From IMG/VR virus record IMGVR_UViG_3300046167_000289, positions 1 through 58,119 of that record: a stretch of DNA of 58,119 bases. One strand, 5' to 3'. This DNA comes from a virus. Below are positions 1 to 58,119 of the stretch, piece after piece (position 1 is the first letter of the stretch; each line of letters starts with the position of its first letter). The position numbers and the translations under genes are program-made. Under the pieces are notes generated by a model. It did no database searches. It was not told the DNA's origin and saw only the letters and a program-made list of their open reading frames with translations.

Positions 1-408
1 TTGTGCTTTATCTCCAAACATCCAAGGTTGAATTATTTGTTCTGGTTTTCTAATATTACTACTAATAACACTTATTGGATTTTCAATAGCAATTTTATGT
101 ATCGGTGCATCCATTAACCTTTGTACAAAATCTAATGCTTCTGCTTGGTTCTTCCATCTTTCTTCATTCTTACTCCCATCTTTATTGTATAACCATCTTG
201 CACCACTAACTGCTAAAAATGTACAAGGAGGATGAGCAATCATCATATCCCAACCTTTATTTATAACCTCAAAAACATCTTGTTGATAATGCCATCCTGG
301 ATAACCTCCACTACAAGGCATTAAATCACAACTAAACGCTTCGTGTCCTAACTTTCTTAATTCTTTTGTTACTGCTTGACTTTCTTCACAAGCCACTAAT
401 ATCTTCAT
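1..408 (-). CDS. DNA cytosine methyltransferase-like protein (3' end cut by window edge)
   Basis: The frame reads from an ATG at 408 to the window edge without a stop, so the C-terminus is missing. Residues from about 50 contain AHPPCTFLAVSGARW, the Pro-Cys catalytic loop in the form typical of phage C5-cytosine methyltransferases. The N-terminus MKILVACEESQAV fits a cofactor-binding Rossmann strand followed by an acidic residue. Such enzymes usually modify phage DNA against host restriction. It lies 11 bases after the 105-residue gene and would be last in the helicase transcript. Copy 2 has an unrelated 80-residue gene here, so this is a variable slot. Family assignment is good; specificity cannot be judged. 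Confidence 0.8.
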   Translation of the reverse strand, partial: MKILVACEESQAVTKELRKLGHEAFSCDLMPCSGGYPGWHYQQDVFEVINKGWDMMIAHPPCTFLAVSGARWLYNKDGSKNEERWKNQAEALDFVQRLMDAPIHKIAIENPISVISSNIRKPEQIIQPWMFGDKAQ

Positions 409-419
409 TTTATTTGTTT

Positions 420-737
420 TTAGCTATAGTAGTAATAGTTGTCTTGCTGACCTCTTTCAGCCTCGTAATAGTTCTTTGTAATCTCTATTTGGTACTCCAA
501 CAGACCTGACAAGTAACCACATATAAAAGTCAAATCTGCATCAGATAAGTCATAAGTATCTTCTCCCTCTAATATGTCTATCCTTAGCACTTCGTTTATG
601 TCAAGGAATAAGTCTATTGTATAATCTTCTCCTTCATAATAGATAGAAACCTCGTTAGGAAGTGGGTTCGAAGAAAAGCCTTCTGTTGAATATTCTGGTC
701 TTATTGATAATATCTTATCCTTTAGTTGTTCTTTCAT
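420..737 (-). CDS. Conserved hypothetical protein, 105 aa (copy 1)
   Basis: I do not recognise a family. The protein is acidic, with a central YYEGEDYTIDLFLDINEVLR stretch and a Tyr-rich tail ending DNYYYYS. It overlaps the stop of the upstream 71-residue gene by four bases, suggesting coupled translation. A homologue lies at 39154-39471 with a handful of changes near residues 53-70, so the reading frame is conserved and real. It is the first gene shared by the two halves on this side of the helicase insertion. Confidence 0.75.
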   Translation of the reverse strand: MKEQLKDKILSIRPEYSTEGFSSNPLPNEVSIYYEGEDYTIDLFLDINEVLRIDILEGEDTYDLSDADLTFICGYLSGLLEYQIEITKNYYEAERGQQDNYYYYS

Positions 738-949
738 TGTTCTAATTGTTTTATTTTTAATCGAAGTGTTTCTATCTCTTTATAAAGCCTATCTTTAGTA
801 CCTGAGCCTCTTGGTGGAGGTACTGGCTTGTCTTCTGCAAAGAATGCGTAGGTAGCTTCAGTAAGCCATTCTCTATGCTCTTCGTCTCCGTGAAGTACTC
901 CATCTAAGTACTTCTCTATCAGTTCTACTGTAATCTCTTTAAATCTCAT
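734..949 (-). CDS. Small hypothetical protein, 71 aa, C-terminal coiled coil
   Basis: No family recognised. The last 20 residues (KEIETLRLKIKQLEQ) form a short heptad coiled coil after a Pro-rich linker (PVPPPRGSG). The start is preceded by AATTATG, the usual leader here. It sits directly after the helicase and, like the helicase, is absent from copy 2, so the two probably form one cassette. It might be a helicase partner, which is only inference from context. Confidence 0.65.
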   Translation of the reverse strand: MRFKEITVELIEKYLDGVLHGDEEHREWLTEATYAFFAEDKPVPPPRGSGTKDRLYKEIETLRLKIKQLEQ

Positions 950-951
950 AA

Positions 952-2583
952 TTATACGTTTAATAGGTTAAAAATAGTTTTATTAGTAATATTTAAGTTA
1001 AGTTGTCTCTTTGTCATATGCGAATCTCTGACCGCAATATAGAACATTTTATCGTTATTATCATACAAAACACCAACTTTTATTGCTTTAGCATAATCTT
1101 TATTAGAATCACCACCCTTCAATCCACCTCTTCTTCTACCCTCTGAGGTATTAGCAAACCTATGGAATATGGATGTAAAGTTAATTCTATCACTCATTTT
1201 GTTTATGTAAGAGTTAAACTGTTTTCTATGCTTAAACTTTTCACTTTGAATTGTGTTTATTCTATCTGTATTGCAAGGATAGTCTGATGACTTTAAAACA
1301 TATTGACCATTGCTATCTTTAATTTTAATCATAAGTTTAGCTATTTTGTCAAGGTATCTGTCATCATAACCAGCAAACCATTCTTTTTTAAGTTCCAATA
1401 TTGAACTAACTTTATAAGAGTTACCTCCATAGTAATATTCACTCTTAGTGTTAAACTTGCTCTTGAATGAAAAGTTAGTAGCTAACCTCTTTGAGTTTTC
1501 TGAGAAACACTTAGATAAAAAATCCTCATTAACAACTCTATGGTCATTCTCATAAGCAGCTTGTAAAGCTATAGCTTCTGGGTCTGCTACAAATAAACAA
1601 GATGTGTTATTGTGATAACCACATATCCTACCTACCAAACCTTGAGACACAGATGCACAAGTTTTATAAGTCTCTACCACAAACCTAATGTATTCTTTTG
1701 CATCACCTAAATCAATACCAGCTTTCAATGATTGACATACAATTAATATAACTCTTTTATTCTTGCATAGTATTTTAGCATCTTTTATTGACTCTGATAT
1801 AGACGAGCCTCCGTTACCTGATACTGCAACAAAAACTTTAGCATAAGGAAACCTATTAGCTAAACTACGTTTTAAAACACTTGCAGATGCTCTTGAACGA
1901 ACCCTAAGAATACCTAATCCATTCTTAAATGATTTTAAGTGATTAAGTACATTCATCATCTCATCGTTAACAATAACACCATAGTCTACCTTATTCTTTT
2001 TTCTAATCTTAGAATCTAACTCAGACAAGTACTCAAAGTTCTTAGAGTCTATAACGTTACCTGACTTTATTATATCTGAAACACCATAGTAATTACTTGG
2101 AACTTCCATCTGTATAGTATCATCAATAACACTACTGTTTATTAACTGGTAACCTGTAGCTCCAACCCATATGATAGTAACATTAGGACAGTTACTATGC
2201 AAGTCTTTTATAAATAAATCTAATCTTGAATCTTCACCTATACCAAAATGATTCTCATCAATAACAATGTACTTTATATTAAGGTCTTTAACTATCTTCT
2301 TAGGATTAGGTTCTTTAAGTAAGTTATGTATCTTTATAGCTCTAATGTTGTTAGCAGCAACTTCTGCAATATAACTATTCTGATTAAACAAATGATTGTC
2401 CATCATTCCTGATGTCAATATAAAGTTGTCATTAGGAAGCATATTAGCTAAATGAATAATAGTTCCTGTCTTACCTGACTGTGTAGGTGCAACTAAGTGT
2501 ATTCGTCTATTACCAAGACTAATTGAGTTAAACACTTTTTGTGCAGTTTTCTTTTGGTTGTCGTAAATTTTGTAATGTAACAT
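952..2583 (-). CDS. Superfamily 2 DNA/RNA helicase
   Basis: 543 residues. Walker A is APTQSGKTG (32-40), motif II is DENH (109-112), a motif III-like GATG is at 141-144, a motif V-like SLKAGIDLGD is at 285-294 and the arginine-finger motif VI QGLVGRICGY is at 314-323. This is a two-lobed SF2 ATPase core followed by about 200 residues without a recognised domain, ending near a Gly/Arg-rich GRRRGGLKGGDSN. It probably unwinds DNA or remodels protein-DNA complexes during replication or recombination. A strong promoter lies 38 bases upstream. The gene is missing from copy 2, where the same promoter sits directly in front of the 105-residue gene. Confidence 0.88.
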   Translation of the reverse strand: MLHYKIYDNQKKTAQKVFNSISLGNRRIHLVAPTQSGKTGTIIHLANMLPNDNFILTSGMMDNHLFNQNSYIAEVAANNIRAIKIHNLLKEPNPKKIVKDLNIKYIVIDENHFGIGEDSRLDLFIKDLHSNCPNVTIIWVGATGYQLINSSVIDDTIQMEVPSNYYGVSDIIKSGNVIDSKNFEYLSELDSKIRKKNKVDYGVIVNDEMMNVLNHLKSFKNGLGILRVRSRASASVLKRSLANRFPYAKVFVAVSGNGGSSISESIKDAKILCKNKRVILIVCQSLKAGIDLGDAKEYIRFVVETYKTCASVSQGLVGRICGYHNNTSCLFVADPEAIALQAAYENDHRVVNEDFLSKCFSENSKRLATNFSFKSKFNTKSEYYYGGNSYKVSSILELKKEWFAGYDDRYLDKIAKLMIKIKDSNGQYVLKSSDYPCNTDRINTIQSEKFKHRKQFNSYINKMSDRINFTSIFHRFANTSEGRRRGGLKGGDSNKDYAKAIKVGVLYDNNDKMFYIAVRDSHMTKRQLNLNITNKTIFNLLNV

Positions 2584-2620
2584 AATTATTTATTTTATGG
2601 CAATCTGCCTGATTATTATA

Positions 2621-2650
2621 CAAATCTACAATACTTTTTTAAAATGACAA
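2621..2650 (-). promoter_or_regulatory. Bacteroidota-type promoter for the helicase transcript
   Basis: On the minus strand: TTG (2648-2650), 19 bases, TAGATTTG (2621-2628). This matches the -33 TTG / -7 TAnnTTTG consensus of Bacteroidota housekeeping sigma. The expected start is about 30 bases before the helicase ATG. The arrangement is kept at 39500-39529. Confidence 0.8.
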
Positions 2651-2664
2651 TACTTTTTAACAAA

Positions 2665-2686
2665 TTTTAACATTTCTTTAACATTT
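2665..2686. repeat. ATGTTAAAG direct-repeat element (site 1)
   Basis: On the minus strand this is two ATGTTAAAg/a units separated by AA. The same element occurs at 10140-10161 in the other orientation, and at the corresponding copy 2 positions. It is close to a promoter each time, so an operator is possible. Confidence 0.45.
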
Positions 2687-2900
2687 ACCTGTCTACCCTA
2701 TCTTTACTTCTCAACAGTTCTATCTCCCTATTTAAGTAGTCTTGTGCCTTAATTAAGTCAAGTAGTTCATCGTGTTTCTTACCTGCTCTTGCAATATACT
2801 TGATGATATTACCTCTACAGAAGTTTAAATCGTAATCTCTTATAACATCTATGATGTCGTAATCTTTTCCGTTCTCGTAATGTGGTTGTGTTCCTCTCAT
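2685..2900 (-). CDS. DUF3310 family protein
   Basis: 71 residues. The pattern HYENGKDYDIIDVIRDYDLN, then GNIIKYIARAGKK and DLIKAQDYLNREI, is the DUF3310 signature found as a small stand-alone protein in many tailed phages. The family has been linked to nucleotide kinase-like proteins, but its biochemical role is not established. It is the last gene of the transcript starting near 4652. Copy 2 (39554-39769) differs by one visible residue. Confidence 0.85.
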   Translation of the reverse strand: MRGTQPHYENGKDYDIIDVIRDYDLNFCRGNIIKYIARAGKKHDELLDLIKAQDYLNREIELLRSKDRVDR

Positions 2901-2902
2901 AA

Positions 2903-2971
2903 TTAATTCTCTTTGATTGTAACTATTATTTTTATTATCACTATAATAAGTATTGTTATAAATATTCCCAT
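2903..2971 (-). CDS. Possible 22-aa membrane microprotein
   Basis: An ATG at 2971 opens a 22-residue frame that is almost entirely a hydrophobic helix (MGIFITILIIVIIKII) with a charged tail TIKEN. It fills the gap between the DnaA-like gene and DUF3310, and the DNA is unchanged in copy 2. Conservation may reflect the DNA rather than the peptide, so this is tentative. Confidence 0.4.
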   Translation of the reverse strand: MGIFITILIIVIIKIIVTIKEN

Positions 2972-2988
2972 AATATATAATTTATTGA

Positions 2989-3534
2989 TTAAAAACAGTA
3001 ACCCTCCATAGAGGTTTCTCCTAAAAAAACTTGACATTCATCTTTAGTTTTCCAACTCCAAGATTTAATCCTTAAACTAACAATCTCTCGCACTTCTTCT
3101 CTTCTATCCTCTGGAATAGTGTCTATAAGCACTTCTAAGGCATCTTTATCTTTGTTTAGTGTATTTGTATAGATATTCTGTTTAGAGTCGTTTAAACGCT
3201 TCTTTTGTGCTTGTTCTATTGTAAGAAACTCTTCAGCCTTATCATTAAAGTATACATTATATATATTTCTAAACGATGCAAATGATTTATAGTAGATACC
3301 TATTTTTTTTACTGCGTGAGTTATAGAAGAACGACCTTTTTGCACACCTCTTGTGTTAAACCAATCAGAAATCATCTCATCAGTCATAAAGTTCAAATCT
3401 TTTAGTATTTTATAGAATAATGTTCGTGTAATCATTATCTCTGTCTTCCTTGAATTGCTATTTAGCTCAATTCCTGTTAACTGTTCGTAATCTTTAGCTA
3501 AATCATCTGCTATTTGTTTATTATATCCTCTCAT
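2989..3534 (-). CDS. DNA-binding protein with DnaA domain IV-like helix-turn-helix
   Basis: 181 residues. Residues about 29-80 (RKTEIMITRTLFYKIL ... GRSSITHAVKKI) resemble the C-terminal DnaA-box-binding domain of DnaA, where the motif is RDHSTVLHAVKKI. The rest is charged and unassigned, and there is no AAA+ domain. It probably binds specific phage DNA, perhaps as a replication initiator or regulator; its position among replication genes fits. Copy 2 is nearly identical. The resemblance is by eye only. Confidence 0.6.
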   Translation of the reverse strand: MRGYNKQIADDLAKDYEQLTGIELNSNSRKTEIMITRTLFYKILKDLNFMTDEMISDWFNTRGVQKGRSSITHAVKKIGIYYKSFASFRNIYNVYFNDKAEEFLTIEQAQKKRLNDSKQNIYTNTLNKDKDALEVLIDTIPEDRREEVREIVSLRIKSWSWKTKDECQVFLGETSMEGYCF

Positions 3535-3544
3535 CTTGTTTGTT

Positions 3545-3787
3545 TTAATTTAATTTGTTATTTTCTTTTATTTTATCTATTTCTATCATTGTTTTAGTGA
3601 AAGTATTGGTCTCATACCAATCTAAAGCCTTTTTTATACCAGCACAAGCCAAATAATACTCTTGTTCCTCGTAATATTCTAAAATTTCTTCTAAAATATA
3701 CTTAGGTAGACCCTCTTGAATCTCTATTATTGAATTCGAGAAGTACAACTCCACAATATACCTATCATCATCGCTTAATGTTTTCAT
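3545..3787 (-). CDS. Hypothetical acidic protein, 80 aa
   Basis: No family recognised. It is Glu/Tyr-rich (ILEEILEYYEEQEYYLA) and predicted helical. The start overlaps the end of the exonuclease gene by 20 bases, so translation is probably coupled. Copy 2 (40414-40656) encodes the same protein with silent changes only, which supports coding. Confidence 0.7.
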   Translation of the reverse strand: MKTLSDDDRYIVELYFSNSIIEIQEGLPKYILEEILEYYEEQEYYLACAGIKKALDWYETNTFTKTMIEIDKIKENNKLN

Positions 3788-4504
3788 AACAGTCTGTTTT
3801 AAGTGTTAGTAATGACTTAGCTTCATTAAACATAGATTTAGCATCGTCTCCATATATCTCCTTATACAATCTATAGGTTCTATTGACTAATGAATACTTG
3901 TTTTTAGAGTCTTTAAACAACTTTTTAGCATAAGCCTTACCATACCCCTTACAGTAGTTTATATTGTCAGCAGTATCGCCAATTATCATCTGATAGTAGA
4001 AGTTCTCATTTGCTTCTTGCTCTGAAATCTTAATTAGCTCTCTACTCTTGTAGTTGTAGTTATAAAACCAACAGGGGAATTGCTTATAGTCTTTGTCTAA
4101 TGACATTATTATTACAGAGTCAACACCATTCTTCTCTACCTCTTCTGCCCACAATGTAGCTACAACATCATCTGTTTCTACCCCATCACCATAAATTGAA
4201 TCATATGCAAGTTTAACCATATCGTGAAGTAGAGGTAGTATCTCTGGTCTCTTCTGTGTTCTGTTTAACTTGTATGTAGGAGATATATCCTTTCTAAAGT
4301 TATTCTTAGAACCATTACAAACGATAATCTCATCTATCTTTACCAATTCCTCTAAGAAAGAAATTAACTTATCAAAGCTATCCTCAAACTTATCGAAAGC
4401 TACATTTACATCAGTCTCAAATATATCATCTGAGACTCTCTATCATCTTTCCTCTTAAAGCAAGAGGCATAGATTAAACTGTCTGCATCAAATATTACCT
4501 TCAT
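3768..4504 (-). pseudogene. 5'-3' exonuclease / flap endonuclease (frameshifted in copy 1)
   Basis: The intact homologue is at 40637-41374. The N-terminus MKVIFDADSLIYASCF carries the first metal-binding Asp of the T5/T4 RNase H-like family. Further on, DGVETDDVVATL and IIMSLDKDYKQF supply the acidic cluster, and IIGDTADNINYCKGYGKAYA is the helix-3-turn-helix. Compared with copy 2 one G is missing near 4432 (tgagactc against tggagactc), splitting the frame; only the C-terminal 192 codons remain open. This may be an assembly error. The normal role would be removal of RNA primers or flaps during phage replication. Confidence 0.75.
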
Positions 4505-4628
4505 AGCTTGGTATTGATTTATTACTCTTAGGTTTTCTATAGACTCTTTTGTCATCAACCCATCCTGTAATTGGGTTTATATTGTTCTTCCAAAACTTGG
4601 TCAATCGTTGCTCTTTAGTTCGCTTCAT
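4488..4628 (-). CDS. Small basic protein, 46 aa
   Basis: ATG at 4628, reading MKRTKEQRLTKFWK, then a central INPITGWVDDKRVYR. It overlaps the exonuclease start by 17 bases and is the first gene after the promoter at 4652-4682. Copy 2 (41358-41498) keeps the frame and the central motif while several codons change, which is good evidence for coding. Function unknown. Confidence 0.65.
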   Translation of the reverse strand: MKRTKEQRLTKFWKNNINPITGWVDDKRVYRKPKSNKSIPSYEGNI

Positions 4629-4651
4629 AATGTTTTATGTTTTATTTAAAG

Positions 4652-4682
4652 CAAATCTACAAAACTATTTATAAACTTGCAA
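4652..4682 (-). promoter_or_regulatory. Bacteroidota-type promoter for the exonuclease/DnaA-like transcript
   Basis: Minus strand TTG (4680-4682), 20 bases, TAGATTTG (4652-4659). It overlaps the 3' end of the 165-residue gene and reads into the 46-residue gene at 4628. It is conserved in copy 2 (41522-41552). Confidence 0.8.
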
Positions 4683-5162
4683 GTACTTTTTAAGTTTATT
4701 CACTACTCCTGATATACAAGGAGAGCAGCTTGTGTTAGTTTTCTGATTGGTATTGAAGATGTTATTGTGTATGGTAATCAATCTTACTTTCTGCTCATTA
4801 GTTATTTTTCTTGTATTGCTATCTACAAAATCACTTAAGTAAGTATAATCATCTTCTGAGATACAGTTTATCTTTTTATAAGTAAACAACTTGTTTAGCT
4901 TAATTTTTCTCTCATCACAACCACAATCCTCACCAGCTATAAACTTGACTAACTTGTCTACTCCTGTAGCCTTAGTAATCTTAGCTACTGTATCACCTAC
5001 ACCTTTTGATTGTGCTTCTACATTCTGCTTTAACTTACTGTAGTCTTCACTTCTCTTAGATGCTTTCCATTCTTTATACTCTCTGTAATCTTTAGACCTC
5101 TTGTCTATAGTTTCGTAGTATCCTTGTTTCTCTAATTCTAAATAATAATTATCTGGTCTCAT
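4665..5162 (-). CDS. Conserved phage hypothetical protein, 165 aa
   Basis: No named family. The N-terminal half is a charged helix (DKRSKDYREYKEWKASKRSE). The segment GVGDTVAKITKATGVDKLV followed by GEDCGCDERK recalls proteins seen in other Bacteroidota phages. The Cys pairs (CGC, CSPC) could bind metal. It overlaps the sigma-like gene by four bases (ATGA). Copy 2 is almost the same. A role beside the sigma-like factor is possible but unproven. Confidence 0.7.
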   Translation of the reverse strand: MRPDNYYLELEKQGYYETIDKRSKDYREYKEWKASKRSEDYSKLKQNVEAQSKGVGDTVAKITKATGVDKLVKFIAGEDCGCDERKIKLNKLFTYKKINCISEDDYTYLSDFVDSNTRKITNEQKVRLITIHNNIFNTNQKTNTSCSPCISGVVNKLKKYLQVYK

Positions 5163-5689
5163 ATCTTGTCAAAATCTTGGTTAAAGTAATCTATTAAATC
5201 TTCTGATAAATGTTCTCTTAATATAGCTTTTTGGTTTAGTATAGAATTATGTATAGAAGTTAATCCTATCTTAGCACCTTTAGATATTGCTCGTAACGAC
5301 AAGCCTTGTATAAAGTATAACTCAAACAACCTCCTGTCATAAACAGTCCAATCGGATATTATATTTTCTACTTGCTTCATTATAGCACTAAACGCATCGT
5401 CTTCTGCTATATCATATGGTGATTCAACAACCTCATCATTCTCTAATATCTCATAGAAAATACTATTTCTTTTATCTTTTAAATAAGAATAGTAAAGGTT
5501 TCTCAATGTAATCCATACAAAGTACCTGTTAACATCATCCTTATACATAATCCTACTCTCATCTTTCACAAGTCTGTGCATCCTCAGATACATATCTTGA
5601 ACTAAGTCTTTAGCAACATCAGTCTTACAACCTAAATTCACTAACATCTTAATCCATAACTCGTGATGAACTGCTAACTTTTCTAACAT
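5159..5689 (-). CDS. RNA polymerase sigma-70-like (ECF-type) factor
   Basis: 176 residues. The N-terminal part (ELWIKMLVNLGCKTDVAKDLVQDMYLRMHR) matches the sigma region 2 pattern in which a helix ends ...DLVQDVFL. FVWITLRNLYYSYLKDKR fits the end of region 2. The C-terminal YDRRLFELYFIQGLSLRAISKGAKIGLTS is a region 4 helix-turn-helix. It probably redirects host RNA polymerase to phage promoters or acts as a DNA-binding regulator. It is coupled to RusA by a one-base overlap. Both copies are intact. Confidence 0.72.
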   Translation of the reverse strand: MLEKLAVHHELWIKMLVNLGCKTDVAKDLVQDMYLRMHRLVKDESRIMYKDDVNRYFVWITLRNLYYSYLKDKRNSIFYEILENDEVVESPYDIAEDDAFSAIMKQVENIISDWTVYDRRLFELYFIQGLSLRAISKGAKIGLTSIHNSILNQKAILREHLSEDLIDYFNQDFDKI

Positions 5690-6084
5690 TAAATTTCTTT
5701 TATAATTATTTCTACTCTTGGGTTATCTCTATCTAATTCTGTCGGCATTATAGTCTCTTTCTTTACATAATCATCATTATCATCTTCCCAACAACCATAC
5801 TCGGTTATAGAGTCTAATAAGAACTTACTTACTACACTAATTACATTCATCTTATCTAAACGTCTTTTAGAGCCTTTATAGACCTTATAAGTTACCTCGA
5901 CAGGTGTTTGTATAGACAAGCCTTCTAACTGCTCTCTAAGAGCCTCTGAATAGGCTTTCTTGGCATCATTACTTATTCTATGATGTAAGTTCCTATATGT
6001 ATTCATATTCAAAGCAATCCTCTTATCTTTAACAGTCTTTCTCGGTAGCGTTACAAATAGAGGAGATATAATCTTATGAGTCAT
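5689..6084 (-). CDS. rusA: RusA-like Holliday junction resolvase
   Basis: 131 residues, the usual RusA length. RRLDKMNVISVVSKFLLDSI (from residue 74) and the acidic loop GCWEDDNDDYV (97-107) reproduce the RusA pattern of a D-x-x-N motif, a later Asp and a catalytic acidic pair. It would cut branched intermediates made during recombination-dependent replication and before packaging. It lies between the sigma-like and PD-(D/E)XK-like genes with overlapping ends. Copy 2 differs at a few N- and C-terminal residues. Confidence 0.85.
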   Translation of the reverse strand: MTHKIISPLFVTLPRKTVKDKRIALNMNTYRNLHHRISNDAKKAYSEALREQLEGLSIQTPVEVTYKVYKGSKRRLDKMNVISVVSKFLLDSITEYGCWEDDNDDYVKKETIMPTELDRDNPRVEIIIKEI

Positions 6085-6475
6085 ATTCTATATATTTAGC
6101 CATTGACTCAGGTAGTTCATAAGAATACTTATCTATCTTACTGTTGTCATTAAAATCTGTAGTCTTAGGGCATTTAAAGGCTTTTACAGGTGTTTTAACG
6201 ATAGATGATATGTTCTTGGATATATTGAATACCCAAACTCCTTTTTCGTCTGTTACAACGTATAAAAACGTCTTTCCCTTTATTTGTGCTTCTTGATAAT
6301 TTCTATACATTTTCATAGCTTCAATAATTTTATCAGAATAATACTTTCTTCTGTTCTTTATTTCAACTATGTAATTAACGTCAAAAGCATCGTAACAACT
6401 ATAAGTGTCCGATGCTAATGAAAGGTTAATACCTTTAATGTTATTTAATAAATCTATAGTAGATTGCTCTGTCAT
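6074..6475 (-). CDS. Probable PD-(D/E)XK nuclease
   Basis: 133 residues. The segment YDAFDVNYIVEIKNRRKYY puts Asp (29/32) ahead of E38-I-K40, the core of the PD-(D/E)XK fold. TFLYVVTDEKGVWVFNI then fits the next beta strands. Neighbours on both sides are recombination and repair genes, which agrees with a DNA nuclease. The family is suggested by motif only. Copy 2 is identical apart from the last few residues. Confidence 0.65.
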   Translation of the reverse strand: MTEQSTIDLLNNIKGINLSLASDTYSCYDAFDVNYIVEIKNRRKYYSDKIIEAMKMYRNYQEAQIKGKTFLYVVTDEKGVWVFNISKNISSIVKTPVKAFKCPKTTDFNDNSKIDKYSYELPESMAKYIEYDS

Positions 6476-7191
6476 TACAAGTCCATCTTTACATTAAAAG
6501 CAGTATGACCACCTAATACAATACCGATACCAACTGCTTCTTTCTTACCTCCTTGCATATATCCCATAGCATATGATTTACTATCTATACCACAACCTAC
6601 TGCCATACCGAAGATAGCTCTTGTCTTACCAAACATCCATTCACAATAAAAGTCTGTATGGTAGTGTCCAGATACAGTAGACACCATATCTCTCTTTGCA
6701 GCCATTCTTGCTTTACCACTTTTATCTCCGTGAACATACCTAACACCATCGTAATAAACCTCTGTTACAAAGTTCCAATTAGGTGTCTCTAATACCTCAG
6801 AGAATTCCTTAATCCATTTACTTGGAATGTTAGATGATTGTGCTTTACGGATAATAATTCTATCGTGATTACCTAAAGTAACATCTGCATCTGGAAATGC
6901 TTTATACCATTTAGCTAATTTCTTTACGGCTTGTTCTAACTCAAACTTACCTCCCATACCATCTGCCGATGATTCGTGATAGCTTGAATAATGATTGTCA
7001 ATAACGTCTCCAATAAAAACAACCTTGTTACAGTTATGTATAGCATACTGTTCTTTACAGAAATCTAAATAACCATCTAAGCAAAATGGCTCGTGTAAAT
7101 CACCTATAACAAGAACTCTGTTCTCTACTTTAGTTAGGTTCTGGTAGGCTTTTAATATCTTACCTTTTAATCTTGGTCTAAAATCTTTCAT
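6475..7191 (-). CDS. Calcineurin-like metallophosphoesterase
   Basis: 238 residues with all the family motifs in order: GDLH (30-33), GDVIDNH (61-67), GNHD (107-110), HGD (154-156) and GHYH (175-178). It hydrolyses a phosphate ester; phage members include protein phosphatases and nucleases, and the substrate here is unknown. The start has an AATTATG leader and overlaps the next gene by one base. Copy 2 is essentially identical. Confidence 0.88.
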   Translation of the reverse strand: MKDFRPRLKGKILKAYQNLTKVENRVLVIGDLHEPFCLDGYLDFCKEQYAIHNCNKVVFIGDVIDNHYSSYHESSADGMGGKFELEQAVKKLAKWYKAFPDADVTLGNHDRIIIRKAQSSNIPSKWIKEFSEVLETPNWNFVTEVYYDGVRYVHGDKSGKARMAAKRDMVSTVSGHYHTDFYCEWMFGKTRAIFGMAVGCGIDSKSYAMGYMQGGKKEAVGIGIVLGGHTAFNVKMDL

Positions 7192-7259
7192 AATTATATC
7201 TTATGTTATAAATATAATGCTTATTGCATAGTTTTTATTGAAAGTTATCAACATACTTA

Positions 7260-8117
7260 TTAGAAAGTAAGTATTTCGTCAGCACTAATTATCTTAGGTA
7301 GTCCATTTTCATTTAACATAAAATCAAATGATTCAAATGGTGTGTTTCTACTCCTCTTACAAGATACTGTTATACAACCAAACTTATTCTCATCTTTTTC
7401 TAATTGTATTTGTGTCTCTGCTTTCTTCTCTAAGAAACTACCTAAGTGTCCTGTTGGTTTATCTGAACCAAAGTTACTATGGATTACAGTTACAATATGA
7501 CAATTATAGACAGTTGACCAAGCCATTACTTTTTGTACAATTAAATTAGACTCCTCTAAATTATTGGCATCGCTCACTAAATCTGCAATTCCGTCAATTA
7601 CGATTAAACCTATTTCTTTACCTTCCTCTCTCATACAGTCTAAGTAATACTGTATAAAATCTATCCTATCTTTATACCCTATTTTTCTTAAAGCAAATGT
7701 ATGGTAGAAATCTAAGTTCAATCCCTTGTTCATCCATTCTATTCTTTTAAACACTCTCTGTGAGTGCCAGTCCCCTTGCTCTGTATCAAAGTGTACAAAG
7801 TGTTTATTACCTCTAAAAGAACTCATACCTTTAGTAAAATCACCATTAGGGTTACAGAATGCTGAACCTAATAAACTAACAAAAAATGTCTTCATTGACT
7901 TTGGAGGGGCTTGTATGAAGCTAAAGTTACCATAAGTTCCAATAGGTATAGGGAACTCCTTAACACTACCATCTTTAGTAACTACCTCTTTGTTCTTAAA
8001 GCTAATTGCTACAGGAGGATGTTCTATCTTTTTATTTATATCTATAGCACATTCTTCTTCTATAGATTGCATATACATTATGTGGTCGTTCTGTTCTTGT
8101 AATTCTTGTTCTGTCAT
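7260..8117 (-). CDS. RecA/RepA-like AAA ATPase (DnaB-type replication helicase candidate)
   Basis: 285 residues. An atypical Walker A, APPKSMKT (70-77), is followed by HFDTEQGDWHS (109-119), Walker B LIVIDG (171-176) and VTVIHSNFG near 215, the layout of hexameric RecA-fold ATPases of the AAA_25/RepA type. In phages lacking a separate DnaB, such proteins load or act as the replicative helicase. It is next to the SSB-like gene. Copy 2 diverges clearly in the N-terminal 70 residues but keeps all motifs. Confidence 0.75.
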   Translation of the reverse strand: MTEQELQEQNDHIMYMQSIEEECAIDINKKIEHPPVAISFKNKEVVTKDGSVKEFPIPIGTYGNFSFIQAPPKSMKTFFVSLLGSAFCNPNGDFTKGMSSFRGNKHFVHFDTEQGDWHSQRVFKRIEWMNKGLNLDFYHTFALRKIGYKDRIDFIQYYLDCMREEGKEIGLIVIDGIADLVSDANNLEESNLIVQKVMAWSTVYNCHIVTVIHSNFGSDKPTGHLGSFLEKKAETQIQLEKDENKFGCITVSCKRSRNTPFESFDFMLNENGLPKIISADEILTF

Positions 8118-8257
8118 TTCTTTTTGTTTTTTTTCTTAATATACTTTAGTGCCTTAATCATTTGAATTGTAATAAATATATTTCCTAATAATGACAATAG
8201 TATTATTGACAACGATAATGATATAATTAGTATTTCTAAAATTAATTTTTGTATCAT
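8114..8257 (-). CDS. Small membrane protein, 47 aa (copy 1 only)
   Basis: I chose the ATG at 8257. The frame gives one long hydrophobic helix (residues 3-30) and a Lys-rich tail (KYIKKKNKKK), so it is predicted to lie in the inner membrane with the tail inside. Its end overlaps the ATPase start by four bases. It is absent from copy 2, where the ATPase gene is followed directly by a terminator, so it arrived with, or flanks, the HNH insertion. Confidence 0.5.
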   Translation of the reverse strand: MIQKLILEILIISLSLSIILLSLLGNIFITIQMIKALKYIKKKNKKK

Positions 8258-8270
8258 ATTGTTTGTTTTA

Positions 8271-8597
8271 TTAATAATTATCTCCGTTTGTAATAGTCTT
8301 AAGCCTATGACAATTAGCACATAAAGTCTGAAGATTACTTAATTTGTTGTTGTTATGATTTCCATCTATATGGTCAACATCCAACTGACAACTATGAACA
8401 GCTTTAAAGCCACAGGACTCACAGGTGTCTTTTTTATGAGACTTGTACTTAAACTTTGACCTATATTTTTTAGAGTGGCAAGACGAACAAGTCGCTCTAT
8501 ATATTTTCACTCCTTTAATAGTCTGTCTAAGTGTCTGAACGTTTTTATTACATTCGATACAAATACCTTTTATATGTGCAGGTTCTTTTTTTATCAC
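8271..8597 (-). CDS. HNH homing endonuclease (copy 1 only)
   Basis: 108 residues. Three Cys pairs (CIEC 13-16, CSSC 37-40, CESC 59-62) precede the HNH core DVDHIDGNHNNNKLSNLQTLCANCH, with the catalytic DH, the Asn and the final Cys pair. This is a free-standing phage HNH nuclease that promotes its own spread. It sits between the SSB-like gene's terminator and the ATPase gene; the site is empty in copy 2. Confidence 0.88.
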   Translation of the reverse strand: MIKKEPAHIKGICIECNKNVQTLRQTIKGVKIYRATCSSCHSKKYRSKFKYKSHKKDTCESCGFKAVHSCQLDVDHIDGNHNNNKLSNLQTLCANCHRLKTITNGDNY

Positions 8598-8605
8598 TAT
8601 TCAAT

Positions 8606-8630
8606 AATAAAGGGAGGCTTTCGCCTCCCA
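8606..8630 (-). terminator. Rho-independent terminator after the SSB-like gene (copy 1)
   Basis: GGGAGGC and GCCTCCC (8612-8618, 8623-8629) pair around a GAAA tetraloop on the minus strand, followed by a short T-rich stretch. It ends the transcript coming from the ERF/SSB genes. Confidence 0.75.
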
Positions 8631-8639
8631 ATAGTTTAA

Positions 8640-8978
8640 TTAAAATGGTAAATCGTTAGTCGCTAACTCCTCTGTTGGCACACCAATATCTGTTGCAGGT
8701 GCATTAGCTCCTGATTTAAATACTTTCCAAGCCGAAAGACTCACATAGTACTTACCATTGTATTCATTACCTCTAACGTTGAAATCTACGTCTACAGATG
8801 CTCCTACTTTGTTGTACTTGATAAAGTCATCTACCTTATCTTGTACTATTTCAAACTTAACATCTTGAGGGTACTTCTCATCATTTGTTGTAATAACAAA
8901 TTCTACTTTCTGAAATCCAGAGTCAAATACTTGTTTCTCTCCGATTAATTTAATTGTTCCTGTTAATTGTAAACTCAT
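8640..8978 (-). CDS. DUF3127-like single-stranded DNA-binding protein
   Basis: 112 residues. LTGTIKLIGE, FQKVEFVITTNDEKYPQDVKFEI, KVGASVDVDFNVRG and GKYYVSLSAWKV follow the DUF3127 pattern, an OB-fold family common in Bacteroidota. The C-terminus ends DLPF, like the acidic tip of SSB that recruits partners. It likely coats ssDNA for ERF and the replication ATPase. The terminator follows directly. Copy 2 (45049-45387) differs by one residue. Confidence 0.8.
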   Translation of the reverse strand: MSLQLTGTIKLIGEKQVFDSGFQKVEFVITTNDEKYPQDVKFEIVQDKVDDFIKYNKVGASVDVDFNVRGNEYNGKYYVSLSAWKVFKSGANAPATDIGVPTEELATNDLPF

Positions 8979-9007
8979 AATTCTAATTTTAATTTAATTG
9001 TTAATAT

Positions 9008-9154
9008 TTATATTCCTACTTCTATTCCGTTATCTATGGTCTCTATAATGTGTCTAAACACACTTCTCTCTTGTTCACCTGTTACATCTACTCCGTTTAA
9101 GATAAGTCTGTAATGGTCTTCGTTCTCTGTTGGCTTTAGCTCTATACTATTCAT
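9008..9154 (-). CDS. Small hypothetical protein, 48 aa
   Basis: ATG at 9154, reading MNSIELKPTENEDHYR. It is acidic, and the ILNGVDVTGEQER stretch looks like a compact beta hairpin. It lies one base after the ERF stop. Copy 2 (45417-45563) keeps the frame with small changes. Function unknown. Confidence 0.6.
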   Translation of the reverse strand: MNSIELKPTENEDHYRLILNGVDVTGEQERSVFRHIIETIDNGIEVGI

Positions 9155-9155
9155 A

Positions 9156-9701
9156 TTATTTAATTAAGATTTGTTTAACTTGTTTTGACATAGTGTATCT
9201 TGCTTCTACTGCTTCCATAGAACCTCCATCCTTTAAGTATTTCTTTACTTTATCAAACTCACTACTTGTTTGTGTTAATACAGTCTTAGTACTCTTAGAA
9301 TGATTGTTTGTAGCATCACTATCTTTAGTATCGTCTAATAACAATAAGTTACCTAAAGCATACTTCTTAGCGTAAGATGAGGCAGCTCCTGTTCTCTGTG
9401 GCATCTGCATACCTTTAGATTGGAAATCTATAATAGCTTGTGCAGTAGATGATACTGAACTCTCTCTATCTATAGACTCAATGTCTATAATCTTAGCTTC
9501 TGAATCTACACAAACGTGGTCTCCTAATTGAACTAACTTATCGTTAATCTTAAATACTACCTTATACTTCTCTTCGTATGGTTTAATCGCTTCTAAGATG
9601 TCTTCTGCTGAACGATAGTTGTACTTACCAAAATTGTTTCTTTGGTTCTTAGGTGCTTTTAGCTCTAATTGGATTCTCTGTAATTTTTCTAAAATGGTCA
9701 T
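9156..9701 (-). CDS. erf: ERF-family single-strand annealing protein
   Basis: 181 residues. The N-terminus MTILEKLQRIQLELKAPKNQ, then FGKYNYRSAEDILEAIKP and the signature RTGAASSYAKKYALGNLLLLDD (about 104-125), are characteristic of ERF recombinases. They anneal complementary ssDNA during phage recombination and genome circularisation or concatemer formation. It is grouped with the SSB-like gene. The copy 2 protein is identical. Confidence 0.88.
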   Translation of the reverse strand: MTILEKLQRIQLELKAPKNQRNNFGKYNYRSAEDILEAIKPYEEKYKVVFKINDKLVQLGDHVCVDSEAKIIDIESIDRESSVSSTAQAIIDFQSKGMQMPQRTGAASSYAKKYALGNLLLLDDTKDSDATNNHSKSTKTVLTQTSSEFDKVKKYLKDGGSMEAVEARYTMSKQVKQILIK

Positions 9702-9704
9702 AAT

Positions 9705-9878
9705 TTACTCTGGTTTTAATAATTCGTTTTTAACTATTTGTTTGTACTCCTGTGGGCAATCCTTATCTGTTAGTTCAAAGATGTAGGTTTCATACTCACC
9801 TACCTTAGTCTCTAATTCAAATAATCTTTTCTGTAATGCAGTAATCTGTGCATTTTTAAAATCTATCAAGTCTTTCAT
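9705..9878 (-). CDS. Small coiled-coil protein, 57 aa
   Basis: ATG at 9878. A heptad-like helix AQITALQKRLFELETKV is followed by a Glu/Tyr-rich segment. It fills the gap between the 61-residue gene and ERF, and the same protein is encoded at 46656-46829. Function unknown. Confidence 0.6.
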   Translation of the reverse strand: MKDLIDFKNAQITALQKRLFELETKVGEYETYIFELTDKDCPQEYKQIVKNELLKPE

Positions 9879-9881
9879 TAT

Positions 9882-10067
9882 TTAGTTGTTTATATTTACG
9901 TTTAATCCTAAGTAGTTTCTTGTACCTCTTTCTGGTATCTTTACTTGGTAGTTAATCTTTATATCAGTTAGATTACTGTCTTGTTCTAAATGATACTCAA
10001 TCTGTTTCTTTAGCTTATCCCAAGCTGAATCGTTTATCGCTTTAATACTATTACTTTGTTCCACCAT
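9882..10067 (-). CDS. Small hypothetical protein, 61 aa
   Basis: No family recognised. NDSAWDKLKKQIEYHLEQDS is a helix and the C-terminal half is beta-like. The N-terminal 15 residues differ from copy 2, while the rest is conserved, as if the start region had been recombined. It is the first gene after the promoter-like box at 10115. Confidence 0.6.
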   Translation of the reverse strand: MVEQSNSIKAINDSAWDKLKKQIEYHLEQDSNLTDIKINYQVKIPERGTRNYLGLNVNINN

Positions 10068-10114
10068 TGCTTTAATTTAATTATTAATATTCTCATTTGT
10101 TTAATTGTTCTATG

Positions 10115-10122
10115 CAAACATA
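10115..10122 (-). promoter_or_regulatory. Promoter -7 box (weak -33)
   Basis: TATGTTTG on the minus strand matches TAnnTTTG. No good TTG lies 19-20 bases upstream; the ATGTTAAAG repeat occupies that position instead, so an activator or a weak promoter is possible. The box is kept in copy 2 at 47196-47203. Confidence 0.45.
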
Positions 10123-10139
10123 CAAATAATTATTTAATA

Positions 10140-10161
10140 AAATGTTAAAGAAATGTTAAAG
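10140..10161. repeat. ATGTTAAAG direct-repeat element (site 2)
   Basis: Two ATGTTAAAG units on the plus strand, separated by AA. They lie just upstream of the -7 box at 10115 and after the terminator at 10164, in the opposite orientation to site 1. Confidence 0.45.
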
Positions 10162-10163
10162 TT

Positions 10164-10191
10164 AAAAAAGGAGAGGCTTTTACACCTCTCC
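10164..10191 (-). terminator. Rho-independent terminator after the 149-aa gene (copy 1)
   Basis: GGAGAGG (10170-10176) and CCTCTCC (10185-10191) form a 7-bp stem. On the minus strand it is followed by six T. It separates the lysis side from the replication transcript. Confidence 0.8.
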
Positions 10192-10234
10192 ATCATTAAA
10201 AACAAACATATAATAATAAAAACAAAAAAGAAAA

Positions 10235-10684
10235 TTAAACGCAAATAAACTCAGGGTCTTTTAAATAGTTATCTGTATCAAAGTATATCCATTCATTAGT
10301 AACTTGTATTCTCTCTATTCCATATTGAATAAGACCCCTAATCATCTTAAACCTCTTAGTCTTGTTGATACACCTAAATTTAATTGACTTACCAACTCTA
10401 TGACCACTATTACTCGGTAGTGCTATCTTATCAGCATAAGTCTTACTCGTATACCCTTGAAGTATGAATCCTGACATTCTATCTTTCCTAAATACCTCAT
10501 CTAATATGAAAACTGGTTCACTTTCCATAAAGTATTTTCCACTACCCAATTTGTCAGGACTATCAAACATACTCCACTTCAAAACAGATAAACCTTCGCA
10601 ATCCATTTCTTCAGTATAGGAATCAGTATAATCAACCTTATGTAAAGAAAAACTATATTGTTTTCTTTTATATTCCTTAGACAT
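10235..10684 (-). CDS. Hypothetical protein, 149 aa
   Basis: I start it at the ATG at 10684 (MSKEYKRKQYSF); a longer frame would need a TTG. No family recognised. It contains SMFDSPDKLGSGKYFMESEP, FILQGYTSKTYADKI and the pattern RFKMIRGLIQYGIERI. It is mixed alpha/beta with no membrane segment. It stands alone between the AT-rich tract and a terminator. Copy 2 differs by a few residues. Confidence 0.65.
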   Translation of the reverse strand: MSKEYKRKQYSFSLHKVDYTDSYTEEMDCEGLSVLKWSMFDSPDKLGSGKYFMESEPVFILDEVFRKDRMSGFILQGYTSKTYADKIALPSNSGHRVGKSIKFRCINKTKRFKMIRGLIQYGIERIQVTNEWIYFDTDNYLKDPEFICV

Positions 10685-10690
10685 ATACAA

Positions 10691-10917
10691 ATATAATCAT
10701 TATAGGACAAATAAAAAACTCTTTGTTAATAAGTATGTATTTTTTTTATTGAATAGAGGTCAAATATCTTATATTTATTTTTATACTATAATAGTATTAT
10801 TTTTAAATATAATATTAATTATTATTATTATTTTTTTATAATTATTTTTATAATAGTGAAGTATTAATAAATTACAAAGTTATATATTTTTTTTTAAATA
10901 ACCTAATAAAATATAAT
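10691..10917. other. AT-rich non-coding tract
   Basis: This stretch is almost pure A/T, with long T runs and a perfect palindrome ATACTATAATAGTAT (10783-10797). It is conserved in copy 2 (47773-47999) with a few changes. It could be an unwinding element or a terminator region after the holin; no coding frame is credible. Confidence 0.5.
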
Positions 10918-11310
10918 TTATTTTTTAAACGTAATGTTACCTGCTATCTTTTCAGCACTTCTACCAACTACATAACCTCCAATACCTAACTGTAATAAGT
11001 TCCAAAACTCATTCTCTAAAGGAGGAATAGGTAAGTTAAATAAAGGTGCAATGAACTTAACATAGATAACTATAAAACCAAATGCTAACATAAGTATTGG
11101 TCGCCAACTTCTCTGTAACCAATTACCATTTGCTTCTGTAACAATTATTTCTGTTTGTAGTTTCTGTAATTCTAATTGTTGTTCTTGTAGTACCTTGAAT
11201 ATCTCATTCTTGGCTTTTAAGCGTTCTTCTTCTGTGGTAAATAGTTTATCTATCGCATTACCTATTTCTTTAATTACACCACCAGTAAACCAATTTAGTA
11301 TCTTTTTCAT
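10918..11310 (-). CDS. Holin-like membrane protein (3TM-type)
   Basis: 130 residues. An amphipathic N-terminus is followed by a coiled-coil segment (about 28-58) and then two hydrophobic helices (70-90 PILMLAFGFIVIYVKFIAPL and about 103-118 WNLLQLGIGGYVVGR). WLQRSWRPILM is the signature of the phage/GTA holin family. It would make the inner-membrane lesions that release the endolysin. It lies just downstream of the endolysin cassette. Copy 2 is identical. Confidence 0.8.
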   Translation of the reverse strand: MKKILNWFTGGVIKEIGNAIDKLFTTEEERLKAKNEIFKVLQEQQLELQKLQTEIIVTEANGNWLQRSWRPILMLAFGFIVIYVKFIAPLFNLPIPPLENEFWNLLQLGIGGYVVGRSAEKIAGNITFKK

Positions 11311-11355
11311 CTGTATAAGTTTAGTTATTTACCCTTGTTCGATTAACGAGAGTAA

Positions 11356-11493
11356 TTACTCCCATCGTACTTGTATCTGACCAAAGAATAAAAACAGATT
11401 AAGTTCTGAATATTCAAATCCTTTCTCTGGTTCGTGATACTGCCATCCTAACATCATTGCGTTAGGTACTAATAAAATTAAGTTTATTTCCAT
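11356..11493 (-). CDS. Small hypothetical protein, 45 aa, in lysis cassette
   Basis: ATG at 11493, reading MEINLILLVPNAMMLGWQYH and ending FGQIQVRWE. The N-terminal 16 residues are hydrophobic. The frame is conserved at 48438-48575. It sits between two lysis genes, so a lysis accessory role is possible. Confidence 0.5.
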   Translation of the reverse strand: MEINLILLVPNAMMLGWQYHEPEKGFEYSELNLFLFFGQIQVRWE

Positions 11494-11545
11494 AATAACT
11501 TTTGGTTATAACTATTAGTTAATATAATCTTGATTTCTTATCATA

Positions 11546-11674
11546 TTAAATCCCTTTTGTAAAGAGAATTAATTTTTTTATACTTAATACTATTATTAAT
11601 AACCAACCAAATAACATTAGTAGGTTTGGATATTTAACACAGTCAGTTCTTATGATTGCTCCCATAATAAACAT
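11546..11674 (-). CDS. Small membrane protein, 42 aa, in lysis cassette
   Basis: ATG at 11674. Hydrophobic stretch PNLLMLFGWLLIIVLSI precedes a basic tail KKLILFTKGI. In copy 2 (48628-48756) it is a separate gene after the endolysin stop; in copy 1 indels fuse it to the endolysin frame. It could be a holin, antiholin or inner-membrane spanin-like protein. Confidence 0.5.
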   Translation of the reverse strand: MFIMGAIIRTDCVKYPNLLMLFGWLLIIVLSIKKLILFTKGI

Positions 11675-11694
11675 AACCGTATGAAATAATCCTC

Positions 11695-12023
11695 TTAATA
11701 TGTCCAAATTACATTGTCTCGCTTTTTCTTTGTCATCATCTACGTGGATGAATGAACTTGCAACACCTATTCTATTAAAGCCGACACTTATAAGAGCGTT
11801 TAAGACAATATATCTTGTACTGCTATCATTTGCCCTTATATCTACCGCAAGTCCTTTTAAATGGCTTGAATTAGGTTTACCACCTACTCTTGCATTTTGG
11901 TCTGCATTTCTGTAAGCAGAATTAATTGTAAAAGGTATGTTAGCCAACTCTCTTGCCTTCATCTAATTTAGCAAGAAAGTCAGCATCCATTTTATACTCT
12001 ATTTCTTTAAAGTATTTACTCAC
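11695..12023 (-). pseudogene. M15 D-Ala-D-Ala carboxypeptidase endolysin (frameshifted in copy 1)
   Basis: The catalytic residues of the M15 fold are all encoded (SSHLKGLAVDI and FIHVDDD), and the intact 108-residue homologue is at 48777-49103. In copy 1 one extra base near 11960 breaks the frame after residue 21. A changed stretch near 11715 adds another one-base shift, so the domain reads from a new ATG (MKARELAN) and runs into the small membrane protein. This is either a genuine variant or a consensus error. The protein would cleave peptidoglycan peptide bridges at lysis. Confidence 0.75.
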
Positions 12024-12037
12024 TCTTATTTTTTAAG

Positions 12038-12166
12038 TTAAAAATCTTTAGAACTGTATATGCAATAGACACCTACTAAAAGCGTTAATTTTAGCCATTG
12101 CTCTGCATCAGAGAAACTCACTGTGAAAGTAAGGAAATTTATAAACGCTAATTTTAGGTCTTGCAT
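12038..12166 (-). pseudogene. Small holin-like protein (C-terminus frameshifted in copy 1)
   Basis: Copy 2 (49096-49245) encodes 49 residues with a hydrophobic helix WLKLTLLVVSIAYTVLKIF and overlaps the endolysin start. Copy 1 has an extra base in the middle of the helix (near 12073), which breaks it and gives an early stop at 42 residues. Confidence 0.55.
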
Positions 12167-12175
12167 ATCCACTTT

Positions 12176-12577
12176 TTACAATTTTAGTGAATCATAGCTT
12201 AACCCAAAGAAAGAATGTACTCCATCACCCTCGATTTCTACTGCGTAAGATTTCCAACCATAAGGATGGTCTACTGATGTTACTTCTGGTGTTACAATCA
12301 TACCCTCATCATCTAAAACAGCTTCCTCTTCTACTGTTGTGATTTCTGCATCATCCCAAGCAACATCTAAATGCCATTTGTCAGATAATACTGGAGCAGT
12401 AATTTCTTCTCCCTCTTCATCGTATTCCCCTTGTTCTAAAACGATGTTCCCTAATTGTACAATAGTACTTTTGTGAGTTGGATATTCGTTTCCGTTTTCA
12501 TCTGTTGCAGTTCCTAAAGCATCAATCTTTTCTTGTGCTTGTTCTTTACTGTTAAACTCGTATTTTGAAATTCTCAT
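12176..12577 (-). CDS. Acidic hypothetical protein, 133 aa, after the tail-fibre genes
   Basis: No family recognised. It is very acidic (DEEGEEITAPVL, VEEEAVLDDEG) and ends with a beta-rich GVHSFFGLSYDSLKL. Its position between tail-fibre genes and lysis genes suggests a fibre-associated or chaperone role, which is inference. The copy 2 protein (49255-49656) is identical. Confidence 0.6.
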   Translation of the reverse strand: MRISKYEFNSKEQAQEKIDALGTATDENGNEYPTHKSTIVQLGNIVLEQGEYDEEGEEITAPVLSDKWHLDVAWDDAEITTVEEEAVLDDEGMIVTPEVTSVDHPYGWKSYAVEIEGDGVHSFFGLSYDSLKL

Positions 12578-12598
12578 TGTATATAATTTATATTGTTA

Positions 12599-13843
12599 TT
12601 AGTTGCTTGTTAATGCTTGTAATTCGCTATTTGATAATCTTGTGTTGTAAAGTTTAACCTCTTTGTAAGGTTTATTTAAGTTAGCAGTACCACTAAAACT
12701 ACCTAAATGTACCTTACTACAAATAGGAGTTGTAGCACTATTATCAACCCCTGCTAAAACACCATTTACATAAAGAACACAATCATTATTTTTATAACCA
12801 AGTGCAACTTTCAAATTACCTCTTCTTCCTGATGGTGTAGTTTCTTGAATTTCACAACCACCTGTTGTAATAGCATACATTGCACCTGATGATAATTGAG
12901 CAACATATATCCTGTTTGTTGAAGTTCCATCTGATAAAGTAATTCCTCTTGCAATGGAAGAGTAAGAATAATCTAAATCCTTAAATTCAAAATATACACT
13001 TCCCTCTGTTTGTCCTATAACACCACTTGGTGGAGTTTGAATTGTACTTTCTGCAACCCTCGTTACTGCACTTCCAGATGTAGGAATATACGATGTAGCG
13101 TAACTGCCTTCTTCTACTTGTGCGCCATAAATGTAAACCCCATCACCAATGTTTCCATTGTAAGATGCATCTCTACCATCTGTTGCTGAATTAATTAAAT
13201 CAATAGAAAGATTTCCTCCAGAAGCGGTTTTTGTAGCAGTAAAAGAACATCTGTACCAACCATTTCCGTAGTTTTCAATAGAACTTGAAATTGCACCAGA
13301 ACCAATATTACCAACAATACCATTTTCTAAATCAAAATTAGCAAAAGTATTTCCAACCCATCCAGCACCACCACCTTGTAATTGTATAAATGAAATTTCT
13401 TTCTTTTTAGCAAACACACTCATTGTGTAAGTTGTGGCATTCAAAAAACTTATATTCTTATAAATACCTTGTACATTCCCATTACCACCAGAAACTAATA
13501 ATTCAGCATTTAAAGTTCCATCTGGCGAAATTACATCTGTTGTATCTGATGCACTTGCACCATTTACTTGTGTCCAAATTGAAAAAATAGAAGAATAAGT
13601 AACTAAATTACTCCTACTCGGCTCTAACAACAAAGCACCTTTAGTATTATCCTTATAATCTACTCTTGATTCTCCACTACCAACAGTTTCAATTAAACCA
13701 TCTTTATTTACAACAGTAGCTGAACTTCCTCTACTAAAGTCAAAAGGTAATGGCTTATAGTTGTTATTTTCATCATTGTAAGCAAGTATAGTATCTTTCT
13801 TCCCATACCATTCTCCGTTACCAAATTTTAATGTATTCGCCAT
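12599..13843 (-). CDS. Tail fibre-like protein with LamG-type domain, 414 aa (paralogue C, copy 1)
   Basis: It shares its N-terminal 80 residues with the other fibre genes: MANTLKFGNGEWYGKK, FDFSRGSSATVVNKDGLIE and LLLEPSRSN. A beta-sandwich, carbohydrate-binding-like middle region and the linker SYATSYIPTSGSAVTR follow, then a C-terminal concanavalin/LamG-like domain ending YKEVKLYNTRLSNSELQAL. Proteins of this layout are typical tail-tip or fibre proteins of Bacteroidota phages and probably bind the host surface. Copy 2 has the same N-terminus but a different middle and C-terminus. Confidence 0.7.
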   Translation of the reverse strand: MANTLKFGNGEWYGKKDTILAYNDENNNYKPLPFDFSRGSSATVVNKDGLIETVGSGESRVDYKDNTKGALLLEPSRSNLVTYSSIFSIWTQVNGASASDTTDVISPDGTLNAELLVSGGNGNVQGIYKNISFLNATTYTMSVFAKKKEISFIQLQGGGAGWVGNTFANFDLENGIVGNIGSGAISSSIENYGNGWYRCSFTATKTASGGNLSIDLINSATDGRDASYNGNIGDGVYIYGAQVEEGSYATSYIPTSGSAVTRVAESTIQTPPSGVIGQTEGSVYFEFKDLDYSYSSIARGITLSDGTSTNRIYVAQLSSGAMYAITTGGCEIQETTPSGRRGNLKVALGYKNNDCVLYVNGVLAGVDNSATTPICSKVHLGSFSGTANLNKPYKEVKLYNTRLSNSELQALTSN

Positions 13844-13844
13844 C

Positions 13845-15083
13845 TTATAATGTGTTTAAATTTAATTCTGTTACTAATTCGTTTAATGAACGATAACTTG
13901 TCATATATTCTAATTCTTCGTCTGTTAGTGCTGTATCGTAGTAGCCAATTTCTTTTGTTTTTCCGTAGAATTCTGATGCTGTTGAAGAGAAATTTACTTC
14001 TTTTAAAACACCATTTGCAAATGTATTACCTACATTACTTGAACCTACCTCAAAACCATTTAAAAATAAACTAAAATCATTTTGTTTGTACTTTAAAATT
14101 ATTTTATTTGATAACGTAGCATTAAAAGATGTTGCATTAAATAAAAATTGTTGGCTACCATTGTTTACAATGGCATACAAAGAACCATCTCCATTAGCAA
14201 TCTGAAACCTAACATATTGAGAAGCAACTACTGCATTTGATACTTCAATTCTTCTTGTACCACCTCCAGCACCAACAAAAGCACTTATATCAGCAAACAA
14301 TACACCCTCACTATCATTAAACACTTCACTATTACCAGAACCAGTAGCGGTTTCAGCAGCACGTTGTACTGTTGAGCCAGAGGTTGGGATGTAGGAGGTG
14401 CTAAATGAATTTGTTCTAACTGAAAACCCCAAGCAGTATGTCAGCAGTTTCTCCATTTGAACCAGTTAAACCAATTCCATATTTATCTGGAGATGTCATT
14501 AACATTTGTAAAAGCTAAATCTTTGCCATTCGCTCCTAACCCATTCAGTTGTTATTTGTTGTGATACATAAGTTCCATTATTATTAGCAATAAGTATTGT
14601 AGGTGTACCATTTAAAGATTTTAACCAAACACTTAAACCTCTATTAGAACTTGATGTTGTAATTGATTTATAAATAGAACTATAATCTCCAACACCACTT
14701 GCTCTTGAAACTTGTATTCTATCTGCATTTTGTGTTCCATCTGGAGAAATTCCATAATCAGAAGTGATAATTGGTGAAGAACTTCCAGAACTATTAACTT
14801 TATTCCAACTTGAATCACTAAAATCTTCTGAATAAGTAGCCAAGTTAGTAGCACTATTCTCTAACAAAAGAACACCATCTGCACTATCTGTATAATCTAT
14901 TCTTGGTATATTATTACCTACTACTTCTATTAATCCCTCTTTGTTTACTCTTGTAGCAATACTATCTCTTTCAAAATTGAAAGGTAGAGGTTTATAGTTT
15001 TCGTTCTCTGAATTGTATGCAAGTAAAGAATTTTTCTTCGTTGCCCAATTTCCATCTGTTCCTAAATTAAGTGTATTACTCAT
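13845..15083 (-). pseudogene. Tail fibre-like protein (paralogue B), broken by several indels in copy 1
   Basis: Two open pieces (14499-15083 and 13845-14456) together match the intact 427-residue gene at 50856-52139. Between about 14410 and 14520 the sensible protein (SPDKYGIGLTG, then WGFQLEQNSFSTSYIPTSG) needs three frame changes of one base each, including a missing T before GGGG. The N-terminus matches copy 2, the middle domain is different, and the LamG-like C-terminus matches again. Three indels in about 100 bases look more like a bad consensus than natural decay. Confidence 0.7.
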
Positions 15084-15096
15084 ATATTTAATATTA

Positions 15097-15771
15097 TTAT
15101 TTTGTCCAATTTAATTTTGCTCCTTTACTTATATTATCTATTGCCCACAATGGTCTTAAGTTTGTATAATGACAAAGTTGTTTTAATTCTTGTTCTGTTT
15201 TTGCAGAAGCTAAAGGTATATTGTGGTCTATATGCCACTTTCCTTGATTATCCCAATTCATACCATTACTAAATTGATTTTCTATATGTTGTTTAGCAAC
15301 TTTCCAATCTACACCTAACATTTCTTGAGTTTTAGTGTTTTTAGAATAACCTTTGTTTTTAAAAGCATAATAAGTTCTTGACCTTAAATTATGTTTCATT
15401 TTAAATAAAGGCTCTGTTTCTTTTCTTTTTCTTTCGTATTCTTTTCTATATTCTCTATTAGCCTCTCTATATTCTTTTTGATACTTTTTATAATGCTCTT
15501 TATTATCTTCTTTATATACTTTATAATGTTCTTTAAGATACTCTTTATTTTCTTCTCTGTATTTCTTTTGATATTTCTTTATATCTTCTTTATTATCTTC
15601 AACGTATTTTTTACTACGTTCCTTTATAATTTCTGTATTTTTTTCGTAATATTTTTGATTGTATTTTTTTTTACAGCATTTACATTCATTTCTGTATCCA
15701 TCTTTAGATGATTTACGTTTAGGAAATTCAGTTAATAGTTTCTCTATTTTACAATGCTTACAAGTTTTCAT
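15097..15771 (-). CDS. HNH homing endonuclease with Lys/Glu repeat helix (copy 1)
   Basis: 224 residues. The N-terminal zinc finger CKHC...CKCC (about 4-33) is followed by roughly 80 residues of repeating KKYxEENKEY-like charged helix. The C-terminal HNH core is WHIDHNIPLASAKTEQELKQLCHYTNLRPL, with the HIDH and Asn expected. It sits between fibre paralogues A and B. Copy 2 has a different homing endonuclease in exactly this gap. Confidence 0.85.
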   Translation of the reverse strand: MKTCKHCKIEKLLTEFPKRKSSKDGYRNECKCCKKKYNQKYYEKNTEIIKERSKKYVEDNKEDIKKYQKKYREENKEYLKEHYKVYKEDNKEHYKKYQKEYREANREYRKEYERKRKETEPLFKMKHNLRSRTYYAFKNKGYSKNTKTQEMLGVDWKVAKQHIENQFSNGMNWDNQGKWHIDHNIPLASAKTEQELKQLCHYTNLRPLWAIDNISKGAKLNWTK

Positions 15772-15800
15772 AAAATCAATATTTTTTCTTATAATTCATA

Positions 15801-17075
15801 CTATTCAACCGAATATAATTGAGAATTAGCCATATCTTGAAAAGATACCCAAGACGTTAGTGTTTCTAATTCGCTATCTGTTAATGCAGTATCAAAGTAT
15901 TGTAGTTGTTTAGTGTTTCCGTAGAAAGGAAAAGAACCAGTAAACTGCTTGAAATCTAAACTATCTAAAGATGAATTACCAGTTGAACCACTTAATTGCT
16001 CATCAACTTTAAATCCATTTACATACAAGTTAAAATCAGAATTCGACCATTTAAAAGATATTTTATTGTAATCAGTAATATTAAAATCATCATAAGTAGC
16101 AACATAAATTGCAATACTATTATTAATATAAGCAACTTTTATCCTATTACCAGCGTTATCATATCTTAAGAATAATCTTTGAGAGATGTTTTGGCTGTTA
16201 TATATCTGTAAATATCTTATAGAACCATCATCAACAAACCCACTTATCTCTGCCATCAAAACACCCTCACTATCATTAAAAGTAGCTGCATCTCCAGAAC
16301 CAGTAGCAGTTTCAGCTGAACGAGTAACTGCACTTCCGTTAGTTGGAATGTATGATGTTGGATAAGAACCATTTTCGAATTGCAAACCAAAAATATATAA
16401 ACCATCTACACCATTAGCAACCCAATCATCTTGATAACTTTCATTAGTTACTCTAACTGTATAATTACCTACTGAATAAGTTACGTTTGTAGCAGTTACA
16501 GAATATCTATACCAACCATTACCATAACTTTCAACTTTTACTGTTGAATTAGTTGAATGAATAGTACCGTTTGAAGAATCTCCTTTAACTTCGTGTGCAG
16601 TAGTTCCATCATAAAAATATAATCTAAATTTACTATAATTTCCAGCTTTTATAAAAACAGATAATGTATTAGTTCCAGCAGTTAAAGAAGCATTTTGATA
16701 TATTTGATGCCTACTATTAGCTGTTGTTGGTCTTAAAAAAGTTCCGTTTAAAACACCGCTTGGAGATATATTTTGATTACTTATTATATCTAAATTAGTT
16801 GATGAATAACCACTCAAATCTTCACTATTTGTAATTAAATTAGTTCTCTGTGGCTCTAAAATATGATGCGGACATCCACTTACAACACCATCAATCATTG
16901 GATAGTTTAATCTTGATACTCCGTTTCCAACTGTTTCAATCAGTCCATCTTTATTTATTCTTGTTGCTGAACCACTACGTGAAAAGTCAAAATCCCCTAC
17001 ACCACTTGATGGTAGTACGGAATAAAACTTGCTTCCTTGTGCAGCTGGTATTAATGCTAATTTTGGTTTTGCCAT
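15801..17075 (-). CDS. Tail fibre-like protein with LamG-type domain, 424 aa (paralogue A, copy 1)
   Basis: The N-terminus MAKPKLALIPAAQGSKFYS is followed by DFDFSRSGSATRINKDGLIE, LEPQRTNL, a beta-sandwich domain, SYPTSYIPTNGSAVTR and a C-terminal LamG-like domain (FNDSEGVLMAEISGF ... YFDTALTDSELETLTS). It is related to paralogues B and C along its length. It is the first fibre gene after the structural block and is unchanged in copy 2, unlike B and C. It likely anchors or forms receptor-binding fibres. Confidence 0.7.
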   Translation of the reverse strand: MAKPKLALIPAAQGSKFYSVLPSSGVGDFDFSRSGSATRINKDGLIETVGNGVSRLNYPMIDGVVSGCPHHILEPQRTNLITNSEDLSGYSSTNLDIISNQNISPSGVLNGTFLRPTTANSRHQIYQNASLTAGTNTLSVFIKAGNYSKFRLYFYDGTTAHEVKGDSSNGTIHSTNSTVKVESYGNGWYRYSVTATNVTYSVGNYTVRVTNESYQDDWVANGVDGLYIFGLQFENGSYPTSYIPTNGSAVTRSAETATGSGDAATFNDSEGVLMAEISGFVDDGSIRYLQIYNSQNISQRLFLRYDNAGNRIKVAYINNSIAIYVATYDDFNITDYNKISFKWSNSDFNLYVNGFKVDEQLSGSTGNSSLDSLDFKQFTGSFPFYGNTKQLQYFDTALTDSELETLTSWVSFQDMANSQLYSVE

Positions 17076-17080
17076 TGTTT

Positions 17081-17263
17081 TTAATTTTGTATGTCTTGTA
17101 TTCCTATTCTATGTATTGAATCAGCTAAACATTTCTTTGCTTCAACTTCTTGTCTATCCTCCATATTAAACTGACCTTGTATCATTTCAGTAGATGTCCC
17201 TATTGAAGATGCAGTATCAATCGTAACTCCCCACCAAGTACTATCGTATATTTCGTTTGCCAT
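17081..17263 (-). CDS. Small structural-region protein, 60 aa
   Basis: MANEIYDSTWWGVTIDTASS, then a helix with NMEDRQEVEAKKCLADSI. No family recognised. It lies between the connector and the first fibre gene and is identical in copy 2 (54000-54182). It may be a minor tail or connector protein. Confidence 0.55.
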   Translation of the reverse strand: MANEIYDSTWWGVTIDTASSIGTSTEMIQGQFNMEDRQEVEAKKCLADSIHRIGIQDIQN

Positions 17264-17360
17264 CTTTCTTTTTCTTATCTTTGTTAAACTCTTTATAAAA
17301 ACTATTTAACTTTATTATGTTAACTGTTTTTGTTTTATATGTCTTTTTTTTTAAACTCAT
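17241..17360 (-). CDS. Very basic 39-aa protein
   Basis: ATG at 17360, overlapping the connector stop (TAATGA). Almost half of the residues are Lys or Arg (MSLKKKTYKTKTVN, ending DGKRNIR). The frame is identical in copy 2 at 54160-54279. Function unknown. Confidence 0.5.
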   Translation of the reverse strand: MSLKKKTYKTKTVNIIKLNSFYKEFNKDKKKKDGKRNIR

Positions 17361-17872
17361 TACAAAACAAAACTTGAAAACTCATTAGCATCCTTATCAG
17401 GGTACATATCTCCGTTACTGTTATTATTATACTCAGGATATTTATTACTATTAAAGCAAATGTAATCTAAGAACCTCTTCGTATAAAACTCAGCTCTATC
17501 ATTTATCTTACTCATCATTCTATCAACATCACTATAATTAACAGAATCCGAATCTTCCCCTCTATGCTTCGATATACCTCCATTATCAATTTTAAACATA
17601 GAAAAAGGGAAGTATTCAGCTTGAGTAAACCAAATCAACATTGGCTTAATATAAACGTCTCTAAGGCTCTTATAATCACTATTAGCAGGTAAGTCTATAT
17701 CACCTGATATTATTAAAGCCTGTAACTTGTCGTATAAGTTACCACCTAAATAATTTTGTATGTGTATATCCTGTGCCACTTCAACAAAGTGAATTAACTT
17801 GTCAGCATCAGTACTACCACTAATTATTGACTTAGCTTTTAAATCTTGTATTGTTATGAATAATGCTTTCAT
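17360..17872 (-). CDS. Probable head-tail connector protein
   Basis: 170 residues, predicted all-helical. ADKLIHFVEVAQDIHIQNYLGGNLYDKLQ and VYIKPMLIWFTQAEYFPFS recall connector proteins following the portal in Bacteroidota phages. The start overlaps the portal stop by four bases. It probably forms the ring between portal and tail. Copy 2 is identical. Confidence 0.6.
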   Translation of the reverse strand: MKALFITIQDLKAKSIISGSTDADKLIHFVEVAQDIHIQNYLGGNLYDKLQALIISGDIDLPANSDYKSLRDVYIKPMLIWFTQAEYFPFSMFKIDNGGISKHRGEDSDSVNYSDVDRMMSKINDRAEFYTKRFLDYICFNSNKYPEYNNNSNGDMYPDKDANEFSSFVL

Positions 17873-19635
17873 ATGCCTAAAGTCTTTCTTATTTTATTTA
17901 AAGTACTTCTATAAGCACCTCTATCTGCTCTATCTATCATTCTTTCACCCATCTCGCTTGGGTTCTTAGGTTCTTTTAAACCCTTTCCGTAAGCATTAGA
18001 TGAATCAACTTGCTTACCATCTTTCTTTTTGTAAACTCTTAACTCCCAATAGTGATGACAGTTCTTACCGCCTTTGTATTTTAGTAAACTGTAGTTTCTA
18101 CCTTTATGACCTAACTCTTTGTTTACACCCCTAAAAGACATCATATTAATATCTTCCTTTCTAAATACAACCTTTCTACCTGTTAATATTTCCATTCTCT
18201 TACAGAAATCTCTACTGTTTGGAGACTTTCTCTCTGGCATATAAGCGTATCTAATTTTATACACACCATCGTCTTCAGATGACGCTTTATCAGAATACTT
18301 GATTTCAGCCATTTTAACGGACTCATTTTCGTCTTGGTATATCTCACTATGGATTACCTCCCAATCATCGCTTAAAACCTCTCCTAAAGCCTCTAATTGG
18401 CTAATCATATCATCACCCTCCTCTTCAGAAAAGTCTTTATTGTCTTCAGCAGATAATTTCTCTCCTGTTTCCTCTTCTTTTCTAATCTTAGTAGATACGT
18501 TGTCTAACTCTGTAAATTCGATTGGTTGTAATGTAACGAAATATAAATCTTGGTATATCTTGTTAAATTCAAGTATCTCTGTTAATCCATAGATAATACC
18601 ATCTTGAAATGGTCTGATAATTACGTTATCCATTAATACAGATGCAGTTCTTAATTCTTCTGCATTGTTACCAAAACCTGTGTTGTCTTTAATACCTAAA
18701 AGTATTGGAGATACAATTCCGTGTCCTAACATTATCTTCTCTCTTGCCTCATCAGATAAGAATTGATATTGTGCGTGAGCATCTGGTAAGTGTATAGCCT
18801 CTATATCAGCTTTAGTTTCTGCTGATTCGTTAAATGCAATAATAGCTTTACCACTATTAGAGCTACCACTAAACTTTTGGTTAATCTTGCTCTCTATAGA
18901 CTGTTGAGTCTCAGCATTAGGTATACCATTATTAAAGTTTACAAATAAACTCGGTTGTAATCCATTCTCTATATTCGATAAATGATAGTTAGATACTTCT
19001 GATTCTAACTCACTATATTGCAAAGATGCTTGATAATCTACTGTAGAGTAGTAATAGAAACCACTTCTGTAAGGTTTAAACACATAAAGTTCGTTTACTT
19101 GAGATTTACTACCATTACCAAATGTAGGTATTCTTTTAGGATTATCTGAGTTTTTACAGTCCTTCCAGGATGGATGATAGTAATAAGCCTTTATAACACC
19201 TTTAGTAGCCTTCTCAGCTCTAAGAGTCTCCATAGGAAAGTGAGATACCTTTAGTATTTTTGTTTTAGCTTTGTTGTATGTTAGTTGCATAACACCTTGA
19301 CCTAACAACTTGTAATCATTAACAAGTCTCTTAACTTCTCTTGGTCTAAGTAGTTTTTTCATTCTAACATAATCTTCAGGAAATAAATCTGAATTAGTAG
19401 ATTCTAAACCTCTACCGTAAATCATATCAACAATACCGTTAATACATCTACCATTAGTAGGACTGTCAAGGTATCTATCTATAAGATTATCAAAATAATC
19501 GTTATTATCCCCAAATGCAACCCACTCTTTATTGTGAACCTCTTTGATTGTAGGAACTTGGTAAGAAGACATATTGACAACTCTAATGCTATCTTTGTAT
19601 TCTTTACTAACTGTATTTTTCTTATTTGAACTCAT
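17869..19635 (-). CDS. Portal protein with extra C-terminal domain
   Basis: 588 residues. The first about 380 residues (EWVAFGDNNDYFDNLIDRY, NGIVDMIYGRG, VSHFPMETLRAEK, HGIVSPILLGIKDNTGFG) follow the portal pattern of Bacteroidota siphophages: a dodecameric ring through which DNA enters the head. The last about 140 residues (YKIRYAYMPERKSPNSRDFCKRM ... SFRGVNKELGHKGRNYS ... GGKNCHHYWELRVYKK) form a separate His/Cys-bearing domain, perhaps a head-morphogenesis module. It is translated late in the block, after the capsid. Copy 2 is identical. Confidence 0.8.
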   Translation of the reverse strand: MSSNKKNTVSKEYKDSIRVVNMSSYQVPTIKEVHNKEWVAFGDNNDYFDNLIDRYLDSPTNGRCINGIVDMIYGRGLESTNSDLFPEDYVRMKKLLRPREVKRLVNDYKLLGQGVMQLTYNKAKTKILKVSHFPMETLRAEKATKGVIKAYYYHPSWKDCKNSDNPKRIPTFGNGSKSQVNELYVFKPYRSGFYYYSTVDYQASLQYSELESEVSNYHLSNIENGLQPSLFVNFNNGIPNAETQQSIESKINQKFSGSSNSGKAIIAFNESAETKADIEAIHLPDAHAQYQFLSDEAREKIMLGHGIVSPILLGIKDNTGFGNNAEELRTASVLMDNVIIRPFQDGIIYGLTEILEFNKIYQDLYFVTLQPIEFTELDNVSTKIRKEEETGEKLSAEDNKDFSEEEGDDMISQLEALGEVLSDDWEVIHSEIYQDENESVKMAEIKYSDKASSEDDGVYKIRYAYMPERKSPNSRDFCKRMEILTGRKVVFRKEDINMMSFRGVNKELGHKGRNYSLLKYKGGKNCHHYWELRVYKKKDGKQVDSSNAYGKGLKEPKNPSEMGERMIDRADRGAYRSTLNKIRKTLGI

Positions 19636-20069
19636 TATATTATGTATGTGTTATCATCTACTGTACTGTAAGGCTTGTAAATTGTGCCATTACCTATCTC
19701 GTGTTTCTCAGTTACTCTTTCAGAAGCAGTCTGAGATGTTGCGTATATCTTATCTCTATACCACAATTTATCATTGTTAGTTATCTCTAAGTAATAAGTA
19801 GAGTCTTCCTCAAGAATTGTTGGACTAAACTTAAGATTAGTAAAGTTTGAATCACTTGCTATATAAATAACATCTAAAACCTCTTCTTTACCATCTCCAT
19901 CTCTCCTTAATTTAATAGAATAATCCATAGTTAGGATAAAATCTAAACAAGTAGATTCTTCAAAAACTCCTCCCTCAGACAATACTCTTGCCTTTAGGGT
20001 GTTGTTAAAGACACTTCTCGCTGCAATACTAATTGTCTTTTCTCCTAATGTCGGTTCTAATATTAACAT
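19635..20069 (-). CDS. Beta-rich structural-region protein, 144 aa
   Basis: No family recognised. Mostly predicted strands (KTISIAARSVFNNTLKARVL, STYYLEITNNDKLWYRDKIYATSQ). It lies between the tail-tube terminator and the portal gene, overlapping the portal start by one base. A neck or decoration role is possible. The copy 2 homologue is frameshifted. Confidence 0.55.
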   Translation of the reverse strand: MLILEPTLGEKTISIAARSVFNNTLKARVLSEGGVFEESTCLDFILTMDYSIKLRRDGDGKEEVLDVIYIASDSNFTNLKFSPTILEEDSTYYLEITNNDKLWYRDKIYATSQTASERVTEKHEIGNGTIYKPYSTVDDNTYII

Positions 20070-20108
20070 ACTATGATAACTAAATAATTTATTTTTGTTT
20101 TATTTAAT

Positions 20109-20133
20109 AAAAAAACCCCACCAAATGGTAGGG
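20109..20133 (-). terminator. Terminator after the tail-tube gene (copy 1)
   Basis: CCCTACC/GGTGGGG (20127-20133 with 20116-20122), closed by an ATTT loop on the minus strand and followed by seven T. It ends the capsid/tail-tube transcript before the portal group. Confidence 0.8.
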
Positions 20134-20157
20134 CTTAGTTTAATTGATAAATTACTA

Positions 20158-20703
20158 TTATGCAATAGTAAATCCAGCAGCAGTAATGTTTTCAGCAGGG
20201 GTATTTCCTGCAGCTGCAACGTTAATGAAGTTTGCAGGTGCTTTTTCCATACCTGTAAAACTTAGAGTATATCCACTCATATCAGCCATAGCTCCACCTG
20301 TTACTACAGTACCTCCTGTTACGTCAGCACCATACTCAGCTCCAGCTAAGAATACATTTCCGTTATTGTCTTCGATAAGAATGTTTGGTCTTCCGAAAGA
20401 TAATAATTTAATAGTATTGTGGTCTTCTTTAGTTAATTTTTTAAGTGTCAACTCTAACACTTGTTCAAATGCAGTAGTTCCATTCTCTCTACTTGATTGA
20501 ATGTTTTCTGTATAGGTAGAGTTTCCTCTAACTTCGTATTTGTAAGCACTTGGAGAACCAGCAACTGCATCAATTACATCTACATCTGTAGAATCGTATG
20601 TTATACCAGTTATGTCTCCAAAATTTACAAAATAAACAGCATTGATTCCTCCAACACTATCTTTACAAGGTTCTGTTCTACCTAAAGTAATATCACAAGC
20701 CAT
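20158..20703 (-). CDS. Putative major tail tube protein
   Basis: 181 residues. The C-terminal pattern NILIEDNNGNVFLAGAEYGADVTGGTVVTGGAMADMSGYTLSFTG resembles the tube proteins of Bacteroidota siphophages. Terminators on both sides suggest a highly expressed, independently tuned message, as for major virion proteins. A capsid decoration protein is the alternative. Copy 2 is identical. Confidence 0.6.
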   Translation of the reverse strand: MACDITLGRTEPCKDSVGGINAVYFVNFGDITGITYDSTDVDVIDAVAGSPSAYKYEVRGNSTYTENIQSSRENGTTAFEQVLELTLKKLTKEDHNTIKLLSFGRPNILIEDNNGNVFLAGAEYGADVTGGTVVTGGAMADMSGYTLSFTGMEKAPANFINVAAAGNTPAENITAAGFTIA

Positions 20704-20730
20704 AATATTTATTTTTTATTTATTAGTTAT

Positions 20731-20766
20731 AAAAAAAGGGATAGATAGTAATTACCTACCCCTCTT
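20731..20766 (-). terminator. Terminator after the major capsid gene (copy 1)
   Basis: Minus strand AGGGGTAG (20756-20763) pairs with CTATCCCT (20737-20744) around a loop that itself contains GTAATTAC; seven T follow. It gives partial termination between the capsid and tail-tube genes. Confidence 0.75.
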
Positions 20767-20786
20767 TTTGTTTATTTATTTGAATC

Positions 20787-21719
20787 TTAGATTCCGTAAG
20801 TTACGATGTCTTCAACAACTCCGTACTGTACTCCTGCGGTAAACCTCATTATGATTCTTACGTTTTGAGAACCATCTAAGTCTGCCATATCCAATACTTT
20901 TACTTCTTGGTGGTCTGATAATAAACCAGTTCCAAATTGTAAGTTATCTTTAGTAGTTGCTACGGCAGTATTTGCTGCTAATCCGTTAGCCATAAAGATT
21001 TTTACACCATCAAAGTATAAGATGTTGATGTCTTGGTTGTTTCCTTGAGAACCTACACCAGCAGCACCTTGTCCTCCAGATTGGAATCCTCCTAATGCTC
21101 TCTTGTATGCTCTAAAGATGTTTTGAGAAACATAGATAAACAAATCATCTCTACCATATAAAGCAGAAGGGATTTGGTCAACTACTTTTCCTAACTCGTC
21201 TATTACGTTAGCAGCAGTTACAGTAGTTCCTGCAATTTGTTGTGCAGCTGGTAAAGCAGCATCAGCAGCTAATAAAGTAGAGAATCCGTCAAATGAACCT
21301 TCTCCATCTGCTCCTGCCCATATGTTCTGCTCATTCTTTTGTGCTACTTTAGCAGCAACATAAGAGATTAAGTAGTCTTGGAAAGAAGATGGTAAGTTAT
21401 CAAATGCAGAATATCCCATTTGGATTGCATCCCAATCTGAACGGAAATCTTTCTTACATAATTCTAAGTTAACTTGTAATTCCTTTGGTTCAAGGATTCT
21501 TTCAGTTAAAGTCAAAGTTGAAGTGTCATTGAAGTCACAAGTACCATTCTTAGTGATACCATCTAATTCCAATCTTTTAACAACCTCTTTGAACTTTACG
21601 TTTGGTCGGATAGTTAGTCCACCATTTGCAATAGTGTTACCTGAAAGTAAAGCAGCAGAAATATATTTCCCTGCTGATTCTCCAGCGTAAGTTGTAGTAA
21701 TACTTGTAGTAGTAGCCAT
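20787..21719 (-). CDS. Major capsid protein
   Basis: 310 residues, a usual length for an HK97-fold capsid subunit. VKRLELDGITKNGTCDFND, LTERILEPKELQVNLELCKKDF, then a helix-rich centre and the C-terminal GVQYGVVEDIVTYGI agree with capsid proteins of Bacteroidota phages. Scaffold and protease genes directly precede it and a terminator follows. Copy 2 is cut by the window end and frameshifted. Confidence 0.8.
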   Translation of the reverse strand: MATTTSITTTYAGESAGKYISAALLSGNTIANGGLTIRPNVKFKEVVKRLELDGITKNGTCDFNDTSTLTLTERILEPKELQVNLELCKKDFRSDWDAIQMGYSAFDNLPSSFQDYLISYVAAKVAQKNEQNIWAGADGEGSFDGFSTLLAADAALPAAQQIAGTTVTAANVIDELGKVVDQIPSALYGRDDLFIYVSQNIFRAYKRALGGFQSGGQGAAGVGSQGNNQDINILYFDGVKIFMANGLAANTAVATTKDNLQFGTGLLSDHQEVKVLDMADLDGSQNVRIIMRFTAGVQYGVVEDIVTYGI

Positions 21720-21730
21720 TTTGTCTAATT

Positions 21731-22207
21731 TTAATTAAATAACATTCTATTAACTCTTTGTTCAGTAGTCATAGATTTGTTTAGGTTTGATAATAAATTC
21801 TTTTTCTTTTCGATTTCAGCCTCTGGAGAATGTACAACTTCTTCTACATTTTCAGATAGTTCAACCTCTTCTTGTTTAGATAACTCCTCAGGAACTTCTT
21901 TAGCTTCTCCCATTGGTTTATCTTCGATTAATGCTTTAATCATAGAAAGTAGCTCTGATTTTACTGCTGCTAACTCATCAGAAGTAGCGTAACTCATAGC
22001 AGGTGCTTCAACTTCCTCCTCGATTACAACCTCTTCTTTAGGCTCTTCAGCAAGTACAACCTCTTCCACTTCCTCTTTTACTTCTTCAGTTACTTCCTCT
22101 GTAGATAACTCTACTGACTCTTCAACTGCAACGTCTTCTACCTTCAATTCTTCCTTAGAAAGATTTAAAAGGTCTTTGACATTGTTAAGGATTTCTGTCG
22201 CTTTCAT
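21731..22207 (-). CDS. Capsid scaffold-like protein
   Basis: 158 residues, extremely Glu/Val-rich between about 20 and 130 (VEEVVLAEEPKEEVVIEEEV), with a predicted helical, elongated form. It lies between the prohead protease and the capsid gene, the usual place of a scaffolding protein, 11 bases before the capsid start. Function is inferred from position and composition. Confidence 0.6.
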   Translation of the reverse strand: MKATEILNNVKDLLNLSKEELKVEDVAVEESVELSTEEVTEEVKEEVEEVVLAEEPKEEVVIEEEVEAPAMSYATSDELAAVKSELLSMIKALIEDKPMGEAKEVPEELSKQEEVELSENVEEVVHSPEAEIEKKKNLLSNLNKSMTTEQRVNRMLFN

Positions 22208-22257
22208 ACTTATTGATTTATATTAATATAACTATTTAAAAATTTACTGTCTTATTT

Positions 22258-22392
22258 TTACTCCTCTTCTTGCTTGTGAATTGAGCCTATACCTTGCTTC
22301 CAATACTCATCTGCATTGCACTTTCTTTTCTTAGTGTACTTATCACATTCTATAGAGTAAGTATTCTTACATTTGCAATATTTAGCTCTCAT
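22258..22392 (-). CDS. Small Cys-rich (zinc-ribbon-like) protein, 44 aa
   Basis: ATG at 22392 overlaps the end of the protease gene by 11 bases. MRAKYCKCKNTYSIECDKYTK, then KKRKCNADEYWK: the Cys spacing (CxC, C, C) suggests metal binding. Found only by reading the gap between protease and scaffold. Role unknown. Confidence 0.5.
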   Translation of the reverse strand: MRAKYCKCKNTYSIECDKYTKKRKCNADEYWKQGIGSIHKQEEE

Positions 22393-23275
22393 TGTCTATC
22401 TTTTTTAGTTTGCTGATTGCCCAATTAACACCTGCTGAACCACCCCAAGCATCCCACATAATACCACCACATCCTTCTGAATAAGGCACGTCTTTATGTT
22501 GCTGATGTCTTTTGAATGATGCCATTCTTGCAATAGTATCTCTACTTAAAGGCTCTCTGTTGGCTAATTGACTTGCTCTTGTCCATCCAACACTTGTACC
22601 GCAAGAACTTCCGTTCTCTTTCTTATACTTTAATGCTCTCTTAGCATTGTTAGTTGCACCTTGTGGATAATCACTATAAGACTTTAATTCTACATCTTCG
22701 GTTAATAGTTTCTTTATCTCTTCTAATACACTACTTGCTTCAACCTCTTCAATATCCTCTACATTGTCGCTAAACATACCTTCGATACTTAATCCTAAGT
22801 ATTTACCTTGCTTAACATCTTCCCATACCTCATCATTATCTATCTTCATAGTAACTGCCCAAGCACCTTTTACTGCGTTTAATCCATATAAAGCAGTTTT
22901 GTCTTTCTCTGGGTCTTCTACTATCCAAGATTCTATAACAGATACACCTCCTGTAAATTCAGCGTGTTCTAATGTTGTATTATTGTTTTTAAGACGTTTT
23001 AAGTATAGTTCAGACGCTTTTCTTACTGTTTCGGTAGAGAACGTTATATTGTACTCATAGTCTCCCTTACGTCTGTATATTAGCTTATTTGGCACTAATG
23101 CTAAACCAACGATTATTCTCTTTTCTGAATCAATAGTTTTGAACTCTACTTTATGTTTGCTTAAAGCTACAAAGTTCTCTTCAATAGCAGGAAACTCAAC
23201 TAAAGATATAGCTTCAATTCCATCTTCCTCTTTTGATTCGTCTATAAATAATTCTATTGTATCTAATCCTTCCAT
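22382..23275 (-). CDS. Prohead protease (XkdF-like) with C-terminal extension
   Basis: 297 residues. IELFIDESKEEDGIEAISLVEFPAIEENF, RIIVGLALVPNKLIYR, TTLEHAEFTGGVSVIESWIVED and GAWAVTMKIDNDEVW follow the XkdF-type phage serine protease pattern, with His at about 100 and Ser in GVSV. Residues about 205-297 (DYPQGATNNAKRALKYK ... GGSAGVNWAISKLKKI) are a second domain often attached to these proteases. It would cut scaffold and capsid during maturation. Confidence 0.75.
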   Translation of the reverse strand: MEGLDTIELFIDESKEEDGIEAISLVEFPAIEENFVALSKHKVEFKTIDSEKRIIVGLALVPNKLIYRRKGDYEYNITFSTETVRKASELYLKRLKNNNTTLEHAEFTGGVSVIESWIVEDPEKDKTALYGLNAVKGAWAVTMKIDNDEVWEDVKQGKYLGLSIEGMFSDNVEDIEEVEASSVLEEIKKLLTEDVELKSYSDYPQGATNNAKRALKYKKENGSSCGTSVGWTRASQLANREPLSRDTIARMASFKRHQQHKDVPYSEGCGGIMWDAWGGSAGVNWAISKLKKIDNES

Positions 23276-23326
23276 ATTTAACTTATTTATATTATGTTAA
23301 CTTATTTTGTTTTATTTTGTTTTATT

Positions 23327-25468
23327 TTAAGTACCTGCTTGACCTACAATCATACCATCTAACTGTTGTTGGGTAGTAACATCTCTTGATACTACGTATG
23401 CTTTTAATGGCTTACCGAATTGTGCTTGTATAGCGTTTATAAGTAAGTTGTCGTTAGACCTGCCTACTATGTTAAACGAAGGCTCTGCACGTTCAGTAGC
23501 ACCTGCTCCACCACTTGCTGCTCCTACATTCATAGGTGTGGATGCTGCTTCTGGTTGAAATTTCTGTCTCGCAATAACTGCTACTTGAGCCATACCTGCA
23601 CCAATAACGGCAGTCATAGCCGCAATCTTTGCAAAAGCACCTCCATATGTTTGTTTAGAAGCGTTAATACCTGCTGCTATTGTGTCAGCGACTGCAATGG
23701 ATATGTTAAACGCTTTTTGTGTATCAAACGCTTTTTTCTTAATTTTGTTTTGTTTTTTCCTTAACTCTTCGTCATTTATAGCTATTTGATTTTGTATCTT
23801 AGCTCTTTCGTCCTTAGATAGATTTTCATTTAATAATCTATCATTTAATTCTTTATTTAAAACATTGGTTTTGTTTTGCTCTATGGTTAATTGCCTATCA
23901 GTTTCTCCTTGAAGAAAGTCGCTAACACCACTCATTAACTGCTTATATTTGTCTAAGTAAAAAGTTAAATCCTCGAGGTCTTCTGGGTCTGGATTGTCAA
24001 TCTTAGGTTTTAGTATAATTGTTCCTGTTATCTTCGCAGTATCACTTATTTCATCAAAATCTTCATCCTTTATTATTTCTGCAAGACCTGCGATTTCGTT
24101 GTAATAAGAATCTACAAAACTTTTTGGTTTAACTTTTGGAGTAATAGATTCTTCTAATTCTTTTTTAAGTCTCTCTATTATCTTAGTCTCATCTTTAAAT
24201 GCTTTAGAACCTACTTTAAGATTAGCATCTCTAAATTTTTCTAAAGAGGATATAGCATCGTTATACCAATCAACAGAACCAAAAACAAGAGGTTCTTTTA
24301 CATTTTTATTAAGTTCGCCTTTAATTTTCTTTATAGCTTCCTCAGCATTAGTTATCTTTAAAGTATATTTCTGCCATTGCTCACTGCTTTCAGATAATTT
24401 ATCTCTTTGTTTTTGTAATAGTGATATTTCTTGCTTTAAACCTTTTACAGTTTTTATTGAAGACTTGTTTTGCTCGTCTCTTTTTTGTTTAAATTCATTT
24501 ATTTTATCAGCAGAATCCTTATATATAGAATTTCTTTCTTCTATAAGTTCTTTTTCTCTATCAATTAATGGATTTAATCTTCTTAGTGTTCTTTCTTGAA
24601 CCTCTCCAGTAAGTTCTATTTGAGTTGCCTTTATTCCTTCCCAATAAGTTCTATCCTTAGAAATTTTTATCAATTCTTCCTCAATATCAGAAACCCTTTT
24701 AGAGCTATCAGCAATTTCTGCATCTATTATTGCTTTTTCCTTCATTAATTCGATATAGCCCTCAATAGAAGCACCAACGTCATCCCTAAGAACCCTTGCT
24801 AAACCTTCAAATTCAGATTTTAAATCACTTGTTGATTTTTCTACCTTTTTTTGCGCTCCAAAAAAACCATCAAACAAGGAAACAACTGTAGTGATAGCTA
24901 ATACTATACCCAACGGACCCATAAGAGCAGTCCACATTTGCCTCATTGCTGCTTTAAAACTACCTGCTGCTGTTGTGGCAAAACCTAATTGAGATACTAA
25001 CTGAGTAATGTTGTTAGCCATACCTCGAATACCATAAGGTGCATCAGAGATAACTCTACCTAATTCCATAGTTGCAGATGTTGCTGCTCCTGATGAGTTT
25101 TTAAGCATACCATTAGAATTCACTAATCCTTCAGTACTTCTTCTTAGAGAATCTTTCTTTTGGTTAAGTAAATCGATAGTATTACCCATCTCTACATACT
25201 CCTTAGACGATATATCTAAAGCAGACCTTAACGAATTTAATTTACTTATTTCTGCATTTAAAGTAATTTCAGAATTCTTGTGAGCAACTACATTTCCATC
25301 TGTAGCATTTTTGTTTTTATTAATTGAAACAGTAAGGTCGTTAAAGTTCTCTTTTAACTTATTAACAGGTACTTGGGTAGCTACTATCTGACCTTTTAAA
25401 TCTCTTATTGTAGCAGTTCCACTTTCACTATCTACAATTATCTTATAAACTATATTATTATCTGCCAT
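23327..25468 (-). CDS. Tail tape measure protein
   Basis: 713 residues. The N-terminus (NNIVYKIIVDSESGTATIRDLKG) is followed by long coiled coil, then a hydrophobic segment at about 165-210 (LMGPLGIVLAITTVVSLFDGFFG), more heptad helices and a second hydrophobic Ala/Gly-rich segment near 620-665. This is the tape measure layout: the protein sets tail length and is ejected to help DNA cross the cell envelope. At about 0.15 nm per residue it predicts a tail near 100 nm. Confidence 0.82.
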   Translation of the reverse strand: MADNNIVYKIIVDSESGTATIRDLKGQIVATQVPVNKLKENFNDLTVSINKNKNATDGNVVAHKNSEITLNAEISKLNSLRSALDISSKEYVEMGNTIDLLNQKKDSLRRSTEGLVNSNGMLKNSSGAATSATMELGRVISDAPYGIRGMANNITQLVSQLGFATTAAGSFKAAMRQMWTALMGPLGIVLAITTVVSLFDGFFGAQKKVEKSTSDLKSEFEGLARVLRDDVGASIEGYIELMKEKAIIDAEIADSSKRVSDIEEELIKISKDRTYWEGIKATQIELTGEVQERTLRRLNPLIDREKELIEERNSIYKDSADKINEFKQKRDEQNKSSIKTVKGLKQEISLLQKQRDKLSESSEQWQKYTLKITNAEEAIKKIKGELNKNVKEPLVFGSVDWYNDAISSLEKFRDANLKVGSKAFKDETKIIERLKKELEESITPKVKPKSFVDSYYNEIAGLAEIIKDEDFDEISDTAKITGTIILKPKIDNPDPEDLEDLTFYLDKYKQLMSGVSDFLQGETDRQLTIEQNKTNVLNKELNDRLLNENLSKDERAKIQNQIAINDEELRKKQNKIKKKAFDTQKAFNISIAVADTIAAGINASKQTYGGAFAKIAAMTAVIGAGMAQVAVIARQKFQPEAASTPMNVGAASGGAGATERAEPSFNIVGRSNDNLLINAIQAQFGKPLKAYVVSRDVTTQQQLDGMIVGQAGT

Positions 25469-25610
25469 TTGTTAGTTTTTTTCTTTTTATACTTGTTTTT
25501 AACTCTCTAAAACTTGAAGGCATTTCATATAGTCCTTTAGCTATATTGACATCCTTGTCTTCAATCAACCACTCGTTATTTCTTAGTAATTCTAATGTTT
25601 CTCTTATCAT
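25458..25610 (-). CDS. Small protein between baseplate and tape measure genes, 50 aa
   Basis: ATG at 25610 overlaps the stop of the 694-residue gene, and its own stop overlaps the tape measure start by 11 bases. MIRETLELLRNNEWLIEDKD is helical and acidic; the end is basic (SIKRKKLTNGR). Tight coupling on both sides supports translation. Function unknown. Confidence 0.55.
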   Translation of the reverse strand: MIRETLELLRNNEWLIEDKDVNIAKGLYEMPSSFRELKTSIKRKKLTNGR

Positions 25611-27694
25611 TATATGTCGCTTAATAATTCTATCTCTGATTTACCTGTATAAAAATCTGTCTCTATCGAGTTTATCTTATAGCTTTTACCTGAAACTATA
25701 AACCTATCTGCTAACGTATACTTGTACAGTATTCTTAAAGGTAAGTAAGCAGTTATCTTAGTTAACCTATTAGACTCATTAAACACACTTGAGATATAGT
25801 TTATATGATAATTATTAAAAAGAGTCTCATTTGTTGTAACTAATTCCCATTCATCTGGCTCAGGACTAAAATTTAAAGATTGTCTATCTGATACTTGAGT
25901 TTTGCTTAAGTCAGAATTAGCAGGTGCATAGTAAGAACTAATTGGTGTATGGCTTGAAGGCTCGTTAGTTACAGGGTCTACTGAATTAACAAATGATATT
26001 CTTTCATCTGTAGCAAGTGTCTTTAAATCCATATAAAAAATCAAAGGCTTACCTATGTAACTTGATTCGTTATCGTCAACACAAAAACCCCATTGTATAT
26101 CTGTTAAATCACTTGTATTTAAATCTATTAACCTCTCGAACTTCATATGTTCGAAAGGTATCTTATAGTTATAAATACCTTCAGAAAATATCTTTAATGA
26201 ATCTCCACTATAAGTACTACCCTTGTATTCTTCTCTACCCCAATCTTTATTAAATAGTTGATTATGTTGTTTAGCTAAGAAAGTGCCTAACCCTTCATAT
26301 GTAAAAACTATTTCTCTAAAAGGTAATGCAACATTTGTCTGACTCTTGCTTACATCAACGTATTTTGTTATATCGTAAGAGTTATATGAAGAGTAAAAAG
26401 AATCTAATGTTTTAACAACCATTTCACCACCTTGAACGTAAGCAACTAAATTAAACATCCTAAATATAGATGTTAAAAAGTCAATAACCTTCATTTTAGG
26501 TATTTGTTGTTGTATATTAAATATAAATTCCTCAGCTACATTGAATGTGGTATCGTAAGTGTCTGATTGATTAGGAAACGTATCTACACTCCATCTAACA
26601 AGGTCAAAAGAAACTGCTTCGTTAGACGCTACTTGAACAGTATAACCTGCAAGTAAAGCTATAGGTATATTAAAACTTCTAATTCCTGAATCACTTGTAC
26701 TTTGATAAACAACGTTTCCAGACTGAAAAACAGTTACTGAGTATGATTTATTTATAGAAGCTGAATTTGGTTCTAACCTAAGCACCAAAGAATCTATCAC
26801 AGCATTGGTTAAAGTAAGTGCATTATTAGACATTCTACTTATACTACCTACATAATTACTCCATCCTTCTACAAAACTGACATATTCGGTAATTTGAGAA
26901 CCTGTTGTTACCCCACCTTTGGTTCTATGTAACCACATATATAAATTCTGAAAAGAATCATCATTATCAAAGAAATCTGAACTAAATACTATTCCGTATT
27001 GATTCTCTATTGCTTTTATTATTATCTTTAATTTTATAGCAAATTTTAATTCATTCCATTTAACTCCGTGGTCAAAAGGATTTCCGTTTTGGTGGTCATA
27101 GTAAAGATTACCTGTGTTTAATATAGATTCATTAGAATTATAATAAAGCCTTTGAGTATGTGTAATTAAAGGAACTTGAATTGCATTAGGATAAACTACA
27201 CCATCAACAGTCCTATCATCTACAGATTCTGTTAAATATTGTTCTATAAAGGCAGGATTCCATAGTAAATCATCACCATTCTCATCAACGCTAAAGTTAT
27301 TTAACCAATCTAAGTCAGACAACAAATCTTCACCTAATAAGTTTTTTAATGATATAGTGTTGCCAAAGAAAGTTATTCTATAGGTGTGTGCTTTATTACC
27401 TCTTAAATCAACTCCTTCAAGTTTAATATAACCAGTTTTAAAAGGTATAGAGTTTAGCTCAAGTTTAGCAGGTACTCGTATTCTTGCATCAAAACCACCC
27501 ACTATATCATTATTGTAATAGTGTTTAAATATTTTATTATTAGTTTTACTCGCAGGAAGACTAAATGTTTGAGAATATTCAGTAAATACTTTATTTACAT
27601 CTCTAACATCTTTTATAGTGTCAGTAATAGTAACACCAACATCATTAAACATTTCGGCTCTTTGTCCTTCTATGTATACTTCTACTTTCTGCAT
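25610..27694 (-). CDS. Baseplate or distal tail protein, 694 aa
   Basis: The N-terminus MQKVEVYIEGQRAEMFNDVG, then KVFTEYSQTFSLPASKTNNKIFKHYYNN and GYIKLEGVDLRGNKAHTYRITFFGN, are characteristic of large tail-tip proteins in Bacteroidota siphophages. The C-terminal SYKINSIETDFYTGKSEIELLSDI is a beta hub-like end. It lies next to the tape measure gene. Exact role (hub or Tal-like) is uncertain. Confidence 0.6.
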   Translation of the reverse strand: MQKVEVYIEGQRAEMFNDVGVTITDTIKDVRDVNKVFTEYSQTFSLPASKTNNKIFKHYYNNDIVGGFDARIRVPAKLELNSIPFKTGYIKLEGVDLRGNKAHTYRITFFGNTISLKNLLGEDLLSDLDWLNNFSVDENGDDLLWNPAFIEQYLTESVDDRTVDGVVYPNAIQVPLITHTQRLYYNSNESILNTGNLYYDHQNGNPFDHGVKWNELKFAIKLKIIIKAIENQYGIVFSSDFFDNDDSFQNLYMWLHRTKGGVTTGSQITEYVSFVEGWSNYVGSISRMSNNALTLTNAVIDSLVLRLEPNSASINKSYSVTVFQSGNVVYQSTSDSGIRSFNIPIALLAGYTVQVASNEAVSFDLVRWSVDTFPNQSDTYDTTFNVAEEFIFNIQQQIPKMKVIDFLTSIFRMFNLVAYVQGGEMVVKTLDSFYSSYNSYDITKYVDVSKSQTNVALPFREIVFTYEGLGTFLAKQHNQLFNKDWGREEYKGSTYSGDSLKIFSEGIYNYKIPFEHMKFERLIDLNTSDLTDIQWGFCVDDNESSYIGKPLIFYMDLKTLATDERISFVNSVDPVTNEPSSHTPISSYYAPANSDLSKTQVSDRQSLNFSPEPDEWELVTTNETLFNNYHINYISSVFNESNRLTKITAYLPLRILYKYTLADRFIVSGKSYKINSIETDFYTGKSEIELLSDI

Positions 27695-28831
27695 CTATCT
27701 AATATTGTTTATAGTATCGAATGATTTATCAAATTCTATTGTGTATTCTACTAATTTGTCATTTAAAGAAGTCTTGTAAGTAATATCACTTGTCTTAACA
27801 TTGATTGGTAAGACTTGCTCTCCATCTTCTGTGATGTTAGTAACCCATACCTTCTCAGATAACATCATCTGTTTAAACACCTCGTTATATTCTTCACTCA
27901 AAAATCCACTACTCAATGTAACAGATTCTTTACCTACTAAATTAAAATCTCTGTAAACGTGATTACTTCTATTGTATGTAGAGCCAGATAATATGTTTGA
28001 TTTATAAGATTCTTTTTCAACATTCATTCTTTCTACTGATTTCTTAAAGAAGTACATATCCTGTAAAGCACCAAACTTGTTTATAAACGTTACCTTTTTA
28101 GGTTCGTATTTACATTCTTCTAAAATCTCTACATTTATGATTTGAATACCATCACTATCTGAAACAACTATTTTATCTACTGCTCCTATTGAGTAATCAT
28201 TGAAGTATGCTTCTAAACATTTATTAGATTCATAATCTGTACCACCATTCTCTAAAACCCTCTCTTTAAAAGTATCCCAATTAGTAGTAGCTCCATAAAT
28301 AGAAACATACTTTATCTGTTCTGAACTTTGAGGATTTGATTGAAATATTGTAGTACCTACAATTTCATTATCTTTTAAAAATGTAACTGTTGGGCTTGAT
28401 TCGGTATAAATAGGTATTCTGAAAGTATTATCCTCTAAAACAAACAACTTTCTATTTGTAATCATTGTTGCGTCTTGCGATGTTGAAGATTGCTCAAAGT
28501 AATCATAACCATCTAAACATAAAGAAGTAAATCCATAGCCAGTAATTATATTACCACTTGCATTAAATGCTTGTAGTACAAAGTTTGCCCAAACTGGAGT
28601 AGATGAATAGTTACCATCAAAAGATGTTTCTATGTAATCTCTAATAAGTTCAGATACTTCAAATACTACTGTATCTCCTATATTTATAGCACTCTTACTT
28701 ATAACATAATCAGATTCTGGCGGAGGAGATGTTTCTATTCCAGTCCATATTTTTATAGTTAAAGTAACAGATGCTTGTAGGGCATTTGTAAATGGTATAT
28801 ATTTCGGACTTCTTACATTTATTATTGCCAT
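27695..28831 (-). CDS. Tail structural protein, 378 aa
   Basis: Predicted beta-rich throughout (SVTLTIKIWTG, FRIPIYTESSPTVTFLKDNEIVG, NKFGALQDMYFFKKS). It is found before the large tail-tip gene, which suggests a Dit-like or adaptor protein. No named family recognised by eye. The stop and start of its neighbours overlap or abut. Confidence 0.5.
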   Translation of the reverse strand: MAIINVRSPKYIPFTNALQASVTLTIKIWTGIETSPPPESDYVISKSAINIGDTVVFEVSELIRDYIETSFDGNYSSTPVWANFVLQAFNASGNIITGYGFTSLCLDGYDYFEQSSTSQDATMITNRKLFVLEDNTFRIPIYTESSPTVTFLKDNEIVGTTIFQSNPQSSEQIKYVSIYGATTNWDTFKERVLENGGTDYESNKCLEAYFNDYSIGAVDKIVVSDSDGIQIINVEILEECKYEPKKVTFINKFGALQDMYFFKKSVERMNVEKESYKSNILSGSTYNRSNHVYRDFNLVGKESVTLSSGFLSEEYNEVFKQMMLSEKVWVTNITEDGEQVLPINVKTSDITYKTSLNDKLVEYTIEFDKSFDTINNIR

Positions 28832-29340
28832 TAGTTAATAGATTTTAATTTATCAAGGCTTAACAGTATATCCTTTCTGTAACCTTCTTTTAATATTGTT
28901 TTTATTTGTTCTTTAGTTTGTTCTTGTACTGCTTGTATAAATCCACTACCTTTATATCCAAATCTCTTAGAAATACCATTTTTCTTTATACCTCTCGCTA
29001 TTGCATTAGCTATAGACCTGTTGGTATAACTCTTTATTGAAACGTATCTTCCTTTCCTGTCTCTTGGTTGTATCCCTTTGTATTTCATCCAATTCAAGAT
29101 AGAATCTACAAACTTAGGACTGACTCCTTTAGAATTACTCTTATTTTTTATACCGTCAGATAAGGCATTTGCATACTGTTCTCCAAAAACGTATAACTCA
29201 TTATCCTCAACCCTATACTTAAAAGAACTATCTAATTTACCAGAAGCCTTGAACTTATCATTCTTAGCTTCTTGCTTTAGATTCTTTCTAATTAGCTTAC
29301 CAACCTCTCTCAAGGCTAATTTTAGGTTCTCTCCCTCCAT
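28831..29340 (-). CDS. HK97 gp10-like head-tail completion protein
   Basis: 169 residues. KASGKLDSSFKYRVEDNELYVFGEQYANALSDGIKNKS and SIANAIARGIKKNGI have the small-hexamer fold pattern of gp10-like completion proteins: a basic N-terminal helix, a beta sheet and a helix. It overlaps both neighbours by one base. Assignment is by pattern and place. Confidence 0.55.
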   Translation of the reverse strand: MEGENLKLALREVGKLIRKNLKQEAKNDKFKASGKLDSSFKYRVEDNELYVFGEQYANALSDGIKNKSNSKGVSPKFVDSILNWMKYKGIQPRDRKGRYVSIKSYTNRSIANAIARGIKKNGISKRFGYKGSGFIQAVQEQTKEQIKTILKEGYRKDILLSLDKLKSIN

Positions 29341-29798
29341 TAACAGATACTTATGCCATTAGGAATCTCTATTGATATATCTACACTCCAACCAGCTAAT
29401 TCGTTGCTAAAACGTTCTTTAAATGGTTGTGCAACAGGTTGTGTTGTTACTTGATAATTAATCTCAAACAAATCACCTCTCATCAACTTCATTATTAAAG
29501 AGTTTATAACCTCAAACTGAGTATTCATAACGTCTTGTAAGTTATCATTACCATAAAACAGTTCGTAATCAGATTTCTTAGTATTGTAATCAACTATGTC
29601 TGCACAAAGTAACTTAATATCAAAAACAACTGTTCTTTCCTTGTAATTAGCACTATCTATTAGCATATGCGATAATGGAAACATAGTTGTCTTATCTAAG
29701 TCAACATCAGTTATATCTCCGTAAGTAACAGTATTTACTGATGGGTTAGTTAATAACTCGTCTTTTATGACGTCTAATATGTCGTAAACGTGTGTCAT
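29340..29798 (-). CDS. Probable tail terminator/completion protein, 152 aa
   Basis: VYDILDVIKDELLTNPSVNTVTYGDITDVDLDKTTMFPLSHMLI and VFDIKLLCADIVDYN fit a small alpha/beta protein like tail terminators. It starts on an ATGA overlap with the end of the -1 frame of the preceding gene, which means that frame is translated into this start. Confidence 0.5.
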   Translation of the reverse strand: MTHVYDILDVIKDELLTNPSVNTVTYGDITDVDLDKTTMFPLSHMLIDSANYKERTVVFDIKLLCADIVDYNTKKSDYELFYGNDNLQDVMNTQFEVINSLIMKLMRGDLFEINYQVTTQPVAQPFKERFSNELAGWSVDISIEIPNGISIC

Positions 29799-30564
29799 CT
29801 CATTTTTTGTTTTAACATTCTACTTTCTAATTCTGATTTTTCTTTTATAAACTCTAAATACATTAAACATTGGTGTAAAGGGAGTTCTGTAACTTCTCCG
29901 ATTCTTCTAACATCTTCTCCAGCGAGAGTAAATATTGCTTGATAGTCTCCCCATTTTTTACCGAATGCTCGTCCTGATGACCCTCCTGTTTCTTCTGTAA
30001 CTCTTTGAGTGTATAAGCCATCGTATAATTCCCTAATTTTGTCGCTAAACGATAAAAAAAAACCCTTGCACCAAGTGCAGCGTCTAATGGAGCGTCTCTC
30101 ATTACATCAGCCATATACTCTGTACCCTTGTAATCGTGTATAAGATACTTATCTTTACTCTTGAACTTAATTGGTCTGTAAAGAACTGCCATTGCTTTAT
30201 GGTAGTTGTCATTATCAAACATATATTTCTCTAAATCTATAAACTCACCATAACTCATTTTATCAAAGTTAGGTATCAAACCAAACTCAACAACAACATC
30301 ATCAGTTCCCTTTAAACTAAACTTATGTACAAGTTCTGGTTTCTCATTCAGTACAGATGATAAGTGGATTAAAGCATTGTCAAATACACTTAAACCTATC
30401 TTATCAACGTCTGATAACTTTATGTTACAGAATATCTCTAATACCTTTTTGTTTAGAAACTCAGCAGCATTCTCATCATCCTTATTCTTGTCGTAGACAT
30501 TAATATACTTTTGCCATTGACTCAACTTAATCCCTCTTAAATTTGCAGGTATAGTAAACTCCAT
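29795..30564 (-). CDS. Tail assembly chaperone-like gene with apparent -1 frameshift
   Basis: The 0 frame (29863-30564) gives 233 residues and holds a run of nine T on the minus strand (30054-30062), inside GARVFFYR. From there the -1 frame is open for about 85 codons. It reads a convincing protein (TEETGGSSGRAFGKKWGDYQ, LAGEDVRRIGEVTELP, CLMYLEFIKEKSELE) that ends at 29795, overlapping the next start as ATGA. That frame has no start codon of its own upstream. Joined product is about 256 residues. This resembles the G/GT frameshift of siphophage tail chaperones; a homopolymer sequencing error is the alternative. In the canonical order such a gene precedes the tape measure directly; here four larger genes intervene. 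Confidence 0.62.
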
Positions 30565-30617
30565 AAATAATCAATCTTATATTAAGATAACTTAATTTAT
30601 TTTTTTTGTGTTAATTT

Positions 30618-30648
30618 TTGCTATAATGAATAATTTTAGTTATATTTG
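30618..30648 (+). promoter_or_regulatory. Promoter of the plus-strand operon
   Basis: TTG (30618-30620), 20 bases, TATATTTG (30641-30648). The predicted start is only a few bases ahead of the first ATG codons at 30660 and 30666, so the message is nearly leaderless. Confidence 0.75.
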
Positions 30649-30659
30649 CCTAAGAAGTA

Positions 30660-30908
30660 TTGACTATGAATATTTTAGATGAGAAGTTAAGTATTAGGTT
30701 TATGAAGTTTAAATGCTTAGACACTAATAGAATATACAGAGTAGTAGAAACTATCTCTACATTTGATTTAAAGAAGCCTCACTACTTCGATAAAGTTAAA
30801 GAATGTAAAGACACAGTAAAGAGAGATGATGGTGTTAGAAAGTCTTTTAAGAGGGAGCAGTTAGGTGATAGGTTTAAGAATATAGAAGGAATAATAAGTA
30901 AATACTAA
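30660..30908 (+). CDS. Small basic hypothetical protein, 82 aa
   Basis: ATGs at 30660 and 30666; the second (MNILDEKLSIRFMKF) fits the promoter spacing better. The protein is Lys/Arg/Asp-rich (KVKECKDTVKRDDGVRKSFKRE) and has no recognised family. First gene of the only plus-strand operon in the window. Confidence 0.6.
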   Translation: MTMNILDEKLSIRFMKFKCLDTNRIYRVVETISTFDLKKPHYFDKVKECKDTVKRDDGVRKSFKREQLGDRFKNIEGIISKY

Positions 30909-30918
30909 AATAACAATT

Positions 30919-31284
30919 ATGAATGAACAACAAATAACAAAAGAATCCATTTCGTACCTAAAGTCAGTACTACTGTCTCAATTACTATTAGAAGCTAATG
31001 AGGAACTTGTAGCTACCAACAGGTATAAACAAAGCCTAAAACAACAACTAAACAGAACAAACAGTCTATTAGAGCCTATCGTAAGAGAAGAGTTTGATAA
31101 TATCTACAAGACAGACCCTGATATGGCAACCAATATACTAAACAAAGTAGAGTGTGTTATAGATAAAATAGCATCATACCAGATAGAAGAGTTGATAATA
31201 CTTGAATCTATTGTAGATAAATATGAGAACAATAAAGAATGGTTCTTGAAATATGCTGAATCTGATTTCCTAAGACTTGACTAA
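30919..31284 (+). CDS. Helical hypothetical protein, 121 aa
   Basis: Starts after ACAATTATG. It is predicted nearly all helical with coiled-coil character (SVLLSQLLLEANEELVATNRYKQSLKQQLN, VECVIDKIASYQIEELIILESIVDKY). No family recognised. Next gene starts within two bases of its stop. Confidence 0.6.
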   Translation: MNEQQITKESISYLKSVLLSQLLLEANEELVATNRYKQSLKQQLNRTNSLLEPIVREEFDNIYKTDPDMATNILNKVECVIDKIASYQIEELIILESIVDKYENNKEWFLKYAESDFLRLD

Positions 31285-31285
31285 T

Positions 31286-32374
31286 ATGGAATTCAAGCTA
31301 AACAACCTTGAATATGCTTGGGTAGGCAATGAATTAAGACACATAGCAAGTGGAAATAAGTCTGATAAGTATTTCTTAGACGAAGACTTAACTATACCGC
31401 TTGTGTTCTGTAAGGGTGTTAAGATAAAGAGCTACTGGAGAAAAGAACCTAATATAGATGACTCTGTTATTAGAGACTTCTTTGGTTCATCTGAATCTGT
31501 AGAACATTACAATAAGAAGATAGAACTATCTAAATCTTTGGAGTTACAGTTCGGTAAGCATTTAATTATAGGAAACTCCTCTAAAGTAGAGTATAGAGTT
31601 AAATCTATAAATAAGATTATAGACCTAATATTCTTAGATAAGAATGGAGATATTCTTATAGGTATTGAGGTTTTATGCACAAACAAAAAAACATATAAAG
31701 ACATTAAAAAGTTTAACGAAGTAAAATTCCCAATATATGAGTATAATATTAACACAGGAGAAGTCTATCCAATTAGCTCAGGATGTACTAATACAGAAGA
31801 AATTAAAGTTTTGTCAAGACAGATTAGAGAAATTGAACAAAGTATCAGCGAAAATAAACCAAGACTTATTAGAGGCAAGGAATTCCTACTCAGACAACGA
31901 AATAGTATTAAAGGACTTAAAAAAGGAATTAAAAGAATTGATGATAAACGTAAGAAAATCTGGAGAGACTATTACAGATTTGAAGAACAAGAATCACACT
32001 ACGATTCAGAAGAAATCATTGAGAGTGAAATTAGAGAAACTAATAAAAGAAGAGAATATTTTAGAAGAGAAATTAATTTATTTAACGAAGTCGAGGAGGA
32101 ATCCCTTAGTAAAGAAATTGAATACTTTGCAGAAAAAGAAAGACAAGATATTAAGTCCGTTACAGAACAAATTGAAAACTTTGACGATAGCGAAAGAAGA
32201 GAGACTGAAGCCCTTAGAATTCAAATTGATAGACTCGAGAATCAAACTGGAGATGTTTCAAGGCTTACAAAAGGAGTATCAGCTCTTAATGCAAAACATT
32301 ACGAACATACCTCTATTGAAAATAGAAACAAAAAACTTAGAGAAGAAATTAAAAGAATTACAGAATCAAATTAA
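31286..32374 (+). CDS. CoiA-like nuclease domain with charged C-terminal helix
   Basis: I use the ATG at 31286 (362 residues). Residues about 85-160 (RVKSINKIIDLIFLDKNGDILIGIEVLCTNKKTYKDIKKF ... IYEYNI) resemble the PD-(D/E)XK core of CoiA-type competence nucleases, with D113 and E128. From about 31790 a highly charged helix continues to the stop. Over the same stretch the +1 frame is also open (31737-32378) and has better heptads and more typical Ile/Leu codons. The true C-terminus is therefore uncertain; a one-base error near 31790 or frameshifting could join the two. Confidence 0.5.
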   Translation: MEFKLNNLEYAWVGNELRHIASGNKSDKYFLDEDLTIPLVFCKGVKIKSYWRKEPNIDDSVIRDFFGSSESVEHYNKKIELSKSLELQFGKHLIIGNSSKVEYRVKSINKIIDLIFLDKNGDILIGIEVLCTNKKTYKDIKKFNEVKFPIYEYNINTGEVYPISSGCTNTEEIKVLSRQIREIEQSISENKPRLIRGKEFLLRQRNSIKGLKKGIKRIDDKRKKIWRDYYRFEEQESHYDSEEIIESEIRETNKRREYFRREINLFNEVEEESLSKEIEYFAEKERQDIKSVTEQIENFDDSERRETEALRIQIDRLENQTGDVSRLTKGVSALNAKHYEHTSIENRNKKLREEIKRITESN

Positions 32375-32378
32375 TTAA
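31737..32378 (+). CDS. Overlapping coiled-coil frame, 213 aa
   Basis: It begins with an ATG inside the nuclease gene and ends four bases after the other frame. DRLEKLNKVSAKINQDLLEA, VLKDLKKELKELMINV and NLEKKLKELQNQI are clear Leu/Ile heptads. TTA and ATA codons are used as in neighbouring genes, whereas the competing frame lacks ATA in this stretch although it uses it often upstream. It is either the real continuation of the nuclease gene after a frameshift or an overprinted gene. Confidence 0.45.
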   Translation: MSIILTQEKSIQLAQDVLIQKKLKFCQDRLEKLNKVSAKINQDLLEARNSYSDNEIVLKDLKKELKELMINVRKSGETITDLKNKNHTTIQKKSLRVKLEKLIKEENILEEKLIYLTKSRRNPLVKKLNTLQKKKDKILSPLQNKLKTLTIAKEERLKPLEFKLIDSRIKLEMFQGLQKEYQLLMQNITNIPLLKIETKNLEKKLKELQNQIN

Positions 32379-32388
32379 AACAATCATT

Positions 32389-32547
32389 ATGAAAAAAAGA
32401 CTAACACAAAAGTTACAACAACTAATAGATAACTTACCTACAGGTAACAAAAGAAAAGAAGCTAAAGAAGACCTACTAAGTCTTAAACTAAGCCAAAGCG
32501 ATTACCATTACATAATGTTAGCTGATAAGTATAAAGATAATCTATAG
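32389..32547 (+). CDS. Small basic protein, 52 aa
   Basis: ATG at 32389, 11 bases after the preceding stop. MKKRLTQKLQQLIDNLPTGN, then KRKEAKEDLLSLKLSQSDYHYI. Predicted helical. Last gene of the plus-strand operon. No family recognised. Confidence 0.55.
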   Translation: MKKRLTQKLQQLIDNLPTGNKRKEAKEDLLSLKLSQSDYHYIMLADKYKDNL

Positions 32548-33218
32548 TACATAGATAAACTATATTATTTATTTATAGTAGCAAAACAAAAATTAATTAT
32601 TTAGTTATATTAATATACAGAGTTGTAGTTCTCTTTAACCTACCAAACTTTAGTCATAATCGTAAGGCTATTGGTTCAGATACATTAAGTCTCCTTAGTA
32701 ATTGCATCTATAACCTTTATAGTCTTCGTAGCACCCAATAGATATTCAAACTAACGAGCATACCAGTTATATCAGTTAACTAACAATTAACATACATTAA
32801 GACTTTAGGAGGGTGCATATCTAACCATCGAGCATATAATTATATTTTCAAAATTAGTTTACCTGTTTATAACAAAAAGATATTAGACTATAATCAGTCT
32901 TGGACTAATTATTATATTTTCAAAATTGATATGTCAGTTTTAAACGAAAAGATATTTGACTTATGGTTGAATTCATCGAAGTGACATACTACACAATCCT
33001 AATCTTTGATTTACGCCATTATCTCTATCTATGTGGTATGTTAGTATACATTTAATATTTGAGTGGCTTAGAATGGCTTATATTGAGTTTTGAATATCGG
33101 TTTAAATTCCTATAATATATCCCCATACAGAACCAAGCAATTAAAAAAATAACTGTATAAAAAAATACTATTACAAAATGAATTATAATAGTATTAATTA
33201 ATAGGTTAAAATGTAGTT
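32548..33218. other. Non-coding region of about 670 bases with internal repeats
   Basis: No credible gene on either strand between the convergent 52-residue and 55-residue genes. It contains a 72-bp-period duplication (32839-32890 and 32911-32962). A second, weaker pair starts ACATTAAG at 32682 and 32794. It is less AT-biased than other gaps here. A structured RNA, origin or packaging-related site is possible; there is no clear terminator for either operon. Confidence 0.55.
32839..32962. repeat. Two direct repeats of period 72 bp
   Basis: ATTATATTTTCAAAATT occurs at 32839-32855 and 32911-32927. AAAAGATATTnGACT follows at 32875-32889 and 32947-32961. Both parts are 72 bases apart, so the unit was duplicated and the middle has diverged. 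The ATTTTCAAAAT core is palindromic. Confidence 0.65.
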
Positions 33219-33386
33219 TTAATTTTCTTTGTAAGCATCAAACCCTATAACCTCAACGAAACCCATATCTAAACTATTTAATAGTTGTTTATATATTTTA
33301 GTTCGTTTGGGATGTTTACAGTCTCTTATGCCTGCAATGTGTTTTGTACCGCCTTCTTTAAAGTAGTAGTGAAATTGTATTTTCAT
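33219..33386 (-). CDS. Small hypothetical protein, 55 aa
   Basis: ATG at 33386, reading MKIQFHYYFKEGGTKHIAG, then RDCKHPKRTKIYKQLLNSLD. A compact mixed protein with no recognised family. Last gene of the GP88 operon. Confidence 0.55.
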   Translation of the reverse strand: MKIQFHYYFKEGGTKHIAGIRDCKHPKRTKIYKQLLNSLDMGFVEVIGFDAYKEN

Positions 33387-33389
33387 ATA

Positions 33390-33593
33390 TTAAAAAGTTA
33401 TTTTATTAAATTGTTTTTTTATACAGCTTATTGCCTTGAAACTTTCGAACCTATTTTTATATCGATACAAATCATTTGTTAGTACATAGCTTTCGATATA
33501 AGTTTTATGCTCGTTTAAATTGTAGCAAATAAAACCTTTATTTGTTGTTAGTAATTTGATTGTTAAATTAGTGTTAGTTCTTATGGTATCCAT
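33390..33593 (-). CDS. 67-aa protein, LTNDL family member 1
   Basis: It shares a pattern with the 67-residue protein at 35364-35567: TT-K-FI-Y in the N-terminal half, then LTNDL-R and F, and a basic C-terminal KKQ. Both lie in operons driven from the twin array loci. Size and charge suit a nucleic-acid-binding regulator, but the function is not known. Confidence 0.6.
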   Translation of the reverse strand: MDTIRTNTNLTIKLLTTNKGFICYNLNEHKTYIESYVLTNDLYRYKNRFESFKAISCIKKQFNKITF

Positions 33594-33605
33594 ATTGTTT
33601 TGTTT

Positions 33606-34223
33606 TTAGTGATAGATTAATCCTACTTTGTTGTTATTTGGGTTGATGTATTTTGATGCAAACAAATCTATTTTTGAAGCGTTGATATATCCCGCTTTTT
33701 TTAGTTCTGTTTCTGTTTTAAAAATCTTTGTATGGCGGTCTTTATTTTTATCTATTAAATTAGTTTGTTTACCACTGTCCGAAAATATAAAATCAAAATT
33801 GTTTGGTATTGAATCGCTATTGTTTTTTACGATGGAAATGCTATTTGTATAAGCATAAAATTTAACGTTTGGCAATTGCTCGGCAATCTGCATCCAATCT
33901 AAAAAATACTTATTAGAATAAAAATCTCCGCTATCGTGTACCCTTAAAAAATCAACACGCTTTTTTATTATTTCCGCTTTCATTATCTCAATGAAATCTT
34001 TTTGCTTTGTTAAATTATATCTTTGCTCAAAAACCTTTGCAACGTTTGACCAAACATAAGCACCTTTTTTAGCGTAACAAAATTTAATACATTTATCCGC
34101 AAAAGGGCAAGTAATTTTCCCCTTACTTGTTTTATATGCCGTTATCCCAAAGTTAAAGACTCTTAATCCGAGTTCCTTTGATGTCTTTTTTAATTTACTG
34201 TTTTGTGTTATTATTGATTTCAT
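33606..34223 (-). CDS. Gene product 88 (GP88)-like protein
   Basis: 205 residues. KITCPFADKCIKFCYAKKGAY (Cys 39, 45 and 49) followed by FLRVHDSGDFYS (93-103) and VKFYAYTNS are the signature of the phage GP88 family. The conserved Cys cluster suggests a metal or iron-sulfur site; the reaction is unknown. It is part of the operon from the promoter at 34580 and has a CATAATTAT leader. Identification is solid at family level. Confidence 0.8.
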   Translation of the reverse strand: MKSIITQNSKLKKTSKELGLRVFNFGITAYKTSKGKITCPFADKCIKFCYAKKGAYVWSNVAKVFEQRYNLTKQKDFIEIMKAEIIKKRVDFLRVHDSGDFYSNKYFLDWMQIAEQLPNVKFYAYTNSISIVKNNSDSIPNNFDFIFSDSGKQTNLIDKNKDRHTKIFKTETELKKAGYINASKIDLFASKYINPNNNKVGLIYH

Positions 34224-34234
34224 AATTATATGTA

Positions 34235-34390
34235 TTAAAAAGGTAATTCTACTAATTTATTAATAAGTTTTATTTTTTCGTTTGCTATTTCTGTTTGGAT
34301 TTCAATCTCTAATTTATCGATATGATGCAATAAATATAAATTGTCTGTTGCCGTTGCAAAATCTCTAATTTGTTGTATTGTTTCTTTCAT
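34235..34390 (-). CDS. Small helical protein, 51 aa
   Basis: ATG at 34390, reading MKETIQQIRDFATATDNLYL and ending with KLINKLVELPF. It is a charged helix with no recognised family, in the GP88 operon. Confidence 0.5.
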   Translation of the reverse strand: MKETIQQIRDFATATDNLYLLHHIDKLEIEIQTEIANEKIKLINKLVELPF

Positions 34391-34394
34391 TGTT

Positions 34395-34538
34395 TTAATT
34401 TTTAAAATGTATTTTGTGAATACTTAAAGTTTTTAGTGTTGGATATATCCAATTTTGTTTTACTCCTTGAATCTGAAGAGATTGTATTAATAAAAATTTT
34501 AAGTTTAAAAAATCATTAATGTTTGATTGATTTGTCAT
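34395..34538 (-). CDS. Small hypothetical protein, 47 aa
   Basis: ATG at 34538, reading MTNQSNINDFLNLKFLLIQ and ending KIHFKN. First frame after the promoter at 34580-34609, about 40 bases downstream of its -7 box. No family recognised. Confidence 0.5.
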   Translation of the reverse strand: MTNQSNINDFLNLKFLLIQSLQIQGVKQNWIYPTLKTLSIHKIHFKN

Positions 34539-34579
34539 AATTTTTATTTTTAATTTGTTATTAATTCTTATTTACATTT

Positions 34580-34609
34580 CAAAGATACAACTTATTTTGG
34601 AATAAACAA
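34580..34609 (-). promoter_or_regulatory. Leftward promoter of array locus A
   Basis: Minus strand TTG (34607-34609), 19 bases, TATCTTTG (34580-34587). It drives the GP88 operon and matches the position of the 36957-36986 promoter in locus B. Confidence 0.8.
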
Positions 34610-34682
34610 CAAAAAACCAAAAAAAATGTAAAAATAACACAAAAATAATTTTTCAACGTTTTTAGCTGATGTATCAAAACTT

Positions 34683-34690
34683 TAAATTTG
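34683..34690 (+). promoter_or_regulatory. Rightward -7 box of array locus A
   Basis: TAAATTTG on the plus strand, in the same place as the rightward promoter of locus B (37051-37058). The -33 position holds TTT rather than TTG, so it is weaker or degenerate. Confidence 0.5.
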
Positions 34691-34708
34691 AAGTATAATT
34701 TTAAAGTA

Positions 34709-34867
34709 ATGAACGCATACGCAACTACAATAATTTTTTCACATACACAAATAAATTTACTATTTATTTTCAGTCTAAATAAGCTATTTAGAAGCGTTCC
34801 AAATAACAAAAATACCCCCATCATATTAAACGACCCCCATTATATTAAACATAGGGCATCATATTAA
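34709..34867 (+). CDS. Small ORF of array locus A, 52 aa
   Basis: It reads MNAYATTIIFSHTQINLLF and ends TPIILNDPHYIKHRASY. Its C-terminal part is encoded by the array repeats and ends in the same TCATATTAA as the frame in locus B, giving similar peptides (PIILN, PHYIKH, SY). It may be a real small protein or a by-product of the repeats. Confidence 0.35.
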   Translation: MNAYATTIIFSHTQINLLFIFSLNKLFRSVPNNKNTPIILNDPHYIKHRASY

Positions 34868-34905
34868 ACACCCCTCCATATTAAACAATCCCCATTATAT
34901 TAAAC
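34815..34905. repeat. 19-bp repeat array A (five units)
   Basis: Five units of CCCCATYATATTAAAC end at 34831, 34850, 34869, 34886 and 34905, so the period is 19, 19, 17 and 19 bases. Read on the minus strand each is GTTTAATATRATGGGG. The array lies between the rightward -7 box and the terminator at 34912. The same unit is found in array B. Confidence 0.85.
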
Positions 34906-34911
34906 ATAAAG

Positions 34912-34944
34912 CAAAAAAAAAGCCTCGTTAAAGGCTTTCTTTGT
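34912..34944. terminator. Bidirectional terminator after array A
   Basis: AAAGCCT (34919-34925) pairs with AGGCTTT (34932-34938). An A run lies on the left and a T-rich run on the right, so it can stop both the leftward 35.1-36.9 kb operon and a rightward transcript through array A. Confidence 0.75.
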
Positions 34945-34945
34945 T

Positions 34946-35149
34946 TTAATACCATTCTAAAAAATTAATAATTGAATCGTATTCACTATAGATTGATTCG
35001 TTATTGTATTTAGACTCGTAAAACTCTTTATAGTATCCTTTAATGGATGGAAAGGCATCATCATAGGGTAACTCCTTTAGAGGATGTTTTGTGTCTGCAA
35101 ACTGCGTTAAATTGTAGAATAGAAATTCGTGATAATTTATTGTTGTCAT
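34946..35149 (-). CDS. Small hypothetical acidic protein, 67 aa
   Basis: It reads MTTINYHEFLFYNLTQFADT and ends EYDSIINFLEWY. Aromatic and acidic with no recognised family. Last gene of the operon from the 36957 promoter; the terminator follows immediately. Confidence 0.6.
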   Translation of the reverse strand: MTTINYHEFLFYNLTQFADTKHPLKELPYDDAFPSIKGYYKEFYESKYNNESIYSEYDSIINFLEWY

Positions 35150-35152
35150 ATC

Positions 35153-35359
35153 TTATAATTGTTTTAAGGTTTCTTTTAATCTATCTTTTAAATCTTTGTT
35201 TTCTTTGTTCACCTCTTTAATAGCTAAATAGAGTAAGGAATCTAAATCTTGTAGTAAATTACGAGCATTGAATACTACTGTATTATTGTCATTTTGAATA
35301 TGTACTTCGCCATCTTGCGACCAAATTGTGTGTGTTTCGTGTATATATGTATGTTTCAT
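35153..35359 (-). CDS. Small hypothetical protein, 68 aa
   Basis: N-terminal beta hairpin (THTIWSQDGEVHIQNDNNTVVFNARN), then a charged helix (LLYLAIKEVNKENKDLKDRLKETLKQL) with heptads. No family recognised. It lies three bases from the next gene. Confidence 0.6.
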   Translation of the reverse strand: MKHTYIHETHTIWSQDGEVHIQNDNNTVVFNARNLLQDLDSLLYLAIKEVNKENKDLKDRLKETLKQL

Positions 35360-35363
35360 AATC

Positions 35364-35567
35364 TTATAAATTTATATTAATTATTCTTAATTGTTTTTTT
35401 ACTATATCAGTCAGCAGAAACTTACTGTTGATGCCAAACTTTTTTCTATGCCTTGTCAAATCATTTGTAAGAATCATCTTATCAAGATTATTATTTGTTT
35501 CAGTATAGACTATAAAATCTTTTTTAGTAGTGTAGATTTGTACTGCTTTAAGGATGTTTATGTTCAT
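35364..35567 (-). CDS. 67-aa protein, LTNDL family member 2
   Basis: Related to the protein at 33390-33593 (shared YTTKKDFIVYTE-like half, LTNDLTRHRKKFG and a basic IVKKQLRI end). The start is fixed by the AACTAAATAATATG leader. Its operon begins at array locus B, while member 1 belongs to the operon of array locus A. Confidence 0.62.
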   Translation of the reverse strand: MNINILKAVQIYTTKKDFIVYTETNNNLDKMILTNDLTRHRKKFGINSKFLLTDIVKKQLRIININL

Positions 35568-35590
35568 ATTATTTAGTTTTATTGTTTCTA

Positions 35591-36028
35591 TTAATCTTCA
35601 AATAATGTTTCTATCTTATACTGCACATCATCTATTCCACTTAAAATATCTTGTACATCATCGTGGTAATCATCATTATGGCTTTTAGTTAAATCCATTA
35701 TAATTCTGTAGGCATCATCTAATAGTTCGATTGATGTTTTTATATTCTGCTTTTTATTCTGTACCGTATTATACGCTTGAGAACCCGATTTTATAAGTTT
35801 ATCCCAATTATCAACCTCTCTTACTAATATATCATCATCATCTCTTGTCTCTATAATCTCAACAACATATTGTTCATTTGAGATGCAGTTACAAAGTATT
35901 TGTATTTGATATAAATCATCTTCTGCTACCCAATCTTTACCAAATATTTTTTCTGCTTGTCTTTCTAAATTGTTTCTTCCAACGAAGCCATATGTAGATG
36001 TATATCTACCTTCTAAATTATTTTTCAT
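35591..36028 (-). CDS. Hypothetical protein, 145 aa
   Basis: Acidic, mixed fold: LERQAEKIFGKDWVAEDDLYQIQ, IIETRDDDDILVREVDNWDKLI and a long C-terminal helix. No family recognised. Start set by the AACTAAATAATATG leader shared by four genes of this operon. Confidence 0.6.
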   Translation of the reverse strand: MKNNLEGRYTSTYGFVGRNNLERQAEKIFGKDWVAEDDLYQIQILCNCISNEQYVVEIIETRDDDDILVREVDNWDKLIKSGSQAYNTVQNKKQNIKTSIELLDDAYRIIMDLTKSHNDDYHDDVQDILSGIDDVQYKIETLFED

Positions 36029-36039
36029 ATTATTTAGTT

Positions 36040-36453
36040 TTAATTATAATTATTTTCATATTTTACATTTAACTGTTTGTACATTTGATAATCCATACCT
36101 ATTTGTTCTAAAATGTATTGTGTTGTTTCGCCATCTAAATCAGCAGATTTAAGTTTACTTATTAATACTTCAATTTTATTTACTTTTATAAATTGGACTA
36201 CTGCATCGTATGTAGTTTTAAACTTACTACCTATTGTTTCTATATGAAATAACTCTTCTACAGAATGGTCAGTATTGTTGCTTACTTTACATCTACTCTC
36301 GACTATTGTAAATTCATAACCAAGACTTTCTATCTTCTCAACTACACGCATCAGCCAATCCCAAGAGGTGTTATAGTTAGGTGTGACATACTCGCCCATC
36401 TCTTGATGGTCTTCCATTCCCATAAATTCTGCTATTAGTTTATTGTTATTCAT
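36040..36453 (-). CDS. Hypothetical protein, 137 aa
   Basis: I choose the ATG at 36453 because it carries the operon's AACTAAATAATATG leader; a longer frame from 36486 would overlap the previous gene. MNNNKLIAEFMGMEDHQEMGEYVTP begins it, followed by NTSWDWLMRVVEKIESLGY, a pattern seen in other phage hypothetical proteins. Confidence 0.65.
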   Translation of the reverse strand: MNNNKLIAEFMGMEDHQEMGEYVTPNYNTSWDWLMRVVEKIESLGYEFTIVESRCKVSNNTDHSVEELFHIETIGSKFKTTYDAVVQFIKVNKIEVLISKLKSADLDGETTQYILEQIGMDYQMYKQLNVKYENNYN

Positions 36454-36454
36454 A

Positions 36455-36916
36455 TTATTTAGTTTTGATTCCATATTGTTTTTCAATGTTATAATTAATT
36501 GCTCCTTTTATGGTGTTTTTAGGTGATTTTACCAAAAGCAATAGTCTTGCAATCTCTTCCATAACTTCTTCCTCTTTTGTCTCCTCGCAATAACAATCAC
36601 TATATCTTTCTATAAATAATTTTCTAACTAAATCCATATGATACCAATCCAAGCAATTTCCATACATCTGATTAAAATCTTCTCCTTTGCCATCATTCCA
36701 TTGTTTAACCCAATTTAGATATGGGGAATTATCACTAAACATAACCTCGTTAACAAGTTCACATATTGTATCGTAGTACATCTGATGACCACCTCCTCCA
36801 TCTAACCAAGCAAAATATTCAAGCCTTACAAGAGGATACATATCTGATGCACACGCACACAGAATCATATCATAATTTTCTTTAGTAATTTGTTTTTGTT
36901 TTTCGTTTAATAACAT
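36455..36916 (-). CDS. Hypothetical protein, 153 aa
   Basis: First gene of the early operon, about 40 bases after the -7 box at 36957. It is rich in Trp, Tyr and Cys (YLNWVKQWNDGKGEDFNQMYGNCLDWYH) and acidic. No family recognised. Start set by the AACTAAATAATATG-like leader. Confidence 0.62.
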   Translation of the reverse strand: MLLNEKQKQITKENYDMILCACASDMYPLVRLEYFAWLDGGGGHQMYYDTICELVNEVMFSDNSPYLNWVKQWNDGKGEDFNQMYGNCLDWYHMDLVRKLFIERYSDCYCEETKEEEVMEEIARLLLLVKSPKNTIKGAINYNIEKQYGIKTK

Positions 36917-36956
36917 ATTATTTAGTTTTAATAGATAACTTAATTGCTAACTGAGG

Positions 36957-36986
36957 CAAATATACATCTTTTTTTTAATTACACAA
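36957..36986 (-). promoter_or_regulatory. Leftward promoter of array locus B
   Basis: Minus strand TTG (36984-36986), 19 bases, TATATTTG (36957-36964). It drives the operon 36916-34946 and pairs with the divergent rightward promoter at 37029. Confidence 0.82.
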
Positions 36987-37028
36987 CAAAAAAAATAAAA
37001 AACTTCACAATTTAACTTTTTTTATGAA

Positions 37029-37058
37029 TTGCTACCTCTTAATACTATTCTAAATTTG
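37029..37058 (+). promoter_or_regulatory. Rightward promoter of array locus B
   Basis: TTG (37029-37031), 19 bases, TAAATTTG (37051-37058) on the plus strand, 42 bases from the leftward promoter. It reads into the conserved GCATACG box and the array, against the end of the large terminase gene. Confidence 0.65.
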
Positions 37059-37082
37059 TAACAGAACTTAATAAAGGAACAC

Positions 37083-37220
37083 GTGCATACGTCTACAACA
37101 ATTTTTTCATATAACAAAATAAATCTACTAATAAATTTTGGTATGAGTGATAACGAGTTGCACCCCATTATATTAAACATAGGATTACCCCATTATATTA
37201 AACATACCCCATCATATTAA
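37083..37220 (+). CDS. Small ORF of array locus B, 45 aa (GTG start)
   Basis: It reads from GTG and includes STTIFSYNKINLL and HPIILNIGLPHYIKHTPSY. The end aligns with the small frame of locus A, and the repeat spacing differs by 6 bases, which preserves the frame. Coding is possible but not shown. Confidence 0.3.
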   Translation: MHTSTTIFSYNKINLLINFGMSDNELHPIILNIGLPHYIKHTPSY

Positions 37221-37267
37221 ACAAAAAAAAAGGGAGACAAAATTAATTGACCCCCTTCATATTAAAC
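37163..37267. repeat. 19-bp repeat array B (four units)
   Basis: Units of CCCCATYATATTAAAC end at 37178, 37203, 37222 and 37267 (steps of 25, 19 and 45). The last is a variant (CCCCCTTCATATTAAAC). Same unit and orientation as array A. Confidence 0.8.
37223..37257 (-). terminator. Possible terminator after the large terminase gene
   Basis: On the minus strand GGGGG is followed 14 bases later by CTCCC and nine T. The stem is short with one G-T pair. It lies inside array B. Confidence 0.4.
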
Positions 37268-37276
37268 ATTTTATTT

Positions 37277-38488
37277 TTATCTTATCACATAAACTCCAGA
37301 GTTTACTCCTTGAACTAAATACATTAATCCATAACGGATTGCATCCAAAAAATGATTAAACTTATCTATTGGTGCTTCACCCTTATCTTTCCATACATAG
37401 TTGTTTAGCTCTCTTATTATACCGTGAGAACCTCTATCTACTATTATCTCATAATCTTGCATAAGTGCTATACCAGATAATATACTACCTTTCTTCTTTA
37501 CTGTAGGTTTTATGTTAAGACCCAATGTTTTCATCTCTGATATTAAACGTGGCTCACTATTATCACAAATAATTAAATCCATACCACACTCTCTTCTATT
37601 CATACCTGCTATCTCAGATGTGTTTAGATTAGGTTTTCCGTAGATTTCCTTAACCCAAACCTTTCTTGCGTTCTTATCTACCGAAATCTTCACAAGTGTC
37701 GTTAAATCGGCTGAAAATCCAAAATCTTGTCCATAGCAAGTAAGTTCTGTAGGAATAAAGTCTCCAACTCTCCATTTTCTTATAATAGTACCCTCTGCTT
37801 TCTCAAGCCAACCTCCTAATATTTGGTGCTGGTATTTATCTGGTCTCTTACGTTTCATCTCGTAAATTCTCTCTAAGAATGATTGAGATAAGTTCTTCTT
37901 ATTATCTTTGTAAGTTGTATGAACATAAGTAACGTTACCTTTAATCATATTAGAAGCTGCCAATACGTTTTCATTTTGGAAGAACCTCTGATATATCCAA
38001 TGCTCTTTAGTTGTTGGATTCAGTATAAGAATAACTCTGTTCTGTTTAGTTTGTGAACGTATAGAGAAGTCAATCTTATCAAATGTACCCTCATCTACAA
38101 GTTCCTCTGCTTCATCTACAACAAATGTTGTTATACCATTCAAGGATTTAAGTGCAGCAGTTTGGTTACCAGATGACGTTCTAATACCTTTAAATATTAT
38201 AGAGCTACCTGTCTTTAGGTTCATAATCTCATCTTTAGTTATCCTAAAGTCATCGTGAACTCCCATTAAGTTAATCTTCTCAATAAATTCAGGTATAATA
38301 GATGTATGTGCTGACATCATTGTATAACGTGAGAACAGTATCTTATGACCTTGTTCATAGGTTAGGTTAAGTAAGAATACGTTTATACCAAACGACTTAC
38401 CACTACCCCTACCTCCTGTAACAACAAAATACCTGCTATCATTCTTGAAAACAGGTATGTATTTTTCGTGTATGTCTATCTTACTCAT
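37277..38488 (-). CDS. terL: Terminase large subunit (PBSX/XtmB type)
   Basis: 403 residues. Walker A TGGRGSGKS (24-32), Walker B FVVDEAEEL (122-130), coupling motif around LILNPTT, and nuclease-domain acidic residues in YGQDFGFSADLTTL, LIICDNSEP and FNHFLDAIRYG. It packages DNA by ATP hydrolysis and cuts concatemers. It overlaps the small subunit by eight bases. Only one copy is in the window. Confidence 0.88.
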   Translation of the reverse strand: MSKIDIHEKYIPVFKNDSRYFVVTGGRGSGKSFGINVFLLNLTYEQGHKILFSRYTMMSAHTSIIPEFIEKINLMGVHDDFRITKDEIMNLKTGSSIIFKGIRTSSGNQTAALKSLNGITTFVVDEAEELVDEGTFDKIDFSIRSQTKQNRVILILNPTTKEHWIYQRFFQNENVLAASNMIKGNVTYVHTTYKDNKKNLSQSFLERIYEMKRKRPDKYQHQILGGWLEKAEGTIIRKWRVGDFIPTELTCYGQDFGFSADLTTLVKISVDKNARKVWVKEIYGKPNLNTSEIAGMNRRECGMDLIICDNSEPRLISEMKTLGLNIKPTVKKKGSILSGIALMQDYEIIVDRGSHGIIRELNNYVWKDKGEAPIDKFNHFLDAIRYGLMYLVQGVNSGVYVIR

Positions 38489-38867
38489 CCTTTGGTGTTA
38501 CGTCTATAATCTTCTCTTTAATCTTCTTACCCTCGATACTATCTCCAAAGAAATTAATTACAGGAGCATTAGGTTTCTTAGTAGAGGTTTCCTTGTCTTC
38601 ATCATAAGCATAGTCCATAAGTAATTTCATATGATTGTAGCTACCTTCTTTTGCTTTCTCAGCTAAACTCTCAAAAGCATTTACCTCACTACCAAATACA
38701 TTCTTGATAGCTTTCTTAGCATATTGCTTCTTACGATTCTTCTTAGCAGTATTCATTGCAGGTTTGTTAGACCTCTCTTTATCTGGTACAGGTAGCTTGG
38801 GAATAGATTTCTTTCTACTATTCCCTTTTCTACCATCTGTTGGCTTAATCTCTTGTGAATTACTCAT
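38481..38867 (-). CDS. Probable terminase small subunit
   Basis: 128 residues, very basic at the N-terminus (DGRKGNSRKKSIPKLPVPDKE, NTAKKNRKKQYAKKAIKN), then a helical segment (AFESLAEKAKEGSYNHMKLLMDYAYDEDKE). Directly upstream of and overlapping the large subunit, where the DNA-recognising small subunit usually lies. No classical helix-turn-helix is obvious. Confidence 0.6.
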   Translation of the reverse strand: MSNSQEIKPTDGRKGNSRKKSIPKLPVPDKERSNKPAMNTAKKNRKKQYAKKAIKNVFGSEVNAFESLAEKAKEGSYNHMKLLMDYAYDEDKETSTKKPNAPVINFFGDSIEGKKIKEKIIDVTPKDE

Positions 38868-38900
38868 ATTATGATAACTAATGTGTTGTTGTTTTGTTTT

Positions 38901-39143
38901 TTACAAATCATCTAAACACCAAATAGGTGTCATATCTCCAACCCAAGCAGAACTAACATTGTATTCAAAATACTCTAAAGCATCTTCCTCTGTCATACCA
39001 TCTGACATAAGAATACTTATACATAAACTTTTAGAGTATATCAATCTCATACTTTGGTTATCTAATCCAATTATAGCATTATCAAAACCATCAGCTTTTA
39101 ATAACTCTTCCTCATCAATAAATTCTAATATTTTATCTAACAT
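38901..39143 (-). CDS. Conserved phage hypothetical protein, 80 aa
   Basis: FDNAIIGLDNQSMRLIYSKSLCISILMSDGMTEEDALEYFEYNVSSAWVGDMTPIWC is a sequence type found in many unrelated phages. Function unknown. It occupies the place held by the methyltransferase gene in copy 1. Confidence 0.75.
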   Translation of the reverse strand: MLDKILEFIDEEELLKADGFDNAIIGLDNQSMRLIYSKSLCISILMSDGMTEEDALEYFEYNVSSAWVGDMTPIWCLDDL

Positions 39144-39153
39144 ATATTTGTTT

Positions 39154-39471
39154 TTAGCTATAGTAGTAATAGTTGTCTTGCTGACCTCTTTCAGCCTCGT
39201 AATAGTTCTTTGTAATCTCTATTTGATACTCCAACAGACCTGACAAGTAACCACATATAAAAGTAACATCTGCATCTGACAAAGGATAAACATCTTCTCC
39301 CTCTAATATCTCTATTCTTAACACTTCGTTTATGTCAAGAAATAAGTCTATTGTATAATCTTCTCCTTCATAATAGATAGAAACCTCATTAGGAAGTGGG
39401 TTCGAAGAAAAGCCTTCTGTTGAATATTCTGGTCTTATAGATAATATCTTATCTTTTAACTGCTCGGTCAT
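39154..39471 (-). CDS. Conserved hypothetical protein, 105 aa (copy 2)
   Basis: Homologue of 420-737, with changes such as DTYDLSDADLTF to DVYPLSDADVTF. Here it is the first gene behind the promoter, because the helicase and 71-residue genes are missing. Confidence 0.75.
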   Translation of the reverse strand: MTEQLKDKILSIRPEYSTEGFSSNPLPNEVSIYYEGEDYTIDLFLDINEVLRIEILEGEDVYPLSDADVTFICGYLSGLLEYQIEITKNYYEAERGQQDNYYYYS

Positions 39472-39499
39472 AATATTTGTTTTAATTGTTAGTAATACT

Positions 39500-39529
39500 C
39501 AAATCTACAATACTTTTTTGAATTGACAA
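39500..39529 (-). promoter_or_regulatory. Bacteroidota-type promoter (copy 2)
   Basis: Minus strand TTG (39527-39529), 19 bases, TAGATTTG (39500-39507). Same as 2621-2650 but followed by the 105-residue gene. Confidence 0.8.
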
Positions 39530-39533
39530 TGTT

Positions 39534-39555
39534 TTTTAACATTTCTTTAACATTT
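39534..39555. repeat. ATGTTAAAG direct-repeat element (copy 2, site 1)
   Basis: Corresponds to 2665-2686, with the two units intact. Confidence 0.45.
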
Positions 39556-39769
39556 ACCTGTCTACCCTATCTTTACTTCTCAACAGTTCTATCTCCCTAT
39601 TTAAGTAGTCTTGTGCCTTAATTAAGTCGAGCAATTCATCGTGCTTCTTACCTGCTCTTGCAATATACTTAATGATATTGCCTCTACAAAAGTTTAGTTC
39701 GTAATCTCTTATAACATCTATGATGTCGTAATCTTTTCCATTCTCGTAGTGTGGTTGCGTTCCTCTCAT
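39554..39769 (-). CDS. DUF3310 family protein (copy 2)
   Basis: Same as 2685-2900 apart from D24 to E in the DYELN stretch. GNIIKYIARAGKK is intact. Confidence 0.85.
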   Translation of the reverse strand: MRGTQPHYENGKDYDIIDVIRDYELNFCRGNIIKYIARAGKKHDELLDLIKAQDYLNREIELLRSKDRVDR

Positions 39770-39771
39770 AA

Positions 39772-39840
39772 TTAATTCTCTTTGATTGTAACTATTATTT
39801 TTATTATCACTATAATAAGTATTGTTATAAATATTCCCAT
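39772..39840 (-). CDS. Possible 22-aa membrane microprotein (copy 2)
   Basis: Identical to the frame at 2903-2971. Confidence 0.4.
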   Translation of the reverse strand: MGIFITILIIVIIKIIVTIKEN

Positions 39841-39857
39841 AATATATAATTTATTGA

Positions 39858-40403
39858 TTAAAAACAGTAACCCTCCATAGAGGTTTCTCCTAAAAAAACT
39901 TGACATTCATCTTTAGTTTTCCAACCCCAAGATTTAACTCTTAAACTAACAATCTCTCGTACTTCTTCTCTTTTCTCCTCTGGAATAGTGTCTATAAGCA
40001 CTTCTAAGGCATCTTTATCTTTGTTTAGTGTATTTGTATAGATATTCTGTTTAGAGTCGTTTAAACGCTTCTTTTGTGCTTGTTCTATTGTAAGAAACTC
40101 TTCAGCCTTATCATTAAAGTATACATTATATGTATTTCTAAACGATGCAAATGATTTATAGTAGATACCTATTTTTTTTACTGCGTGAGTTATAGAAGAA
40201 CGACCTTTTTGCACACCTCTTGTACTAAACCAATCAGAAATCATCTCATCAGTCATAAAGTTCAAATCTTTTAGTATTTTATAGAATAATGTTCGTGTAA
40301 TCATTATCTCTGTCTTCCTTGAATTGCTATTTAGCTCAATTCCTGTTAACTGTTCGTAATCTTTAGCTAAATCATCTGCTATTTGTTTATTATATCCTCT
40401 CAT
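39858..40403 (-). CDS. DnaA domain IV-like DNA-binding protein (copy 2)
   Basis: Nearly identical to 2989-3534 (changes include N60 to S and DRR to EKR). GRSSITHAVKKI is kept. Confidence 0.6.
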   Translation of the reverse strand: MRGYNKQIADDLAKDYEQLTGIELNSNSRKTEIMITRTLFYKILKDLNFMTDEMISDWFSTRGVQKGRSSITHAVKKIGIYYKSFASFRNTYNVYFNDKAEEFLTIEQAQKKRLNDSKQNIYTNTLNKDKDALEVLIDTIPEEKREEVREIVSLRVKSWGWKTKDECQVFLGETSMEGYCF

Positions 40404-40413
40404 CTTGTTTGTT

Positions 40414-40656
40414 TTAATTTAATTTGTTATTTTCTTTTATTTTATCTATTTCTATCATTGTTTTAGTGAAAGTATTGGTCTCATACCAATCTAAAGCCTT
40501 TTTTATACCAGCACAAGCCAAATAATACTCTTGTTCCTCGTAATATTCTAAAATTTCTTCTAAAATATACTTAGGTAGACCCTCTTGAATCTCTATTATT
40601 GAATTCGAGAAGTATAACTCAACAATATACCTATCATCATCGCTTAATGTTTTCAT
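40414..40656 (-). CDS. Hypothetical acidic protein, 80 aa (copy 2)
   Basis: Same protein as 3545-3787; base changes are silent. Confidence 0.7.
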   Translation of the reverse strand: MKTLSDDDRYIVELYFSNSIIEIQEGLPKYILEEILEYYEEQEYYLACAGIKKALDWYETNTFTKTMIEIDKIKENNKLN

Positions 40657-41374
40657 AACAGTCTGTTTTAAGTGTTAGTAATGACTTAGCTTCATTAAAC
40701 ATAGATTTAGCATCGTCTCCATATATTTCCTTATACAATCTATAGGTTCTATTGACTAATGAATACTTGTTTTTAGAGTCTTTAAACAACTTTTTAGCAT
40801 AAGCCTTACCATACCCCTTACAGTAGTTTATATTGTCAGCAGTATCGCCAATTATCATCTGATAGTAGAAGTTCTCATTTGCTTCTTGCTCTGAAATTTT
40901 AATTAGCTCTCTACTTTTATAGTTGTAGTTATAAAACCAACAAGGGAATTGCTTGTAGTCTTTGTCTAATGACATTATTATTACAGAGTCAACACCATTC
41001 TTCTCTACCTCTTCTGCCCACAATGTAGCTACAACATCATCTGTTTCTACACCATCACCATAAATTGAATCATATGCAAGTTTAACCATATCGTGAAGTA
41101 GAGGCAATATCTCTGGTCTCTTCTGTGTTCTGTTTAACTTGTATGTAGGAGATATGTTCTTTCTAAAGTTATTCTTAGAACCATTACAAACGATAATCTC
41201 ATCTATCTTTACCAATTCCTCTAAGAAAGAAATTAACTTATCAAAGCTATCCTCAAACTTATCGAAAGCTACATTTACATCAGTCTCAAATATATCATCT
41301 GGAGACTCTCTATCATCTTTTCTCTTAAAGCAAGAGGCATAGATTAAACTGTCTGCATCAACGATTACTTTCAT
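40637..41374 (-). CDS. 5'-3' exonuclease / flap endonuclease (intact copy)
   Basis: I start it at the ATG at 41374 (MKVIVDADSLIYASCFKRK), giving 245 residues; the frame extends 18 codons further upstream but overlaps the 46-residue gene. The acidic residues of DADS, DGVETDDVV and SLDKDY, and the IIGDTADNINYCKGYG helix-3-turn-helix, are all present. It should remove RNA primers or 5' flaps during phage DNA synthesis. It is the reference that shows the frameshift in copy 1. Confidence 0.8.
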   Translation of the reverse strand: MKVIVDADSLIYASCFKRKDDRESPDDIFETDVNVAFDKFEDSFDKLISFLEELVKIDEIIVCNGSKNNFRKNISPTYKLNRTQKRPEILPLLHDMVKLAYDSIYGDGVETDDVVATLWAEEVEKNGVDSVIIMSLDKDYKQFPCWFYNYNYKSRELIKISEQEANENFYYQMIIGDTADNINYCKGYGKAYAKKLFKDSKNKYSLVNRTYRLYKEIYGDDAKSMFNEAKSLLTLKTDCYENIKR

Positions 41375-41498
41375 AACTTGGTATTGATTTAATATACACA
41401 GGTCTTCTATATACTCTTTTGTCATCAACCCATCCTGTGATAGGGTTTATTTTCTTTTCCCAAAACTTGGTCAATCTTTGTTGTTTAGTTCGCTTCAT
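41358..41498 (-). CDS. Small basic protein, 46 aa (copy 2)
   Basis: Homologue of 4488-4628 with conserved INPITGWVDDKRVYR and a changed C-terminus. Same overlap with the exonuclease start. Confidence 0.65.
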   Translation of the reverse strand: MKRTKQQRLTKFWEKKINPITGWVDDKRVYRRPVYIKSIPSYESNR

Positions 41499-41521
41499 AA
41501 TGTTTTATGTTTTATTTAAAG

Positions 41522-41552
41522 CAAATCTACAAAACTATTTATAAACTTGCAA
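41522..41552 (-). promoter_or_regulatory. Bacteroidota-type promoter (copy 2)
   Basis: TTG (41550-41552), 20 bases, TAGATTTG (41522-41529), identical to 4652-4682. Confidence 0.8.
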
Positions 41553-42032
41553 GTACTTTTTAAGTTTATTCACTACTCCTGATATACAAGGAGAGCAACT
41601 TGTGTTAGTTTTCTGATTGGTATTGAAGATGTTATTGTGTATGGTAATCAATCTTACTTTCTGCTCATTAGTTATTTTTCTTGTATTGCTATCTACAAAA
41701 TCACTTAAGTAAGTATAATCATCTTCTGAGATACAGTTTATCTTTTTATAAGTAAACAACTTATTTAACTGAACTTGTCTCTCATCACAACCACAGTCCT
41801 CACCAGCTATAAATTTCACTAACTTGTCTACTCCTGTAGCCTTAGTAATCTTAGCTACTGTATCACCTACACCTTTTGATTGTGCTTCTACATTCTGCTT
41901 TAACTTACTGTAGTCTTCACTTCTCTTAGATGCTTTCCATTCTTTATACTCTCTGTAATCTTTAGACCTCTTGTCTATAGTTTCGTAGTATCCTTGTTTC
42001 TCTAATTCTAAATAATAATTATCTGGTCTCAT
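41535..42032 (-). CDS. Conserved phage hypothetical protein, 165 aa (copy 2)
   Basis: Same as 4665-5162 except a few residues (DERQVQLNKL for DERKIKLNKL). Confidence 0.7.
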   Translation of the reverse strand: MRPDNYYLELEKQGYYETIDKRSKDYREYKEWKASKRSEDYSKLKQNVEAQSKGVGDTVAKITKATGVDKLVKFIAGEDCGCDERQVQLNKLFTYKKINCISEDDYTYLSDFVDSNTRKITNEQKVRLITIHNNIFNTNQKTNTSCSPCISGVVNKLKKYLQVYK

Positions 42033-42559
42033 ATCTTGTCAAAATCTTGGTTAAAGTAATCTATTAAATCTTCTGATAAATGTTCTCTTAATATAGCTTT
42101 TTGGTTTAGTATAGAATTATGTATGGAAGTTAATCCTATCTTAGCACCTTTAGATATTGCTCGTAACGACAAGCCTTGTATAAAGTATAACTCAAACAAC
42201 CTCCTGTCATAAACAGTCCAATCGGATATTATATTTTCTACCTGCTTCATTATAGCGCTAAACGCATCGTCTTCTGCTATATCATATGGTGATTCAACAA
42301 CCTCATCATTCTCTAATATCTCATAGAAAATACTATTTCTTTTATCTTTTAAATAAGAATAGTAAAGGTTTCTCAATGTAATCCATACAAAGTACCTGTT
42401 AACATCATCCTTATACATAATCCTACTCTCATCTTTCACAAGTCTGTGCATCCTCAGATACATATCTTGAACTAAGTCTTTAGCAACATCAGTCTTACAA
42501 CCTAAATTCACTAACATCTTAATCCACAGCTCGTGATGAACTGCTAACTTTTCTAACAT
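42029..42559 (-). CDS. RNA polymerase sigma-70-like factor (copy 2)
   Basis: The protein is identical to 5159-5689, with silent base changes, which indicates selection on the protein. Confidence 0.72.
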   Translation of the reverse strand: MLEKLAVHHELWIKMLVNLGCKTDVAKDLVQDMYLRMHRLVKDESRIMYKDDVNRYFVWITLRNLYYSYLKDKRNSIFYEILENDEVVESPYDIAEDDAFSAIMKQVENIISDWTVYDRRLFELYFIQGLSLRAISKGAKIGLTSIHNSILNQKAILREHLSEDLIDYFNQDFDKI

Positions 42560-42954
42560 TAAATTTCTTTTATAATTATTTCTACTCTTGGGTTCTCTCT
42601 ATCTAATTCTGTCGGCATTATAGTCTCTTTCTTTACATAATCATCATTATCATCTTCCCAACAACCATACTCGGTTATAGAGTCTAATAAGAACTTACTT
42701 ACTACACTAATTACATTCATCTTGTCTAAGCGTCTTTTAGAGCCTTTATAGACCTTATAAGTTACCTCGACAGGTGTTTGTATAGATAAGCCTTCTAACT
42801 GCTCTCTAAGAGCCTCTGAATAGGCTTTCTTGGCATCATTACTTATTCTATGATGTAAGTTCCTATATGTATTCATATTCAAAGCAATCCTCTTATCTTT
42901 AACAGTCTTTCTCGGTAGCATAATAAATAAAGGGGATATTATCTTATGAGTCAT
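42559..42954 (-). CDS. rusA: RusA-like Holliday junction resolvase (copy 2)
   Basis: As 5689-6084 with FVTLPRK changed to FIMLPRK and D125 to E; the catalytic region is unchanged. Confidence 0.85.
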   Translation of the reverse strand: MTHKIISPLFIMLPRKTVKDKRIALNMNTYRNLHHRISNDAKKAYSEALREQLEGLSIQTPVEVTYKVYKGSKRRLDKMNVISVVSKFLLDSITEYGCWEDDNDDYVKKETIMPTELDRENPRVEIIIKEI

Positions 42955-43345
42955 ATGCTATGTGTTTAGCCATTGACTCAGGTAGTTCATAAGAGTACTT
43001 GTCTATTTTACTGTTGTCATTAAAATCTGTAGTCTTAGGGCATTTAAAGGCTTTTACAGGTGTTTTAACGATAGATGATATGTTCTTGGATATATTGAAT
43101 ACCCAAACTCCTTTTTCGTCTGTTACAACGTATAAAAACGTCTTTCCCTTTATTTGTGCTTCTTGATAATTTCTATACATTTTCATAGCTTCAATAATTT
43201 TATCAGAATAATACTTTCTTCTGTTCTTTATTTCAACTATGTAATTAACGTCAAAAGCATCGTAACAACTATAAGTGTCCGATGCTAATGAAAGGTTAAT
43301 ACCTTTAATGTTATTTAATAAATCTATAGTAGATTGCTCTGTCAT
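42944..43345 (-). CDS. Probable PD-(D/E)XK nuclease (copy 2)
   Basis: As 6074-6475; only the last residues differ (KHIAYDS). Confidence 0.65.
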   Translation of the reverse strand: MTEQSTIDLLNNIKGINLSLASDTYSCYDAFDVNYIVEIKNRRKYYSDKIIEAMKMYRNYQEAQIKGKTFLYVVTDEKGVWVFNISKNISSIVKTPVKAFKCPKTTDFNDNSKIDKYSYELPESMAKHIAYDS

Positions 43346-44061
43346 TACAAGTCCATCTTTACATTAAAAGCAGTATGACCACCTAATACAATACCGAGAC
43401 CAACTGCTTCTTTCTTACCTCCTTGCATATATCCCATAGCATATGATTTACTATCTATACCACAACCTACTGCCATACCAAAGATAGCTCTTGTCTTACC
43501 AAACATCCATTCACAATAAAAGTCTGTATGGTAGTGTCCAGATACAGTAGACACCATATCTCTTTTTGCAGCCATTCTTGCTTTACCACTTTTATCTCCG
43601 TGAACATACCTAACACCATCGTAATAAACCTCTGTTACAAAGTTCCAATTAGGTGTCTCTAATACTTCAGAGAATTCCTTAATCCATTTACTTGGAATGT
43701 TAGATGATTGTGCTTTACGTATAATAATTCTATCGTGATTACCTAAAGTAACATCTGCATCTGGAAATGCTTTATACCATTTAGCTAATTTCTTTACAGC
43801 TTGTTCTAACTCAAACTTACCTCCCATACCATCTGCCGATGATTCGTGATAGCTTGAATAATGATTGTCAATAACGTCTCCAATAAAAACAACCTTGTTA
43901 CAGTTATGTATAGCATACTGTTCTTTACAGAAATCTAAATAACCATCTAAGCAAAATGGCTCGTGTAAATCACCTATAACAAGAACTCTGTTCTCTACTT
44001 TAGTTAGGTTCTGGTAGGCTTTTAATATTTTACCTTTTAATCTTGGTCTAAAATCTTTCAT
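43345..44061 (-). CDS. Calcineurin-like metallophosphoesterase (copy 2)
   Basis: As 6475-7191 with one visible substitution (GIGIVLGG to GLGIVLGG). All metal motifs are present. Confidence 0.88.
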   Translation of the reverse strand: MKDFRPRLKGKILKAYQNLTKVENRVLVIGDLHEPFCLDGYLDFCKEQYAIHNCNKVVFIGDVIDNHYSSYHESSADGMGGKFELEQAVKKLAKWYKAFPDADVTLGNHDRIIIRKAQSSNIPSKWIKEFSEVLETPNWNFVTEVYYDGVRYVHGDKSGKARMAAKRDMVSTVSGHYHTDFYCEWMFGKTRAIFGMAVGCGIDSKSYAMGYMQGGKKEAVGLGIVLGGHTAFNVKMDL

Positions 44062-44130
44062 AATTATATCTTATGTTATAAATATAATGCTTATTGCATA
44101 GTTTTTATTGGAAAGTTATTAACATACTTA

Positions 44131-44988
44131 TTAAAACCCAAGTATTTCGTCAGCAGTAATTATCTTAGGTAGACCATTTTCATTTAAGATAAAATCAAAA
44201 GATTCAAATGGTGTATTTCTGCTTCTCTTACAAGATACTGTTATACATCCAAACTTATTCTCATCTCTTTCTAACTGTATCTGAGTCTCCGCCTTTTTTT
44301 CGAGGAAACTACCTAAATGTCCTGTGGGCTTGTCGCTCCCAAAGTTACTATGGATTACAGTTACAATGTGGCAATTATAAATAGATGTCCAAGACATTAT
44401 CTTTTGTACTATAGCAGAAGACTCCTCTAAATTATTTGCATCGCTAACTAAATCTGCAATTCCGTCAATTACGATTAAACCTATTTTTTTACCTTCCTCT
44501 CTCATACAGTCTAAGTAATACTGTATAAAATCTATCCTATCTTTATAACCTATTTTTCTTAAAGCAAATGTATGGTAGAAGTCTAAGTTTAGTCCATTGT
44601 TCATCCATTCTATCCTTTTAAACACTCTCTGCGAATGCCAGTCACCTTGCTCTGTGTCAAAGTGTACGAAGTGTTTATTATCTCTAAAAGAATTCATACC
44701 TTTAGTAAACTCGCCATCAGGATTACAAAATGCTGAACCTAATAAACTAATGAAGAATGTTTTCATTGATTTTGGAGGTGCTTGTACAAAGCTAAAATTT
44801 CCGTATGTACAAATTGCAGTAGGAAATTCTTGTACATTTCCATCTTTAAGTGTTACTTTATTTGTCTTAAATCCAATAGCTACAGGAGGGTGTTCTATCT
44901 TCTTACTTAAATCTATAGCACATTCTTCCTCTATAGATTGCATATACATTATGTGGTCGTTATGTTCTTGTAATTCTTGTTCTGTCAT
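44131..44988 (-). CDS. RecA/RepA-like AAA ATPase (copy 2)
   Basis: Homologue of 7260-8117. APPKSMKT and LIVIDG are kept, but residues 25-70 and several later sites differ (for example IGFKTNKVTLKDGN). This is one of the more diverged genes between the halves. Confidence 0.75.
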   Translation of the reverse strand: MTEQELQEHNDHIMYMQSIEEECAIDLSKKIEHPPVAIGFKTNKVTLKDGNVQEFPTAICTYGNFSFVQAPPKSMKTFFISLLGSAFCNPDGEFTKGMNSFRDNKHFVHFDTEQGDWHSQRVFKRIEWMNNGLNLDFYHTFALRKIGYKDRIDFIQYYLDCMREEGKKIGLIVIDGIADLVSDANNLEESSAIVQKIMSWTSIYNCHIVTVIHSNFGSDKPTGHLGSFLEKKAETQIQLERDENKFGCITVSCKRSRNTPFESFDFILNENGLPKIITADEILGF

Positions 44989-45009
44989 ATTTGTTGTTTT
45001 GTTTATTAA

Positions 45010-45038
45010 TAAAAAAAAGGGAGGCTTTTAAACCTCCC
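45010..45038 (-). terminator. Terminator after the SSB-like gene (copy 2)
   Basis: GGGAGG and CCTCCC (45019-45024 and 45033-45038) pair, followed by a T run on the minus strand. The loop differs from copy 1, and the HNH and membrane genes are absent. Confidence 0.75.
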
Positions 45039-45048
45039 CTTGTCTAAT

Positions 45049-45387
45049 TTAGAAAGGTAAATCGTTAGTCGCTAACTCCTCTGTTGGCACACCAATATCT
45101 GTTGCAGGTGCATTAGCTCCTGATTTAAATACTTTCCAAGCTGAAAGGCTCACATAGTACTTACCATTGTATTCATTACCTCTAACGTTGAAACTAACGT
45201 CTACAGATGCTCCTACTTTATTGTACTTGATAAAGTCATCTACCTTATCTTGTACTATTTCAAACTTAACATCTTGAGGGTACTTCTCATCATTTGTTGT
45301 GATAACAAATTCTACTTTCTGAAATCCAGAGTCAAATACTTGTTTTTCTCCGATTAATTTAATTGTTCCTGTTAATTGTAAACTCAT
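45049..45387 (-). CDS. DUF3127-like SSB (copy 2)
   Basis: As 8640-8978 with D64 to S. DLPF tail present. Confidence 0.8.
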   Translation of the reverse strand: MSLQLTGTIKLIGEKQVFDSGFQKVEFVITTNDEKYPQDVKFEIVQDKVDDFIKYNKVGASVDVSFNVRGNEYNGKYYVSLSAWKVFKSGANAPATDIGVPTEELATNDLPF

Positions 45388-45416
45388 AATTCTAATTTTA
45401 ATTTAATTGTTAATAT

Positions 45417-45563
45417 TTATATTCCTACTTCTATTCCGTTATCTATGGTCTCTATAATGTGTCTAAACACACTTCGCTCTTGTTCACCTGTTACATCTAC
45501 TCCGTTTAAAATAAGTCTGTAATGGTCTTCTTTACCTGTTGGCTTTAGCTCTATACTATTCAT
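45417..45563 (-). CDS. Small hypothetical protein, 48 aa (copy 2)
   Basis: Homologue of 9008-9154, preceded by AATAATATG. Confidence 0.6.
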   Translation of the reverse strand: MNSIELKPTGKEDHYRLILNGVDVTGEQERSVFRHIIETIDNGIEVGI

Positions 45564-45568
45564 ATTAT

Positions 45569-46105
45569 TTAATATTTTAATGATAATTCACATATTTCTA
45601 ACCACTTATTCTCTCCTTCTGGAGTCTTTCTAAATGGGAACGCATTTGATATAGTTTGCTGTAAATCCATATCACAATTATAAAGTTCACTTAAACTTAG
45701 TTCTCCAAATTTATTTACATTGTTTTCAAACCTATCTCTTATTCCGTATTTATCTAAAAAGAAACCTAATCTTGTCTGCCTAAACTCATCAGTGGTTTGA
45801 TACCCTTTAAAATAAATCTGTTGAGAATCACCAAGCCCATTATAATCTATGTTTACAGTATGTATTTGGTAATTTGATAAGAAATTACTAAAAGAGTCGT
45901 GATTAAAGAACTCTGGTCGAGTATCTTCTTCTATAAAAAATTCTACCTTATAAGTAAATAAATCCATATTATCATACATTTGAGGTATTAGTGTTTGAAA
46001 CTCAAAAACACCTTCACTTGTATAGTTAAATTTCATTGGTGTATCATAACCTATAAGATTAATAACATCTGCTTCTGACTGTAATTCTGTTAATTTGTAA
46101 TTCAT
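45569..46105 (-). CDS. Hypothetical protein, 178 aa (copy 2 only)
   Basis: An acidic, aromatic protein with no recognised family (MNYKLTELQSEADVINLIG, FYIEEDTRPEFF-like and YNGLGDSQQIYFKGYQTTDEF segments). It is inserted between the 48-residue gene and ERF and has the AATAATATG leader. Absent from copy 1, so it is an accessory gene. Confidence 0.65.
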   Translation of the reverse strand: MNYKLTELQSEADVINLIGYDTPMKFNYTSEGVFEFQTLIPQMYDNMDLFTYKVEFFIEEDTRPEFFNHDSFSNFLSNYQIHTVNIDYNGLGDSQQIYFKGYQTTDEFRQTRLGFFLDKYGIRDRFENNVNKFGELSLSELYNCDMDLQQTISNAFPFRKTPEGENKWLEICELSLKY

Positions 46106-46106
46106 A

Positions 46107-46652
46107 TTATTTAATTAAGATTTGTTTAACTTGTTTTGACATAGTGTATCTTGCTTCTACTGCTTCCATAGAACCTCCATCCTTTAAGTATTTCTTTACT
46201 TTATCAAACTCACTACTTGTTTGTGTTAATACAGTCTTAGTACTCTTAGAATGATTGTTTGTAGCATCACTATCTTTAGTATCATCTAATAACAATAAGT
46301 TACCTAAAGCATACTTCTTAGCATAAGATGAGGCAGCTCCTGTTCTCTGTGGCATCTGCATACCTTTAGATTGGAAGTCTATAATAGCTTGTGCAGTAGA
46401 TGATACTGAACTCTCTCTATCTATAGACTCAATGTCTATAATCTTAGCTTCTGAATCTACACAAACGTGGTCTCCTAACTGAACTAACTTATCGTTAATC
46501 TTAAATACTACCTTATACTTCTCTTCGTATGGTTTAATCGCTTCTAAGATGTCTTCTGCTGAACGATAGTTGTACTTACCAAAATTGTTTCTTTGGTTCT
46601 TAGGTGCTTTTAGCTCTAATTGGATTCTCTGTAATTTTTCTAAAATGGTCAT
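46107..46652 (-). CDS. erf: ERF-family single-strand annealing protein (copy 2)
   Basis: The protein is identical to 9156-9701. Confidence 0.88.
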   Translation of the reverse strand: MTILEKLQRIQLELKAPKNQRNNFGKYNYRSAEDILEAIKPYEEKYKVVFKINDKLVQLGDHVCVDSEAKIIDIESIDRESSVSSTAQAIIDFQSKGMQMPQRTGAASSYAKKYALGNLLLLDDTKDSDATNNHSKSTKTVLTQTSSEFDKVKKYLKDGGSMEAVEARYTMSKQVKQILIK

Positions 46653-46655
46653 AAT

Positions 46656-46829
46656 TTACTCGGTTTTTAATAATTCGTTTTTAACTATTTGTTTGTACTC
46701 TTGTGGGCAATCCTTATCTGTTAGTTCAAAGATGTAGGTTTCATATTCACCTACCTTAGTCTCTAATTCAAATAATCTTTTCTGTAATGCAGTAATCTGT
46801 GCATTTTTAAAATCTATTAAGTCTTTCAT
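46656..46829 (-). CDS. Small coiled-coil protein, 57 aa (copy 2)
   Basis: Same frame and layout as 9705-9878, with a few base changes. Confidence 0.6.
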   Translation of the reverse strand: MKDLIDFKNAQITALQKRLFELETKVGEYETYIFELTDKDCPQEYKQIVKNELLKTE

Positions 46830-46832
46830 TGT

Positions 46833-47015
46833 TTAGTTGTTTATGTTTACGTTTAATCCTAAGTAGTTTCTTGTACCTCTTTCTGGTATCTTTACTTGGT
46901 AGTTGATTCTAATATCAGTTAAATTACTGTCTTGTTCTAAATGATACTCTATCTGTTTCCTTAACTTCTCCCAAGCAGAGTCGTTTATCTTCGTAGTACT
47001 TTCCATTGTTCCCAA
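46833..47015 (-). CDS. Small hypothetical protein, 60 aa (copy 2)
   Basis: Homologue of 9882-10067 from NDSAW onward; the first residues (MGTMESTTKI) differ. An alternative start is the ATG of MESTTKI. It overlaps the end of the zinc-ribbon gene. Confidence 0.55.
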   Translation of the reverse strand: MGTMESTTKINDSAWEKLRKQIEYHLEQDSNLTDIRINYQVKIPERGTRNYLGLNVNINN

Positions 47016-47170
47016 AAGTTTTTAAGTTTGTTAATAAATGATTTATTTGTTTTATTATACACCTGCTCTTCAAATTGCTCCCAATCAGCAAAGTCAGCGT
47101 GTTCTTTACATCTATTGCAAATATCGGTTTCCCATAATCTACTTGCACCACAACAATTTGATTGTTCCAT
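46985..47170 (-). CDS. Small zinc-ribbon protein, 61 aa (copy 2 only)
   Basis: The N-terminus MEQSNCCGASRLWETDICNRC has a CCG...CxxC zinc-ribbon start of the kind used in many small phage proteins. The rest is a Lys/Trp-rich helix. Absent from copy 1. Confidence 0.6.
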   Translation of the reverse strand: MEQSNCCGASRLWETDICNRCKEHADFADWEQFEEQVYNKTNKSFINKLKNFWEQWKVLRR

Positions 47171-47195
47171 AATACTTTATTTAATAATTACTCTG

Positions 47196-47203
47196 CAAAC
47201 ATA
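47196..47203 (-). promoter_or_regulatory. Promoter -7 box (copy 2, weak -33)
   Basis: TATGTTTG on the minus strand, equal to 10115-10122. Confidence 0.45.
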
Positions 47204-47221
47204 CAAATAATTATTTAAATA

Positions 47222-47243
47222 AAATGTTAAAGAAATGTTAAAG
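47222..47243. repeat. ATGTTAAAG direct-repeat element (copy 2, site 2)
   Basis: Same as 10140-10161. Confidence 0.45.
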
Positions 47244-47245
47244 TT

Positions 47246-47273
47246 AAAAAAGGAGAGGCTTTTACACCTCTCC
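47246..47273 (-). terminator. Terminator after the 149-aa gene (copy 2)
   Basis: GGAGAGG (47252-47258) and CCTCTCC (47267-47273), then T run on the minus strand. Confidence 0.8.
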
Positions 47274-47316
47274 ATCATTAAAAACAAACATATAATAATA
47301 AAAACAAAAAAGAAAA

Positions 47317-47766
47317 TTAAACGCAAATAAACTCAGGGTCTTTTAAATAGTTATCTGTATCGAAGTATATCCAATCATTAGTAACTTGTATTCTTTCTAT
47401 TCCATATTGAATAAGACCCCTAATCATCTTAAACCTCTTAGTCTTGTTGATACACCTAAACCTAATTGACTTACCAACTCTATGACCACTATTACTCGGT
47501 AGTGCTATCTTATCAGCATAAGTCTTACTCGTATACCCTTGAAGTATGAATCCTGACATTCTATCTTTCCTAAATACCTCATCTAATATGAAAACTGGTT
47601 CACTTTCCATAAAGTATTTTCCACTACCCAATTTGTCAGGACTATCAAACATACTCCACTTCAAAACAGATAAACCTTCGCAATCCATTTCTTCAGTATA
47701 GGAATCAGTATAATCAACCTTATGTAAAGAAAAACTATATTGTTTTCTTTTATATTCCTTAGACAT
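47317..47766 (-). CDS. Hypothetical protein, 149 aa (copy 2)
   Basis: As 10235-10684 with a few substitutions (SIRFRC, NDWIYF). Start at the ATG of MSKEYKRK. Confidence 0.65.
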   Translation of the reverse strand: MSKEYKRKQYSFSLHKVDYTDSYTEEMDCEGLSVLKWSMFDSPDKLGSGKYFMESEPVFILDEVFRKDRMSGFILQGYTSKTYADKIALPSNSGHRVGKSIRFRCINKTKRFKMIRGLIQYGIERIQVTNDWIYFDTDNYLKDPEFICV

Positions 47767-47772
47767 ATACAA

Positions 47773-47999
47773 ATATAATCATTATAGGACAAATAAAAAA
47801 CTCTTTGTTAATAAGTATGTATTTTTTTTTATTGAATAGGGGTCAGATGTCTTATATTTATTTTTATACTATAATAGTATTATTTTTAATATAATATTAA
47901 TTATTATTATTATTTTTTTATAACTATTTTTATAATAGTGAAGTATTAATAAATTACAAAGTTATATATTTTTTTTTAAATAACCTAATAAAATATAAT
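47773..47999. other. AT-rich non-coding tract (copy 2)
   Basis: Matches 10691-10917; the ATACTATAATAGTAT palindrome is at 47866-47880. Confidence 0.5.
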
Positions 48000-48392
48000 T
48001 TATTTTTTAAACGTAATGTTACCTGCTATCTTTTCAGCACTTCGACCAACTACATAACCACCGATACCTAACTGTAATAAGTTCCAAAACTCATTCTCTA
48101 AAGGAGGAATAGGTAAGTTAAATAAAGGTGCAATAAATTTAACGTAGATAACTATAAAACCAAATGCTAACATAAGTATTGGTCGCCAACTTCTCTGTAA
48201 CCAATTACCATTTGCTTCTGTAACAATGATTTCTGTTTGTAGTTTCTGTAATTCTAATTGTTGTTCTTGTAGTACCTTGAATATTTCATTCTTGGCTTTT
48301 AAGCGTTCTTCTTCTGTGGTAAATAGTTTGTCTATCGCATTACCTATTTCTTTAATTACACCACCAGTAAACCAATTTAGTATCTTTTTCAT
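48000..48392 (-). CDS. Holin-like membrane protein (copy 2)
   Basis: The protein is identical to 10918-11310. Confidence 0.8.
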   Translation of the reverse strand: MKKILNWFTGGVIKEIGNAIDKLFTTEEERLKAKNEIFKVLQEQQLELQKLQTEIIVTEANGNWLQRSWRPILMLAFGFIVIYVKFIAPLFNLPIPPLENEFWNLLQLGIGGYVVGRSAEKIAGNITFKK

Positions 48393-48437
48393 CTGTATAA
48401 GTTTAGTTATTTACCCTTGTTCGATTAACGAGAGTAA

Positions 48438-48575
48438 TTACTCCCATCGTACTTGTATTTGACCAAAGAATAAAAACAGATTAAGTTCTGAATATTCAAA
48501 TCCTTTCTCTGGTTCGTGATACTGCCATCCCAACATCATTGCGTTAGGCACTAATAAAATTAAGTTTATTTCCAT
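48438..48575 (-). CDS. Small lysis-cassette protein, 45 aa (copy 2)
   Basis: Same as 11356-11493 with very few changes. Confidence 0.5.
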   Translation of the reverse strand: MEINLILLVPNAMMLGWQYHEPEKGFEYSELNLFLFFGQIQVRWE

Positions 48576-48627
48576 AATAACTTTTAGTTATAACTATTGG
48601 TTAATATAATCTTGATTTCTTATCATA

Positions 48628-48756
48628 TTAAATCCCTTTTGTAAAGAGAATTAATTTTTTTATACTTAATACTATTATTAATAACCAACCAAATAAAATT
48701 AGTAGGTTTGGATATTTAACACAGTCAGTTCTTATGATTGCCCCCATAATAAACAT
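48628..48756 (-). CDS. Small membrane protein, 42 aa (copy 2)
   Basis: Same as 11546-11674 (one M to I change), here separated from the endolysin by a stop codon. An upstream TTG at 48789 is an alternative start. Confidence 0.5.
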   Translation of the reverse strand: MFIMGAIIRTDCVKYPNLLILFGWLLIIVLSIKKLILFTKGI

Positions 48757-48776
48757 AACCGTATGAAATAATCCTC

Positions 48777-49103
48777 TTAATATGTCCAAATTACTTCACT
48801 AGATTTTTCTTTATCATCATCTACGTGAATAAATGAACTTGCAACACCTATTCTATTAAAGCCGACACTTATAAGAGCGTTTAAGACAATATATCTTGTA
48901 CTACTATCGTTTGCCCTTATATCTACTGCAAGTCCTTTTAAATGGCTTGAATTAGGTTTCCCACCAACACGAGCATTTTGGTCTGGATTTCTGTAAGCAG
49001 AATTAATTGTAAAAGGTATGTTAGCCAACTCTCTTGCCTTATCTAATTTAGCAAGAAAGTCAGCATCCATTTTATACTCTATTTCTTTAAAGTATTTACT
49101 CAC
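48777..49103 (-). CDS. M15 D-Ala-D-Ala carboxypeptidase endolysin (intact copy)
   Basis: 108 residues with a GTG start that overlaps the preceding small membrane gene. SAYRNPDQNARVGGK, SSHLKGLAVDI (H54, D61) and FIHVDDD (H93) give the zinc ligands and the active-site pattern of Peptidase_M15_3. There is no signal peptide, so it needs the holin to reach the cell wall. It cleaves the peptide part of peptidoglycan. Confidence 0.85.
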   Translation of the reverse strand: MSKYFKEIEYKMDADFLAKLDKARELANIPFTINSAYRNPDQNARVGGKPNSSHLKGLAVDIRANDSSTRYIVLNALISVGFNRIGVASSFIHVDDDKEKSSEVIWTY

Positions 49104-49245
49104 TCTTATTTTTTAAGTTAAAAATCTTTAGAACTGTATATGCAATAGACACCACTAAAAGCGTTAATTTTAGCCATTGCTCTGCATCAGAGAAACTTAC
49201 TGTAAAAGTAAGGAAATTTATAAACGCTAATTTTAGGTCTTGCAT
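49096..49245 (-). CDS. Small holin-like membrane protein, 49 aa (intact copy)
   Basis: MQDLKLAFINFLTFTVSFSD leads to a hydrophobic helix WLKLTLLVVSIAYTVLKIF and a polar tail. The stop overlaps the endolysin start. A single-helix protein ahead of an endolysin suggests a holin or pinholin, alongside the 130-residue holin-like protein. Confidence 0.6.
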   Translation of the reverse strand: MQDLKLAFINFLTFTVSFSDAEQWLKLTLLVVSIAYTVLKIFNLKNKSE

Positions 49246-49254
49246 ATCCACTTT

Positions 49255-49656
49255 TTACAACTTTAATGAATCATAGCTTAACCCAAAGAAAGAATGTACT
49301 CCATCACCCTCGATTTCTACTGCGTAAGATTTCCAACCATAAGGATGGTCTACTGATGTTACCTCTGGTGTTACAATCATACCCTCATCATCTAAAACAG
49401 CTTCTTCTTCTACTGTTGTGATTTCTGCATCATCCCAAGCAACATCTAAATGCCATTTGTCAGATAATACTGGAGCAGTAATTTCTTCGCCCTCTTCATC
49501 GTATTCTCCTTGTTCTAAAACGATGTTACCTAATTGTACAATAGTACTTTTGTGAGTTGGATATTCGTTTCCGTTTTCATCTGTTGCAGTTCCTAAAGCA
49601 TCAATCTTTTCTTGTGCTTGTTCTTTTGAGTTAAACTCGTATTTTGAAATTCTCAT
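49255..49656 (-). CDS. Acidic hypothetical protein, 133 aa (copy 2)
   Basis: The protein is identical to 12176-12577. Confidence 0.6.
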   Translation of the reverse strand: MRISKYEFNSKEQAQEKIDALGTATDENGNEYPTHKSTIVQLGNIVLEQGEYDEEGEEITAPVLSDKWHLDVAWDDAEITTVEEEAVLDDEGMIVTPEVTSVDHPYGWKSYAVEIEGDGVHSFFGLSYDSLKL

Positions 49657-49666
49657 TGTATATAAT

Positions 49667-50854
49667 TTATATTGTTGTTAATGTAATTGCTTCTGCATCT
49701 GTAAAACCATTGTTATAAAGTTTCCAATCTTTTATTTTCATTTCTGCATCGTAGTTTTCACCAACGTTTAAAATTTCTGATGTTGTACTAAATGTTGTTG
49801 CACTTGCACTTGTCACTGTTGAAACTTGTATACCATTACAAAACACTTTTAAGGTAGTTCCAGTTTTAGTGTATAATAGTTTTCTTCTTAAACCAAAATC
49901 TTGTTCCGACATTGATGGTGTCATATCTACATTAACATTAGCAACACCAGTATATCTAAATTCGTGTGTATTTGAATTTGGAAATTGTATCATATAAAAA
50001 TTTGCGTTGTCATCATCTCTAAAACCAAGTTGATTTCTAAACCCAGAACTATTTCCATTTGGTAATTCATAATCTACAAACATAGCCATATCAGTTAAAC
50101 CAGACATTAAATTATTTTGATTATTAGCTTCTTCTCTCAACCTCGTTACTACACCTCCAGATGTAGGAATATACGATGTAGCGTAACTGCCTTGTTCTGC
50201 TTGAAATCCATATACTAAAATATCAGCAGTATCAACACCACTTGTACCACCTCTTAAACCTAAACCTGCCCAAGCATTTGAAACTCCGTTTCTACTGAAA
50301 GTAAATCTTTTCCATTCCCCAGTTACTATTGTTTCATTACTATCAGCATTTGTATGCCATAATATTTTTTGCTCTGCTCCATTAGTAGATTTCATCCATA
50401 CAGACAAAAACCAATAATTTTGAGCGCCTATGTTTTGTCTTATTACAGTCCTATCACTTGAAGTTGTTCCTCCATTTAAATCAAATTGTATTCTTTGTGC
50501 GTTTTGTGTACCATCTGGACTTATAGCATAATCATTAGTTACAATAGGAGCAATAACAGTTCCAGTAGTAACAAAACCCCAACCAGTTGAACCAAATGTT
50601 TCTGAATTAGTTATTGCATTACTCCTACTCGGCTCTAACAATAAAGCACCTTTAGTATTATCCTTATAATCAACTCTTGGTTCTCCACTACCAACAGTTT
50701 CAATTAAACCATCTTTATTTACAACAGTAGCAGAACTTCCTCTACTAAAGTCAAAAGGTAATGGCTTATAGTTGTTATTTTCTGAATTGTAAGCAAGTAT
50801 AGTATCTTTCTTTCCATACCATTCTCCGTTACCAAATTTTAATGTATTCGCCAT
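49667..50854 (-). CDS. Tail fibre-like protein, 395 aa (paralogue C, copy 2)
   Basis: The first about 80 residues are those of 12599-13843. The rest is replaced: a different beta-sandwich (GSTGWGFVTTGTVIAP), the linker SYATSYIPTSGGVVTR and a different C-terminal lectin-like domain ending DWKLYNNGFTDAEAITLTTI. This points to exchange of the receptor-binding part while the virion anchor is kept. Confidence 0.7.
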   Translation of the reverse strand: MANTLKFGNGEWYGKKDTILAYNSENNNYKPLPFDFSRGSSATVVNKDGLIETVGSGEPRVDYKDNTKGALLLEPSRSNAITNSETFGSTGWGFVTTGTVIAPIVTNDYAISPDGTQNAQRIQFDLNGGTTSSDRTVIRQNIGAQNYWFLSVWMKSTNGAEQKILWHTNADSNETIVTGEWKRFTFSRNGVSNAWAGLGLRGGTSGVDTADILVYGFQAEQGSYATSYIPTSGGVVTRLREEANNQNNLMSGLTDMAMFVDYELPNGNSSGFRNQLGFRDDDNANFYMIQFPNSNTHEFRYTGVANVNVDMTPSMSEQDFGLRRKLLYTKTGTTLKVFCNGIQVSTVTSASATTFSTTSEILNVGENYDAEMKIKDWKLYNNGFTDAEAITLTTI

Positions 50855-50855
50855 C

Positions 50856-52139
50856 TTATAATGTGTTTAAGTTTAATTCTGTTACTAATTCGTTTAATGA
50901 ACGATAACTTGTTATATATTCTAATTCTTCGTCTGTTAGTGCTATATCGTAGTAGCCAACTTCTTTTGTTTTTCCGTAGAATTCTGATGCTGTTGAAGAA
51001 AAATTTACTTGTTTTAAAACACCATTTGCAAATGTATTACCTACATTATTTGAACCTACCTCAAAACCATTTAAAAATAAACTAAAATCATTTTGTTTGT
51101 ACTTTAAAATTATTTTATTTGATAACGTAGCGTTAAAAGATGTTGCATTAAATAAAAATTGTTCAGTACCATTATTTACTATCGAGTATAAACTACCATC
51201 TCCATTAGCAATCTGTAATCTAACATATTGAGATGCATTTATCCCATTAGATACTTCAATTCTTCTTGTTCCTCCACCAGCACCAGCAAAAGCACTTATA
51301 TCAGCAAACAATACTCCCTCACTATCATTAAACACTTCACTATTACCAGAATCAGTAGCTGTTTCAGCAGCACGTGGTACTGTTGAGCCAGAGGTTGGGA
51401 TGTAGGATGTAGCAAATGAATTGGCTTCAAGCATAGCTCCCCATACATAAACTCCACTTGTTCCGTCTCCTTGATAATTCCTAACCTTATTATCATTTAA
51501 TAAAAATAATTGAAATACATTAATACTTGTAAGTGTTGAATCCGCAGTAAAATTATTAGTTATCTTAAACCAACCATTACCATAATCCTTAATACTTCCA
51601 TTACCATTTAAAACAGTACCATTAAGTATATCAAAATCCGTTAAAGCATCTCCAGAACCAAAAGCACTTGCAAACCTAACATATCTTCTTTCTGCTTTTT
51701 TAACAAATATACTAACACTATAACTAACACCATTTGAAATACTTAAAACATTAGCCAACCTATGAAATGTATTTGTACTATCTTCTTTTAATTTATCAGC
51801 ATTTAAACTGCCATCTGGAGAGATTATGTTGTTACTTGTTATATTTGAATTAGATTTAGTCCAACTACCATTTGACATATCCTCACTATAAGCTACCAAA
51901 TTAGTAGATGCATTCTCTAACAAAAGAACACCATCTGCACTATCTGTATAATCTATTCTTGGTATATCTTTACCTACTACTTCTATTAATCCCTCTTTGT
52001 TTACTCTTGTAGCAATACTATCTCTTTCAAAATTGAAAGGTAGAGGTTTATAGTTTTCGTTCTCTGAATTGTATGCAAGTAAAGAATTTTTCTTCGTTGC
52101 CCAATTTCCGTCTGTTCCTAAATTTAAAGTATTTGCCAT
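50856..52139 (-). CDS. Tail fibre-like protein, 427 aa (paralogue B, intact)
   Basis: MANTLNLGTDGNWATKKNSL, FNFERDSIATRVNKEGLIE, LLLENASTNLVAYSED, a carbohydrate-binding-like middle, SFATSYIPTSGSTVPR and a LamG-like C-terminus (FNDSEGVLFADISAF ... YYDIALTDEELEYITS). N- and C-terminal parts match the broken copy 1 gene, whereas the middle does not. Confidence 0.72.
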   Translation of the reverse strand: MANTLNLGTDGNWATKKNSLLAYNSENENYKPLPFNFERDSIATRVNKEGLIEVVGKDIPRIDYTDSADGVLLLENASTNLVAYSEDMSNGSWTKSNSNITSNNIISPDGSLNADKLKEDSTNTFHRLANVLSISNGVSYSVSIFVKKAERRYVRFASAFGSGDALTDFDILNGTVLNGNGSIKDYGNGWFKITNNFTADSTLTSINVFQLFLLNDNKVRNYQGDGTSGVYVWGAMLEANSFATSYIPTSGSTVPRAAETATDSGNSEVFNDSEGVLFADISAFAGAGGGTRRIEVSNGINASQYVRLQIANGDGSLYSIVNNGTEQFLFNATSFNATLSNKIILKYKQNDFSLFLNGFEVGSNNVGNTFANGVLKQVNFSSTASEFYGKTKEVGYYDIALTDEELEYITSYRSLNELVTELNLNTL

Positions 52140-52141
52140 AT

Positions 52142-52684
52142 CTATTTTGTTATATTATATTCTTTTAATTTATCTAATTGCGTCAATGCAAAATTGTATG
52201 CTATTGATGCTCTTTCTTCTGTATCAAAAGAACCTAAATTTACAACCTTTCCATTAACGCTTGTTGTGGCTCTCCATCTATTAATTCCTTTATCATTATA
52301 GTAAACACCTACATATTTACTTGAATAACCTTTTCTATCTTTAGTAGTGTTAACTCTACTTGTTACTATTTGTAGGTTTTCTGCATTATTGTTTAAAGAA
52401 TTATTATCTATATGGTCAACTATTAATTTATGCCCACAAGGTTTGTGATTTAAAAAAGCCATAGCTACTAATTGATGAACTCTAAATTTTCTTCTTGTGT
52501 TATTTTTTGTTAATCCAACAATTGGGTAGCGTTCATTTTTTATATTTGATTTTAATATCATTTCTTTTACAAAATAACCACCATTACCTTTATTATCTAC
52601 CCATCTTTTTAACGATTTAACTCTACCTAAATCACTAACTTGATATTTGCCCTCGTATCCTTTTATGTCTTTCCAATTTTCCAT
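52142..52684 (-). CDS. NUMOD4-HNH-AP2 homing endonuclease (copy 2)
   Basis: 180 residues. NUMOD4 (ENWKDIKGYEGKYQVSDLGR, from residue 2), then HNH (LIVDHIDNNSLNNNAENLQIVT, about 88-109), then an AP2-like DNA-binding domain (SKYVGVYYNDKGINRWRATT and FDTEERASIAYNFAL). A free-standing homing endonuclease. It fills the gap occupied by an unrelated HNH gene in copy 1. Confidence 0.9.
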   Translation of the reverse strand: MENWKDIKGYEGKYQVSDLGRVKSLKRWVDNKGNGGYFVKEMILKSNIKNERYPIVGLTKNNTRRKFRVHQLVAMAFLNHKPCGHKLIVDHIDNNSLNNNAENLQIVTSRVNTTKDRKGYSSKYVGVYYNDKGINRWRATTSVNGKVVNLGSFDTEERASIAYNFALTQLDKLKEYNITK

Positions 52685-52719
52685 ATTACTAATATAGTGA
52701 ATTTTTCTTATAATTAATA

Positions 52720-53994
52720 CTATTCAACCGAATATAATTGAGAATTAGCCATATCTTGAAAAGATACCCAAGACGTTAGTGTTTCTAATTCGCTATCTGT
52801 TAATGCAGTATCAAAGTATTGTAGTTGTTTAGTGTTTCCGTAGAAAGGAAAAGAACCAGTAAACTGCTTGAAATCTAAACTATCTAAAGATGAATTACCA
52901 GTTGAACCACTTAATTGCTCATCAACTTTAAATCCATTTACATACAAGTTAAAATCAGAATTCGACCATTTAAAAGATATTTTATTGTAATCAGTAATAT
53001 TAAAATCATCATAAGTAGCAACATAAATTGCAATACTATTATTAATATAAGCAACTTTTATCCTATTACCAGCGTTATCATATCTTAAGAATAATCTTTG
53101 AGAGATGTTTTGGCTGTTATATATCTGTAAATATCTTATAGAACCATCATCAACAAACCCACTTATCTCTGCCATCAAAACACCCTCACTATCATTAAAA
53201 GTAGCTGCATCTCCAGAACCAGTAGCAGTTTCAGCTGAACGAGTAACTGCACTTCCGTTAGTTGGAATGTATGATGTTGGATAAGAACCATTTTCGAATT
53301 GCAAACCAAAAATATATAAACCATCTACACCATTAGCAACCCAATCATCTTGATAACTTTCATTAGTTACTCTAACTGTATAATTACCTACTGAATAAGT
53401 TACGTTTGTAGCAGTTACAGAATATCTATACCAACCATTACCATAACTTTCAACTTTTACTGTTGAATTAGTTGAATGAATAGTACCGTTTGAAGAATCT
53501 CCTTTAACTTCGTGTGCAGTAGTTCCATCATAAAAATATAATCTAAATTTACTATAATTTCCAGCTTTTATAAAAACAGATAATGTATTAGTTCCAGCAG
53601 TTAAAGAAGCATTTTGATATATTTGATGCCTACTATTAGCTGTTGTTGGTCTTAAAAAAGTTCCGTTTAAAACACCGCTTGGAGATATATTTTGATTACT
53701 TATTATATCTAAATTAGTTGATGAATAACCACTCAAATCTTCACTATTTGTAATTAAATTAGTTCTCTGTGGCTCTAAAATATGATGCGGACATCCACTT
53801 ACAACACCATCAATCATTGGATAGTTTAATCTTGATACTCCGTTTCCAACTGTTTCAATCAGTCCATCTTTATTTATTCTTGTTGCTGAACCACTACGTG
53901 AAAAGTCAAAATCCCCTACACCACTTGATGGTAGTACGGAATAAAACTTGCTTCCTTGTGCAGCTGGTATTAATGCTAATTTTGGTTTTGCCAT
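52720..53994 (-). CDS. Tail fibre-like protein, 424 aa (paralogue A, copy 2)
   Basis: The protein is identical to 15801-17075. Confidence 0.7.
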   Translation of the reverse strand: MAKPKLALIPAAQGSKFYSVLPSSGVGDFDFSRSGSATRINKDGLIETVGNGVSRLNYPMIDGVVSGCPHHILEPQRTNLITNSEDLSGYSSTNLDIISNQNISPSGVLNGTFLRPTTANSRHQIYQNASLTAGTNTLSVFIKAGNYSKFRLYFYDGTTAHEVKGDSSNGTIHSTNSTVKVESYGNGWYRYSVTATNVTYSVGNYTVRVTNESYQDDWVANGVDGLYIFGLQFENGSYPTSYIPTNGSAVTRSAETATGSGDAATFNDSEGVLMAEISGFVDDGSIRYLQIYNSQNISQRLFLRYDNAGNRIKVAYINNSIAIYVATYDDFNITDYNKISFKWSNSDFNLYVNGFKVDEQLSGSTGNSSLDSLDFKQFTGSFPFYGNTKQLQYFDTALTDSELETLTSWVSFQDMANSQLYSVE

Positions 53995-53999
53995 TGTTT

Positions 54000-54182
54000 T
54001 TAATTTTGTATGTCTTGTATTCCTATTCTATGTATTGAATCAGCTAAACATTTCTTTGCTTCAACTTCTTGTCTATCCTCCATATTAAACTGACCTTGTA
54101 TCATTTCAGTAGATGTCCCTATTGAAGATGCAGTATCAATCGTAACTCCCCACCAAGTACTATCGTATATTTCGTTTGCCAT
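54000..54182 (-). CDS. Small structural-region protein, 60 aa (copy 2)
   Basis: Identical to 17081-17263. Confidence 0.55.
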   Translation of the reverse strand: MANEIYDSTWWGVTIDTASSIGTSTEMIQGQFNMEDRQEVEAKKCLADSIHRIGIQDIQN

Positions 54183-54279
54183 CTTTCTTTTTCTTATCTT
54201 TGTTAAACTCTTTATAAAAACTATTTAACTTTATTATGTTAACTGTTTTTGTTTTATATGTCTTTTTTTTTAAACTCAT
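54160..54279 (-). CDS. Very basic 39-aa protein (copy 2)
   Basis: Identical to 17241-17360. Confidence 0.5.
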   Translation of the reverse strand: MSLKKKTYKTKTVNIIKLNSFYKEFNKDKKKKDGKRNIR

Positions 54280-54791
54280 TACAAAACAAAACTTGAAAAC
54301 TCATTAGCATCCTTATCAGGGTACATATCTCCGTTACTGTTATTATTATACTCAGGATATTTATTACTATTAAAGCAAATGTAATCTAAGAACCTCTTCG
54401 TATAAAACTCAGCTCTATCATTTATCTTACTCATCATTCTATCAACATCACTATAATTAACAGAATCCGAATCTTCCCCTCTATGCTTCGATATACCTCC
54501 ATTATCAATTTTAAACATAGAAAAAGGGAAGTATTCAGCTTGAGTAAACCAAATCAACATTGGCTTAATATAAACGTCTCTAAGGCTCTTATAATCACTA
54601 TTAGCAGGTAAGTCTATATCACCTGATATTATTAAAGCCTGTAACTTGTCGTATAAGTTACCACCTAAATAATTTTGTATGTGTATATCCTGTGCCACTT
54701 CAACAAAGTGAATTAACTTGTCAGCATCAGTACTACCACTAATTATTGACTTAGCTTTTAAATCTTGTATTGTTATGAATAATGCTTTCAT
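54279..54791 (-). CDS. Probable head-tail connector protein (copy 2)
   Basis: Identical to 17360-17872. Confidence 0.6.
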   Translation of the reverse strand: MKALFITIQDLKAKSIISGSTDADKLIHFVEVAQDIHIQNYLGGNLYDKLQALIISGDIDLPANSDYKSLRDVYIKPMLIWFTQAEYFPFSMFKIDNGGISKHRGEDSDSVNYSDVDRMMSKINDRAEFYTKRFLDYICFNSNKYPEYNNNSNGDMYPDKDANEFSSFVL

Positions 54792-56554
54792 ATGCCTAAA
54801 GTCTTTCTTATTTTATTTAAAGTACTTCTATAAGCACCTCTATCTGCTCTATCTATCATTCTTTCACCCATCTCGCTTGGGTTCTTAGGTTCTTTTAAAC
54901 CCTTTCCGTAAGCATTAGATGAATCAACTTGCTTACCATCTTTCTTTTTGTAAACTCTTAACTCCCAATAGTGATGACAGTTCTTACCGCCTTTGTATTT
55001 TAGTAAACTGTAGTTTCTACCTTTATGACCTAACTCTTTGTTTACACCCCTAAAAGACATCATATTAATATCTTCCTTTCTAAATACAACCTTTCTACCT
55101 GTTAATATTTCCATTCTCTTACAGAAATCTCTACTGTTTGGAGACTTTCTCTCTGGCATATAAGCGTATCTAATTTTATACACACCATCGTCTTCAGATG
55201 ACGCTTTATCAGAATACTTGATTTCAGCCATTTTAACGGACTCATTTTCGTCTTGGTATATCTCACTATGGATTACCTCCCAATCATCGCTTAAAACCTC
55301 TCCTAAAGCCTCTAATTGGCTAATCATATCATCACCCTCCTCTTCAGAAAAGTCTTTATTGTCTTCAGCAGATAATTTCTCTCCTGTTTCCTCTTCTTTT
55401 CTAATCTTAGTAGATACGTTGTCTAACTCTGTAAATTCGATTGGTTGTAATGTAACGAAATATAAATCTTGGTATATCTTGTTAAATTCAAGTATCTCTG
55501 TTAATCCATAGATAATACCATCTTGAAATGGTCTGATAATTACGTTATCCATTAATACAGATGCAGTTCTTAATTCTTCTGCATTGTTACCAAAACCTGT
55601 GTTGTCTTTAATACCTAAAAGTATTGGAGATACAATTCCGTGTCCTAACATTATCTTCTCTCTTGCCTCATCAGATAAGAATTGATATTGTGCGTGAGCA
55701 TCTGGTAAGTGTATAGCCTCTATATCAGCTTTAGTTTCTGCTGATTCGTTAAATGCAATAATAGCTTTACCACTATTAGAGCTACCACTAAACTTTTGGT
55801 TAATCTTGCTCTCTATAGACTGTTGAGTCTCAGCATTAGGTATACCATTATTAAAGTTTACAAATAAACTCGGTTGTAATCCATTCTCTATATTCGATAA
55901 ATGATAGTTAGATACTTCTGATTCTAACTCACTATATTGCAAAGATGCTTGATAATCTACTGTAGAGTAGTAATAGAAACCACTTCTGTAAGGTTTAAAC
56001 ACATAAAGTTCGTTTACTTGAGATTTACTACCATTACCAAATGTAGGTATTCTTTTAGGATTATCTGAGTTTTTACAGTCCTTCCAGGATGGATGATAGT
56101 AATAAGCCTTTATAACACCTTTAGTAGCCTTCTCAGCTCTAAGAGTCTCCATAGGAAAGTGAGATACCTTTAGTATTTTTGTTTTAGCTTTGTTGTATGT
56201 TAGTTGCATAACACCTTGACCTAACAACTTGTAATCATTAACAAGTCTCTTAACTTCTCTTGGTCTAAGTAGTTTTTTCATTCTAACATAATCTTCAGGA
56301 AATAAATCTGAATTAGTAGATTCTAAACCTCTACCGTAAATCATATCAACAATACCGTTAATACATCTACCATTAGTAGGACTGTCAAGGTATCTATCTA
56401 TAAGATTATCAAAATAATCGTTATTATCCCCAAATGCAACCCACTCTTTATTGTGAACCTCTTTGATTGTAGGAACTTGGTAAGAAGACATATTGACAAC
56501 TCTAATGCTATCTTTGTATTCTTTACTAACTGTATTTTTCTTATTTGAACTCAT
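54788..56554 (-). CDS. Portal protein with extra C-terminal domain (copy 2)
   Basis: Identical to 17869-19635. Confidence 0.8.
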   Translation of the reverse strand: MSSNKKNTVSKEYKDSIRVVNMSSYQVPTIKEVHNKEWVAFGDNNDYFDNLIDRYLDSPTNGRCINGIVDMIYGRGLESTNSDLFPEDYVRMKKLLRPREVKRLVNDYKLLGQGVMQLTYNKAKTKILKVSHFPMETLRAEKATKGVIKAYYYHPSWKDCKNSDNPKRIPTFGNGSKSQVNELYVFKPYRSGFYYYSTVDYQASLQYSELESEVSNYHLSNIENGLQPSLFVNFNNGIPNAETQQSIESKINQKFSGSSNSGKAIIAFNESAETKADIEAIHLPDAHAQYQFLSDEAREKIMLGHGIVSPILLGIKDNTGFGNNAEELRTASVLMDNVIIRPFQDGIIYGLTEILEFNKIYQDLYFVTLQPIEFTELDNVSTKIRKEEETGEKLSAEDNKDFSEEEGDDMISQLEALGEVLSDDWEVIHSEIYQDENESVKMAEIKYSDKASSEDDGVYKIRYAYMPERKSPNSRDFCKRMEILTGRKVVFRKEDINMMSFRGVNKELGHKGRNYSLLKYKGGKNCHHYWELRVYKKKDGKQVDSSNAYGKGLKEPKNPSEMGERMIDRADRGAYRSTLNKIRKTLGI

Positions 56555-56989
56555 TATATTATGTATGTGTTATCATCTACTGTACTGTAAGGCTTGTAAA
56601 TTGTGCCATTACCTATCTCGTGTTTCTCAGTTACTCTTTCAGAAGTAGTCTGAGATGTTGCGTATATCTTATCTCTATACCACAATTTATCATTGTTAGT
56701 TATCTCTAAGTAATAAGTAGAGTCTTCCTCAAGAATTGTTGGACTAAACTTAAGATTAGTAAAGTTTGAGATCACTTGCTATGTAAATAACGTCTAAAAC
56801 CTCTTCTTTACCATCTCCATCTCTCCTTAATTTAATAGAATAATCCATAGTTAGGATAAAATCTAAACAAGTAGATTCTTCAAAAACTCCTCCCTCAGAC
56901 AATACTCTTGCCTTTAGGGTGTTGTTAAAGACACTTCTCGCTGCAATACTAATTGTCTTTTCTCCTAATGTCGGTTCTAATATTAACAT
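56554..56989 (-). pseudogene. Beta-rich structural-region protein (frameshifted in copy 2)
   Basis: Homologue of the intact 19635-20069 gene. An extra G near 56769 (gtttgagatc against gtttgaatc) splits the frame into an N-terminal piece (56756-56989) and a C-terminal piece (56554-56775). A few substitutions surround it. A sequencing or consensus error is likely. Confidence 0.65.
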
Positions 56990-57028
56990 ACTATGATAAC
57001 TAAATAATTTATTTTTGTTTTATTTAAT

Positions 57029-57053
57029 AAAAAAACCCCACCAAATGGTAGGG
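57029..57053 (-). terminator. Terminator after the tail-tube gene (copy 2)
   Basis: Same stem as 20109-20133 (57036-57042 with 57047-57053), followed by T7 on the minus strand. Confidence 0.8.
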
Positions 57054-57077
57054 CTTAGTTTAATTGATAAATTACTA

Positions 57078-57623
57078 TTATGCAATAGTAAATCCAGCAG
57101 CAGTAATGTTTTCAGCAGGGGTATTTCCTGCAGCTGCAACGTTAATGAAGTTTGCAGGTGCTTTTTCCATACCTGTAAAACTTAGAGTATATCCACTCAT
57201 ATCAGCCATAGCTCCACCTGTTACTACAGTACCTCCTGTTACGTCAGCACCATACTCAGCTCCAGCTAAGAATACATTTCCGTTATTGTCTTCGATAAGA
57301 ATGTTTGGTCTTCCGAAAGATAATAATTTAATAGTATTGTGGTCTTCTTTAGTTAATTTTTTAAGTGTCAACTCTAACACTTGTTCAAATGCAGTAGTTC
57401 CATTCTCTCTACTTGATTGAATGTTTTCTGTATAGGTAGAGTTTCCTCTAACTTCGTATTTGTAAGCACTTGGAGAACCAGCAACTGCATCAATTACATC
57501 TACATCTGTAGAATCGTATGTTATACCAGTTATGTCTCCAAAATTTACAAAATAAACAGCATTGATTCCTCCAACACTATCTTTACAAGGTTCTGTTCTA
57601 CCTAAAGTAATATCACAAGCCAT
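57078..57623 (-). CDS. Putative major tail tube protein (copy 2)
   Basis: Identical to 20158-20703. Confidence 0.6.
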   Translation of the reverse strand: MACDITLGRTEPCKDSVGGINAVYFVNFGDITGITYDSTDVDVIDAVAGSPSAYKYEVRGNSTYTENIQSSRENGTTAFEQVLELTLKKLTKEDHNTIKLLSFGRPNILIEDNNGNVFLAGAEYGADVTGGTVVTGGAMADMSGYTLSFTGMEKAPANFINVAAAGNTPAENITAAGFTIA

Positions 57624-57650
57624 AATATTTATTTTTTATTTATTAGTTAT

Positions 57651-57686
57651 AAAAAAAGGGATAGATAGTAATTACCTACCCCTCTT
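57651..57686 (-). terminator. Terminator after the major capsid gene (copy 2)
   Basis: Same stem as 20731-20766 (57657-57664 with 57676-57683). Confidence 0.75.
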
Positions 57687-57706
57687 TTTGTTTATTTATT
57701 TGAATC

Positions 57707-58119
57707 TTAGATTCCGTAAGTTACGATGTCTTCAACAACTCCGTACTGTACTCCTGCGGTAAACCTCATTATGATTCTTACGTTTTGAGAACCATCTAAG
57801 TCTGCCATATCCAATACTTTTACTTCTTGGTGGTCTGATAATAAACCAGTTCCAAATTGTAAGTTATCTTTAGTAGTTGCTACGGCAGTATTTGCTGCTA
57901 ATCCGTTAGCCATAAAGATTTTTACACCATCAAAGTATAAGATGTTGATGTCTTGGTTGTTTCCTTGAGAACCTACACCAGCAGCACCTTCACCGTCTAG
58001 CTTGGAATCCTCCTAATGCTCTCTTGTATGCTCTAAAGATGTTTTGAGAAACATAGATGAATAAATCATCTCTACCATATAAAGCAGCAGGGATTTGGTC
58101 AACTACTTTTCCTAACTCG
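57707..58119 (-). pseudogene. Major capsid protein, 5' part cut by window end and frameshifted
   Basis: The C-terminal 68 codons match 20787-21719. Near 57988-58003 the sequence (cttcaccgtctagcttgg) differs from copy 1 (cttgtcctccagattgg) with one added base, which breaks the frame; beyond it the similarity resumes to the window end. It is probably degraded sequence near a contig end. Confidence 0.6.

What the first reader, a model, noticed from the sequence alone, without database searches (positions are those of the whole stretch)
29795..30564. Apparent -1 frameshift in a tail-chaperone-like gene at a T9 run
The 0 frame contains nine T on the minus strand (30054-30062). In the -1 frame, about 85 codons beyond it are open and encode a well-formed protein (GRAFGKKWGDYQ, LAGEDVRRIGEVTELP). 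This frame has no start of its own and ends in an ATGA overlap with the next gene at 29798. This fits the programmed frameshift that makes the G and GT tail chaperones. Unusually, the gene is separated from the tape measure by four larger genes.
Basis: partly seen in the sequence, partly recalled or inferred. Interest (0 to 1): 0.68.

Follow-up and report, generated by a model that had tools for sequence, protein, structure and literature searches.

The report
Programmed frame switch in phage tail gene
A run of nine Ts lets this marine Bacteroidota phage make two proteins with different tails from one gene, probably a tail-assembly chaperone; the run is never shorter than nine in hundreds of relatives, which suggests that the RNA-copying enzyme, and not (or not only) the ribosome, does the slipping.

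Summary
The minus-strand T9 (30054-30062) lies in a 233-aa frame. A -1 frame stays open for 86 codons beyond it, overlapping the 0 frame for 63 codons. In 378 distinct relatives, down to about 30% protein identity, including cultured Nonlabens phage P12024L, the second domain always lies in the -1 frame after an uninterrupted run of 9 (304) or 10 (74) Ts. Other genes of the same contigs hold no run of 9 or more in 1.33 Mb. Both frames of the overlap are under purifying selection (dN/dS about 0.3-0.5 each). One gene therefore should yield a 233-aa and a 256-aa protein.

The tail-chaperone (G/GT) reading is the best guess. It rests on architecture and conserved synteny (TerL-G/T-four genes-tape measure). 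No chaperone family or solved fold matched.

A ribosomal site needs only T_TTT_TTT, yet the run never falls below nine, it occurs in all three registers, its eighth T never becomes C although that change is silent in both frames in 304 of 378, and no RNA structure follows. I lean to RNA-polymerase slippage (0.57) over ribosomal frameshifting (0.38).

The parts
29863..30564 (-). 0-frame product ('G'-like), 233 aa; the tail after the T run (63 codons) is also coding in the -1 frame
   Evidence: ORF; PHROG phrog_32199 E=2.4e-20; relatives; AF2 model mean pLDDT 86
30054..30062 (-). T9 slippage run, codons GTT TTT TTT TAT
   Evidence: run of 9 or 10 in 378/378 distinct relatives
29795..30055 (-). 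-1 frame extension ('T'-like domain, 86 codons plus TGA) joined to residues 1-170 to give a 256-aa product
   Evidence: no ATG/GTG/TTG before codon 65
29866..30054 (-). dual-coded overlap, 63 codons read in both the 0 and the -1 frame
   Evidence: both frames under purifying selection; synonymous-resampling null
29340..29798 (-). next gene, 152 aa (phrog_30964), ATGA overlap with the extension; conserved neighbour
28831..29340 (-). 169 aa, tail completion/Neck1-like (phrog_5, weak, E=3e-5)
   Evidence: counterpart in P12024L
27695..28831 (-). 378 aa, unknown function (phrog_35281), conserved in order
25610..27694 (-). 694 aa, unknown function (phrog_38559), conserved in order
23327..25468 (-). 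713 aa, probable tape measure protein (weak profile hits, phrog_18891 E=1.2e-5)
   Evidence: same position in P12024L and the L485 prophage
37277..38488 (-). large terminase subunit, first anchor of the module (directly upstream of G in P12024L; 6.7 kb away here)

Best explanation
One phage gene makes two proteins by a programmed -1 frame switch at a run of nine Ts. Most expression stays in frame and gives a 233-aa protein; a minority switches at the run and gives a 256-aa protein with the same first 170 residues and a different C-terminal helical domain. Shown here: the run, the -1 relation and both reading frames are conserved and selected in 378 relatives. Inferred: the pair act like the G and GT tail-assembly chaperones, the common part coating the tape measure protein and the rare extension recruiting tail-tube subunits. 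Inferred, and my choice of mechanism: host RNA polymerase slips on the T9 run and adds one U, so that ordinary translation of the U10 message gives the long form. Ribosomal slippage at the contained U_UUU_UUU would give the same proteins and may contribute. The confidence given is for polymerase slippage as the main route; the frame switch itself, by whichever machine, I hold at about 0.95.
For: Frame switch: 378/378 distinct loci have the second domain in the -1 frame after a T run, including P12024L; also a prophage in a 3.9 Mb Flavobacteriaceae contig. Both frames are selected: dN/dS 0.30-0.48 (0 frame) and 0.33-0.52 (-1 frame); 0-frame stop-creating changes occur at 0.7% against 11% for doubly nonsynonymous changes; codon-position profile flat in the overlap, third-position-biased outside it. 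Resampling synonymous codons leaves the 0 frame open in 1.4% and the -1 frame in 0.2% of trials. Polymerase slippage: run length always 9 (304) or 10 (74), never 7 or 8, although the ribosomal heptamer needs 7. In-phase T_TTT_TTT as a plain T7 run occurs 82 times in other ORFs of these contigs, T>=9 never. When a flanking T is missing the run sits one base over and keeps nine: TTT TTT TTT CTG/CTC (12 sequences, one clade) and GGT TTT TTT TTG (L484), so all three registers occur. T8->C is silent in both frames in 304/378 yet never seen, although U_UUU_UUC is in the same high-efficiency class as U_UUU_UUU for E. coli ribosomes (PMC4066793). No downstream RNA structure signal (mean z near 0). Nine A/T is the length at which many bacteria show avoidance, and conserved run length is the published criterion for purposeful slippage (PMC1088944). 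Chaperone reading: order TerL-G/T-four genes-tape measure in three divergent phages.
Against: No transcript, proteomic or reporter data. The tail-chaperone frameshifts described in the sources I read are treated as ribosomal. The first and ninth T are also demanded by hydrophobic/aromatic residues in one or both frames (V/L/I/F before; Y/W/L/F after; L/F in the -1 frame), and other first/second codon positions nearby are equally invariant, so run length alone is not proof. The clade with CTG/CTC is one event and L484 another. Run avoidance elsewhere may reflect DNA-level slippage. No match to any known tail-chaperone profile or solved structure.
Confidence: 0.57

Rival explanations
1. Classical programmed -1 ribosomal frameshifting: two phenylalanyl-tRNAs slip together on U_UUU_UUU and the ribosome continues in the -1 frame, as in lambda G/GT.
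For: The heptamer is present in the right phase in 378/378; low-level G-T ribosomal frameshifting is widely conserved in long-tailed phages (PMC5009743), with 6-7% in tested HK97-like genes (PMC3711429); U_UUU_UUU is shift-prone in E. coli (PMC4066793).
Against: Any run of nine or more contains an in-phase heptamer in every register, so its presence is not independent evidence. Runs of 7 or 8 and the doubly silent T8->C (giving U_UUU_UUC, of the same efficiency class) are never seen. No stimulatory structure.
Confidence: 0.38
2. Sequencing or assembly error: the true run is ten T and the gene is one continuous frame.
For: Homopolymer runs are error-prone; the window itself looks like a chimeric or duplicated assembly.
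Against: 378 distinct loci from many independent metagenomes, including a GenBank phage genome, and chromosomal contigs all show the same -1 relation. Where a 10-T run occurs (74) the second domain is still in the -1 frame. The 0-frame tail is itself under purifying selection.
Confidence: 0.01
3. The extension is a separate protein translated from its own start or by coupled re-initiation, not a fusion.
For: In P12024L the extension was annotated as its own 55-aa gene starting with an ATG at the 0-frame stop.
Against: In the window no ATG/GTG/TTG precedes codon 65 of the 86-codon extension, while conservation reaches back to the T run; in P12024L it also reaches back to the T run.
Confidence: 0.03
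4. The frame switch is real but the protein is not a tail chaperone; it serves another step of tail or connector assembly. (This rival concerns function and is independent of the rivals on mechanism.)
For: No chaperone family match; the gene lies next to the terminase in relatives and before the connector-like genes, not next to the tape measure gene; solved-structure search empty.
Against: A two-product switch with a small helical extension inside the tail operon is the hallmark of G/GT genes; chaperones are known to diverge beyond sequence recognition (PMC5009743 notes low sequence similarity between phages).
Confidence: 0.2

Closest known systems
Lambda G/GT tail assembly chaperones and their counterparts in other long-tailed phages (-1 programmed ribosomal frameshift)
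   Same: One gene, two products sharing an N-terminal part; the minor product carries a C-terminal extension from the -1 frame; member of the tail operon, with the tape measure gene downstream.
   Different: No recognisable sequence or fold match; the switch site is 63 codons before the end of the short form, so the overlap is dual-coding, whereas lambda shifts near the 3' end of g (PMC5009743); the site is an invariant T9-10 run; the gene lies four genes from the tape measure gene and, in relatives, next to the terminase.
Thermus thermophilus dnaX and IS-element transposases decoded by transcriptional slippage at A9/T9 runs (PMC1088944, PMC5009743)
   Same: Conserved homopolymer of nine or more A/T in coding DNA, of a length avoided in other genes, giving two C-termini.
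   Different: Here a phage tail gene, and no RNA has been sequenced.
Nonlabens phage P12024L/P12024S genes 40 and 41 (PHROG phrog_32199; gene 41 corresponds to the extension)
   Same: Homologous (32% identity); same T9, same -1 relation, same gene order.
   Different: Deposited as two separate hypothetical genes; overlap only 25 codons after the heptamer.

Membership tests
Frameshifted tail assembly chaperone (G/GT type) | Two products from one gene, the longer through a -1 shift | tested here: met
   Comparative evidence only: 378/378 loci, both frames selected; the proteins themselves have not been seen
Frameshifted tail assembly chaperone (G/GT type) | Located in the tail module, classically between major tail protein and tape measure gene | tested here: inconclusive
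   In the tail module, but four genes upstream of the tape measure gene, in three divergent phages
Frameshifted tail assembly chaperone (G/GT type) | Sequence or fold similarity to a known chaperone family | tested here: not met
   No significant match to a Pfam, NCBIfam, function-annotated PHROG or PDB entry; one of 81 members hits NCBIfam tail_chap_PVL at E=0.029, which is chance level. Not strictly defining, because known chaperones are mutually dissimilar.
Frameshifted tail assembly chaperone (G/GT type) | Short form binds the tape measure protein; extension binds the tube protein; neither in the virion | not testable with these tools
   Needs biochemistry or proteomics
Programmed -1 ribosomal frameshift site | X_XXY_YYZ heptamer in the 0 frame | tested here: met
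   T_TTT_TTT in phase in 378/378, but unavoidable in any T>=9 run
Programmed -1 ribosomal frameshift site | Stimulatory element (downstream structure); not obligatory | tested here: not met
   No folding signal above dinucleotide shuffles in 81 sequences
Programmed transcriptional slippage site | Uninterrupted A/T run of at least nine, length conserved in homologues, avoided in other genes | tested here: met
   304 x T9, 74 x T10, none shorter; none in 1.33 Mb of other ORFs
Programmed transcriptional slippage site | Transcripts with added or missing U | not testable with these tools
   Needs RNA sequencing

The most novel reading that the evidence does not exclude
A large, mostly uncultured group of Bacteroidota phages sets the ratio of its two tail-assembly proteins by RNA-polymerase slippage at a T9-10 run instead of by ribosomal frameshifting, with a 63-codon stretch that encodes both C-termini at once.
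Probability: 0.5. Interest if true: 0.75.

Novelty: new variant of a known kind. Interest (0 to 1): 0.62.

Why it matters
The fused second protein is missing from the public annotation of this phage group: in P12024L the parts are two hypothetical genes, and the matching PHROG families have no function. Recognising it gives a probable tail-chaperone assignment to hundreds of genomes. If the switch is made by RNA polymerase, a structural ratio thought to be set by the ribosome in nearly all long-tailed phages has a second solution, testable with one RNA-seq experiment. The 63-codon dual-coded overlap is also a clean natural case of two C-termini evolving on the same DNA.

Tried and rejected
Sequencing error (rejected by 378 relatives). 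Independent start for the extension (no ATG/GTG/TTG before codon 65). RNA structure after the run: no signal in 81 sequences in four window sizes; no Rfam match. Heptamer phase as proof of ribosomal shifting: rejected after noting that every T>=9 run contains one. Naming the protein by family: Pfam, NCBIfam and PDB by sequence empty or chance-level; Foldseek against BFVD found only uncharacterised phage proteins, and the PDB none. Flavobacterium phage 6H, a weak structural hit: I read the two stretches around its candidate genes by eye and saw no comparable site, which is not an exhaustive search. A tree showed the CTG/CTC-following sequences to be one clade, so I count them as one event. The third-frame stop close after the run (373 of 378) fits slippage but coding constraints could cause it, so I give it no weight.

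Full report
What is in the sequence. On the minus strand, ORF 30564-29863 (233 codons) contains GTT TTT TTT TAT, nine T at 30062-30054. In the -1 frame the DNA stays open from 30055 to a TGA at 29797-29795 that overlaps the ATG of the next gene; there is no ATG, GTG or TTG in this frame before codon 65 of the extension. Products would be 233 aa and 256 aa (170 shared residues plus 86). The window is itself the whole virus record, 31% GC.

It is not an error. Six of seven scans of IMG/VR with the G-side protein and one with the extension, together with one of GTDB contigs, gave 378 distinct loci carrying both domains, scored with profiles built from alignments A4 and A5. In every one the second domain is in the -1 frame and follows an in-phase T_TTT_TTT inside a run of 9 (304) or 10 (74) Ts; none is shorter. 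Two further genome loci read afterwards, L483 and L484, also have nine. Cultured Nonlabens phage P12024L (32% identity) has the same site, CTT TTT TTT TAT, with the extension deposited as a separate gene. L483/L485 lie in a 3.9 Mb contig, so at least one is a prophage in a Flavobacteriaceae chromosome. In 1,385 other ORFs of these contigs (1.33 Mb) there are 122 T7 and 9 T8 runs and none of 9 or more.

Both frames are used. The 0 frame continues past the heptamer for a median of 62-63 codons (55-69 in the central 90%; 25 in P12024L) while the -1 frame is also open. Resampling synonymous codons for the -1 protein keeps the 0 frame open in 1.4% of trials, and resampling for the 0-frame protein keeps the -1 frame open in 0.2%. 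In 384 pairs of sequences, dN/dS in the overlap is 0.30-0.48 for the 0 frame and 0.33-0.52 for the -1 frame; changes silent in both frames are common (rate 0.69), changes creating a 0-frame stop rare (0.007); and the third-position excess seen on either side of the overlap disappears inside it. So the short form's 63-residue tail is real protein, not read-through to a chance stop. The pairs share ancestry, so these counts describe selection but are not independent trials.

What the protein is. It belongs to phrog_32199 (function unknown). AlphaFold2 gives a confident N-terminal domain (residues 1-165, pLDDT about 95) followed by a long helix that contains the switch site; the extension alone is helical with moderate confidence. 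Foldseek finds only uncharacterised phage proteins and no PDB fold; Pfam, NCBIfam and PDB sequence searches give nothing above chance. Gene order is conserved in the window, P12024L and the L485 prophage: terminase, G/T gene, phrog_30964, a Neck1-like or phrog_29822 gene, phrog_35281, phrog_38559, tape measure (with three small genes before it in P12024L), then protease and probable major capsid protein. In P12024L the last two follow across the ends of the linear record. The separation from the tape measure gene is therefore a fixed property of the group. Two products sharing an N-terminus, in a tail operon, is the G/GT pattern of lambda, in which G binds the tape measure protein and T binds the tube protein (PMC5009743). 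I take tail chaperone as the best functional guess, at about 0.8.

How the switch works. Two machines could do it with identical proteins as the result: the ribosome slipping back one base on U_UUU_UUU, or RNA polymerase adding one U to the message. The heptamer does not decide, because any run of nine or more contains an in-phase heptamer in any register. Four observations favour the polymerase. First, the ribosome needs seven T, yet runs of seven or eight never occur here, although an in-phase T7 heptamer is tolerated 82 times in other genes. Second, where one flanking T is missing the run extends at the other end: TTT TTT TTT CTG/CTC in one clade of 12 and GGT TTT TTT TTG in L484; all three registers thus occur, always with at least nine. 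Third, the eighth T could change to C without altering either protein in 304 of 378 sequences. Elsewhere 108 of 528 TTT-Phe pairs have TTC second, and U_UUU_UUC is in the same high-efficiency class as U_UUU_UUU for E. coli ribosomes, with U_UUC ahead of U_UUU among tetramers (PMC4066793); yet here it is never C. Fourth, no RNA structure signal follows the run. Nine A or T is the length at which many bacteria show avoidance in genes, and a run conserved in length in all homologues is the published criterion for purposeful transcriptional slippage (PMC1088944). In 373 of 378 the third frame, which a lost U would open, meets a stop within three codons, as expected under slippage, though coding constraints could also cause it.

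Against this, the tail-chaperone frameshifts described in the sources I read are treated as ribosomal; the first and ninth T are also fixed by the amino acids they encode, and neighbouring first and second codon positions are equally invariant; the two register shifts are only two events; and the behaviour of Bacteroidota RNA polymerase and ribosomes at U9 has not, to my knowledge, been measured. I put polymerase slippage at 0.57 and ribosomal frameshifting at 0.38, with both acting together possible.

Novelty. A -1 switch in a tail-chaperone-like gene is a known kind. New here are an unrecognised, widespread family with an invariant T9-10 site, a 63-codon dual-coded overlap, a gene order in which the chaperone-like gene follows the terminase, and sequence evidence that the switch may be transcriptional. 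Full-text searches found no paper describing transcriptional slippage in a tail chaperone gene, but the library holds only open-licence papers.

Noticed in passing
window 2621-21198 versus 39500-58119: Two copies of about 18.6 kb spaced about 37 kb apart, 94-99.8% identical, with replaced segments around 12.6-13.6 kb and 14.4-15.8 kb. The record looks like two strains of a ~37 kb phage joined (tandem prophages, or a mis-assembly of population variants). The frame-switch gene occurs once.
   Followed up: partly
window 31277-32374 and 31737-32378 (+): Two long plus-strand ORFs (365 and 213 aa) overlap by about 640 bases in different frames, between the terminase and the tail module; no Pfam match. 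Possibly chance in lysine-rich AT-rich DNA.
   Followed up: partly
window 30660-37200: A 6.7 kb stretch with genes on both strands separates the terminase from the G gene; in P12024L and the L485 prophage the two are adjacent, so this is probably inserted cargo. It includes a GP88-family gene (33606-34223, PF17338).
   Followed up: partly
window 17869-38488; P12024L JQ823123; L485 6860-17398: Tail genes lie between the terminase and the head genes (protease, capsid), the reverse of the usual head-before-tail order.
   Followed up: partly
other ORFs of all fetched contigs: Phe-Phe pairs strongly avoid TTT TTT: TTC TTT 543, TTT TTT 420, TTT TTC 108, TTC TTC 71, although TTT is 79% of all Phe codons.
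   Followed up: partly
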